A DNA stretch of 42,550 bases, from positions 1 to 42,550 of the forward strand of contig JAIOPT010000082.1 in the NCBI GenBank assembly GCA_021413765.1. Reading direction: 5' to 3'. The notes under the pieces were generated by a model that was given only the letters and a program-made list of their open reading frames with translations, was not told where the DNA came from and searched no databases. The position numbers and the translations under genes are program-made. This DNA comes from Betaproteobacteria bacterium. GTDB lineage: Bacteria; Pseudomonadota; Gammaproteobacteria; Burkholderiales; Gallionellaceae. This document shows, in pieces, positions 1 through 42,550 of the stretch (positions within the stretch are counted from its first letter, which is position 1; every line of letters begins with the position of its first letter).

Positions 1-1542
1 TTCCGGTGTAGGTCCAGCGTGGATACGGTAAAGCACCGGATGCTGGTTTTCCTTGAGAAAATCGGAGGCGCAAACATTCGCCGCCAACATGCACTCTTCG
101 ATCAAGCGGTGCGCATCGTTGCGTACCACCGGGTCAATACGTTCGATCTTGCCAAGATCATCAAATATCATCAGGGTTTCTGTCGTTTCAAACTCAATCG
201 CGCCACGTTTTTCGCGTGATTCCGCAAGAACAAGATATAGTTGATATAAATTATGCAGATATAGCTTGATATGCGCGTATTCACGAGCCAATTCGCCATC
301 TGGCTCCGCCAGAATATGTTGAACCTTGGTATAAGTCATGCGCGCTTTAGAACGCATCACAGAGGGATAAAACTTGTAGCGCTTGATGTCGCCTTTGCCG
401 TCAATCTGCATGTCACACACCATACACATGCGTTCCACTTCTGGATTGAGCGAGCAAAGGCCGTTGGAAAGCGCCTCCGGTAACATGGGAATGACACGAC
501 GTGGGAAATACACAGAATTGCCACGATCGTAAGCTTCTTTATCCAGTGCATCGCCAGGACGCACATAAAAACTCACATCGGCAATTGCCACCACTAGCCG
601 CCAACCACTTCCCTGCGGCTCACAGAACACAGCATCGTCAAAGTCTCGAGCAGTTTCTCCATCAATGGTGATGAGCGGCAATTCACGCAAATCTATGCGG
701 CCTTTATAGTCTTCGGCGCTGACTTTGGGATTAAATTTCTCAGCCAGTTTTACCGCAGCAGGCGGGAACTGGTATGGCAAATTATGCTTGCGTAGTGCAA
801 TCTCAATCTCCATGCCTGGATCAGCATAATTACCCAAAATCTCCACCACTTTACCTATAGGTTGAGCATGCGCGGAAGGCTGCTCGATCAACTCCACCAT
901 CACGATCTGCCCGGCCTTGGCCTTCATATCCAACCCCGGCGGCACCAGCACATCGTGGCTGATACGCTTATCCTCAGCCGCCACCAGCACCACGCCTCGC
1001 TCGCGTATCAAACGCCCGACGATACGCTTATTGACACGCTCCAGTACCTCGACCACTTTGCCTTCGCGACGACCACGCCTATCCAGTCCGCCAGGCCGCA
1101 CCATGGCGCGGTCACCGTGCATTACCAGCGACATTTCCTTTGGAGACAGGAATAAATCCTCGCCCCCAATGTCAGGGATCAAGAAACCAAAGCCATCGGC
1201 ATGACCTTGAACGCGACCCGCAATCAGATTGAGTTTTTCCGCGATGCACAGCGCTCCCTTACGGTTACGCATCACCTGCCCCTCGCGTTCCATCGCACCC
1301 AATCGTCGATTGAAAATTTCACGGTCTAATTCGCCGATGTCCAGCAACTTGTAAAGTCGCTCCATCGAAACCGGGGCACCCTCCTCTTCCATCTTCTCCA
1401 GAATGAACTCCCGACTAGGCAAAGGCGTTGGGTATTTAGCTGCCTCGCGCTTGGCATGCGGGTCTTTACGCCTGGAGCCCTTATTGGTGGCAACCTTATG
1501 TGGAGGTTTGGCTCTAGTGCCCTGTTTCTTTTTCGTTGACAA
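1..1542 (-). CDS. rnr: Ribonuclease R, N-terminal part (runs off left edge)
   Basis: 3'-5' exoribonuclease of the RNB family that degrades structured RNA. About 514 N-terminal residues are in the window; the family is usually near 750-810, so the end of the RNB domain and the S1 domain lie outside. Seen: a Lys/Arg-rich start, a winged-helix segment, two cold-shock-like segments, then the catalytic motif ITIDGETARDFDDAV near residue 290 with its cluster of Asp residues. The frame reads open to base 1 with no stop. No ATG fits the N-terminus; a TTG at 1542-1540, preceded by AGGAAAG about 7 bases away, is the best start. The first codons overlap the -35 box of the oppositely oriented tRNA-Leu promoter. 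Identity is very secure, the exact start moderately so. Confidence 0.93.
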   Translation of the reverse strand, partial: MSTKKKQGTRAKPPHKVATNKGSRRKDPHAKREAAKYPTPLPSREFILEKMEEEGAPVSMERLYKLLDIGELDREIFNRRLGAMEREGQVMRNRKGALCIAEKLNLIAGRVQGHADGFGFLIPDIGGEDLFLSPKEMSLVMHGDRAMVRPGGLDRRGRREGKVVEVLERVNKRIVGRLIRERGVVLVAAEDKRISHDVLVPPGLDMKAKAGQIVMVELIEQPSAHAQPIGKVVEILGNYADPGMEIEIALRKHNLPYQFPPAAVKLAEKFNPKVSAEDYKGRIDLRELPLITIDGETARDFDDAVFCEPQGSGWRLVVAIADVSFYVRPGDALDKEAYDRGNSVYFPRRVIPMLPEALSNGLCSLNPEVERMCMVCDMQIDGKGDIKRYKFYPSVMRSKARMTYTKVQHILAEPDGELAREYAHIKLYLHNLYQLYLVLAESREKRGAIEFETTETLMIFDDLGKIERIDPVVRNDAHRLIEECMLAANVCASDFLKENQHPVLYRIHAGPTPE

Positions 1543-1563
1543 AATTGGTCTTTCCTATAGAAT
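1536..1563 (+). promoter_or_regulatory. Sigma-70-type promoter of tRNA-Leu
   Basis: TTGACA at 1536-1541 and TAGAAT at 1558-1563 are separated by 16 bp. The expected start near 1570 leaves a leader of about 34 bases before the tRNA. The -35 box lies over the first codons of rnr, which is read the other way. Confidence 0.6.
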
Positions 1564-1603
1564 TCGCGGTCTTCGTTTGACCACAGTTATTTGATTTAGA
1601 TTT

Positions 1604-1688
1604 GCCCAGATGGCGGAATTGGTAGACGCGCATGGTTCAGGTCCATGTGCCTTCGGGTGTGGAGGTTCGAGTCCTCTTCTGGGCACCA
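1604..1688 (+). tRNA. tRNA-Leu, anticodon CAG
   Basis: An 85-base cloverleaf. Acceptor arms GCCCAGA (1604-1610) and TCTGGGC (1678-1684) pair fully and are followed by A and an encoded CCA end. The D-loop has the AATTGGTAGA signature. The anticodon stem CATGG/CCATG encloses a loop with anticodon CAG, reading CUG. A long variable arm with TGCCTTCGGGTG marks a class II (Leu) tRNA, and the T-arm has GGTTCGAGTCC. tRNA 3' ends are common integration sites, and the accessory patch starts directly downstream. Confidence 0.97.
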
Positions 1689-1775
1689 AGCTTAATTATT
1701 ATACTTCTCATTGATTCTCAAGTTAGTTGTAGTGATACCTAAATCTGCTTTTCTCATTTACGAGATACCAGCAAT

Positions 1776-1850
1776 ATGCCGAAACCGTCGCACCTACTAG
1801 ATAATAAGTCTATTTGCAACGCAAGGCCACGAGAAAGACTTAAACGTTAA
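1776..1850 (+). pseudogene. Possible remnant of a tyrosine integrase N-terminus
   Basis: A 24-codon frame begins 88 bases after the tRNA CCA and encodes a peptide with the string LLDNKSICNARPRERLKR. This resembles the start of P4-type integrases, which commonly read like LTD..IRNAKPREK.YKL. The frame is stopped by TAA at 1848 and I see no convincing integrase continuation in any frame. The position right behind a tRNA gene is where such an integrase sits. The similarity is short and could be chance. Confidence 0.25.
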
Positions 1851-1851
1851 T

Positions 1852-1995
1852 ATGTTCAATTACGCGCTAATTCCACTAAGCATAACGGCAAGCCAACATA
1901 TCCAAAATCATGGCTTGATGACGATACTGGCTTATATTGCAGTCCAGATCGTGATAATCGGTCTTGTCTTTATGATTATTAGGGTTATGAAATAA
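1852..1995 (+). CDS. Possible small membrane peptide, 47 aa
   Basis: An ATG-to-TAA frame of 47 residues. The N-terminal half is polar; roughly residues 24-47 form one strongly hydrophobic stretch rich in Ile, Leu, Val and Ala, ending in RVMK, like a single-span membrane peptide. A ribosome site is weak (GAAAG about 14 bases upstream). It overlaps the region of the possible integrase remnant in another frame. I do not recognise a family. It may be a chance frame in AT-rich DNA. Confidence 0.2.
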   Translation: MFNYALIPLSITASQHIQNHGLMTILAYIAVQIVIIGLVFMIIRVMK

Positions 1996-2182
1996 TTGAG
2001 AATTAGTAGTAACGAGCCCCGAAGGTACTGAATAACCTGAGCTAGACCCGCTTCGCGGGAGGGGGAGGGGGACGGGCTCCGCCCGAAAGATACGGGCTTC
2101 GCCCGATGGAAACCGGCTATCGCCGGAAAGGCATTGGCTTCTTCAGCCCACTCTGGCCGAGCAACCTTTGGTAATCACGTGG
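1996..2182. other. Non-coding stretch holding the first hairpin cluster
   Basis: Together with 1689-1851 this gives nearly 500 bases after the tRNA without a secure gene. Apart from the two weak small frames above and the hairpins at 2047-2126, I see nothing coding here. Confidence 0.5.
2047..2126. repeat. Cluster of four mini-hairpins (copy 1)
   Basis: Four 5-bp stems with 3-4 base loops: CCCGC-TTC-GCGGG (2047-2059), CGGGC-TCC-GCCCG (2073-2085), CGGGC-TTC-GCCCG (2093-2105) and CCGGC-TATC-GCCGG (2113-2126). Stem sequence changes from unit to unit but pairing is kept, and GC always closes the loop. The spacer after the first hairpin is GGAGGGGGA-like and recurs in the second cluster at 3159-3231. 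Confidence 0.75.
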
Positions 2183-2605
2183 TCAGCCAATAAAAACCGC
2201 AGGGCTTACCTTAAAGAATGTGCCGAACTTGCTCGCCAAACTAGCGCTAATATTGCGTTTACCAGCCAAGATAGCGGAAAGGTTACTTTGAGGCACTATG
2301 GCTACAAGATCTTTTTGAGTAAGTTTTTTGACGCCAATTAGAAACCGCAGGACTTCTTTTGGCTCTGATGCTTCGATAACGAAATGCCGTTCGTCATAAC
2401 CACTAACGAGATCAGAAACAAGTTCAAGCAGGCTGGAAAGGGGATGGTTTTCATCACTGCCGACCTTATCCAGAAGGGTGTTCATGAGTGAAATAGCTCG
2501 ATCATATTCGGCTTCATTGATAATGGGGCGCAGATGTGTCAATTGGTCAAACGCCACCCAAGACTTCTCTATCCTTTTAATGTCGAACTCTAAAGTTGTT
2601 TGCAT
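2183..2605 (-). CDS. higA: HigA-type antitoxin, helix-turn-helix
   Basis: Antitoxin of a type II toxin-antitoxin pair; it should bind and neutralise the HigB toxin encoded just upstream and repress the shared promoter. 140 residues. The N-terminal part has the LRPIINEAEYDRAISLMNTLL motif typical of HigA proteins that partner HigB-family toxins. The C-terminal part (about 90-140) is a helix-turn-helix with LTQKDLVAIVPQSNLSAILAGKR. An upstream in-frame start at 2641 would lie inside the toxin gene. I chose the ATG at 2605 because AGGAAAGG precedes it by 7 bases and it starts 2 bases after the toxin stop, giving translational coupling. Confidence 0.85.
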   Translation of the reverse strand: MQTTLEFDIKRIEKSWVAFDQLTHLRPIINEAEYDRAISLMNTLLDKVGSDENHPLSSLLELVSDLVSGYDERHFVIEASEPKEVLRFLIGVKKLTQKDLVAIVPQSNLSAILAGKRNISASLASKFGTFFKVSPAVFIG

Positions 2606-2607
2606 GA

Positions 2608-2910
2608 CTACACCTTTCCTGAAATATATTTCTTGCTCCATTTGTCATACTCACTATGAGTAAGAACCAAACGGATGAAAACCTTGCGAGCGTTGTAATG
2701 AATAACCGTAATCAGTCGGAAGCTGTTCCCGCCAACATCGAATATGGTATACGGAGCAACGTAATCCGCACTCCCAAAAACTTTTTTCACATGGTTGAAG
2801 TCTTCAAATATTGTTTGCTCAACCAACGTATGCCAATACCGCATCGGCGATTCAGCTTTGGTATGTTTTCCCCAAAATGTCCTCAACGCCTTGAGCGAAA
2901 TAATGTGCAT
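2608..2910 (-). CDS. higB: HigB-type mRNA interferase toxin
   Basis: 100-residue toxin of the HigB family (RelE/ParE fold), expected to cleave mRNA at the ribosome. Family features seen: start MHIISLKALRTFWGKH, a central YVAPYTIFDVGGNSFRLI strand segment, and the C-terminal VFIRLVLTHSEYDKW motif with His, Tyr, Asp and Trp as in HigB proteins. The toxin gene comes first and the antitoxin second, the order characteristic of hig loci. The ribosome site is weak, and the start lies 9 bases from a perfect palindrome that is probably the operator. Confidence 0.88.
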   Translation of the reverse strand: MHIISLKALRTFWGKHTKAESPMRYWHTLVEQTIFEDFNHVKKVFGSADYVAPYTIFDVGGNSFRLITVIHYNARKVFIRLVLTHSEYDKWSKKYISGKV

Positions 2911-2916
2911 AAGTAG

Positions 2917-2944
2917 AATATATCACATTGATATAATTAATCAA
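2917..2944 (-). promoter_or_regulatory. higBA promoter with palindromic operator
   Basis: A perfect inverted repeat TATATCA-cat-TGATATA lies at 2919-2935. On the minus strand TTGATT (2944-2939) and TATATT (2922-2917), 16 bp apart, form a plausible promoter whose -10 box is inside the palindrome. Binding of HigA there would block transcription. Very little leader would remain before the higB ATG at 2910. Confidence 0.55.
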
Positions 2945-3158
2945 GGCAATGTCTTTGCTAAATCTTAAGTCAAGAACCAGAGACTCATGATTTTCTAAAT
3001 TAACCTGAATTTTGAAGCTTGACAGTTCGCTTTTTGGCGACGGGAACTTTTAACTAATTAGCAATATAATTACTGATCACTACTTTGTCAGAATTTTAAC
3101 TGTTTGGTTCGACTTGAATATGCAATCTATGTCGGAAGCCAAATAAATCTAATGTAAA
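2945..3158. other. AT-rich non-coding stretch
   Basis: About 210 bases between the higBA promoter and the second hairpin cluster. No gene, RNA or clear regulatory site seen. Confidence 0.5.
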
Positions 3159-3231
3159 CGAGCTCTGCTCGAATGAAACCAGCTTCGCTGGAGGGGGACG
3201 AGCTTCGCTCGAAAGAAACCGGCTACGCCGG
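3159..3231. repeat. Cluster of four mini-hairpins (copy 2)
   Basis: Stems CGAGC-TCT-GCTCG (3159-3171), CCAGC-TTC-GCTGG (3179-3191), CGAGC-TTC-GCTCG (3199-3211) and CCGGC-TAC-GCCGG (3219-3231). Same architecture as 2047-2126, with the GGAGGGGGA spacer and GAAA linkers also conserved. The last unit nearly repeats the last unit of the first cluster. The two clusters bracket higBA. Confidence 0.75.
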
Positions 3232-3274
3232 AACCGCAGATTCACTTTAATTTTGGATGTGGATTGTTCCAGTT

Positions 3275-3871
3275 TTACATCTCAGGTTCCTTCAAAAATC
3301 TTTCCTCAACACCGTACCCGGCATCCAGTAGTTTCTTAGCAACCGTGTATCTGGCGTGCTCCAGTTGAAACCTAGCGTTATATTCAAAATAACTAAAAGT
3401 GTTAATGTTAGACATCGCTTTCCTACATGCTTCCAGACTCTTCTTTAGCTCTGCGCGTCTTTCCAAGCATTGCTTGAGTATGACAAGGCATAGCTCCGTC
3501 TCTTTGTGATTCATTTCAAAGCGCCCACCCTTTTTGGCCGCAAATCTTATAGCTCTTTTCGGGGTCATGACTTTGTTAGCCTGCATCATCCATCTAACCA
3601 GAACAGGTTCTATATATCTAGTAACACCCCTTAATTTCCACCACCTCACTCCTAATTTTCCTATCATTGGTGGTTGACTGATCCTTAGAATATCACTTGC
3701 CATATCAATCAGCTTTTCCGTGTCCTCAAGTGCATTGATGGTCATCCTTAAACTCTTCTGAAGCTCTATATGCACCCTACCACGCTCAGCAGCGTTTCTT
3801 TCAGCACCATACTCAGACCCATTTGTATCTTTCCAAATACCTTTTCCTTCATCATTCACATGGGTAACCAT
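3275..3871 (-). CDS. Hypothetical protein, 198 aa, downstream of palindrome array
   Basis: I do not recognise this protein. It is basic and predicted mostly helical, without a signal peptide or membrane span. A Trp-rich segment WWKLRGVTRYIEPVLVRWMM lies near residues 77-95, followed by a Lys/Arg-rich patch (TPKRAIRFAAKKGGRF) and a probable coiled-coil helix with CLERRAELKKSLEACRKAM. The start at 3871 is well supported: AGGAGA precedes the ATG by 4 bases. The start codon lies within a degenerate copy (3862-3877) of the GGATAA...TTATCC palindrome array that lies directly upstream. That placement suggests a DNA-binding, replication or partition role in the accessory element, but this is only context. 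Confidence 0.6.
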   Translation of the reverse strand: MVTHVNDEGKGIWKDTNGSEYGAERNAAERGRVHIELQKSLRMTINALEDTEKLIDMASDILRISQPPMIGKLGVRWWKLRGVTRYIEPVLVRWMMQANKVMTPKRAIRFAAKKGGRFEMNHKETELCLVILKQCLERRAELKKSLEACRKAMSNINTFSYFEYNARFQLEHARYTVAKKLLDAGYGVEERFLKEPEM

Positions 3872-4080
3872 TTATTCTCCTGTGTAGTAATTTTGGATAA
3901 CCATTTATCCGAGCCGCGTAATAGGTCATTGGATAACTATTTCCCGTGGCTCGTTGGATAAGCATTTATCCTTCATCTGTGGATAACTATTTATACAATA
4001 GGTCAGCCCAGCTCATATCAACTGGATAACTATTTATCCTTGCGTCATCTGCTAATAGGTCGGCGGATAACTATTTATCC
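3862..4080. repeat. Array of seven palindromic iterons GGATAA-CYAT-TTATCC
   Basis: Copies at 3895-3910, 3956-3971 (GCAT centre), 4024-4039 and 4065-4080 have both arms intact. Copies at 3862-3877, 3931-3946 and 3981-3996 have one damaged arm. Each is a 16-bp inverted repeat. AATAGGTC recurs between copies at 3920, 3997 and 4054. The copy at 3981 forms an exact DnaA box TTATCCACA (3986-3978, minus strand); the outer flanks of other copies are near-matches. The layout resembles replication-origin iterons or an autoregulatory operator array of the gene starting at 3871. Confidence 0.8.
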
Positions 4081-4110
4081 GATTGAACCATCCTAATATT
4101 CATACCCCAG

Positions 4111-4616
4111 CACTTCGGCGGATTACTTATCGAGACATTTCCGCATTCCGATGCCTATTTCCGAAACGTCTTATACACTTCCGAAATACACATCCGAAAC
4201 TGCTTACCTATTTCCGAAGTATGTTTCCGAATTGATTTAACCCTGCACTTCGGCGGATTTTCTGTCCATCACTACCCTTTCTCGATTCAATCCAACTTTA
4301 ACGATCCATCGGCGGGCTTTTACGGCGCAGCCGTTCGGCGGTTTGCCCAATACAGTCCTAGAGTTCAGCACTTCGGCGGGAAGGTCTGTGAATCTAAATT
4401 CTGGTTCATTTACCCTGCGCGTCGGCGGGGTTTTAATTCTTTTTACAGACCTTATGTTTGGCGCGGTTAAGGAAGACTTTTTGTTGTTCATTTTTTAAGT
4501 TAAGGGGAGGCACTTCCTATAATTAGGTTATGGGATTAATGTTAGGCACTTCCTATTCCGTTTCCGCATCCAAAATACAATTCCAAGTGGTACAGCACCT
4601 GTATTTCGGCGGGACT
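4111..4616. repeat. Dispersed TCGGCGG repeats in a gene-free stretch
   Basis: TCGGCGG occurs at 4115, 4250, 4309, 4335, 4373, 4422 and 4606. Three copies share the longer CACTTCGGCGG (4111, 4246, 4369), two of them followed by GATT or GATTTT. All are in one orientation. They account for an 84-codon minus-strand frame (4237-4491) that I do not accept as a gene. Confidence 0.55.
4138..4232. repeat. Tandem TTTCCGAA-type short repeats
   Basis: CCG cores at 4141, 4148, 4161, 4181, 4194, 4213 and 4227, the last five in the context (T)TCCGAA. Spacings alternate 13-14 and 19-20 bases, a period near 33 bp or three helical turns. All lie in the same orientation, directly beyond the iteron array. Confidence 0.6.
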
Positions 4617-4755
4617 TCGGACTTTTAGAAACCTTAGTCATTGCAGACTTAAAAAGACAAGTATTGGGCAGTAGATTGGGGTCACACGCTACAATTAGGT
4701 TATGAGTAGATTGCTAATAGCTGTTATCCTTTTTTAGGCTTACGGGGAGGCGCCA
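4490..4755. repeat. Two diverged copies of AATTAGGTTATG and GGGGAGGC motifs
   Basis: CTAYAATTAGGTTATGRG appears at 4517-4534 and 4689-4706 with two differences. A T-run followed by TTA(A/C)GGGGAGGC appears at about 4490-4511 and 4731-4751. AGGCACTTCCTAT appears twice at 4508-4520 and 4544-4556. The order of motifs differs between copies, so it is not a simple duplication. Confidence 0.45.
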
Positions 4756-5009
4756 TGTGTAATAAGTTTATTGGCTAAGCACTCAGAATTTGGTTATTGA
4801 ATTCTGAAAATAAAAAAACAGGTTGAGTCCAAACTGTAACTAGAATTTACTGCCAGAAGATTATATTCATGCTTTTTTATAATTTGATGCAACTGCAACA
4901 CTCTTCGAACTCATCAATATGTGAATGTAGTATTACTAATAACAGTGCGTTGGTTACAGGTTGATTTCGCCAATGAGGGTGCACATCCATGCACGAGCCT
5001 AACGTAGAC
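4756..5009. other. Non-coding stretch before the O-antigen ligase end
   Basis: No gene, RNA or strong terminator seen. A short inverted repeat GTGCA...TGCAC lies at about 4980-4995 without a T-run. Confidence 0.4.
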
Positions 5010-5168
5010 CTACCCTACATAATTCCGCACCCTCTCTGCCTGCCAATAAGCTAAGCTAACGGCAATCAGCCACCATGTGATGCATGACCAAAAACTGGCA
5101 TAAAATGCCATATGAGCGTTGATGGGCATAATGGCAATCAATACTGCTGACATCCAAGGTAATACATT
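5010..5168 (-). pseudogene. Frameshifted C-terminal segment of the O-antigen ligase
   Basis: Fifty-two codons in the frame one base off from the main gene, ending in TAG at 5012-5010. They encode PWMSAVLIAIMPINAH, then MAFYASFWS and a WWL-containing span. NxHxAFYxSFWS...WW is the usual C-terminal signature of betaproteobacterial O-antigen ligases. The switch point lies at the TTCAAATG sequence (5172-5165). The linker at the junction also looks shorter than usual, so a small deletion is possible. Confidence 0.75.
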
Positions 5169-6258
5169 TGAAGACAAGCGCCGCTAAGTAGCCAAAAACA
5201 CCAATAATTCCTGTTTCAACCAATATTTCAAGCAACAATTGGTGCGGGTGGGTGGGTCCAGTTTGAGTAAGTACTGTTTTTCCAGTCGATTTATCTACAT
5301 TCTGCATGCGCATCCAGTAATCATCCTTGGGGACATAATCAGGATAAATGTAGCGAAACCCTCTCGGTCCAATACCATTAATCAAGTGGTCTTTTGCAAC
5401 CTTTATTGATACTTCCCATATAGGTAAACGTAAGCTAGTTGCGGTATTGGCTTTTTCATAATTTCCACTAAATAAGCCAGCAGTCCTTTCTATCCGTTGT
5501 TGTAACGTGGAATATTGCAGTGTTATACCTAACGCCACGCCCCATATAAGTACTAAAGTAAATACTGTTTTCCATCGCCACTGTGTTCTTTCCATCCAAA
5601 ACATCTGCATCAATAAAAGCAAAAATCCAACCAAGAGCATGATCCAGGCTACTCTGGCTCCAGATAATAATATCGCCATGGCATACACAGGCGTGGCTAA
5701 CAAAACCCATTGCCTATGCTGTACCTGTTTCCACATCCAATAAAAATATATTGGGGATAGGACTGCCAGAATATGTCCGACTCCACGTTGAGGAATAACA
5801 TGTCCCAACCAAGCCCATCTGCTAACGACGTCAGGTAAACTTTGCTCTACCTCAATAACATAGATCACCTTACCCAATACGAAAAAACTCAGCACAACAC
5901 CAAGCATCATCAAAAAACGCGCTCTTGATGGGCTACTTTGAAGTGCGTAAATCGTAAAAATTGCAGCTAGAGGGAAGCGTAAGAACACAAGGGTTGTTTG
6001 CATCGCCCGAGAAAAATTAACTGCATCGGTAAGTGAAGCCACCATAGGTATCCATAAGCAAGCAAAAATGAATATCAAGGGCTTGATTGCATCGTTGGTC
6101 AAAATGCGACGCGGCTCTAGTAGAACAAGTAACAGGCCGAATATAGCCATAAGCGCAACGGGAAGTTCGAACGTATTGCGAAATGGCTGAACCGCGACAA
6201 ACAACGCTATTAAAACCCAACCAAATCTCTCCGTCCAAGAGAATAGGTTTTGTTTCAT
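5056..6258 (-). CDS. O-antigen ligase/polymerase (Wzy_C family), C-terminus frameshifted
   Basis: Multi-pass inner-membrane protein that joins O-antigen to lipid A-core (WaaL) or polymerises repeat units (Wzy). About ten hydrophobic spans, then a long periplasmic loop near residues 260-340 with HLINGIGPRGFRYIYPDYVP and the conserved TGPTHPHQLLLEILVETGIIG segment typical of the family. Reading in one frame it ends in an unlikely polar tail after GYLAALVF. A plus-one shift near 5169 restores a normal hydrophobic C-terminus (next entry). I chose the ATG at 6258 because GGAAGAA lies directly upstream; ATG codons at 6270 and 6273 are alternatives. It is the last gene of the minus-strand operon. 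It could be a pseudogene or an assembly error. Confidence 0.8.
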   Translation of the reverse strand: MKQNLFSWTERFGWVLIALFVAVQPFRNTFELPVALMAIFGLLLVLLEPRRILTNDAIKPLIFIFACLWIPMVASLTDAVNFSRAMQTTLVFLRFPLAAIFTIYALQSSPSRARFLMMLGVVLSFFVLGKVIYVIEVEQSLPDVVSRWAWLGHVIPQRGVGHILAVLSPIYFYWMWKQVQHRQWVLLATPVYAMAILLSGARVAWIMLLVGFLLLLMQMFWMERTQWRWKTVFTLVLIWGVALGITLQYSTLQQRIERTAGLFSGNYEKANTATSLRLPIWEVSIKVAKDHLINGIGPRGFRYIYPDYVPKDDYWMRMQNVDKSTGKTVLTQTGPTHPHQLLLEILVETGIIGVFGYLAALVFKCITLDVSSIDCHYAHQRSYGILCQFLVMHHMVADCR

Positions 6259-6481
6259 ACTTTCTTCCATCATTTAGATCGCACTTTCATATTTTCAATC
6301 GCATCTTAATATAGTTTCGCGTTCATTTATTTCAAGTTAAAAAATGATCACATTACATAAAAGCGCTCCCATAGGATTTACATTGCCAATCTATGGACTG
6401 CTAGCCGGTCTATTTCTGTATTTACATACAGATGTTACATCTTCTCTAGCAAAGATTAATGCCAAAACTTAGGTTTCTCAT
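6259..6481. other. Intergenic region with a perfect 7-bp hairpin
   Basis: TCTGTAT-TTAC-ATACAGA lies at 6415-6432, between the epimerase stop and the ligase start (both on the minus strand). No T-run follows on the minus strand, so it is a weak terminator at best; it could also be a binding site. The remainder is AT-rich. Confidence 0.35.
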
Positions 6482-7450
6482 CTAATTTTTGTAATACTCC
6501 TGATACCAATCGACAAATCGTTTAATCCCAACTTCCACGCTCGTGGATGGTGAAAATCCAACTGAGGCCTGCAGCGCCTCTATGTCAGCATAGGTAGCCA
6601 CAACATCACCGTCTTGCATAGGCAGAAGCCGCTTTTCAGCGAGTCTACTCAGGGCATCTTCTATCACCTTGATGAAATCAAGCAAATTGACGGATGCATG
6701 ATTGCCAATGTTGAAAACACGATAGGGGGTTGATTTTTCGGTTTTAGCCAAATCAAGAACCCGCACCACCCCTTCAACGATATCATCAATGTAGGTAAAG
6801 TCTCGTCGCATATCGCCATGGTTATACACGTCTATGGGCTTACCTTCACTGATGGCTTTGGTGAATTTGAAATAAGCCATATCCGGCCTGCCCCACGGGC
6901 CGTAAACGGTAAAAAATCGTAACCCGGTGGTCGGCAATCCAAATAAATGACTGTAAGTATGCGCCATCAACTCATTGGCCTTTTTGGTGGCCGCATACAG
7001 GCTCACAGGGGTGTCGACCATATCCTGCTCTGAGTAGGGCAACTTGGTATTACCCCCATAAACACTTGAACTAGAGGCATACACCAAGTGCTCAACATGA
7101 GCGTTACGACAACCTTCCAGTACATTAACAAATCCCGCTAGATTACTTTCTACATAGGCTTGTGGATTTTCCAAGGAATAGCGCACACCTGCTTGCGCAG
7201 CCAGATGCACCACACGTTCAAATCTTTCTTGCGCAAAAAATGCTGATAATGCAGCGTTGTCGGCAATATCCAGCTTGATGAATCTAAACTTTGGATAGCC
7301 TGCCAATTGTGCAAGGCGCGCCATTTTAAGGTTTACATCATAGTAATCGTTGAGATTATCAATCCCAATGACTTCATCACCGCGCTCTAATAGCGCGCGC
7401 GCAGTAAACATGCCGATGAATCCCGCTACGCCAGTGACCAGTATCTTCAT
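6482..7450 (-). CDS. UDP-glucuronate 4-epimerase-like NAD-dependent epimerase
   Basis: Extended short-chain dehydrogenase, 322 residues, predicted to interconvert UDP-glucuronate and UDP-galacturonate in the cytoplasm (CapI/LspL/GAE group). Seen: NAD motif TGVAGFIG near residue 6, [12 protein letters not shown] near 31 (a hallmark of this group), SSSSVYGGN near 125, the catalytic YAATK near 152, and [15 protein letters not shown], strongly typical of UDP-GlcA 4-epimerases. It starts 2 bases after the hpt stop, so it is in the same operon. No UDP-glucose dehydrogenase is in the window; its substrate must come from elsewhere, using UDP-glucose from GalU. Specificity is assigned from motifs only. 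Confidence 0.85.
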
Positions 7451-7452
7451 GA

Positions 7453-8019
7453 TTACTTCAGCGCGTAAATAGCAGGGAGATTACGCCAGCGGCCACGCAC
7501 ATCCATGCCGCAGCCAAACACATAGCGGTCAGGCACTATCAGACCCACAAAATCAGCTTTTATCGGTTTAGGTCTACCAGTAGTTTTTTCGGTGAGTACG
7601 GCAATCATTACTCGCGCAGCTCCAGATTCTAGGCATTTATCGCGCACTGCAGCCAGGGTAATTCCCTCATCCAGAATATCATCCACTAACAGCACGGTAC
7701 GCCCACGCACATTGTCGCTAGGGGGTACACGCCAGTGGATGTCATGACCTTGAATCTGATTGCGGTAGCGCGAGGCTTGTACATAGTCGAAATCCAGTGG
7801 AAAAAGTAATTTTGGTAGCAACCAACCAGAAAAGACCACCGCCCCGCCCATCACACTCAGCACCAGTGGGTCTGTCTCATTCAAAACAGAACTAATGTTC
7901 TGTGCCATTTTTTCAACGACAGCATTGACCTCCACTTCGGTAAAAATCATCTCTGCATCGTCTAGCAGCTGGTGCGCCTCTGCAGCAGAAGTCACTTCTT
8001 CTCTCGCACATTCAACCAT
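7453..8019 (-). CDS. hpt: Hypoxanthine-guanine phosphoribosyltransferase
   Basis: Purine salvage enzyme converting hypoxanthine or guanine plus PRPP to IMP or GMP. 188 residues. The PRPP-binding motif [17 protein letters not shown] lies near residue 110, the flexible loop region VQASRYRN near 81, and a C-terminal [20 protein letters not shown] segment with the base-contacting aromatic residue. It overlaps the end of galU by 28 bases. A GTG at 7995, which overlaps the galU stop, is an alternative start. A housekeeping purine gene inside a polysaccharide operon is unusual. Confidence 0.9.
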
Positions 8020-8867
8020 TGCGTGAATTCAGTGCTGATTTCTGGATGGCGCAGCGCGTATTCGACGTTCGCCTGCATATAACCCAGCTTGCTCCCACAA
8101 TCATAGCGCTTACCGTGATACTCATATGCAAGGATGACTTCTTCAGCCATCAATGCCGCAATGCCGTCAGTGAGCTGAATTTCGCCACCTTTGCCAGGCT
8201 GCACATTTTCTAAGCAACTAAAAATATGCGGAGTCAGAATATAGCGCCCGACGACCGCAATATTGGAAGGTGCCAATGCAGGGTCTGGCTTCTCAACGAT
8301 GCTGTCAATCTGCATCAACCCAGGCTCTAATTCGTGAGCATCCACGATGCCGTAATGACTAGTTTCGCTAGGTGCTACTGCTTCCGTGGCAATTACAGAT
8401 GCCCGATGCTCTTGAAAGACTGCTACCATCTGTGTCAAAGCACCTGGTTTTGCATCTATCAAGTCATCAGCCAGAATCACTGCAAACGGCTCATCCTTGA
8501 CTATCGATTTAGCACACAGCACAGCATGCCCCAAACCCAGCGCCTCAGCCTGACGTATATAGATGCAAGTAACATTTTTTGGCAACATGTTACGCAGCAA
8601 CTCCAACATAAGCGTTTTGCCACGGGCTTCCAACTCGGTTTCAAGCTCATACGCCTTGTCAAAATGATCTTCTATCGCTCGCTTACTGCGTCCAGTGACG
8701 AAAATCATCTCGGTAATGCCCGCCTCAACAGCTTCTTCTACAGCATATTGGATCAGGGGTTTATCAACGATGGGGAGCATCTCTTTAGGGCTTGCCTTGG
8801 TAGCAGGTAAGAAACGCGTGCCTAAACCCGCGACAGGAAAGACTGCTTTCGTGATTGGCTGTGTCAT
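7992..8867 (-). CDS. galU: UTP-glucose-1-phosphate uridylyltransferase
   Basis: Makes UDP-glucose from UTP and glucose-1-phosphate, feeding UDP-sugar synthesis. 291 residues, normal length. The nucleotide-binding start FPVAGLGTRFLPATKASPKE (residues 10-29) and VDKPLIQYAVEEA are diagnostic; FAVILADDLID near 130 and IVEKPDP near 190 complete the family pattern. The start ATG overlaps the TAA stop of the upstream dehydratase by one base (TAATG), so the two are translationally coupled. GalU here supplies the UDP-glucose from which the UDP-glucuronate substrate of the downstream epimerase is made. Confidence 0.95.
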   Translation of the reverse strand: MTQPITKAVFPVAGLGTRFLPATKASPKEMLPIVDKPLIQYAVEEAVEAGITEMIFVTGRSKRAIEDHFDKAYELETELEARGKTLMLELLRNMLPKNVTCIYIRQAEALGLGHAVLCAKSIVKDEPFAVILADDLIDAKPGALTQMVAVFQEHRASVIATEAVAPSETSHYGIVDAHELEPGLMQIDSIVEKPDPALAPSNIAVVGRYILTPHIFSCLENVQPGKGGEIQLTDGIAALMAEEVILAYEYHGKRYDCGSKLGYMQANVEYALRHPEISTEFTQWLNVREKK

Positions 8868-10750
8868 TAGTGGATACTGGTGGTAGATGGCGCCATAGGC
8901 AGGGCTAAAACCACTGTTGGGGAAGTAGAATGGATGTCACCTGTGTAATCTTCAACCCAAAACTTCAAGTCGCTCTTGATGTCAGATTCATCTTGCTCTG
9001 TCACAGAATTTAACCATTTCAGCAGCTTCCCTACCCAACGTGCATCAACCTCTCGCGCCTTGGAGATACGCAGCTTGGCATGCGGTGTAGGCAAGGTATG
9101 TTCGTTATCGGCCAACAATTCCTCATATAGTTTTTCACCTGGGCGCAAGCCGGTAAACACGATATCAATCTGTCCGTCTGGCAAACCTGAAAGTCGTATC
9201 ATCTCTCTTGCAAGTTCCGCAATGTTGACAGGCTCACCCATATCCATCACAAATATCTCGCCCCCCTGCCCCATGAGCGATGCCTGCATCACTAACTGTG
9301 CGGCTTCAGGAATAGACATAAAGTAGCGCGTAACTTCGGGATGGGTCACCGTCAACGGCCCACCCTTGGCAATCTGCTCACGAAATTTTGGAATTACGCT
9401 GCCACTACTGCCTAGAACGTTACCAAATCGCACTATGACAAAACGTGTTCCATCGGCCTCCTGTAATCCTTGACATACCATCTCTGCCAGTCGCTTGCTT
9501 GCACCCATTACATTAGTCGGATTTACTGCTTTATCAGTGGAAATAAGAATAAATTTTTCAACATTGTGAACTTTGCAAGAAGTTGCCAGAACATGAGTGC
9601 CGATGATGTTGTTATGTAATGCTTCGCTGACATTACTATTTTCCATCAGCGGCACATGCTTGTATGCCGCCGCATGAAACACTACGAATGGCTGATAGAG
9701 CTTCAACACTGTGTCCACTCGCTTTGCATTCTTCACATCTCCTACTACAGATACAATCTTAGTACTAAGAAAAAGTTGAGAAAACTCTTGCTCCAAAGCA
9801 TATAAAGCATATTCATTAAGCTCAAATAACACTAATAGTTTTGGCTTATAGCGGGCGATTTGACGACAAAGCTCACTACCGATAGATCCCCCTGCACCGG
9901 TAACCATCACCACCATTCCATCCAATAAACTATGCAACCCTAAGTCATCCAAAGTTACAGGTTCACGACCCAACAAATCTTCCACTTCTATTGGTCGCAC
10001 CTGTGAAACGCTAACTTTGCCACTCATCAGATCTTCAAAAGATGGAACTGTCAGCACTGTCAAGTTCGCTTGATTTGCAATATTAGCTGCACGATGGCGT
10101 GTTTCATGGCTGGCCGATGGCATCGCCACAATTACGTGTGTAACCCCCATTGCTGAAGCATGTAAGGAAAGGCTACTGATTTCTCCATACACCTGCACCC
10201 CATAGAGATGTACTCCATGCAATTCCGGATTGTCATCAAGAAAGCCAATTACGCGCCATTCATGGCTGCGTATCAGACTTTTGAGCAAAGCAACTGCTGT
10301 ATCTCCAGCACCTAAAACAATAACTGGCTCGCCTAGTATCTGCGTTAACCCATAGAGGCGATGCTCTTTCCAAGCACGATATAGAAACCGGCTTCCGCCC
10401 ATCATTAAAACTAACAAAAGCGGGTTCAATATTAAAACAGATCTCGGAACTTCAAATCTCAGCATCAATTCCAATAGCGAGATTATCAATGTGATCAAAC
10501 CAACCGAAATCAAAATACGCCTAAGATCAGGGATACTTGCGAACCGCCATATACCCTTATAGAGCCCAAAAAAAATGAATATTATTGAATTAACTACAAT
10601 CACACCTAAAACTGTTTGCATGAGTACTTTAAAAGAATCAGGTGGCACATCAAAGTTAAATCGTAAGTAAAATGCAAGCGCCCAAGCGACACCCGACATC
10701 ACAATATCGTGCGTCAAAGCCAAAGCCATGCGTTTATTAGTAACTATCAT
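8867..10750 (-). CDS. Membrane-anchored nucleotide-sugar 4,6-dehydratase (WbpM/CapD/PglF type)
   Basis: Converts UDP-GlcNAc to its 4-keto-6-deoxy derivative, the first step to QuiNAc, FucNAc or bacillosamine-type sugars. 627 residues. Four or so membrane spans occupy residues 1-130; a CoA-binding-like Rossmann domain with VIVLGAGDTAVALLKSL follows near 145; the catalytic Rossmann domain starts at TGAGGSIGSELCRQI near 288. Near 415 is STDKAVNPTNVMGASKRLAE, with Met in place of the usual catalytic Tyr before Lys, as known for the long WbpM/PglF enzymes. It is the first gene of the minus-strand operon. The product sugar probably is the one transferred by the PglC-like enzyme at 37393. Confidence 0.9.
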   Translation of the reverse strand: MIVTNKRMALALTHDIVMSGVAWALAFYLRFNFDVPPDSFKVLMQTVLGVIVVNSIIFIFFGLYKGIWRFASIPDLRRILISVGLITLIISLLELMLRFEVPRSVLILNPLLLVLMMGGSRFLYRAWKEHRLYGLTQILGEPVIVLGAGDTAVALLKSLIRSHEWRVIGFLDDNPELHGVHLYGVQVYGEISSLSLHASAMGVTHVIVAMPSASHETRHRAANIANQANLTVLTVPSFEDLMSGKVSVSQVRPIEVEDLLGREPVTLDDLGLHSLLDGMVVMVTGAGGSIGSELCRQIARYKPKLLVLFELNEYALYALEQEFSQLFLSTKIVSVVGDVKNAKRVDTVLKLYQPFVVFHAAAYKHVPLMENSNVSEALHNNIIGTHVLATSCKVHNVEKFILISTDKAVNPTNVMGASKRLAEMVCQGLQEADGTRFVIVRFGNVLGSSGSVIPKFREQIAKGGPLTVTHPEVTRYFMSIPEAAQLVMQASLMGQGGEIFVMDMGEPVNIAELAREMIRLSGLPDGQIDIVFTGLRPGEKLYEELLADNEHTLPTPHAKLRISKAREVDARWVGKLLKWLNSVTEQDESDIKSDLKFWVEDYTGDIHSTSPTVVLALPMAPSTTSIH

Positions 10751-11155
10751 TTGTTCAGAATATCAAGAATTTTAAATCATCACCTTAAAGAGGCAGAAGT
10801 TTATCAGGTGAACATAGTAAAGATAGTATAAAACCATTTGGCACTTCGGATTACTTAAATCATTAGCTTAGTCATAATGCGTATTTATGAACTTTGCCAA
10901 GCTCCTAAACCACTTCAAAATGCTAAGGAGTTCAAACAAAAATAGAACTTAGTCTATGATAGAATGCACATCACGCAAGCGGCATTTTTTCTGGGCTTCA
11001 TGTGGGTTTGGCTTCATTATATGAGCCGTTCGTTCAACTTTAAGCAACAGGAAAGATTTGCATCATCGGGGACTGATAACTTCTGAATTTGAGCGAATTA
11101 GTTTAAATCATGAAGTTACTACGCACCTCCCATTTTCAATTTTGAAAGATTTTAA
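10751..11155. promoter_or_regulatory. Divergent intergenic region between the two polysaccharide operons
   Basis: About 405 AT-rich bases separate the divergent operons, so both main promoters should lie here. On the minus strand TATACT near 10831 is a candidate -10 box. On the plus strand TATGAT (10955-10960) is another, with a poor -35. I see no JUMPStart/ops element. A 40-codon frame (10964-11086) lies within. Confidence 0.4.
10964..11086 (+). CDS. Possible 40-residue single-span peptide in the divergent region
   Basis: ATG-to-TGA frame of 40 residues. It has one hydrophobic, aromatic stretch (QAAFFLGFMWVWLHYM) followed by a polar, basic tail. No ribosome site is visible; a -10-like TATGAT/TAGAAT sits immediately before the ATG, so expression would need a leaderless message or an upstream start. 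I do not recognise it. It may be a chance frame in a 5' leader. Confidence 0.2.
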   Translation: MHITQAAFFLGFMWVWLHYMSRSFNFKQQERFASSGTDNF

Positions 11156-12187
11156 ATGTTTAGGCGTGAAGATATTGGCGATGAACCTTTTGTCATCGCT
11201 GAAGTAGGTCAAAATCATCAAGGCGATCTTGATATCGCACGTGAATATATCCGTGTATTCGCATTCGAAGGTGCAGATGCAGTAAAATTTCAAACACGCA
11301 ACAATAAATACTTATTCTCACAAGATGCTTATGAAGCACCTTACACAAGTGAAAATGCCTTTGCTGAAACTTATGGCGCACATCGCGAGAAGCTTGAACT
11401 CAAACCTGAGTGGTTACAGATACTAAAGGAAGACTGTGTCAAACACGGGGTAAAGTTCATGTCGACACCATTCGACGAGCCTAGCCTTGATCTGCTGCAA
11501 AAAATAGATGTCGATATTCTGAAAATCGCTTCCTTCGACTTGGGAAATCTTCCGTTTATTCATCGCATTGCGAGCTTAGGTAAGCCGGTAGTAATGAGCA
11601 TCGGGGGCGGAAAATACGATCAGATTCGTTCTAGTGTGGAGGTATTACTCAGCCATCATGATGAAGTGGCGATTCTGCATTGTGTTTCCGAATACCCTTG
11701 CGAATACAACAGGCTTGGGTTGAATCACATTGAGACACTGATCAAGGAATTCCCCAATTGCACAATTGGCTCGTCTGACCATTTCAATGGCACCTTGTCA
11801 GGGCCGGTTGCTTACATTAAGGGGGCGAGAGTTTTTGAAAAGCATGTATCCCTTAATCGGGCATGGAAAGGCACTGACCATAGCTTTGCCTTGGGGGCGG
11901 AAGCGTTTAGACGATTTGTTCGTGATATCAAACGTGTCCGCCACATGTTGCCGCCAAAACCTGCTGACGATTTAGGTAACGAGCATGTATTCAGGAAGCT
12001 CGGAAAATCTCTGGTTGCACTCATCGATATCCAGGTGGGTGACAAGATCACGCTGGAGAATTTGTCCGGACGAATTTTCAGCGCGCAATATGTACCTGTA
12101 CGTGAGTCAAATAAGGTCATTGGTCGGGTTGCAAAGAGAAATATCGCCCAGGGCGAGCCAATAATACCTTCAGACCTGGAAGACTAA
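11156..12187 (+). CDS. neuB: NeuB-family ulosonate synthase (PEP-condensing)
   Basis: Condenses phosphoenolpyruvate with an aldose to a 2-keto-3-deoxy sugar acid. 343 residues, the usual length. A TIM barrel starts with FVIAEVGQNHQGDL (Glu16 and the metal-ligand region), then AVKFQT near 43, FMSTPFDEPS near 100, and SSDHFNG near 200 with the metal-binding His. A C-terminal antifreeze-like SAF domain (about 285-343) contains SGRIF...VPVRE...AKRNIAQGE, with an Arg where family members contact the sugar. No NeuC epimerase or legionaminic/pseudaminic genes are in the window, while a KdsC-like phosphatase follows. This fits a KDN-type route from a hexose phosphate better than N-acetylneuraminate, but that is inference. 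First gene of the plus-strand operon. Confidence 0.88.
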   Translation: MFRREDIGDEPFVIAEVGQNHQGDLDIAREYIRVFAFEGADAVKFQTRNNKYLFSQDAYEAPYTSENAFAETYGAHREKLELKPEWLQILKEDCVKHGVKFMSTPFDEPSLDLLQKIDVDILKIASFDLGNLPFIHRIASLGKPVVMSIGGGKYDQIRSSVEVLLSHHDEVAILHCVSEYPCEYNRLGLNHIETLIKEFPNCTIGSSDHFNGTLSGPVAYIKGARVFEKHVSLNRAWKGTDHSFALGAEAFRRFVRDIKRVRHMLPPKPADDLGNEHVFRKLGKSLVALIDIQVGDKITLENLSGRIFSAQYVPVRESNKVIGRVAKRNIAQGEPIIPSDLED

Positions 12188-12206
12188 TTGCCACCGAAAG
12201 TAATCA

Positions 12207-12716
12207 ATGATCAGCAATGAATTACTTGCTTCAGTTCAATTGGTCGCTTTCGACTTCGACGGAGTATTTACCGACAACACGGTATATGTGACGCAGGACG
12301 GGATCGAATCCGTGAGATGCTGGCGTAGTGATGGCCTTGGACTCTCCAGGTTGCACAGTATTGGGGTAAAAACTTTCATCATCTCAACTGAAGTGAATCA
12401 GGTTGTCACTGCCCGGGCCAACAAATTGAAGATGGCCTGCAAACAAGGGGTTGATGACAAAGCCGCCGTGATTCTGGAAACTTGTCGAGAACTGGGAATA
12501 GCGCCAGAACAAACCATGTTTGTCGGCAATGATATCAACGATATTGCAGCGTTCAAATCGATTGGATTTCCTGTCGCTGTTGCAGATGCTTATCCTGAGG
12601 TTAATCCACATGTTCTTTATAGGACTGAGAAACCAGGCGGTTTTGGCGCGGTACGTGAGGTATGCGACTTGATTTATCATGCTAAGAACGGCAATCTAAC
12701 AGGCACTAAGCAATGA
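12207..12716 (+). CDS. KdsC-like HAD phosphatase (ulosonate-phosphate phosphatase)
   Basis: Small cap-less C0 HAD phosphatase, 169 residues, same size as KDO-8-phosphate and KDN-9-phosphate phosphatases. Motif I FDFDGVFTDN gives the nucleophile Asp16 and Asp18; motif II is FIISTE near 58; the Lys of GVDDKAAVI is near 82; motif III is VGNDINDIAAF near 110. The C-terminal GGFGAVREVCDLI matches the GGxGAxRE tail of KdsC proteins that reaches into the active site of the tetramer. Directly downstream of NeuB, it most likely removes phosphate from the synthase product. ATG at 12207 has GAAAG six bases upstream. Confidence 0.85.
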   Translation: MISNELLASVQLVAFDFDGVFTDNTVYVTQDGIESVRCWRSDGLGLSRLHSIGVKTFIISTEVNQVVTARANKLKMACKQGVDDKAAVILETCRELGIAPEQTMFVGNDINDIAAFKSIGFPVAVADAYPEVNPHVLYRTEKPGGFGAVREVCDLIYHAKNGNLTGTKQ

Positions 12717-13525
12717 CCAAAGATATTCTTTTTGATGTCAGCCGTGAGATCGTCCTGATCACCGGGGCTTCCGGCCAATTGGGCAACGAGTACGCTAGCG
12801 CTTTTGTTGAAAGAGGTGCAAAAGTGATTGGCTTGGACATTCGCCCATCGCCTAAAAGTGAAGCACTCTCAGCACAATATCCTGAGAATTATCTGTTTCT
12901 GGCTGCGGACGTCACTGCCAAGACCTCACTGCAACAAGCATTGGACGCAATTGTCAGCAAGACAGGCATACCCACGGTTCTGATCAATAACGCAGCCATT
13001 GATTCGCCACCTTCGGCTCCTCCAGAAGAGAATGGTCCTTTCGAGGACTATCCCGAAGCATCCTGGGATAAGGTAATCAATGTAAATCTCAAGGGCGTTT
13101 ATCTATGTTGCCAAGTCTTCGGTGGAGCAATGGCGAAAGCCGGTAAGGGCTCGATCATCAACGTCGCCTCGATTTATGGTGTGGTGTCTCCGGACCAAAG
13201 CCTCTACGAATATCGTCGCAAGCGTGGTGAAGTCTTCTTTAAGCCAGTAGCTTATTCGGCATCCAAGTCCGGCATCTTGAATATGACTCGTTATTTGGCG
13301 GTATATTGGGCTAAGCAAGGCGTGCGTGTGAACTCGCTAACCATCGCTGGTGTTTTCAATAACCAGGAACAGGCTTTTCTTGATGCCTATTGCGGGCGTG
13401 TGCCTGCGGGGCGCATGGCGAATTCCAATGAATATAACGGTTCAGTACTCTTCCTGGCGAGTGAAGCATCGCGTTATATGAATGGCGCCAATCTGATTGT
13501 TGACGGCGGTTGGACAGCGATTTGA
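12713..13525 (+). CDS. Short-chain dehydrogenase/reductase
   Basis: Classical SDR, 270 residues, NAD(P)-dependent oxidoreductase. Cofactor motif TGASGQLGNEYA near residue 18, LINNAA near 90, NVNLKGVYLC near 123, catalytic Ser in NVASIYGVVSP, and YSASKSG carrying Tyr and Lys near 180. Terminal LIVDGGWTAI is typical. Residues 147-170 hold a charged insertion (YEYRRKRGEVFFKP) before the catalytic Tyr, probably shaping the substrate pocket. It overlaps the phosphatase by ATGA, so they are co-translated. The substrate is unknown; context suggests a sugar acid or its precursor, or partnership with the following aldehyde dehydrogenase. Confidence 0.85.
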   Translation: MTKDILFDVSREIVLITGASGQLGNEYASAFVERGAKVIGLDIRPSPKSEALSAQYPENYLFLAADVTAKTSLQQALDAIVSKTGIPTVLINNAAIDSPPSAPPEENGPFEDYPEASWDKVINVNLKGVYLCCQVFGGAMAKAGKGSIINVASIYGVVSPDQSLYEYRRKRGEVFFKPVAYSASKSGILNMTRYLAVYWAKQGVRVNSLTIAGVFNNQEQAFLDAYCGRVPAGRMANSNEYNGSVLFLASEASRYMNGANLIVDGGWTAI

Positions 13526-13527
13526 CC

Positions 13528-14991
13528 ATGGTGAATGTTGCCCGAATTCCGAACTGGATCAACGGCCAGAACTCCCTTCCAGAGAGCAATGCCTGGCTGG
13601 ACAAATTCAATCCCCATTCAGGTGAATTACTTTGTCACGCCGCAGATTCATCAGCGGCAGATGCCAAGCTCGCTATTGTTGCCGCAAGTAACGCCTTTCC
13701 CGGCTGGTCAGAACTCACGCCAGTAAAACGTGGGCAAATCCTATTTGATATAGTCAATCTGATGAAACAGCGTTCTGGTGAATTGGCCGAATGTATTGCA
13801 GTCGAAACTGGAAAACCGCCACAAGATGCCAAAGGTGAAGTCGGCGGAGCTATTCTCCAGGCAGAATACTTCGCCAGCGAAGGTATGCGGCTTTATGGCC
13901 GTTCATTATCATCTGGCACTCCTGGCAAGTACAGTCACACAATCAGACAGCCTCGTGGTGTGGCTGGACTGATCGTTCCAGCCAACACCCCTATTGCAAA
14001 CATTGCCTGGAAAACCTTCCCTGCACTCATCTGTGGCAATTCAGTTGTGATGAAAGCATCCGAGGACTCCCCGCGTATTGCTTATATTTTTGCCCAACTG
14101 ACCAAGGACGCAGGTTTGCCTGATGGCGTATTCAATGTCATACAAGGCCGCGGGCAGCCTGCAGGCGCTGCACTGGTTGAAGACCCTCAAGTAACTGTCA
14201 TCAGCTTCACTGGTTCAACCGGTGTGGGTCGTTGGATTGCCGAAGTTGGAGGACGTCGCCTAGCCCGCGTTTCCCTAGAACTGGGCGGCAAAAACCCTTT
14301 TGTTGTTTGCGATGATGCTGATCTTGATCAGGCAGTCCATTGGGCAATACTGTCGGCCTTCAGCAATGCCGGTCAGCGTTGTGCGGCTGGAAGCCGGATA
14401 TTGGTTTTCAAGGAAATTTACGAAGAATTTCGTGACTTGTTCGTTACCAAGGCTAAAAGCTTGAAGCTGGGGGTCGACGCAGTTTGCGATCTTGGACCGG
14501 TAATTAACAAGCGCCAGCAGCAAAACATCATCGCCGCTATTGAAAAATCTAAGACCGAAGGCGGCCGTGTGCTATGCGGCGGCACTGCACCATCCGATCC
14601 CAAACTGGCTAAAGGCTATTACGTCCAACCAACAATCATTGAAGGGTTGCAACCCTCGGCCGCACTCAGTTGCGAAGAGGTCTTCGGTCCTGTGGTTACT
14701 CTGCATCCAGTCGACAATCTGGCAGATGCTTTGCGCTTGGCAAACTCTACGGAATATGGCCTTACGGCGGCGATACATACCCGCAATGTTGATCGCGCAA
14801 TGTGGTTCGCACAAAGGGTAAAAGCCGGTGTCGCGAACATTAACCTTGGCACTTTCGGTAGTGAGCCACACATGCCTTTCGGCGGATTTGGCGCATCTGG
14901 CAATGGCACTCGCGAACCGGGTATAGAGGCACTCGATGTCTATTCCGAACTTAAAAATATTTCATTTTTCACCCGCTCAAACATGATTTGA
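13528..14991 (+). CDS. NAD(P)-dependent aldehyde dehydrogenase
   Basis: Oxidises an aldehyde to a carboxylate. 487 residues, normal for the ALDH superfamily. FTGSTGVGRWIA near 230 binds the cofactor, Glu251 in LELGGKNPF and the catalytic Cys285 in SNAGQRCAAGSR are both present, and the C-terminal PFGGFGASGNGTREPG is conserved. The sequence style is nearest succinate-semialdehyde or glycolaldehyde/lactaldehyde dehydrogenases. A TTG at 13510, inside the SDR gene, could extend it by six codons; ATG 13528, two bases after the SDR stop, is preferred. ALDH genes are rare in O-antigen loci, and its role with the SDR and transketolase is unknown. Confidence 0.88.
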   Translation: MVNVARIPNWINGQNSLPESNAWLDKFNPHSGELLCHAADSSAADAKLAIVAASNAFPGWSELTPVKRGQILFDIVNLMKQRSGELAECIAVETGKPPQDAKGEVGGAILQAEYFASEGMRLYGRSLSSGTPGKYSHTIRQPRGVAGLIVPANTPIANIAWKTFPALICGNSVVMKASEDSPRIAYIFAQLTKDAGLPDGVFNVIQGRGQPAGAALVEDPQVTVISFTGSTGVGRWIAEVGGRRLARVSLELGGKNPFVVCDDADLDQAVHWAILSAFSNAGQRCAAGSRILVFKEIYEEFRDLFVTKAKSLKLGVDAVCDLGPVINKRQQQNIIAAIEKSKTEGGRVLCGGTAPSDPKLAKGYYVQPTIIEGLQPSAALSCEEVFGPVVTLHPVDNLADALRLANSTEYGLTAAIHTRNVDRAMWFAQRVKAGVANINLGTFGSEPHMPFGGFGASGNGTREPGIEALDVYSELKNISFFTRSNMI

Positions 14992-15047
14992 AGTGGGTAT
15001 AAGGTTATAATTTATAAACGTTAGCACTTGATTTATTGGGAGAAATT

Positions 15048-16982
15048 TTGGGAGACCAAATTGGAGTAGCCGTCAGTGGCACTTTGTATTACGTATCGTT
15101 GAAGGAATTTGAGCGCATCCGTGCTTTGCCCGTTTCTTCTATCGATAAAACAGCACTATTCGCGGCACTGTGTCGAATAAATACCCTTTACATGATTGCA
15201 TGTGCCGGCTCTGGCCACATTGGCAGCAGCTTCAGCAGTATGGATGTCATGTCGTGGATACAGTTGAATGAAATCGGAGCCTCATCGAAGGGCGCCGCAG
15301 CATCCAGCCTCTTCTTCTCCTCAAAAGGACACGACGCTCCAGGCTATTACAGTACTCTGATTGGTCTTGGCAAACTGGATTTTGACCTGATTCACAAACT
15401 AAGACGTCTTGGCGGGCTACCGGGTCATCCCGATGTTTCCACCCCGAATGTTGTCACCAATACCGGCTCGCTTGGGATGGGGATTTCTAAAGCCAAGGGA
15501 ATGATCTTTGCCAATCGCTTACTCAAACGCCCCTGTCCTGTTTACGTGCTAACTGGCGATGGCGAATTGCAGGAAGGCCAGTTTTGGGAATCCTTGATCT
15601 CTGCTGCAAACGGTAAGTTGCACGAACTCACAGTCATCATCGATCACAACAAACTCCAGTCAGACACTTTGGTTTCAAAGGTTAGCGATTTGGGCGATCT
15701 GGAAAGCAAGCTGGCTGCTTTCGGCTGGCATGTCAGCCGTTGCGATGGCAACAATCTTGAAACGTTCTCACAGACGCTTGCAGTTACAAAAACCATCAGC
15801 AATAAACCCAAGGTCATTATTGCCGACACTATCAAAGGTAAAGGCGTGTCCTTCATGGAACACACCGCCATTGATTCAGATGTGGAACTCTATAAGTTCC
15901 ACAGTGGCGCTCCTAATGAAGAGACTTATTCCAAAGCCGTTCAGGAATTGATTGATGCCGCGAATGAGCGACTGAAAATGGCGAAGTCTGATTTGCTGAT
16001 GCTCGAAACCGTCACTCGACCCTCACCTCTCCTGCCGAAGGACCCGCAACGCCTGATACCGGCTTATTCAGATGCCCTCCTGGCGCAAGCGCGAAAAAAT
16101 TCAAAGATTGTTGCATTGGATGCGGATCTCATCCTTGATACCGGGCTGATTCCATTTCAGAAAGAATTTCCGGAACGCTTTGTTGAGTGTGGGATCGCAG
16201 AACAGGACATGGTCTCTCAAGCTGGAGGTATGGCCTTGCAAGGACTACTGCCAATTGTCCATTCGTTTGCCTGTTTTCTGTCTGCAAGACCAAACGAACA
16301 GATTTTCAACAATGCATCGGAACGCACCAAGTGTATCTATGTGGGTTCCCTCGCAGGCGTGCTGCCTTCCGGCCCCGGCCATTCACATCAGATGGTCAGG
16401 GATATTTCGGCTCTGGGAGGAGTAACCGGACTGACTATGGTCGAACCTTCATGCGTTGAAGAAGTGACAAGGGTTCTTGACTATGCGGTTAACAGCAATC
16501 CATTAAGTACGTATATTCGTCTGGTTTCAATTCCATATGAAGTACCATTTGAACTGCCGGATGTATACCAGCTGGCGGAAGGACGAGGAGTTGCATTGAC
16601 AGAAGGTAAAGATGCGATTCTGTTTTCCTACGGGCCAATTATGCTTTCAGAAGCCTTTAAAGCAGCCATGAAATTAAAACAGGATCATGATTTTGGTCTT
16701 AAAGTGGTTAATCTGCCCTGGCTCAACAAAATTGATTCTTCGTGGCTAATTTCTGAGGTCGGCGATATCAGCAAGGTCTATACGCTTGACAATCATTTTC
16801 TCAAGGGTGGGCAAGGAGAAATGATCGGCAATGCAATTGCTGAGCAGGGTGCCTCAAAAATTACATTATTCAAACGTCTAGGAATCGAAGATATCCCTGC
16901 CTGTGGCGGAAACCTCGAAGTGCTGGATTTTCACGGCCTTGACTCAAGAGATATTGTGAATTGTGTATTAGGGAATATGTAA
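15048..16982 (+). CDS. Transketolase-like, thiamine-diphosphate-dependent
   Basis: Transfers a two-carbon ketol unit between sugars. 644 residues with both halves fused, near the 660 of ordinary transketolases. Seen: CAGSGHIGSS near 45, SKGHDAPGYYS, the TPP/metal motif TGDGELQEGQFWES near 168, DHNKLQSD, KGKGVSFME, and in the pyrimidine domain VECGIAEQDM with the catalytic Glu near 385, plus GPGHSHQMVRD near 450. TTG at 15048 is favoured by GGGAGA 4 bases upstream; TTG at 15036 is an alternative. It sits between the aldehyde dehydrogenase and a methyltransferase gene, with an overlapping downstream start, so it is an operon member and probably works on a polysaccharide precursor, not central metabolism. 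Confidence 0.88.
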   Translation: MGDQIGVAVSGTLYYVSLKEFERIRALPVSSIDKTALFAALCRINTLYMIACAGSGHIGSSFSSMDVMSWIQLNEIGASSKGAAASSLFFSSKGHDAPGYYSTLIGLGKLDFDLIHKLRRLGGLPGHPDVSTPNVVTNTGSLGMGISKAKGMIFANRLLKRPCPVYVLTGDGELQEGQFWESLISAANGKLHELTVIIDHNKLQSDTLVSKVSDLGDLESKLAAFGWHVSRCDGNNLETFSQTLAVTKTISNKPKVIIADTIKGKGVSFMEHTAIDSDVELYKFHSGAPNEETYSKAVQELIDAANERLKMAKSDLLMLETVTRPSPLLPKDPQRLIPAYSDALLAQARKNSKIVALDADLILDTGLIPFQKEFPERFVECGIAEQDMVSQAGGMALQGLLPIVHSFACFLSARPNEQIFNNASERTKCIYVGSLAGVLPSGPGHSHQMVRDISALGGVTGLTMVEPSCVEEVTRVLDYAVNSNPLSTYIRLVSIPYEVPFELPDVYQLAEGRGVALTEGKDAILFSYGPIMLSEAFKAAMKLKQDHDFGLKVVNLPWLNKIDSSWLISEVGDISKVYTLDNHFLKGGQGEMIGNAIAEQGASKITLFKRLGIEDIPACGGNLEVLDFHGLDSRDIVNCVLGNM

Positions 16983-17779
16983 TGGAAAAATTGAAAGCAC
17001 TTTTTTATAGCCTTCCAGTAGGGTTGCAGAAAGCCCTCCGCCCACTGATAAAAGGAGTCAGGTATCTTACTGGTTTGAGGATTGTTTCCGGCCCAATAGC
17101 TTATGGACACAATAAGCTTTACACCGCGCACAATGCAGATTTCCTCAAAGACAAGTCGTTCATGCACGCATATGAAGAAGCCGCAGTCCAGACAGGATTC
17201 ACGCATCCAGCTCCATGGAGGGTACTTGTCAACTGCTGGGCAATCAGACGCGCGGTGCAGGAATGCAAAGGTGATCTGGTCGAATGTGGTACTTGGTTAG
17301 GGACTACCGCCCTGACTGGAATGATTTATTCAGGGTTTCTCTCAAACAATCATAGCAAGCGTTTTTTTCTGGTAGATTCATGGGAAGGTATCGACGAATC
17401 AAACCTATTTGCTGGAGAATCAATCCATTATGTCAAAGATAAAAACGACAAATACAGCGGCATATTTCCTGAAATTGAACGAAAATTCAAGGATAAGCAT
17501 GGTGTAGTGCTGGTTAAAGGGTTCGTTCCGGAGATATTGCAGCAAATCGACTCTGAACTTATTTCTTATCTACACATTGACATGAACGCTGCACACCCTG
17601 AAGTTGAAGCACTCAAATATTTCTGGCCCAAACTCAGCCAAGGCGCCGTAGTGGTATTGGATGACTACGGCTTCAAAGGACGTCATGCGCAAAAGAACGC
17701 CATTGATGCTCTCTGCATTCAACTGGGAACCACAGTATTACCCTTACCCACAGGCCAAGGCCTGATATTGAAGCCATAA
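16982..17779 (+). CDS. TylF/MycF-type O-methyltransferase
   Basis: SAM-dependent methyltransferase of the macrocin-O-methyltransferase family, 265 residues, probably methylating a sugar hydroxyl. The SAM site is GDLVECGTWLGTTALTG near residues 95-110; FLVDSWEGI near 130 follows; the metal-site pattern is HIDMNAAHPEVEALKYFWPKL near 195 and VVVLDDYGF near 225, where family Asp residues bind Mg. The start ATG overlaps the transketolase stop (TAATG); AGGGA precedes it. An in-frame upstream start at 16961 is less likely because it lies inside the transketolase gene. Confidence 0.85.
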   Translation: MEKLKALFYSLPVGLQKALRPLIKGVRYLTGLRIVSGPIAYGHNKLYTAHNADFLKDKSFMHAYEEAAVQTGFTHPAPWRVLVNCWAIRRAVQECKGDLVECGTWLGTTALTGMIYSGFLSNNHSKRFFLVDSWEGIDESNLFAGESIHYVKDKNDKYSGIFPEIERKFKDKHGVVLVKGFVPEILQQIDSELISYLHIDMNAAHPEVEALKYFWPKLSQGAVVVLDDYGFKGRHAQKNAIDALCIQLGTTVLPLPTGQGLILKP

Positions 17780-17783
17780 ACCC

Positions 17784-18551
17784 ATGAAAGCCATTATTCT
17801 TGCAGGGGGTCTAGGAACCCGCATTAGCGAGGAATCCCACCTGAAACCAAAACCTATGATCGAAATCGGTGGCAAGCCGATTCTTTGGCACATCATGAAG
17901 ATTTATTCTCATTACGGGATCAATGACTTTGTTATTTGCCTGGGCTACAGGGGCTACATCGTCAAGGAATATTTTGCTAATTACTTTCTGCACACATCGG
18001 ACGTCACATTAGATATGGCCCAGAACCACATGGAAGTGCACGAGCGCCATGCTGAACCTTGGCGAGTAACGCTTGTGGATACAGGGCAAGATACCCTGAC
18101 TGGCGGCCGCCTGAAAAAAGTTCGCGACTATATTGGTAATGAAACTTTTTGTTTCACCTATGGCGATGGGGTTGCTGACCTCGATATAGGCGCAACGCTT
18201 GAATTTCATCGCGCGCATGGAAAAAAAGCTACCATTACAGCAATCCAGCCGCCGGGACGTTATGGGGCTTTAAATCTGGACGGGAATACGGTACTCAGCT
18301 TTCAGGAAAAACCGGCGGGTGACGGTGCATGGATCAACGGTGGGTTCTTTGTACTCGAACCATCGGTGTTCGACTACATACAAGGTGATCAAACCAGCTG
18401 GGAAGCTCAACCATTGGAGCAATTGGCACACGAAGGAGAGTTATTGTCCTATCAGCACCAAGGGTTCTGGCAAGCGATGGATACGCTACGGGATAAAAAT
18501 CACCTGGAAGATTTGTGGAATATCAACCCACCCTGGAAAGTATGGGGTTAA
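17784..18551 (+). CDS. rfbF: Glucose-1-phosphate cytidylyltransferase
   Basis: Makes CDP-glucose from CTP and glucose-1-phosphate, the entry to CDP-6-deoxyhexoses. 255 residues, the family length. The start KAIILAGGLGTRISEES with KPKPMIEIGGKPILWHIMK (residues 2-38) is diagnostic for RfbF, as are CLGYRGYIVKEYF near 55 and VHERHAEPWRVTLVDTG near 90. It begins 4 bases after the methyltransferase stop and overlaps rfbG, so it belongs to the same transcript. It opens the CDP-sugar module of this operon. Confidence 0.96.
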   Translation: MKAIILAGGLGTRISEESHLKPKPMIEIGGKPILWHIMKIYSHYGINDFVICLGYRGYIVKEYFANYFLHTSDVTLDMAQNHMEVHERHAEPWRVTLVDTGQDTLTGGRLKKVRDYIGNETFCFTYGDGVADLDIGATLEFHRAHGKKATITAIQPPGRYGALNLDGNTVLSFQEKPAGDGAWINGGFFVLEPSVFDYIQGDQTSWEAQPLEQLAHEGELLSYQHQGFWQAMDTLRDKNHLEDLWNINPPWKVWG

Positions 18552-19621
18552 ATTTGTTTGGCGGACAATATCGTGGCAAGCGTGTTCTACTGACCGGGCA
18601 CACTGGTTTTAAAGGAAGCTGGTTGGCACTATGGCTTAGCGAGCTTGGTGCGCTGGTATCAGGCGTTGCCCTGGAACCAAACACTGACCCAAATCACTGG
18701 AACTTGCTTAATCTGGATATTCCTGATCAGCGTCTGGATATTCGTGACTATTCTGCATTGTCACGTGTGGTCAGGGATTTCCAGCCAGAAATCGTCTTCC
18801 ACCTTGCCGCGCAACCCTTGGTGCGCCAATCCTATCGCGACCCACTGGAAACCTGGTCCACAAATGTAATGGGTACCGCCAATCTATTGGAGGCATGCCG
18901 TAATACGGCAAGCATACGAGCCATCGTGGTGGTGACTACCGACAAGTGTTATGAAAACAAGGAATGGGAACGAGGATACAACGAGACCGACCGGCTCGGC
19001 GGACACGACCCTTATAGCGCATCAAAAGCAGCCACAGAGCTGGTTGCGGCCAGTTATCGAAGCGCATTCTTTCACGAAAACAAAACTCTGCTTGCCACCG
19101 CGCGCGCTGGCAATGTCATCGGTGGTGGCGATTGGTCCGAAGACCGGTTGATCCCTGACCTGGTACGTTCGATCACTAATGGCAACCCACTGGAAATTCG
19201 TTCCCCGCAAGCCACCCGCCCCTGGCAACATGTTTTGGAATCCCTGAGCGGATACCTGTTGCTTGGCCAGAAGCTTCTAGAAGCACGTAAGGAATTTGCA
19301 GAAGCATGGAACTTTGGCCCTGAACCAGAAGATAACCGTACTGTCGTTGACGTGCTGGCAAAAATGAAAGCCTATTGGCCGGAACTCGCCTGGGTTTTGA
19401 CTGAACGCCCACAGCCGCACGAAGCTGGCCTACTCTATCTTGATAGCAGCAAGGCATACGGGCAACTTGGTTGGATACCCACATGGTCACTGGATGATGC
19501 GCTCAACGCTACCGCCGCATGGTATCGAGCCTACCTGTCTGAAGGTCTTATCGAGAGCCGCACACAGCTGACAGCCTTCATTGCGCAAGCCCAATCCTAC
19601 AAAAGGGCGTGGGCAAAATGA
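18542..19621 (+). CDS. rfbG: CDP-glucose 4,6-dehydratase
   Basis: Converts CDP-glucose to CDP-4-keto-6-deoxyglucose. 359 residues, the usual size. NAD motif LLTGHTGFKGSWLALWL (residues 16-32), HLAAQPLVRQSY near 84, VVTTDKCYEN near 125, catalytic DPYSASKAATE near 155, and RAGNVIGGGDWSEDRLIPD near 180 are all characteristic. The ATG at 18542 overlaps the rfbF end by 10 bases; an upstream start at 18515 would overlap by 37 and lacks homology support. No RfbH-type 3-dehydratase is present, so the product is not heading for a 3,6-dideoxyhexose. Confidence 0.95.
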   Translation: MGLNLFGGQYRGKRVLLTGHTGFKGSWLALWLSELGALVSGVALEPNTDPNHWNLLNLDIPDQRLDIRDYSALSRVVRDFQPEIVFHLAAQPLVRQSYRDPLETWSTNVMGTANLLEACRNTASIRAIVVVTTDKCYENKEWERGYNETDRLGGHDPYSASKAATELVAASYRSAFFHENKTLLATARAGNVIGGGDWSEDRLIPDLVRSITNGNPLEIRSPQATRPWQHVLESLSGYLLLGQKLLEARKEFAEAWNFGPEPEDNRTVVDVLAKMKAYWPELAWVLTERPQPHEAGLLYLDSSKAYGQLGWIPTWSLDDALNATAAWYRAYLSEGLIESRTQLTAFIAQAQSYKRAWAK

Positions 19622-20169
19622 AACTAATGCCAACCGCACTACAGGGAGTTATGGTTGTTGAAACATCTTATGTCTCTGACGAGCGTGGCGCATTCGCCCG
19701 TTACTATTGCGAACATGAACTGGCGTCTATCATCGATGAGCGCCGTATTGTACAAATCAATCATTCCCGCACGACCCATATCGGGGCGGTACGCGGTATG
19801 CATTTCCAGCGCCCGCCACACTCGGAAATAAAGCTGGTGCGTTGTCTCAAAGGTCGGGTATGGGATGTGGCGGTCGATCTGCGTAGCGGGTCATCCACTT
19901 TCCTGCAATGGCATGCAGAAGAACTTTCCCCTGACAATGCACGCATGCTCATCATACCCGAGGGCTGCGCCCATGGCTTTCAGGTGCTGGAGCATGACAG
20001 CGAACTTTTGTACCTGCATACGGCTTTCTACACGCCCGCTTCGGAAGGCGGGGTCTCTTGTAGCGACCCTCGTTTGGGTATCACGTGGCCTCTCCCGATC
20101 GCTGACCTTTCACCACGTGACTCCAGCCATCCTCCAATAACAGTTGATTTTCCCGGAATTACCGTATGA
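19618..20169 (+). CDS. dTDP-4-dehydrorhamnose 3,5-epimerase family protein (probable CDP-4-keto-sugar epimerase)
   Basis: RmlC-like cupin, 183 residues. The catalytic His of AVRGMHFQRPP is near residue 60, KLVRCLKGRVWDVAVDLR follows, then IPEGCAHGFQVLEHDSELLYL near 115 and the terminal DPRLGITWPLP. These are the active-site motifs of RmlC enzymes. Next to rfbF and rfbG it probably acts on CDP-4-keto-6-deoxyglucose at C3 and/or C5 rather than on dTDP-sugar; no rmlA, rmlB or rmlD is present. The ATG at 19618 overlaps the rfbG stop (ATGA). Whether one or both carbons are inverted cannot be read from the sequence. Confidence 0.88.
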   Translation: MKLMPTALQGVMVVETSYVSDERGAFARYYCEHELASIIDERRIVQINHSRTTHIGAVRGMHFQRPPHSEIKLVRCLKGRVWDVAVDLRSGSSTFLQWHAEELSPDNARMLIIPEGCAHGFQVLEHDSELLYLHTAFYTPASEGGVSCSDPRLGITWPLPIADLSPRDSSHPPITVDFPGITV

Positions 20170-21389
20170 TCTGCCGCCACTGCCACACTTCTCTTGAGCA
20201 TGTTTTCCTGGATCTAGGTTTCGCTCCGCCCTCAAATGCCTACCTGGGCAGCGAAGACCTAAAAAACCCAGAGCGCTACTACCCGCTGAAGCTTTATGTA
20301 TGCGAGCACTGCTGGCTGGTGCAGACTGAAGACTACGCACAGGCCGACGAGTTATTCAGCCATGATTATGCCTACTTCTCCTCGGTATCTCAAAGCTGGT
20401 TGAACCATGCAGCTGGCTACGCGCGCATGATTAGCTCACGCCTGAATCTGGGCAAAGACAGTCTGGTCATAGAAGTGGCATCCAATGATGGCTACCTGCT
20501 CAAGAACTTTGTTGAGGCAGGTATTCCCTGCCTGGGAATAGAGCCTACTGCCAGCACTGCCACGGCTGCAGAGAGCCTGGGCATACCTGTGCGACGTGAG
20601 TTCTTTGGCGCTTCATTGGCAACGCGCTTGTTAAGCGAAGGTATGCAAGCAGACCTCATCGCGGGCAACAACGTATATGCCCATGTGCCGGATATCAATG
20701 ATTTTACTGCCGGACTCAAAACCGCACTCAAGCCCGGCGGTACAATCACGCTAGAATTTCCCCACCTCATGCAGTTGATCGAACATATCCAGTTTGACAC
20801 CGTGTATCACGAGCATTTTTCCTACCTCTCCCTCCATACGGTAAATCGTATATTCGCCGCTAGCGGGCTGAGAGTATTTGATGTAGAACAAATTCCCACG
20901 CATGGCGGTAGTCTTCGCATCTACGGCTGCCATGCTGACGATGCCCAGCAAACTTCAGATGCGGTGAAAAATCTGTTGCAAGAAGAGGGCCAGCAAGGCT
21001 TGCGTCAGCTTGCGGTCTATCGGAATTTCCAGCCACGCGCAGATCGGGTAAAAAACGACCTCGCTGTTTTTTTGATCGAACAACAACGTGCCGGTAAGTC
21101 TGTTGCGGCTTACGGCGCAGCGGCAAAGGGTAACACTCTGTTAAACTACGCCGGAATCAAGCCGGATTTACTGCCTTATGTTTGTGATGCGGCGCCATCC
21201 AAACAAGGTAAATTTATGCCCGGAACACACATTCCTATTCTGCCTCCTTCGGTGATTCGTGAACGCAAACCCGATGTGGTTCTTATCCTGCCGTGGAACA
21301 TCGCAGAAGAGGTAGTAGCTCAGCAAGCTTGCGTACGGGAATGGGGCGGAAAATTTATTGTGGCTGTGCCTGAGTTGAAAATCATCTGA
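20166..21389 (+). CDS. Sugar-nucleotide C-methyltransferase (TylCIII/NovU/TcaB9 type)
   Basis: 407 residues, SAM-dependent C3-methylation of a 4-keto-6-deoxy sugar nucleotide. Three parts: a zinc-binding N-terminus (CRHCHTSLEHVFLDLG and CEHCWLVQ), a Rossmann methyltransferase with VIEVASNDGYLLKNF near 100 and NNVYAHVPDINDF near 165, and a C-terminal nucleotide-binding domain with AYGAAAKGNTLLNYAGI near 315. The catalytic loop YHEHFSYLSL near 218 keeps the Glu-His-Tyr pattern used by TcaB9-like enzymes. The start overlaps the epimerase stop (ATGA). Its partner substrate is most likely CDP-4-keto-6-deoxyglucose or its epimer. Confidence 0.9.
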   Translation: MICRHCHTSLEHVFLDLGFAPPSNAYLGSEDLKNPERYYPLKLYVCEHCWLVQTEDYAQADELFSHDYAYFSSVSQSWLNHAAGYARMISSRLNLGKDSLVIEVASNDGYLLKNFVEAGIPCLGIEPTASTATAAESLGIPVRREFFGASLATRLLSEGMQADLIAGNNVYAHVPDINDFTAGLKTALKPGGTITLEFPHLMQLIEHIQFDTVYHEHFSYLSLHTVNRIFAASGLRVFDVEQIPTHGGSLRIYGCHADDAQQTSDAVKNLLQEEGQQGLRQLAVYRNFQPRADRVKNDLAVFLIEQQRAGKSVAAYGAAAKGNTLLNYAGIKPDLLPYVCDAAPSKQGKFMPGTHIPILPPSVIRERKPDVVLILPWNIAEEVVAQQACVREWGGKFIVAVPELKII

Positions 21390-21398
21390 GATTCTTAA

Positions 21399-22511
21399 AT
21401 GTCCCGTATCCATTACACAAAGCCCTCCATCACCCAACTGGAAATCGATTATGCAACCGATGCTGCCATAAACGGCTGGGGTGAACGTTGCTATGAGTAC
21501 ATCGGGCGCTTCGAACAATTGTTCCGCGAGCACCTTGGGGTCAAGCATGCTATCGCTACATCCAGCTGTACAGGTGCCCTGCATATGGGTCTTGCAGCAT
21601 TGGATGTTGGTCCAGGTGACGAAGTTATTGTAGCAGATACCAACTGGATCGCCTCGGCAGCACCAATAACCTATCTGGGGGCGACTCCGATTTTTGTGGA
21701 CGTCTTGCCGGACACCTGGTGTATAGATCCAGAGCAGGTAGAAAAAGCCATTACTGCACGCACCAAAGCCATCATCGCAGTTCACATCTATGGCAACCTT
21801 TGTGACATGGACTCTCTGATGAACATAGGCAAGCGCCACGGTATTCCGGTTATCGAAGACGCGGCGGAGGCCATTGGTTCAGTCTGGCATGGCAAGCGGG
21901 CGGGGTCCATCGGCGAGTTCGGTACATTCTCTTTCCACGGTACCAAAACCATCACCACTGGTGAAGGTGGTATGTTCGTCACTAACGACGACAATTTATA
22001 TGAAAAAGTCCTCACCCTTTCCAATCATGGAAGGGCTCGTGGCCAGACTCGTCAATTCTGGCCCGACATGGTCGGGTTCAAATACAAAATTTCCAACATC
22101 CAGGCGGCTATTGGTTGTGCCCAAATGGAGAGGATTGGAGAATTGATCGCCCGGAAAAGAGAGGTGTTCGAACACTATGCTGAGCGCCTCCGCAAGATAC
22201 CGGGATTGAGCTTGAACCCCCAAAAAGCAGGAACGGTAAATGGTTACTGGATGCCAACGGTAGTATTTGAGAAAGAATCCGGAATCACCAGAGAGTTCCT
22301 TCAAAAAATATTCCGTGAAGCAGATATTGATGCCCGGGTTTTCTTTTGGCCTCTGAGTACCCTACCACCCTTCTCAACATCAACTACCAGCAATCCAGTT
22401 GCAAAGAGTCTTTGCGAACGGGCCATCAATCTCCCGTCGTACCACGACATGACAAAAAATGAGCAGGATATGGTGTTGGCCGTTCTAGCGAACGCGATGC
22501 AGGGGAAATAG
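21399..22511 (+). CDS. DegT/DnrJ/EryC1 sugar aminotransferase
   Basis: PLP-dependent aminotransferase, 370 residues. TSSCTGALHMGL near 50, GDEVIVADTNWIASA near 73, VIEDAAEAIGS near 153 (PLP ring Asp), and the lysine of SFHGTKTITTGEGG near residue 183 that carries PLP; NYKISN-like motif VGFKYKISNIQAAIG near 227. The pattern resembles perosamine synthases, which aminate the C4 ketone of 4-keto-6-deoxy sugar nucleotides. It is not the RfbH dehydratase variant because the PLP Lys is present. Placed after the C-methyltransferase, it could install the 4-amino group of a C-methylated CDP-sugar. Confidence 0.9.
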   Translation: MSRIHYTKPSITQLEIDYATDAAINGWGERCYEYIGRFEQLFREHLGVKHAIATSSCTGALHMGLAALDVGPGDEVIVADTNWIASAAPITYLGATPIFVDVLPDTWCIDPEQVEKAITARTKAIIAVHIYGNLCDMDSLMNIGKRHGIPVIEDAAEAIGSVWHGKRAGSIGEFGTFSFHGTKTITTGEGGMFVTNDDNLYEKVLTLSNHGRARGQTRQFWPDMVGFKYKISNIQAAIGCAQMERIGELIARKREVFEHYAERLRKIPGLSLNPQKAGTVNGYWMPTVVFEKESGITREFLQKIFREADIDARVFFWPLSTLPPFSTSTTSNPVAKSLCERAINLPSYHDMTKNEQDMVLAVLANAMQGK

Positions 22512-22515
22512 AACC

Positions 22516-23583
22516 ATGAAAATGCAATGCAATGTGTGTGGTAGCGAGAATCTAGCCTTTCTCCAGCTTGATGCTATCCCCCCTATCCAGAACCATTTCT
22601 GTGCTAACGCGGCACAGATCAAGGACTTCCCGCTGACTAACGTCGACTTCTTGTGGTGCAGTGATTGTCATCACATCAGTATTAGAAAGGGGAAACACGT
22701 CGACTTTGATGCCAACTATAACAATGAACAGTCCTCATCCGGTATTGCCCTTGGGCACTTTGGCAGGATAGTTGCAGATATTCAGTCTATTATTCCTAAT
22801 AAGGCAGCAAGGATCATTGAAATAGGTTGTGGGCGCGGTGACTTACTCAAGCTCCTTATCGAGAATGGCTATTCGAATGTACAAGGGTTTGACCCGGTGG
22901 CAGAAGGCTCGATCTTCATTTCCAAAGGATATTGGACTGGTTCTGAAAGCGCTGATGTGGAGTTACTCATCCTCCGCCATACCCTTGAGGAAATCCCTGG
23001 CCTTGATGATTTCATGCAAAAAGTATCAGCTTCGCTGGCGTCGGAGGGAAGAGTCTATTGTGAGTTCACAAATGCCTCACGAATAATCAGCGAAAAGGAT
23101 GCCTTTTCAATTTATCCGGAGTGTTCAAACATTTTTTCCATATCATCGCTGTCATCGTTACTTGCTCGACATGGATTGGTGGTTGAGAAGACGCATAGCT
23201 ACTTTAATGGGGAATGGCTCGGTCTATGGGGAAAGAAGCTCAATGCCATCAATAAAGGCAGTAACTGGGGAACACAACTTGACGCCATTGCCCAGAAAAT
23301 TCGTGAGCTGCCTAGGCCAGTTGTATTATGGGGCGCGGGAGGACGCGGAGGCAATGTCCTGAGCTTCTGTCAACTTGATAGCGCGGTCATATCACATGTG
23401 GTTGATCTCAACCCGGCGAAGCAAGGAATGTTTATCCCTCCTTTCGGCCAAAAAGTCATTTCACCACAAGAACTTTTGAACATCGCACCAAAGACGGTGT
23501 TGATTTCGAGCAATAAATACAGAAGTGAGATTCTTCCCCATCTACCTGATGGATGTAATGTTTTATCACTAGGCGAACTATAA
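22516..23583 (+). CDS. Second C-methyltransferase-like protein, divergent active site
   Basis: 355 residues with the same three-part plan as the protein at 20166: zinc-type N-terminus (CNVCGSENL and CSDCHH), a Rossmann methyltransferase domain with IIEIGCGRGDLLKLL near 95, and a C-terminal domain with VVLWGAGGRGGNVLSF near 270. The loop that in the other protein reads HEHFSYLS here reads PECSNIFS, so the likely catalytic His is Cys and the Tyr is replaced. It may act on another position or substrate, or be an O- or N-methyltransferase. It follows the aminotransferase by 4 bases with GGGGA upstream. Confidence 0.75.
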   Translation: MKMQCNVCGSENLAFLQLDAIPPIQNHFCANAAQIKDFPLTNVDFLWCSDCHHISIRKGKHVDFDANYNNEQSSSGIALGHFGRIVADIQSIIPNKAARIIEIGCGRGDLLKLLIENGYSNVQGFDPVAEGSIFISKGYWTGSESADVELLILRHTLEEIPGLDDFMQKVSASLASEGRVYCEFTNASRIISEKDAFSIYPECSNIFSISSLSSLLARHGLVVEKTHSYFNGEWLGLWGKKLNAINKGSNWGTQLDAIAQKIRELPRPVVLWGAGGRGGNVLSFCQLDSAVISHVVDLNPAKQGMFIPPFGQKVISPQELLNIAPKTVLISSNKYRSEILPHLPDGCNVLSLGEL

Positions 23584-23636
23584 TCGCGCCAAACATCTGG
23601 TCATTCTTAACTTACTGATTAATCTGAGGAGCAATT

Positions 23637-24401
23637 GTGGCGTTTTCTGAAGAAGTGTTAACTCGCATCACTAATAATGGCAAAAACCCAAATCTTGGGT
23701 CAGTTTCGCGTGAATTTACTCTTGAGTCGATCAAGAGTCAGTACGCCTATAACTTCTCATGGCTTGGTCGTCCTATCATTCAATATCCCCAAGATATTGT
23801 TGCTATGCAGGAGTTGATTTGGCAAACAAGACCAGACTTTATTATTGAAACAGGGATAGCCCATGGCGGTTCGCTCATCATGAGCGCATCCATGTTGGCG
23901 TTACTAGATTATTGTGATGCGGTCCAAAATGGGCAGATGCTTGACCCATCAAAACCACGACGCAAACTTCTGGGAATAGACATCGACATTCGTTCCCATA
24001 ATCGTTCTGCCATTGAGGCTCATCCGATGGCTAACCGCATCGAAATGATTCAGGGATCGTCTATTGCTGCTGATGTTATTGCCCAAGTCCACGAGCGAGC
24101 CAAAGGCCATTCTCGAATCCTGGTATGCCTTGACTCGAACCATACCCATGAACATGTCCTGGCTGAACTCGAAGCCTATGCTCCTCTCGCTACTCAAGGT
24201 AGTTATTGCGTGGTGTTCGATACCATCATTGAAGACATGCCTGCCGGGTCTTTTCCAGATCGTCCATGGGATAAGGGTGACAACCCCAAGACTGCGGTAT
24301 GGGCCTACTTGAAATCACATCCGGAATTTGAGATTGATAAACAAATCGATAATAAATTAATGATAAGTGTCGCACCGGATGGGTTCTTGAAGAGAATTTA
24401 A
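23637..24401 (+). CDS. CmcI/rhamnosyl O-methyltransferase family protein
   Basis: 254 residues, family of cephalosporin hydroxylase-associated CmcI and mycobacterial rhamnosyl O-methyltransferases. SAM-binding FIIETGIAHGGSLIMSA near 75, LLGIDIDIRSHNR near 117, IQGSSIAADVIAQV near 140, VCLDSNHTHEHVLAELE near 168 and YCVVFDTIIED near 193 with its metal-ligand acids. The GTG start at 23637 is fixed by GAGGAG at 23626-23631. Together with the TylF homologue it suggests at least two O-methyl groups on the glycan. Hydroxylation is not implied; the family is mostly methyltransferases. Confidence 0.85.
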   Translation: MAFSEEVLTRITNNGKNPNLGSVSREFTLESIKSQYAYNFSWLGRPIIQYPQDIVAMQELIWQTRPDFIIETGIAHGGSLIMSASMLALLDYCDAVQNGQMLDPSKPRRKLLGIDIDIRSHNRSAIEAHPMANRIEMIQGSSIAADVIAQVHERAKGHSRILVCLDSNHTHEHVLAELEAYAPLATQGSYCVVFDTIIEDMPAGSFPDRPWDKGDNPKTAVWAYLKSHPEFEIDKQIDNKLMISVAPDGFLKRI

Positions 24402-24462
24402 CGAGCACACTGGAACCCTTGCCAACCTTACCGGAAGTACTCTAGGTAAATCACGATAGCAC

Positions 24463-25191
24463 ATGAAAAACAAACCGGATAACAGTGATAGGCGCCCTCT
24501 TGTACTTGCGGTGATTCCTGCAAGAGGTGGCTCAAAACGCCTCCCAAGAAAAAACATCATGGACATAGATGGGCACCCCATGATTGCCTATTCGATCATG
24601 GCTGCCCAGCAAGCCACTCGTGTCACTGACTGGGTCGTTTCGTCCGAGGATGAAGAGATACTTGATGTGGCAAGGCGGTACGGGGCAACCACCCCTTTCA
24701 AGCGGCCAGAGCATTTGGCGACGGATGAGGTCAGGAATATAGACGTGGTTTTGCATGCCCTTGAGTATATGGAAAAGGAAAAGAACCAGAAGTACGACAT
24801 CATCGTACTACTCCAACCCACTGCACCGATACGCAAGTCATCCCATATTGACGATGCAATCGAGCGTCTATGGCGAAGTGACTTATCCTCGCTTGCAGGA
24901 GTAAAAGGGCCATTCCAGAAAAGAGATCCTATCCTTAAGCGTATCGATAAGAATGGCAACCTGGTTGCATATTGCAATGATCCCGAGCTAGATCCGAGAG
25001 AGCCCTTCTATATCTATAATGCGGCACTCTATGCAGTAAAGCGGGATTATTTTGTACGGGAAAAGCGCTTCGTTAGTGAGCGACAGATACCGTATGTGAT
25101 GGATAGATACCACTCGACAGATGTTGATGAGCTGGCCGATCTGATCGTTGCCGGCACATATTTGGAAATGATAAGAAAGGGAGAAATCTAG
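24463..25191 (+). CDS. neuA: CMP-N-acylneuraminate (ulosonate) cytidylyltransferase
   Basis: Activates a 2-keto-3-deoxy sugar acid with CTP to CMP-sugar. 242 residues. VIPARGGSKRLPRKNIMDIDG (the CTP loop) near residues 17-36, YDIIVLLQPTAPIRKSSHID near 105, and a late DRYHSTDVDELADL motif whose acids bind metal and match NeuA's ..SIDIDTxxDL. It should activate the product of the NeuB/phosphatase genes at the start of the operon, although more than 12 kb lies between them. Ribosome site weak. One base separates its stop from the next gene. Confidence 0.88.
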   Translation: MKNKPDNSDRRPLVLAVIPARGGSKRLPRKNIMDIDGHPMIAYSIMAAQQATRVTDWVVSSEDEEILDVARRYGATTPFKRPEHLATDEVRNIDVVLHALEYMEKEKNQKYDIIVLLQPTAPIRKSSHIDDAIERLWRSDLSSLAGVKGPFQKRDPILKRIDKNGNLVAYCNDPELDPREPFYIYNAALYAVKRDYFVREKRFVSERQIPYVMDRYHSTDVDELADLIVAGTYLEMIRKGEI

Positions 25192-25192
25192 T

Positions 25193-26092
25193 ATGCGTAA
25201 ACTTGAGGGGGTAATTCCAGTTCTACTAACCCCATTGACAAAAGACGGTGAGATTGATGAACCAGCGCTTGGCCGACTCGTTGAGTATCTGAATACCAAG
25301 AATATCGGTGGATTCTGGGTGCTGGGTACGGGTGCGGAAGATATGAACCTCACCTACCGGCAGCGCCTGCGTGTGGTCGAAACGGTGGTCGAAGCTAATG
25401 CCGGAAAATCACCCCTGGTTGTCGGGGCGGGGTTTTTTGCGATGCGTGACTCGCTGGATTTCATGAACGATACGGCACATCTCGATTTTGATGCGTACCA
25501 TGTGATGCCATACCACACCCTGCTAAGTCTGGAGCGCATAGAGTGGCAATATAAAAAGCTTGCCGACCATGCACAGAAACCACTATGGATGTATACCAGT
25601 GCCAACTGGTGCCGATTCATCCCACCGGAATTTGTGGCAAAAATGAAAGGCTACCCTAATATCGCCGGCGTCAAATTCAGCACCAGCAATGCCGTGCATA
25701 CGGAAAAGGTGATTGGCATGGCAGACGAGAACTTTCAGGTGCTGACAGCCGTTGTCCGAACCCTGTATGCCAGCCTTTGCCTTGGGGTTAAAGGTGGAAC
25801 CACCGTCGAGGCCTGTCCGTTTGTGAATCCGATCGTGGATATCTATGAAAAATTTAAGGCTGGCGATATGAACGCAGCTCTGGCAGCACAAAGAAAATTG
25901 AACAGATTTCTCGAGAAAATGCCTGAAGCGCCTGGCAAGGATAATTTCCTCAAAGTCGCTGAAGGCAAGTACATATTGAGCAAAAAAGGTATCTGTGATC
26001 AATATATGTCTGGCTACTATAGAGAGTTGACGGCTGAAGAAAAGAAACAAATCGATGATCTCATCAATTCGAATCCGTGGATAAGCGATTAG
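25193..26092 (+). CDS. DapA/NanA-type class I aldolase
   Basis: Schiff-base pyruvate aldolase family, 299 residues. Family start GVIPVLLTPLTKDGEID, a GTGAEDMNLTYRQR loop where DapA has GTTGE, Tyr134 in LWMYTSANW, and the Schiff-base Lys160 in IAGVKFSTSN; spacing of Tyr and Lys equals that in E. coli DapA. The housekeeping dapA is probably elsewhere; coupling to neuA by one base points to a sugar-acid aldolase that could build or trim a 2-keto-3-deoxy acid. Having both a PEP synthase and a pyruvate aldolase in one locus is odd. Confidence 0.85.
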   Translation: MRKLEGVIPVLLTPLTKDGEIDEPALGRLVEYLNTKNIGGFWVLGTGAEDMNLTYRQRLRVVETVVEANAGKSPLVVGAGFFAMRDSLDFMNDTAHLDFDAYHVMPYHTLLSLERIEWQYKKLADHAQKPLWMYTSANWCRFIPPEFVAKMKGYPNIAGVKFSTSNAVHTEKVIGMADENFQVLTAVVRTLYASLCLGVKGGTTVEACPFVNPIVDIYEKFKAGDMNAALAAQRKLNRFLEKMPEAPGKDNFLKVAEGKYILSKKGICDQYMSGYYRELTAEEKKQIDDLINSNPWISD

Positions 26093-26167
26093 GGATAGTC
26101 CAAACAGGTCGCGGCGACTTTCTGACCGGGATTTGAATGGCAAACGGCATGCACAGAGTTAAGCACG

Positions 26168-27694
26168 ATGTCTCAGCTTAAGAAGAATATCCTGTCTAAT
26201 TTTCTGGGACAGTCCGCGCTCATTCTGATAGGGTTCGTCAGTTTTAAGTACGTCTATACGTCACTCGGCGAGGATGGGCTGGGAATCATCTACTTCTCGC
26301 TCATGTTGAGCACCCTACTCACTGCCGCATTGGATCTCGGCATGACCAAGACGACAATGCGAGAACTGGCGGGGTATCAGGCAACTGATTCTGCGTACGT
26401 AACAAAGCTGTTGCAAACCTTCTCTACCGCTTACTGGTTAGCTTATCTGCTACTTTCATTGGTGTTTGCGCTTTCGGTGCCACTCATCATCGGGTCTTGG
26501 GTGAAGCTGACGACTATGAGCCCCAGTTTGGCGGGGCATGTGCTTCTGATAATCGGCACCTCTTCACTACTGGCCATTCCCAAAGCATTCCTGTCCAGCA
26601 TCTGTGTAGGTTTCCAGAGGATGCACATCAACAACTCCATCAATGTCTTTGTTGCCATCCTGCAACAGGCCGGCATCATCATACTGCTCGCGCGCGGTGG
26701 CGATATCATCTCCGTTGCCTACTGGATTGCGGCGACGAATGTGCTTAACGTACTGGTCTATCTGTCCTTTGTCTCAAGTTTCGTTCCGCCTGGCGCACTG
26801 CTGCCTAAAGTCTCGACTGATGTCATCAGGAAGGTAAAGGATTATTCCGTCATAATGGCTTGGATTTCACTACTGGCTGTCATTTACAAGCAATTCGACA
26901 AGTTGCTCATCAGCATGTTGCTGCCGATTGGGGTCTTGGGTATTTATAGCTTTGCCTATATGACCGTCACAAAGTTGACACTGATTACCGATGCAATCGC
27001 TCAGGCGATCTTCCCTGTTTTCTCCGAGTTGGAATATCAGCAGAACCAGACAAAATCCCACCAAAGATTCTTTGCACTACAAGATCTGCTGACATTCGGC
27101 CTCGCGCCTTTGTTCGCTCTTATGGTTTTTCTTACCCTGCCAGTATTCACTTTCCTTATGGATAAAACCAAGGCGGAGGCATTGCTACTTCCCATGCTTT
27201 TCCTGAGTATCGGATTCTATCTCAATGGGGCGTTGCGGCTATTGAGTACCTACGTCTCTGCCAGCGGTAAGCCAATTTATATTATCAGGTCGATTCTGCT
27301 ATTACTTATAGTCGTCTCACCAATCACGGTGTTGTTGATCCGTGAGTTCGGAATGTCAGGCGCTGCCTTCTCATGGGTTGTAACCTCCGTGGTAAACGCA
27401 TGTTACTTAGTGCCAAACGTTTACCAAAAGGAACTCCATAAAACGGTTGGCGCCTGGTTGCGCCCCATAATTACTGTAACTGTCATGGTGTGTATAACCT
27501 ACCTGCCAGCTTGGTTCCTAGCAAAATTCGTCTTCTCAAATAACTTACTTTATCTTGTGTCGTTCTATGTTGTAGCCTCCATGGTTTATTGCTTTCTTGC
27601 GATAAACTTTTCGACCAGTGGATTCAGGGAAGCATTTCTGAGGCATGTGCCAGGGGTGAATTTTCTGGTGTTACCTCATCGGAAGAGTTCATGA
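26168..27694 (+). CDS. wzx: Wzx-type polysaccharide flippase
   Basis: 508 residues and about twelve to fourteen hydrophobic spans; MOP-superfamily exporter that flips undecaprenyl-linked repeat units across the inner membrane. The start LKKNILSNFLGQSALILIGF and the motif YTSLGEDGLGIIYFSLMLS near residues 29-48 are typical of Wzx. Mid-protein KQFDKLLISMLLPIGVLGIYSFAYM near 240 is the second repeat's signature. It overlaps the next glycosyltransferase by ATGA, so it shares its transcript. Confidence 0.92.
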   Translation: MSQLKKNILSNFLGQSALILIGFVSFKYVYTSLGEDGLGIIYFSLMLSTLLTAALDLGMTKTTMRELAGYQATDSAYVTKLLQTFSTAYWLAYLLLSLVFALSVPLIIGSWVKLTTMSPSLAGHVLLIIGTSSLLAIPKAFLSSICVGFQRMHINNSINVFVAILQQAGIIILLARGGDIISVAYWIAATNVLNVLVYLSFVSSFVPPGALLPKVSTDVIRKVKDYSVIMAWISLLAVIYKQFDKLLISMLLPIGVLGIYSFAYMTVTKLTLITDAIAQAIFPVFSELEYQQNQTKSHQRFFALQDLLTFGLAPLFALMVFLTLPVFTFLMDKTKAEALLLPMLFLSIGFYLNGALRLLSTYVSASGKPIYIIRSILLLLIVVSPITVLLIREFGMSGAAFSWVVTSVVNACYLVPNVYQKELHKTVGAWLRPIITVTVMVCITYLPAWFLAKFVFSNNLLYLVSFYVVASMVYCFLAINFSTSGFREAFLRHVPGVNFLVLPHRKSS

Positions 27695-28635
27695 ATCACC
27701 CACTAGTGAGTGTTGGAATGCCAGTATTCAACGGGGAAAAATGGATACGTCGTGCGTTGGATTCACTTCTGAATCAAGACTACCCGAATATTGAATTAAT
27801 CATATCGGACAATGCTTCGACTGATTCGACATCAGCCATCTGTTCCGAATACGTTGCTTCTGAAAAAAACGTGAGAGTAGTAAGTCAGGAACACGCCTTA
27901 GGAATTGTTGGAAATTTCAAGGCCGTTCTGCATGAGGCAAAGGGGAAATACTTCATGTGGGCTGCAGTTGACGATAGTTGGGATTGCGCTTTCATAAGCC
28001 GTTTGGTAGAGAAAATGGAAAGCAATGAACGCTTTGCCGTCGCACAGTCCGGTGCATTGAATCTTGCAGAATCCGATTTGAACATAAAGATAAATTACGT
28101 CCGGTTCCAAGGTAGGAATAATCCAGAAAAATGCTCCAAACTAAGACTTACCAATAAGATTGTTTCTCCAATGAAATATAATCTTTTTATGTACGGTTTA
28201 TTCAGAAAAGAACTCCTTATCGAAGCCTTTGCCTTTTTTCCAGGCGTTTCGTCTTCAGATCGGTGGTTTCTACTGCAATTCCCACTTGCTGGCTATAAAT
28301 TCGGGTATGTTGATGCCCCACTATATATACGTACTATCCGAGACACCCCGGTCTATTTGCGTTATCAGAACGATGCCTACAGTGAGCAAGTGAGATATGT
28401 AGAAAAAAAATGGTTCGATTTTGGTGCGCTACCAGCTGTCAAAAAAATGTTGAATGAATCAACGCTAACTGCTGAGTGCGGTAATAGAATCAAGAACTTG
28501 GTCTTGTTTCAAGTAGCCTTGGGGCGGATCAAACTTGGGCTGCGACTAATGATTAAATATCTGATATTAAAAAGTCTTTCTGAAAAGACTTCTTTGCGTA
28601 TTATTCGCAAAGTTAGAAACATCTCCTTTGATTAG
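27691..28635 (+). CDS. Family 2 glycosyltransferase
   Basis: 314 residues, GT-A fold, inverting. VSVGMPVFNGEKWIRRALDSLL near residues 6-27, IELIISDNASTD near 38 (nucleotide Asp), and FMWAAVDDSWD near 90 where DD takes the DXD position. C-terminal region is basic and amphipathic, suggesting membrane contact. The ATG at 27691 overlaps the flippase stop and has GGAAGAG before it; a much longer in-frame start at 27589 lies inside wzx and is unlikely. Sugar specificity unknown. Confidence 0.9.
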   Translation: MNHPLVSVGMPVFNGEKWIRRALDSLLNQDYPNIELIISDNASTDSTSAICSEYVASEKNVRVVSQEHALGIVGNFKAVLHEAKGKYFMWAAVDDSWDCAFISRLVEKMESNERFAVAQSGALNLAESDLNIKINYVRFQGRNNPEKCSKLRLTNKIVSPMKYNLFMYGLFRKELLIEAFAFFPGVSSSDRWFLLQFPLAGYKFGYVDAPLYIRTIRDTPVYLRYQNDAYSEQVRYVEKKWFDFGALPAVKKMLNESTLTAECGNRIKNLVLFQVALGRIKLGLRLMIKYLILKSLSEKTSLRIIRKVRNISFD

Positions 28636-28651
28636 CCAAAGAAACACTCAA

Positions 28652-30097
28652 ATGACCCCAACAATTGCCTTTTTTCCGCGCAATTCTCACCACATAAAAT
28701 TTTTCTCTTTGGTAGCCCGGGATTTGAAAAATAATCATGGGATTACATCTATCTTCATTCGAGAAATCGGCTCGATTGAAAACCAACAAGTTTTTGAGTT
28801 TGAAAAAGAAATCGAAAAAATATGGTCTACATTGGATATCTCTATCGGAGCACTGGAAAGTCTGCAAAATCAGTATCCTGATTTCAATTTCATGCGCGCC
28901 ATTTATTCTGAGCGTGAATTCAATTTTTTCCCTTTCTATTTCGGGGATAAACAAGTTTCACATGAACATCAATTGAAGTACCTAGTCGGTTGTTTCAAGG
29001 TTTTCGACCAATGGGTAAGTAAGGTACGCATTGATTTCATTGTTTCAGAATTGATAACAGGCGTTGCAGATGCCGTATTAAAAGCAGTAGCAGAAAAAAA
29101 TGGAATCAACTACTTTTCAGTACGCCCTTCCAAAATGACGCCAGGAGTTGTAGTTTGCAACAAGTCCTACGACGAACCCATGGGCATGAGAGATTATTAC
29201 GAATCCTTTGTTAAGAACGGGGTTCCAGAAGATATCAAGAGTAAGGCGTTGGATCACATCACGGGCCTTAGAGACAAGATTCGACTTCCTGCGTATATGG
29301 AGGCAACACAGAAGCCTCATAAATTAATTACAAAGTCCAAATTAATTGCATTGTTCGATAGAACGCTTCGAGAGAAAGTGCCAGTTAATTCGATATCTGC
29401 AAGAAGGCACCCACTGAAGAACCCTATTCGGTGGGCACTTTATAAAAAAATTAATGTTTGGCGCACACGCTGGGCAAGGAACAAATTGTTCTCGAAAAAC
29501 GTTTCACCAAGTGATAGATTTTTCATCTACCCGCTCCATTACGAGCCAGAATCTTCGACATTAGTGCGTGCGTTTTACTTTTCCGATCAGCTCGCACTTA
29601 TCAAGCTAATCGCGAAGGTTTTACCGTTAGGCGTTATGCTGGTAGTCAAAGAACATGGTGGGAATCAGGGGTATCGAAAACCGGATTTCTACCACGAGCT
29701 TTCCTATATGCCCAATGTCATCATGCTGCCGCCATCACATGATGTTTCCAAGTTACTAAAAGACTGTATTGGGGTAATTACCCTAACGGGTCGGATGGGT
29801 TGGGAAGCTCTGGTCAACAATAAATGTGTCATTACACTAGGGAATACCTTCTGGACTTTCTATGAATCAGTTCAACGTGTGGAATCCTGGAATGAGCTAT
29901 CAATAGCGATTACAACATGCTGTCAGCACGAAAAAAAATCAGGTGTGCTAGATGACATCAGGCTTTTAGCATTCGCAGCTTCCTATATTCAATGCACTCA
30001 TGAAGGCTCTTTTGTGCTGAACACCGACAAGCTTCTTGCCCCCACGAACGTCAAATTGTTCACGAATATTTTGCTGGGGTTGCGACGCACTAACTGA
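28652..30097 (+). CDS. KpsS/capsule-synthesis-like glycosyltransferase
   Basis: 481 residues, no membrane spans. The C-terminal half (about 290-440) carries FFIYPLHYEPESSTLV, VVKEHGGNQGYRK, PNVIMLPPSHDVSKLLKDC and VITLTGRMGWEALVNNKCVITLG, which resembles the GT-B core of capsule polysaccharide proteins such as KpsS and KpsC. Members of that group often use CMP-activated ulosonic acids, so this could be the transferase for the NeuA product; that link is inference. An earlier TTG at 28628 is possible; ATG at 28652 is preferred although its ribosome site is weak. Confidence 0.65.
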   Translation: MTPTIAFFPRNSHHIKFFSLVARDLKNNHGITSIFIREIGSIENQQVFEFEKEIEKIWSTLDISIGALESLQNQYPDFNFMRAIYSEREFNFFPFYFGDKQVSHEHQLKYLVGCFKVFDQWVSKVRIDFIVSELITGVADAVLKAVAEKNGINYFSVRPSKMTPGVVVCNKSYDEPMGMRDYYESFVKNGVPEDIKSKALDHITGLRDKIRLPAYMEATQKPHKLITKSKLIALFDRTLREKVPVNSISARRHPLKNPIRWALYKKINVWRTRWARNKLFSKNVSPSDRFFIYPLHYEPESSTLVRAFYFSDQLALIKLIAKVLPLGVMLVVKEHGGNQGYRKPDFYHELSYMPNVIMLPPSHDVSKLLKDCIGVITLTGRMGWEALVNNKCVITLGNTFWTFYESVQRVESWNELSIAITTCCQHEKKSGVLDDIRLLAFAASYIQCTHEGSFVLNTDKLLAPTNVKLFTNILLGLRRTN

Positions 30098-30181
30098 TGC
30101 AAAAATGCTAGCCTTCAGTGAATCATACAGACCGCGCATTACAACCCCCATTATGGAGAATAGCAACTTTCATCTGCAAGC

Positions 30182-32245
30182 ATGAAACCTTCTCAGCTTT
30201 CCCCCACGAATAATTTATTACACCCAAAATACCGTCCCGACATCGATGGTCTTAGGGCTATTGCCGTGTTATCTGTTGTTGCCTTCCACGCTTTCCCGAA
30301 TTGGGTTAGGGGTGGATTTGTCGGTGTCGACGTCTTTTTCGTTATTTCTGGCTTCCTAATCTCCAGCATCATTCTAAGCAATCTCGATCGCAACTCATTT
30401 AGCTTTGTTGAATTTTACAGCCGACGAATTCGCCGGATATTTCCCGCGCTATTCATCGTCATGATTTCATGCTTTTTCTTCGGCTGGTTTGTATTACTAG
30501 CGGACGAGTATAAGCAACTTGGCAAACATATCGCGGGAGGCGCGGGATTTGTCTCAAATTTCATGCTCTGGAAAGAAAGTGGTTACTTCGATATTGCAGC
30601 AGAAACTAAACCCTTATTACATTTGTGGAGTTTGGGGATCGAGGAACAGTATTATGTTCTCTGGCCACTGTTACTCTGGGTAACATGGAAAAAAGGATTC
30701 AATCTTCTCACTGTTATCACCACTGCAGCATTCATTTCCTTCGCGTTTAACATCGCTACTTATCATAGTGATTCCGTAGCAAACTTTTACTCGCCACAAA
30801 CTCGTTTTTGGGAGTTGGCTGTAGGTTCTGCACTTGCTTATCTTTCCCTCTACAAACACAAAATTCTAGCTTCGCTTAGTACAAAATCAATCTGGAAACT
30901 AGTTAATTCTCTATCGTCCCGAATTAACGAAGGATCGGCACAAGAAACATTGTCCATCGTTGGCATTATCTTGATTCTGGTAAGTGCTTTAGTAATTACG
31001 AGAGAGATGCGCTACCCGGGGTTTTGGGCCATATTGCCTACGTTCGGAACTGCCATGATTATCGCAGCGGGCACCAAAGCTTGGTTGAATCGTGTGTTCC
31101 TTTCGAATCGAATACTGGTTTGGGTTGGGCTGATCAGTTTTCCTCTTTATCTATGGCATTGGCCGTTACTTTCGTTTCTACGCATTATCCAAGGTGAAAC
31201 ACCCGAAGCATCGATCCGTGTTATAGCTGTGTTGGTTTCTTTTTTACTCGCCTGGTTAACCTACAGGATAGTTGAAAAACCATTACGTTTTGGTAAGCAC
31301 GGAGTGTTAAAAACAGTGACTCTTATATTACTAATGTCCGCGATGGGCTATGCCGGCTTTAATACCTACAAGCGGGACGGACTTGAGTTTCGAGGCAACG
31401 CGAAAACTCAAGAGCTCATGGATATTGACTTCGATATATCAAGAGGTACTTCTTGGCTTTGTAATGTCGATAAATTTAAAGATAGCAATTGCTTTATAGA
31501 AGGGAACCTGCCCCCAACGATCGTCATTATGGGCGATAGTCATGCAACCGCAATATACTGGGGTTTGAGCAAACTTTATAAGCAACGCGGGGAATCCATG
31601 GCATTGTTTGGTGGCGGAGGTGGCTGCCTACCTTATATTGATTTGATTGTCGAAGATGCGCCGAATGAGAATAGCCGTCATTGTCTTGAGAAAACGCAAG
31701 CAGCCATTCAAGAGGTGATTACGAACAAATCCATTAAAGTAGTCATCATAGCGAGCAGAGGCCCTTTGTACATAACAGAAAAAGGGTTTGGAAAGATTGA
31801 CGTTAAGCGAATCATGTTAAGGCTGAAAGGTGAGCCATATGGAAAACGCACTAGCAAGGAAGCCCTTAGGATAGCCATGACCAACACTATTTCTACCATG
31901 CAAAATGCCGGAAAACAAATAGTCTATCTACACGATGTACCAGAACTTGGTTTTGATATTAAAAATTGTCTTTCTAGCCGTCCCCTGAGATTCAGAAAGG
32001 ATTTTCAATGTGCCATCAAAAAATCATTGTTCGATGAACGCTACAAAGATTTCAAAGTTTTCATCGAAGATGTTTTGGTAAAATTTCCGGGGGTAAAAAT
32101 AATTAATCTTTCAGATGCGTTATGTAGCGATGCCAATTGCATAGCGAAAAGAGGAAATCGATTGCTATATAGAGATGATGATCACTTGAGCAAATTCGGT
32201 TCCGAATATGTCGTTGAGAAACTAAAGAACGAGTTTCCTCAATAG
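30182..32245 (+). CDS. OafA-type acyltransferase with C-terminal SGNH domain (1)
   Basis: 687 residues, inner-membrane O-acyltransferase that likely acetylates a sugar on the repeat unit. N-terminal acyltransferase-3 domain: YRPDIDGLRAIAVLSVVAFH near residue 17 with the catalytic His, GGFVGVDVFFVISGFLI, YSRRIRRIFPALF and HLWSLGIEEQYYVLWP. Ten or so membrane spans to residue 400. C-terminal SGNH domain: IVIMGDSHATAIYW near 445 with nucleophile Ser, GGGGGC, and DDDHLSKFGS near 665 with catalytic Asp and His. Both halves look active. Confidence 0.93.
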   Translation: MKPSQLSPTNNLLHPKYRPDIDGLRAIAVLSVVAFHAFPNWVRGGFVGVDVFFVISGFLISSIILSNLDRNSFSFVEFYSRRIRRIFPALFIVMISCFFFGWFVLLADEYKQLGKHIAGGAGFVSNFMLWKESGYFDIAAETKPLLHLWSLGIEEQYYVLWPLLLWVTWKKGFNLLTVITTAAFISFAFNIATYHSDSVANFYSPQTRFWELAVGSALAYLSLYKHKILASLSTKSIWKLVNSLSSRINEGSAQETLSIVGIILILVSALVITREMRYPGFWAILPTFGTAMIIAAGTKAWLNRVFLSNRILVWVGLISFPLYLWHWPLLSFLRIIQGETPEASIRVIAVLVSFLLAWLTYRIVEKPLRFGKHGVLKTVTLILLMSAMGYAGFNTYKRDGLEFRGNAKTQELMDIDFDISRGTSWLCNVDKFKDSNCFIEGNLPPTIVIMGDSHATAIYWGLSKLYKQRGESMALFGGGGGCLPYIDLIVEDAPNENSRHCLEKTQAAIQEVITNKSIKVVIIASRGPLYITEKGFGKIDVKRIMLRLKGEPYGKRTSKEALRIAMTNTISTMQNAGKQIVYLHDVPELGFDIKNCLSSRPLRFRKDFQCAIKKSLFDERYKDFKVFIEDVLVKFPGVKIINLSDALCSDANCIAKRGNRLLYRDDDHLSKFGSEYVVEKLKNEFPQ

Positions 32246-32272
32246 CCTCCCTTACTTAATCAAACCAGCAAT

Positions 32273-34480
32273 ATGCATCCTAAAATTCCTATCCAGCTAA
32301 ACAAGATGCTGGGCAACTACTTTATTCTCCTACTAGGCGTAATGCTGTTCGTCCCCAAGATAGGATTATTTGATATCCCAGGCTTTACAGTGACGGTTAA
32401 GCCGGAAGATATTTTGTGGATATCCGCTTTACCAATATTGCTATTCAATCGAATTGATTTAAGCGTCAGAGCCACCTTGATTTTTTTGTTTTTATTACTT
32501 TATCTACTTATTTCTTGCTTTTGGTTTACTTCTAATTTGCTCCTTGCTTCCCGATTGCTTTTCTATTCAATCCCATTGCTATATGCATTAAACCTAGATT
32601 CAAAACATTCAAATCAAGTATACCAACTCATTAGAACCTTTCTCTATCTGTTCGCAATAATCTCCATCCTGCAAGTCACGATTCCATTTCCTGGGTTTAA
32701 TTCTGGTCTCTTCTACTTTGAACAAGCAGGACGGGCACCAGGAATTTTTACAAATGGTGTCGAATTTGCCTTAGTTGCACATTTTAGTTTTTGGCTCGCC
32801 TTTTTCCTTGGTAGACGCTCCTTTCTTTTGTGGATAGCAGCTCTAATTATCACCGTGATGGCTGGAACAAGGTTTGTCTCATTCATCCATATTCTTATTG
32901 CCCTAGTTTATGTAGAGAAACCCAATTTCTCAAAGCAAGTATTGATAAAAGTCGGCACAACACTCACCATTTTAGTTTGCGTTGCATTTTATTTCACAAC
33001 TTCATCAGCCTCCCGATGGGAAGATATTAGCGCCCCAAATGTCATCGGTTCTACGAATGACCTGATTTCTTCATTGGCTCCATCAGACTATATCTCTCCA
33101 GCCAATGGATACTGCTTCGAATTTGATTATTCTTTAGCGACAGATCAGAGTTTGGCCATGCGACTATCGAAATTACAATTTGTAATGAATACAGTTGTGC
33201 TTGGAGAAAATGTTCTTGGATTTGGTCTTGGCAAGTGCACCGGTGACTCCGGTGATAACTTGTATGTTCGGATACTTGCTGATGGGGGGATACCCTTTCT
33301 TTTAATTTTTATTTTTTTCATCTTATCGCTAATTTGGCTGCCAATAAAAGACAAAACATTACGTAAGAACTGGCGTATTTTTATATTCGCATTTCTAACA
33401 CTTTCCTTTTTTTATGACACTTTATACATATCTCGTAGCGCGCCCCTAGTCTTTGCGATTTTAGCAGTGGTTATCGGCAAAACTCGCCCAAAACTTACCC
33501 AATCAAATATCACAGCATCGAATGATCATTCAGACACTGCTATTACTGTTGGTGATTCGGACAATTACTCTCAATCCCCTCCCAAAATCGCAGTTTGTCT
33601 GGCAGCACACAATGGATCTAAATGGCTGGACGAGCAAATTAATTCTATCTTTGCACAATCAGGGGTAGATATAACGCTCTTTGTCAGTATCGATAGCTCT
33701 CCAGATGACACGGAAAAAATCATACAGCTAAGAGCCATATCAGATACCCGTATTAAAGTATTACCAAGTGGAGAGCACTTTGGTGGTGCGGCGCGTAATT
33801 TTTTCCGGTTGTTAAACGATGTGGATTTCTCAGACTTTGATTATGTCAGCCTTGCTGATCAAGATGATATTTGGTTTCCTGACAAGCTTTCGCGCGCTCA
33901 TGAAATGTTATTAAAAAATAAGGCGGATGCGTACTCAAGCAACGTAATTGCATTCTGGCCTTCCGGGAAGAAAGAGCTCATTAATAAATCACAATCGCAG
34001 AAAAACTGGGACTTCCTCTTTGAAGGAGCAGGGCCTGGATGCACTTTCGTCATGAAGCCATCATTAGTAAGAGCTATTCAAAATTTGCTCAAAAAGCATT
34101 GGAGCGACATGCAAAGTGTCTGGATGCACGATTGGTTCATCTATGCATTTGCAAGAGCGAATGGCTACCGATGGCTCATTGATGAGCATGCTAGCATGCT
34201 ATATCGCCAGCACGGCACGAATGAAGTAGGTGCAAATAAAGGAATAAGTGCCATGATCTACCGAGTTCAAAAAGTATTAAAGGGTGACTGGGGGTTAAAT
34301 CAAGTTTCTTTAATAGCAAAGCTCGTAGGATTGGGGAAAGACAAGTTTGTCCAAATCTGGATTAAGGGCGACCGTAAAGGAATGCTACGGCTGGCTCTGC
34401 TTGCAAGGCAATGTCGCCGACGCCCTTCTGACGTGATCCTGTTCTTTATTTTTTGTTTATTGATGGCTGCTCGTCCATGA
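32273..34480 (+). CDS. O-antigen polymerase-like membrane domain fused to a GT2 glycosyltransferase
   Basis: 735 residues in one uninterrupted frame. Residues 1-400 are strongly hydrophobic with about ten spans and a periplasmic loop near 250-300, followed by VLGENVLGFGLGKCTGDSGDNLYVRILADGGIP, a pattern of O-antigen polymerases and ligases (GxGxG ... N.y...l.e.Gi). A Ser/Asp/Asn-rich linker spans 405-432. Residues 433-735 form a GT2 domain: PPKIAVCLAAHNGSKWLDEQ, FVSIDSSPDD, VSLADQDDIWFPDKL (DXD-type near 530), and WMHDWFIYAFARANGY. No ATG near the linker allows a separate GT gene. The fusion would put repeat-unit transfer and polymerisation on one polypeptide; which steps they catalyse is unknown. 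Confidence 0.88.
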   Translation: MHPKIPIQLNKMLGNYFILLLGVMLFVPKIGLFDIPGFTVTVKPEDILWISALPILLFNRIDLSVRATLIFLFLLLYLLISCFWFTSNLLLASRLLFYSIPLLYALNLDSKHSNQVYQLIRTFLYLFAIISILQVTIPFPGFNSGLFYFEQAGRAPGIFTNGVEFALVAHFSFWLAFFLGRRSFLLWIAALIITVMAGTRFVSFIHILIALVYVEKPNFSKQVLIKVGTTLTILVCVAFYFTTSSASRWEDISAPNVIGSTNDLISSLAPSDYISPANGYCFEFDYSLATDQSLAMRLSKLQFVMNTVVLGENVLGFGLGKCTGDSGDNLYVRILADGGIPFLLIFIFFILSLIWLPIKDKTLRKNWRIFIFAFLTLSFFYDTLYISRSAPLVFAILAVVIGKTRPKLTQSNITASNDHSDTAITVGDSDNYSQSPPKIAVCLAAHNGSKWLDEQINSIFAQSGVDITLFVSIDSSPDDTEKIIQLRAISDTRIKVLPSGEHFGGAARNFFRLLNDVDFSDFDYVSLADQDDIWFPDKLSRAHEMLLKNKADAYSSNVIAFWPSGKKELINKSQSQKNWDFLFEGAGPGCTFVMKPSLVRAIQNLLKKHWSDMQSVWMHDWFIYAFARANGYRWLIDEHASMLYRQHGTNEVGANKGISAMIYRVQKVLKGDWGLNQVSLIAKLVGLGKDKFVQIWIKGDRKGMLRLALLARQCRRRPSDVILFFIFCLLMAARP

Positions 34481-36412
34481 CTATTTGGATATTCTAGAAA
34501 TATCTATCTCGTGAATTCTCAGGAAATCGAGAAAACTGGGATACACAAACTTATCCACCGCGTAATCAGTGAGGTGATAGCCATCCTCTGAATAGACTGG
34601 GAAACCATCATCACTTACTGCGTCGCAGTAGCCGCCAAGGCACAGAGAGTCCATAGGATTATATTCATATACGAGTCCATCGGATTCAAGTTTCGAAAGT
34701 AATCTGTGAGTTGCATCATGCCATTGCAATACTTCCTTTTTCTTTACTCTGCATATTTCCAATCTACCCGGCGGTAATGATAGACAAACACTGATATGTA
34801 AACCCTCCAAGTTAGTCATCTGAGGAAGCGGCGACAGCACGATGAGTTTTGCCCCTTTCTTTGATAATTTAAGAGCAAAATCCTTAAATAGCATGTAATC
34901 CTGATTGCTAAGTAACCATGACTGTCTATCATTGTTCTGGAAGTAATAGGACAACAATACAAAATCCCCCTGCCTTATCGAGCCTATTGTCAGGGAATAA
35001 ACCCCTTCGGTTTGTTTTAGGCATTCGCCCCTCTCAACTTTAGGCTTGTCATTACAATTATTCGAAGAATAGGAATAAATATCCAACCCTTCATTATGAT
35101 GGAGCCTGAGCTTCATCATTAGAAGTTGCTGGTTAAAGGAATCTCCAAGAAAGAAGGCTCTAGGCACGTCTTTACCCTTTGGGGAAGTACAGGAGAAACT
35201 GAAATCTGTTTTAGCATAATTATTACATTCGATACCCTTATATTGCCCATGGAAAACTGTCTCTCGCTTAAGCGCTGATTCTTTTTCCGTGATATTGCGA
35301 TATGGGTGTCGAATCATTACTCCCAAAACCAGTATGCCAATCCCAACTGTGATTAGCCCTAAACACAAGATGCCTCTAGCGCTTTTTGTCCACTGACGGG
35401 ATCTTAATGGCTTCTCTATAAAACGATAAGATGCAAAAGAAATTAGCAGGATTGTAAGAATTAGAAATGGAATCGTTCGCCCTGTAATGCCAATGGTCCA
35501 GCGACTAAGGCTTAAAACAGGCCAGTGCCATAGGTAGAGCGAATATGATGCCAAACCTATATATACGATCTCTTTCCTGGTCAAAACCGCATGTGCAATT
35601 GTCATTGGTCGTATTGATCCAATTAGCAGCATAGTGGTGATGACTATTATGATGGTGGCCTGAATTGCGTGACTAGATGGAACAAACAAAACGGCGAGCA
35701 TCACGATGAACAAGAGTGATGGATTAAATCGTTTCACTATTCCAGATGGGAATTTTTCAATCCCGACAAATAATAGGCATCCAGCACCCAGTTCCCAGAA
35801 ACGGGATGGCATTAAGAAATAAGCTAAAGATGGACTTGTGTCGTTCAGATAAATGTAGGTAGCAAGTGATCCAACCGAAAGAATACAAAGCACCCACAAG
35901 AGCTTTTTTTCTGCATTGGGAGTGCGGCGCGAGAATCCTGTTAGCCAGACCAAAACAGGAAAGAGTACGTAGAATTGCTCTTCTACGCCAAGCGACCAGG
36001 TATGTGTAAATAGATTGAATTCTGTAGATGGAGCAAAATAATCCGTTGAACGGTTAGCTAGGAATACATTTGCCCCGCCAACAAGCGCCCACTGCCCGGT
36101 TCTAAGTGATTCAGAAGGCGTTGAAACCAATATCCACATGAGCAAACCGCTTATGATTACACTGATTACCAGTGCCGGTATTAAGCGCTTGATTCGCCTA
36201 ACGTAGAACCTTAATAAAAAATCACCGAAGTTCTTGCTGGGATAGTCCGCTAGAGAAGACGTTATTACAAAACCGGATATGACAAAAAATATATCAACTC
36301 CAAGATATCCACCGGGTAACAGGCCATTGCTGAAATGGTTAATGATGACGCTGACAACAGCGAGTGCCCTTAAACCATCAATCTCTGGTTGATAATTATT
36401 CGTTGGTATCAT
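34481..36412 (-). CDS. OafA-type acyltransferase with C-terminal SGNH domain (2)
   Basis: 643 residues, same architecture as the acyltransferase at 30182 but clearly diverged. YQPEIDGLRALAVVSVIINHFS near residue 7 with His, GGYLGVDIFFVISGFVI, FYVRRIKRLIPAL, HTWSLGVEEQFYVLFPV, and ten spans to about 385. The SGNH part has FFLGDSFNQQLL near 420 and DGYHLTDYAVDKF near 620. Its stop codon directly abuts the stop of the plus-strand fusion gene, without any gap and without a visible bidirectional terminator. It is the last gene of the dnaE-accA-tilS-oriented group. Confidence 0.92.
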   Translation of the reverse strand: MIPTNNYQPEIDGLRALAVVSVIINHFSNGLLPGGYLGVDIFFVISGFVITSSLADYPSKNFGDFLLRFYVRRIKRLIPALVISVIISGLLMWILVSTPSESLRTGQWALVGGANVFLANRSTDYFAPSTEFNLFTHTWSLGVEEQFYVLFPVLVWLTGFSRRTPNAEKKLLWVLCILSVGSLATYIYLNDTSPSLAYFLMPSRFWELGAGCLLFVGIEKFPSGIVKRFNPSLLFIVMLAVLFVPSSHAIQATIIIVITTMLLIGSIRPMTIAHAVLTRKEIVYIGLASYSLYLWHWPVLSLSRWTIGITGRTIPFLILTILLISFASYRFIEKPLRSRQWTKSARGILCLGLITVGIGILVLGVMIRHPYRNITEKESALKRETVFHGQYKGIECNNYAKTDFSFSCTSPKGKDVPRAFFLGDSFNQQLLMMKLRLHHNEGLDIYSYSSNNCNDKPKVERGECLKQTEGVYSLTIGSIRQGDFVLLSYYFQNNDRQSWLLSNQDYMLFKDFALKLSKKGAKLIVLSPLPQMTNLEGLHISVCLSLPPGRLEICRVKKKEVLQWHDATHRLLSKLESDGLVYEYNPMDSLCLGGYCDAVSDDGFPVYSEDGYHLTDYAVDKFVYPSFLDFLRIHEIDISRISK

Positions 36413-36496
36413 CTGAATAATGGCATCTGAATGTTAGAGTTTATTTACTAATGCTTAGACGCTAACAATCAAAATCTTGCTTTTAGTAGACGAGGT

Positions 36497-37327
36497 TTAA
36501 TCAGTAGTGTTAGCGAAAAAACTTGATGTATTATTCGCCAGAATCCTTCTCCTAATCACTACTAGCAGACCCAATATAAAACCTACCACAACTCCAAGCG
36601 TTAACGTTAACTTACGTTTAGGGAATGTTGCAATATCTGATGCATATATTGGACTAACCAGCCTAGTTGGGCGACCACTAGACAATCTCCAGTCTAATTC
36701 TTGAATCTGCTTCATATAATAAAGTAACGCATCGCGCTTAGTGAGATACGCCGTTTGATACAAGCCAGCCTTATCCATTTTTGTCAAGAAAGCCTGAGTT
36801 TCGCTCAGGTCTGATTGAAGCCGTTTCATATCATTATGCGTTTCTTCTTGATAAAGTTGCATCCTTTCAGCTTGTTGGTCACGAATCGACTCAAACAAAC
36901 CATTGACACACTGTCGTGCCAAATCAGGAGTGTTGCGAGAAACAGAAATTATCACTATCGACTTTAATTTTTCAATAGCTCTGGCATTGATTAAACTAAC
37001 TAGAGCCTCACCTGCACGCTCGTTATTCTCTAGTCCGCAAGTTTTGAATACGTTTGGGTTGAAAGCGCTCGGCTGCCTTAGTCGTGTAACAAGCATCTCA
37101 GGAGGTTCAATACTTACAATCTCCATCTTAGAACTATTTTCAATGACTTGGGCTATCTCAATCAGCGCAGTAGCCTCATATTGCGGCTTTACTAGAAAAA
37201 GATAACTCAAGGCCACCATGATGCCAATAACCATAAACCCTGAAATTAATTTCCAGCTCCCGATAATACTTTCAAACATTTCAAACAGGCTGATTTCGCT
37301 GTCTTGCGGCTCGTGATTTTGGTTCAC
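36497..37327 (-). CDS. wzz: Wzz-type chain-length determinant
   Basis: 276 residues. Inner-membrane regulator of polymer length. First span near residues 31-49 (ISGFMVIGIMVALSYLFLV) followed by KPQYEATALIEIAQV, the Wzz/PCP signature; a coiled-coil periplasmic domain (about 130-205, rich in Glu/Gln/Lys) and a second span near 242-262 with SPIYASDIATFPKRKLTLTLG just before it, like the Pro-Gly-rich motif of PCP proteins. It is shorter than the usual 320-370, and no Tyr-kinase domain is fused. 65 bases separate it from the PglC-like gene. Confidence 0.88.
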   Translation of the reverse strand: MNQNHEPQDSEISLFEMFESIIGSWKLISGFMVIGIMVALSYLFLVKPQYEATALIEIAQVIENSSKMEIVSIEPPEMLVTRLRQPSAFNPNVFKTCGLENNERAGEALVSLINARAIEKLKSIVIISVSRNTPDLARQCVNGLFESIRDQQAERMQLYQEETHNDMKRLQSDLSETQAFLTKMDKAGLYQTAYLTKRDALLYYMKQIQELDWRLSSGRPTRLVSPIYASDIATFPKRKLTLTLGVVVGFILGLLVVIRRRILANNTSSFFANTTD

Positions 37328-37392
37328 TGATACTCCCCTTAAAATTGTTAATGATACCTTTTTGCTCTATTTGCAATCTTCTATGCACTAAA

Positions 37393-37953
37393 TTAGTGCG
37401 ATACTCCCTCATGGCGCAAGACTTTTAATACGGTAAACCACAAAATTTTCAGGTCAAACCAGAAGGATTGTTGCTCAAGATATTCTCTATCCCACTCAAC
37501 TTTTTCAGAAATTGGCAACTCATCCCGACCATTGATTTGCGCCCATCCAGTGAGCCCGGGCATTAACTCATGTACCCCATTCTTGCTACGTAACTCAATC
37601 AAGTCATACTGATTGAAAAGCGCCGGTCTAGGTCCTACAAAGCTCATATCTCCCTTGAGAATACTCCAAAGCTGAGGCAACTCGTCCAAGCTACTTTTCC
37701 TAAGAAACGCTCCAAATGGCGTTAAATATTCCTTTGGGTTACTTAACAGATGAGTTGCAACGGCTGGAGTATCCAAGCGCATGGTTCGAAATTTTGGCAT
37801 ACGAAAAATACGATTATCCTGACCCACCCGATCACTCCAAAACAACGCAGGTCCGGGTGAAGTGAGTTTGACCATAAGAAAAATGAGTGAGATTGGCAAG
37901 AATAACAGCAGGATGGCTGCTATCGCCATTAACATATCAAGTAACCGCTTCAT
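37393..37953 (-). CDS. PglC-like initiating phosphoglycosyl transferase
   Basis: 186 residues, the short monotopic PGT type that transfers a sugar-1-phosphate to undecaprenyl phosphate and starts repeat-unit assembly. N-terminal re-entrant helix (residues 1-30: KRLLDMLMAIAAILLLFLPI), then SPGPALFWSDRVGQDNRIFRM, KFRTMRL, and the catalytic Asp-Glu pair in RKSSLDELPQLW near 88, GDMSFVGPRPAL, and PGLTGWAQINGRDE. Size and motifs match PglC/WcaJ catalytic domains without the N-terminal extension. The likely substrate is a UDP-sugar from the WbpM-like dehydratase. Confidence 0.93.
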   Translation of the reverse strand: MKRLLDMLMAIAAILLLFLPISLIFLMVKLTSPGPALFWSDRVGQDNRIFRMPKFRTMRLDTPAVATHLLSNPKEYLTPFGAFLRKSSLDELPQLWSILKGDMSFVGPRPALFNQYDLIELRSKNGVHELMPGLTGWAQINGRDELPISEKVEWDREYLEQQSFWFDLKILWFTVLKVLRHEGVSH

Positions 37954-37987
37954 AAAATTATAATTTTCAAATTAAAAACACCAAGAT

Positions 37988-39340
37988 TTAAGCGAAATCA
38001 ACATTGGGTTCAGCCATCACGATAAAGCCAAGCTCGTCTGCCTGCGCCCTCCATGAAGCATCTATGCCCAACCCCAACACCATAACCAATTCATCACCAT
38101 GCCAAAACATAACGGCATTGTCACGCTGCCAAGGTGGGATTGCAGCGACTTGCCATAAATTTTTCAAAGTTCTTTTGGGCCGGTTCATATCAAGTCTTAT
38201 GCTAGCCCCTTCTAAGCGGCTGGTAACACGAAGGCAATCCTTTATCCTATCTCTCGCTACACCTTCTCCATTAGTCTCACGAAAAAAAAGTCTCCGGCCA
38301 TCTGGCAGGTTCAAAATAGATTCACCATTCCATTCCAAACTATAAGGTTGCACTTCAACTGCTTTATCAATATAGGCAAAATGACGATAGCGTCGCAAAC
38401 AAAACTCACCTAACCTACACATGACTTTCGCGTTAGGTTTTGCGTAACAAAGCTGGTTTAATATCTCGTGCAGCCTTGCATTACTTGGATTTAAGCCAGA
38501 TAAATCGTATATCCACCAACGCAACAAGTTCATTGCGCGTTGCGGGGTTGCCGCTTTCAGCCAAGCAATATCTAAGTGCTCTTGTTGAACTGCAACGGCT
38601 GCATCTTCCAGCGCAATTTGTTCTAGCAACTCAGCGGCTTCCGCCAAATTTGAAGCCACGCGCGCCAAGGTGCCACGATAACCAACAAATCGCTTCCCCA
38701 GTGTTGGAAAAACTTCATGTCGCAAGAAATTGCGATCGTAATGCAAACTATCGTTGCTTTCGTCCTCTATCCATCTGAGATGATGCGTGTTCGCATAAGC
38801 CAATAGTTGGCTACGTGACACATTCAGCAGAGGTCGCAAGAGGCGTTTCCCTTCTTCTTCTCGTAACGGTGGCATGGCCGCCAGGCCATTCACACCCGCC
38901 CCGCGTAGCAATTGCAGCAACAAAGTCTCAGCTTGGTCATCCTGATGATGCGCCAACAACACATCACCCTCGCCCGCCAATAGCGCGGCATAGCGTGCTT
39001 TGCGCGCAGCAGCCTCCAACCCCAGACCGCTATCTCTGGGGACATCCACTTTCACAGCCTGAAAAGCCACCTCATGCTGCGTGCACAACTCAACGCAAAA
39101 CTTCTCCCACGCATCCGCATTAGGACTGATTTGATGGTTGACGTGGATTACTGAAAATGGGAAATGTGATAGCTGTTTGGCTTGCACCAACAGATGCAAC
39201 AGCACGCAAGAATCTAAACCACCACTCAACCCCAGCAACACTGGCTGATCACGTTTAGTGTGATGCTCTAGAAAAGAAATTAAATGCTGAACAAGCGCAG
39301 CAGGATCACTTACGCGCTGCGGTTTCTTTGAACTTGCCAT
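37988..39340 (-). CDS. tilS: tRNA(Ile)-lysidine synthetase
   Basis: Modifies C34 of the tRNA-Ile with CAU anticodon to lysidine. 450 residues. PP-loop [18 protein letters not shown] with SGGLDS near residue 40, [20 protein letters not shown] near 130, and [14 protein letters not shown]. The C-terminal TilS domains end with DELGFIVM-like residues. It overlaps accA by 35 bases, and follows dnaE and accA in the same direction, an arrangement partly shared with other proteobacteria. The polysaccharide genes directly downstream may be partly read through from this housekeeping run. Confidence 0.94.
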
Positions 39341-40277
39341 AGCTCATCAGACGCTCGTAACGTTGCGCAAGCAATTCATCCACAGATTTTTTCTGAAGCT
39401 GGCTCAAGGTTTCGGACAGAGCTTTACTCAGCGTTTGCATCATGGCGGCAGGGTCGCGGTGAGCTCCACCCAGAGGCTCATTGACGATCTTGTCTATCAA
39501 CCCCAAAGTCTTCAGGCGATTTGCGGTAATCGCCAGCGTTTCTGCGGCTTCAGGTGCTTTGTCGGCGCTTTTCCAAAGAATAGACGCACAACCTTCAGGG
39601 GAAATAACCGAATACATTGCATATTGCAGCATCAACATCTGGTCTGCCACACCCAACGCCAGCGCACCACCAGAACCACCTTCACCAATAATCACGGCGA
39701 CGATAGGCACCCTCAGTTCAGCCATGACATACAAGTTCCGAGCAATCGCCTCACTCTGCCCACGTTCTTCTGCGCCGATGCCAGGATAGGCTCCTGGAGT
39801 GTCAATCAGGGTAATGATCGGTAGGTTGAATTTTTCGGCCAATCGATATAAGCGTAGCGCCTTACGATAGCCTTCTGGGCGCGGCATACCGAAATTACGA
39901 TAGATTTTTTCCTTGGTATCCTTACCTTTTTGCTGGCCTATCACCATCACCGGCTCACCGTTCAAGCGTGCCAAGGCACCAACGATGGCGGGGTCATCAG
40001 CAAACGCACGATCACCGTGCAACTCTTCGACATGGGTAAACATACCTTGCAGGTAGTCCAGCGTGTATGGACGTTGTGGGTGGCGTGCCACTTGCGATAT
40101 TTGCCATGCCCCTAGCTTGGCATAGACTTCTTTGGTGAGTTTTTGGCTTTTGCTGGTAAGGGTGGCAATTTCTTGTGAAATATCCAGCGCCTTATCATCA
40201 TTTACGCCACGCAAATCCTCTATCTTATTCTCGAGTTCAGCGATGGATTGTTCAAAATCTAAAAAACTGATTTTCAT
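39306..40277 (-). CDS. accA: Acetyl-CoA carboxylase carboxyltransferase subunit alpha
   Basis: 323 residues, normal length. Transfers the carboxyl group from biotin to acetyl-CoA with AccD for fatty-acid synthesis. Seen: start [36 protein letters not shown] near 73, [27 protein letters not shown] near 118, [23 protein letters not shown] near 160 and [16 protein letters not shown] near 200. Lies 26 bases from dnaE. Confidence 0.97.
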
Positions 40278-40303
40278 TGAGGGAGTTCCGTTACAAGCTA
40301 AAT

Positions 40304-42550
40304 TTACTGAGAATGATACAGGATTTTCAATCCGTCATCGCCCAACCAACCACGTAAACCCGCCAATAACTCATCGCGCAACTCCACCCGCCACTCGTCA
40401 GGCAATGCCATTTCGCAGGTCGCCTGGCCATTGTGGTAGTTGAGTAAGACCTTGCACGACTCGGCACGACGATAGGGATTGAGCAACTCCCGCAACTTTG
40501 CTGTATCGGCTTGGCCATTGCATGAAAGTTTAAGCAACTGGGCGTTGGCGGTGCGGGCAGTGCTAAGGTCAAACAAGCGCCTGGCACTCACACGCAAGCC
40601 TCCTGTGTAGTCATCTTTGCTGACTTTACCTTCCACGATCAACAATTGGTCTTCCTTGAGCAACGCCTGCTGCTGCGCCCACAACTCGTTACCCACGGCA
40701 ACATCCAGTTGCGCCGTGCCATCGTCTATGCTTACAAAGGCCATTTTACCGCGTGCGGTCATTTTAGTACGCGTCGCCATCACCACACCAGCCAGCATTT
40801 GCGGCTGTTCTTTGGGGCTCAAGTTTGCCAGTTCGGTCTTTACAAAGGTGGCAATATCCTTACGCCACGCACTGAACGGATGTCCACTGAAATAAAAGCC
40901 CATCGCGGCTTTTTCCTGGATGAGTTGCTCGCGCTCCGACCACATAGTCACCACGGGGAGCGCCTGTTGCGGAGTGTCGTGGGATTCGCCGAACAAACTG
41001 TCTTGCCCGTTGCCAGCGCCTTGACTACCCACATCCATCGCCACGCCCACGGCGGCCAATAACGCAGCACGGTTTGTGTCTATCGCATCAAAAGCTCCCG
41101 CGCGCACCAAAGATTCCACAACGCGCCGATTCACCTTACGTAAATCCAGACGGCGGCAAAAATCGAACAAATCCTTAAAGTCACCATCCTGCTCACGCGA
41201 TGCCAGAATCACGCTGATGGCTGCTTCGCCCGTACCTTTAACCGCCCCCAAGCCGTATAAGATCGTCTTCTTGTCTACGGGTTTAAAGCGGAACTCGCTG
41301 CGGTTAATGTCTGGCGGCAACACCTTCACACCATTGCCCAATGTATCTTTGATGAAATCCCGCACATTGTCGGTGTTGTTCATATCTGCCGACATGGTGG
41401 CCGCCATGAACGCCGCCGGATAATGTGCCTTCAACCAGGCCGTGTGATAGGCCACCAACGCATAAGCCGCGGCGTGTGATTTGTTGAAACCATACCCTGC
41501 AAACTTTTCCATCAGGTCAAACAATTGCCCTGCTTGATGTTCGGATGTACCGCCCTTCTGTGCACCAGCAATGAACACCGCTCGCTGCGCATCCATCTCT
41601 TCCTGCTTTTTCTTACCCATGGCGCGGCGCAACAGGTCAGCACCGCCCAAACTATAGCCCCCAACCAACTGCGCCATCTGCATCACCTGTTCCTGATACA
41701 CCATGATGCCGTAGGTTTCCTTCAGCACAGGTTGCACGGCAGGATGTGGATACTCAAAACTAGCGCCGTGCTTGCGCTTGCAGAAGTCAGGGATCAGATC
41801 CATTGGACCGGGACGGTACAAGGCGACCAGCGCGATAATGTCCTCAAAGCAATCCGGTTTGGCTTGCTTCAACATATCCTTCATGCCGGAGGATTCCAAC
41901 TGAAACACCGCCGTGGTATTGGAGTTCTTGAGTAGCTTGTAGGTATCCGGGTCGTCCAGCGCTAGGGTAGGCAGATCTATGAGTGGTTCACCGTCTACAG
42001 CCCGTTGCTGGTTCGCCCACACCACCGCCATATCCAGGATGGTCAAGGTGCGTAAGCCAAGAAAGTCGAATTTGACCAACCCCACTGCTTCTACGTCATC
42101 CTTGTCGTACTGGCTGACGGTGGCTTCGCTGCCTTGCTGGCAATACATAGGCGAGAAATCGGTGATCTTTCCGGGGGAGATCAACACGCCACCCGCGTGC
42201 GTACCAACATTACGAACAAGACCTTCCAATCGTAATGCCAGCTCTAGCAACTCTTTCACTTCTTCTTCATTTTCGCGGCGCTCTCTGAGCTGTTCTTCTT
42301 GCTTGATCGCGTCCTCCAGAGTGATGCCCAGCTCACGCGGGATCAGCTTGGCGATACCATCCACAAAGTTAAATGGTAAATCCAGCACGCGGCCTACGTC
42401 GCGGATCACGGCCTTGGCCGCCATGGTACCGAAGGTGGCGATCTGCGCCACCGCCTCCCGTCCATATTTGTCGCGCACGTAGTCAATCACACGGTCGCGG
42501 CCTTCCTGACAAAAGTCGATATCAAAGTCAGGCATGGATACCCGCTCTGG
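40304..42550 (-). CDS. dnaE: DNA polymerase III alpha subunit, C-terminal part (runs off right edge)
   Basis: Catalytic replicative polymerase subunit. About 748 residues are present and the frame stays open to the window edge. [13 protein letters not shown] near the edge carries the two palm Asp residues (Asp401 and Asp403 in E. coli). Following motifs include [25 protein letters not shown], the [16 protein letters not shown] region, [44 protein letters not shown] (HhH region near), and a C-terminal OB domain ([20 protein letters not shown]). An in-window ATG at 42535 is internal, not the start. Confidence 0.97.

Follow-up and report, generated by a model that had tools for sequence, protein, structure and literature searches.

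A recurrent bacterial gene set that joins a NeuB-family synthase to a transketolase-like enzyme, a predicted route to a CMP-activated ulosonic acid

What would a transketolase and two dehydrogenases do beside a synthase of the NeuB family? The window, the whole stretch of 42,550 nucleotides that was analysed, raises this question with five intact open reading frames that lie head to tail on the forward strand. They encode a PEP-dependent ulosonate synthase of a NeuB subfamily specific to this cassette (11156..12187; PF03102, 223 bits, and the SAF domain PF08666), a KdsC-like HAD phosphatase (12207..12716; Pfam HAD hydrolase), a NAD-type short-chain dehydrogenase (SDR; 12713..13525; PF13561), a NAD-type aldehyde dehydrogenase (ALDH; 13510..14991; PF00171, 508 bits) and a transketolase-like ThDP enzyme with its three domains complete (TKT; 15036..16982; PF00456, PF02779 and PF02780), and each Pfam match is above cut-off. 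The NeuB and phosphatase genes are 19 bases apart, the phosphatase and SDR genes overlap by four bases, and the SDR and ALDH genes overlap by 16, or are separated by two if ALDH begins not at its TTG start codon but at an in-frame ATG 18 bases downstream. The order described in an earlier note on this DNA stands; its statement that most neighbours overlap or lie within 20 bases does not extend to ALDH and TKT, which are 44 bases apart. The five genes of that note are confirmed, but it had missed a displaced downstream gene for a candidate activating enzyme, a CMP-ulosonate synthetase of the CTP_transf_3 kind (24463..25191, forward strand; PF02348, 74 bits). This cytidylyltransferase belongs to the same gene run, as do an aldolase of the DHDPS/NanA family (25193..26092, forward strand; PF00701) and a PF05159 protein (28628..30097, forward strand; 38 bits), a candidate ulosonate transferase.

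Comparison of 81 loci, comprising the window and 80 of 397 relatives, showed that a cassette of NeuB, phosphatase, SDR, ALDH, CMP-sugar synthetase (NeuA) and TKT recurs in many phyla. Clustering of open reading frames placed TKT in 81 loci, NeuA in 68, ALDH in 59, NeuB in 55 (two of them, in loci L104 and L133, outside the cassette subfamily), SDR in 51, the KdsC-type phosphatase in 35 and a glycosyltransferase (GT) in 33. Such clustering undercounts relative to tblastn, which detected NeuB (any match) in 56, SDR in 57, ALDH in 60 and NeuA in 73 of the 80 relative loci; the NeuB genes of L087 and L109, for example, were seen by tblastn only. Of the 53 loci flanked by 9 kb or more in either direction, 34 contain subfamily NeuB, SDR, ALDH, NeuA and TKT together. 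The cassette is carried, for instance, by Methylomonas koyamae (L078). The uninterrupted order NeuB-HAD-SDR-ALDH-NeuA-TKT is found in 18 of 81. The CMP-sugar synthetase gene lies immediately 5' of TKT in 57 of the 81 loci, and in the window it is displaced. No dehydratase, aminotransferase, acetyltransferase or UDP-GlcNAc epimerase is present among the six core cassette clusters, and a DegT cluster appears in 18 of 81 loci only.

The two subfamilies that define the cassette are inherited together. Among 274 genomes sampled from the class, five carry the NeuB subfamily and the same five the TKT subfamily, and the identical result, with no discordant genome, was obtained for 398 genomes sampled from the phylum; the own genome counts among the five in both samples (Fisher test with the own genome left out and kinship ignored, 4e-9 and 1e-9, respectively). 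The recurrence in many phyla and this co-occurrence without exception indicate that the arrangement is not due to chance. The earlier note had staked its proposal on SDR, ALDH and TKT accompanying NeuB in other genomes, and they do so in these loci, as does TKT in the two samples. From the 28 loci in which clustering placed no subfamily NeuB, 11 genomes were searched, and nine of them carry the subfamily NeuB at another place, while it was not found in the other two (G660 and G667). Genomes with a split cassette thus hold its remaining genes at other sites. A cassette-type ALDH, with at least 45% identity, was absent from four of 11 genomes searched for it (G668, G669, G670 and G673), all drafts, whose loci hold SDR, NeuA and TKT and, in three of the four, NeuB as well. 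At 27 canonical NeuB places, covered by 31 cuts mostly with 1.5 kb flanks, no TKT or ALDH of the cassette type was detected.

The synthase of the window has the NeuB fold, the SAF domain and all PEP and metal residues, and it scores below the equivalog cut-offs for NeuNAc synthase and PseI (243 bits against 399.65 for TIGR03569). Using the residue numbers of N. meningitidis NeuB, mapped through printed pairwise alignments, we found the equivalents of E25, K53, Q55, T110, K129, Y186, S213, H215, E234, H236 and D247 in all 53 cassette NeuBs, that is, the 57 proteins of the NeuB cluster minus four that scored below 150 bits. Arg314, which positions the N-acetyl group of ManNAc (PMC6795526), is replaced in all 53 (by Ile307 in the window), whereas 11 of 13 canonical rows have it and the remaining two are gapped. 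This loss makes it quite likely, on sequence grounds, that the acceptor is without a 2-acetamido group, as the earlier note had argued. In a quick tree with long canonical branches, built after three of the 13 canonical rows were removed, the cassette proteins separate from the ten remaining canonical NeuBs with an SH-aLRT of 95.

The TKT, whose nearest PDB sequence is human transketolase, retains the catalytic His, Asp, Asn and Glu residues in the 81 rows, with H61, H99, H131, H289, H451 and E389 conserved in 81 of 81. The sugar-phosphate contacts, which we take to be R358, S385, H461 and R520 in the E. coli enzyme, have changed. The S385 position is Asp and the H461 position Leu in 81/81, the R520 position is Ser in 78/81, and the R358 position is occupied by Ile, Val, Phe, Leu or Gln (the TktA positions S385, H261 and R358 were assigned by motif before the 81-row count). 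The replacing residues are numbered D368, L439 and S498. In 72 of 81 proteins a basic residue, Arg or Lys, stands no more than two residues away from the R358 position, and this contact may therefore be shifted rather than lost. The losses argue against an ordinary sugar phosphate as substrate, and the enzyme scores 344 bits against a cut-off of 488 for the NCBIfam transketolase model. A housekeeping transketolase was rejected on the lost contacts together with the NeuB/TKT co-occurrence. A fusion of TKT to TPR repeats in L040 was rejected since the frame of 1163 amino acids is not that of the TKT match, and this wrong-frame row was left out of the alignment.

The other three enzymes also keep their catalytic residues. 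The phosphatase keeps its catalytic residues in 34/34 length-filtered rows, and KdsC and KDN-9-phosphate phosphatase models score 94–112 bits, every one under cut-off (94.2 against 180 for NF058599). The SDR has Ser-Tyr-Lys in 52/52 rows and an acidic, NAD-type residue at position 42 (49 Asp and 3 Glu); it matches 205 families, among them gluconate 5-dehydrogenase and KduD, with scores far under cut-off. The Cys, Glu, Asn and Lys of the ALDH, as well as Glu185, are kept in 48/48 length-filtered rows, and by their residues both dehydrogenases are NAD-type. The best NCBIfam models for ALDH, alpha-ketoglutaric semialdehyde and 2,5-dioxovalerate dehydrogenase, are also far under cut-off; the substrates of both are terminal aldehydes of 2-keto acids. 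The claim of the earlier note that all five enzymes keep their catalytic residues is thus borne out by the residue counts, except for the substrate-phosphate contacts of TKT.

For activation, a CMP-sugar synthetase of the CTP_transf_3 kind is present in 68 of 81 loci; that of the window is PseF/KdsB-like with scores under cut-off, and the draft own genome yielded no typical cassette NeuA, its best match being 31–40% identical. The PF05159 protein matches the conserved cassette GT family too weakly (47 columns, probability 26%) to be counted as a member. For the modelled GT of L054, KpsC Kdo transferases gave the top target TM-scores (0.48–0.54) among the 50 matches listed; the first matches by E-value are UDP-GlcNAc 2-epimerases, which counts against a KpsC-like transfer.

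Taken together, the conserved genes, their joint inheritance and the altered residues of NeuB and TKT point almost certainly to a conserved pathway to a CMP-activated ulosonic acid. The product is probably a non-amino 3-deoxy-ulosonic acid, CMP-activated and belonging to a surface polysaccharide, and its synthesis would involve NAD-type oxidation and chemistry on a two-carbon ketol. The earlier note is upheld in part: a distinct route with an apparently non-acetamido acceptor is supported, now with the CMP-sugar synthetase that the note lacked, and its idea that TKT remodels the acceptor or adds a branch stays hypothetical. In the order that we tentatively prefer, NeuB would condense PEP with a hydroxy-aldose phosphate, a hexose 6-phosphate giving a C9 acid, and the HAD enzyme would then remove the phosphate. 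The SDR would oxidise the penultimate hydroxyl and thereby create a terminal ketol (HOCH2-CO-), TKT would remove this two-carbon unit to leave a terminal aldehyde, and ALDH would convert the aldehyde to a carboxylate. The resulting 3-deoxy-2-ulosaric acid, C7 if the NeuB product is C9, would receive its CMP from the CMP-synthetase, and a KpsC-like enzyme of the GT-B type would transfer it. The substrates of the ALDH models, the gluconate 5-dehydrogenase and KduD matches of the SDR and the NAD-type residues count for this order. Against it count the low SDR and ALDH scores, the 205 SDR families, and the genomes in which a cassette-type ALDH (four of 11) or NeuB (two of 11) is missing. We also know of no acceptor for the removed ketol, and a tetrose phosphate would be a cheaper starting point for a C7 acid. 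It is possible, at most, that the cassette represents a widespread bacterial route to 3-deoxy-ulosaric sugars in which a dedicated TKT cuts two carbons from a NeuB ulosonate and the new end is oxidised.

The main rival reverses the TKT step: the SDR would introduce a ketone into the ulosonic acid, TKT would add a hydroxyacetyl group to it, yielding a branched-chain ulosonic acid, and ALDH would clear the aldehyde that remains of the ketol donor or trim the branch. We regard this as possible, though slightly less likely than ketol removal. The lost phosphate contacts suit a bulky acceptor, and the absence of ALDH from some loci and genomes suits a secondary role for it. Ketol addition gives ALDH no necessary role, and its usual donor, a phosphorylated ketose, would require the very contacts that TKT has lost. 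Its precedent, the transfer of hydroxyacetyl by a transketolase to an oxidoreductase-made keto-sugar in miharamycin and amipurimycin biosynthesis, is itself only a proposal (PMC12247030). An oxidoreductase and a transketolase are shared with that system, whose split-gene enzyme serves Streptomyces secondary metabolites; the cassette TKT is single-chain and accompanies NeuB and ALDH in polysaccharide loci. The same source describes ThDP carboligation by YerE in a surface-polysaccharide pathway, that of the branched sugar yersiniose (PMC12247030). YerE belongs to the decarboxylase superfamily and acts on a CDP-ketohexose.

Two further explanations fare less well. The earlier note placed SDR, ALDH and TKT before NeuB, where they would shape an unusual aldose phosphate acceptor; a NeuB without the N-acetyl contact and a phosphatase that is often present do make a plain or unusual aldose phosphate probable. 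Such a TKT should nevertheless retain its phosphate contacts, of which S385 and H461 are missing from all 81 proteins, and would need to run aldose-ward, as transketolases make ketoses from aldoses. We therefore consider this version improbable, and a TKT step after NeuB the likelier from the sequences. Far more improbable is a KDN pathway that happens to neighbour unrelated or housekeeping SDR, ALDH and TKT genes. KDN-9-phosphate synthase, phosphatase and CMP-KDN synthetase make up that pathway, which has mannose 6-phosphate as the acceptor of its synthase and is not known to need any of the three, and NeuB with a KdsC-like phosphatase follows its logic; the CMP-synthetase and the lack of acetamido sugar enzymes are also shared, and a canonical transketolase did not turn up in the draft own genome. 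The conservation of the set across many phyla, the unbroken NeuB-TKT co-occurrence, the altered TKT contacts and the canonical NeuB places devoid of cassette TKT and ALDH all speak against it, and the phosphatase falls short of the KDN-9-phosphate phosphatase model (94 versus 180 bits).

Other ulosonate systems resemble the cassette in part. The Kdo pathway consists of KdsA, KdsC, KdsB and a KpsC-type transferase; it shares a KdsC-like phosphatase, a KdsB/PseF-like synthetase and, as modelled, a GT of the relatives near KpsC in fold, but the cassette synthase is NeuB with SAF rather than KdsA, and there are three additional redox and ketol enzymes. The Neu5Ac, legionaminic and pseudaminic acid pathways share the NeuB-family synthase and the CMP-synthetase, whereas the cassette is without a conserved dehydratase, aminotransferase, acetyltransferase or epimerase and without Arg314.

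In the literature searched we found neither a description of this pathway nor a precedent for a transketolase in a CMP-ulosonate pathway, and the cassette is apparently an undescribed bacterial pathway. Bacteria of many phyla are predicted to carry an acidic sugar in their surface polysaccharides that has so far gone unrecognised, and the six enzymes form a shortlist with which to find it. The cassette also places a transketolase within a CMP-ulosonate pathway. Either ketol removal or ketol addition would be a new mechanism. The former, if true, would give an opening on the unsolved origin of ulosaric acids, and the latter a polysaccharide counterpart of a reaction so far proposed only, and for Streptomyces antibiotics (PMC12247030).

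Identity of the product with Dha is not claimed, since the C4 stereochemistry of the NeuB family seems unfit for D-lyxo Dha; the enzymes for D-Dha are given as unknown in PMC12168206. Among 247 genomes of the family to which Rhizobium leguminosarum Tri-43 belongs, two have TKT and 245 are without it. Heptulosaric acid was reportedly found in the LPS of Rhizobiaceae by Russa et al. in 1991, as cited in PMC5713287, and a link to it was dropped, as a TKT so rare there does not explain that acid. The aldolase gene of the window is paired with that of the cytidylyltransferase, and its role in the pathway is uncertain; the same pair also occurs in loci L072 and L132.

ORF and domain searches located the five genes that the earlier note had proposed as a possible new ulosonic-acid pathway (11156-16982), all intact and on the plus strand: NeuB (11156-12187), a KdsC-like HAD phosphatase (12207-12716), an SDR (12713-13525), an aldehyde dehydrogenase (ALDH, 13510-14991) and a transketolase-like ThDP enzyme (TKT, 15036-16982). 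The gap between ALDH and TKT is 44 bases, and the remaining neighbours overlap or are at most 19 bases apart. The plus-strand gene run containing them extends to 34480 and includes, downstream, a glucose-1-phosphate cytidylyltransferase, a CDP-glucose dehydratase, an RmlC-like epimerase and two C-methyltransferase-like proteins, as well as a DegT aminotransferase, a DHDPS-family aldolase, a flippase, glycosyltransferases and an acyltransferase. The earlier list did not name the CTP_transf_3 cytidylyltransferase at 24463-25191 (plus strand), an activity needed by a CMP-ulosonate pathway.

The neighbourhood is conserved elsewhere. Matches to the window NeuB were found in 82 of 274 genomes of the class, and only five of them, the own genome included, exceed 240 bits, the next best scoring 157. 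The 18-20 kb around NeuB in the other four contain SDR, ALDH, the CMP-sugar synthetase NeuA and TKT (the TKT truncated by a contig end in one), and three of the four also contain the phosphatase. A scan of named genomes with a TKT alignment gave 397 relatives, and 80 of them were analysed together with the window. Judged by their record titles, these 80 listed matches include Pseudomonadota, Acidobacteria, Chloroflexi, Bacteroidetes, Nitrospirae, Gemmatimonadetes, Planctomycetota, Verrucomicrobia, spirochaetes, cyanobacteria and others. ORF clustering of the 81 loci placed TKT in all, NeuA in 68, ALDH in 59, NeuB in 55 (two outside the cassette-type subfamily), and SDR in 51. The KdsC-type HAD is present in 35 loci, and 33 have a glycosyltransferase of roughly 570 aa that matches PF05159 marginally. 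NeuA immediately precedes TKT in 57 of the 81, and the gene order proposed in the earlier note, with NeuA added before TKT (NeuB-HAD-SDR-ALDH-NeuA-TKT), is unbroken in 18. Where at least 9 kb were available on both sides, 34 of 53 loci (window counted) combine subfamily NeuB, SDR, ALDH and NeuA with TKT. Eight loci without the KdsC-type HAD (from Moorena and Acidobacteria according to their titles) have a different HAD phosphatase after TKT. On a plasmid of Streptomyces sp. NBC_01237 (16162-19893), NeuB, SDR and TKT are adjacent, with no cassette ALDH in that stretch and no NeuA on the plasmid, a possible minimal form. A contig labelled Bifidobacterium breve MAG has consecutive NeuB, SDR, ALDH, NeuA and TKT genes, but is probably mislabelled or contaminating.

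The earlier note had named co-occurrence of SDR, ALDH and TKT with NeuB in other genomes as a check, and such co-occurrence was found. In the 274 class genomes the TKT query detected the same five genomes as subfamily NeuB and no other; among 398 genomes sampled from the phylum, the TKT and NeuB subfamilies again occur in exactly the same five, two of which belong to one genus, the own genome being counted in both samples. In one of the five phylum genomes, G286, some 200 kb separate the two genes. Eleven genomes, drawn from 12 of the 28 loci without clustered subfamily NeuB, were searched further: nine carry it elsewhere, and in G660 and G667 it was not found in the genome. Cassette-kind HAD, SDR or ALDH genes surround six of seven distant NeuBs, the G286 region having none. 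A control set of 31 cuts around canonical NeuB genes at 27 places (mostly 1.5 kb flanks) contained no cassette-kind TKT or ALDH, one SDR and one HAD. At locus L027 a canonical NeuB (134 bits) lies beside a cassette-kind SDR (43%, 222 bits), with neither TKT nor ALDH in the short cut; this is perhaps a related pathway.

The catalytic positions checked in NeuB are kept in all 53 cassette proteins. The SAF-domain arginine, which according to the relevant passage of PMC6795526 positions the N-acetyl group of ManNAc in meningococcal NeuB, is replaced by Ser (28), Ile (22), Val (2) or Ala (1); canonical NeuBs have Arg in 11 of 13 and gaps in the other two. The window NeuB does not reach the curated thresholds of the NeuNAc synthase and pseudaminic acid synthase models. 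On contig C74 of the own genome (4129-12072), two more NeuB genes lie with a DegT aminotransferase and a NeuA, the layout of ordinary nonulosonate pathways; contig C109 has a weaker PF03102 match.

All 81 TKTs keep the catalytic histidines and acids, including H131 (E. coli H100), which touches the donor's C1 hydroxyl. The substrate-phosphate contacts are not conserved: the S385 position is Asp and H461 is Leu in all 81, and R520 is Ser in 78. The R358 position holds Ile, Val, Phe, Leu or Gln, but 72 of 81 have a basic residue within two positions, so this contact may only be shifted. The nearest solved sequence to the window TKT is human transketolase. When its AlphaFold2 model, which is of good quality (pLDDT 84.5), is compared with known structures, E-value favours transketolases and TM-score favours DXS: the predicted monomer reaches a TM of about 0.75 on DXS chains vs 0.45 (rmsd 21) on transketolase chains. 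This points either to domains arranged as in DXS or to an artefact of modelling a domain-swapped dimer. The only other PF00456 matches in the own draft genome (86% complete) were frames of 869 aa and 630 aa, presumably an E1 protein and DXS respectively, so that no canonical transketolase was seen there.

NAD-type residues and a complete catalytic set were present in the 52 SDR and 48 ALDH rows compared. The two best ALDH models, both below cut-off, represent enzymes that oxidise 2-keto acids at a terminal aldehyde group. The SDR has many weak model matches, among them gluconate 5-dehydrogenase and KduD, enzymes that oxidise sugar acids at the penultimate hydroxyl. For the glycosyltransferase of the Sideroxyarcus MAG (model pLDDT 83), UDP-GlcNAc 2-epimerases came first by E-value, and KpsC Kdo transferases had the highest target TM-scores, about 0.5, among the 50 matches listed.

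These data strongly support a CMP-ulosonate pathway that uses an unusual acceptor and includes a two-carbon ketol step, acting on substrates that lack the usual phosphate; how the SDR, TKT and ALDH steps follow one another is our inference. Tentatively, and at less than even chances, we suggest that the SDR would form a ketol end on the chain, TKT would take it off and ALDH would oxidise the aldehyde left behind, which uses every enzyme once; four draft genomes without cassette ALDH and the missing acceptor for the removed ketol count against this order. Addition of the ketol, for which PMC12247030 describes a proposed precedent, would leave ALDH without a clear task, and we regard it as only slightly less likely than removal. 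A role of these enzymes before NeuB is improbable, and most of the remaining probability goes to orders we have not thought of. In the portions of open-licence full texts covered, we found no description of a transketolase paired with NeuB or a nonulosonic or ulosonic acid pathway, and no such pathway combining transketolase with acylneuraminate cytidylyltransferase, sialic acid synthase or a branched-chain sugar; the covered text of PMC12342839 has both terms in unrelated places, and that of PMC12168206 marks Dha biosynthesis as unknown.

The window carries a variant of the cassette. Its NeuB-HAD-SDR-ALDH block shares 81-85% identity with the one in the Sideroxyarcus MAG (L054), and its TKT 71%. 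NeuA is absent from its usual place between ALDH and TKT, and none of the usual cassette type was seen in the own draft genome. The displaced NeuA at 24463, with an aldolase next to it, is a candidate replacement; its relatives, 56-73% identical, occur at L058, L072, L082 and L132. This DHDPS/NanA-family aldolase (25193-26092) lies directly behind the cytidylyltransferase, a pair also present at L072 and L132, and the two possibly form a second, aldolase-based ulosonic acid route. A CDP-glucose block (RfbF, RfbG, RmlC-like, C-methyltransferase-like and DegT; 17784-23583) adjoins the cassette, as at L058, L060 and, without DegT, L082. Since the NeuBs of these three loci belong to another subclade of the tree than the window NeuB, the cassette and CDP-glucose modules seem to have been recombined.
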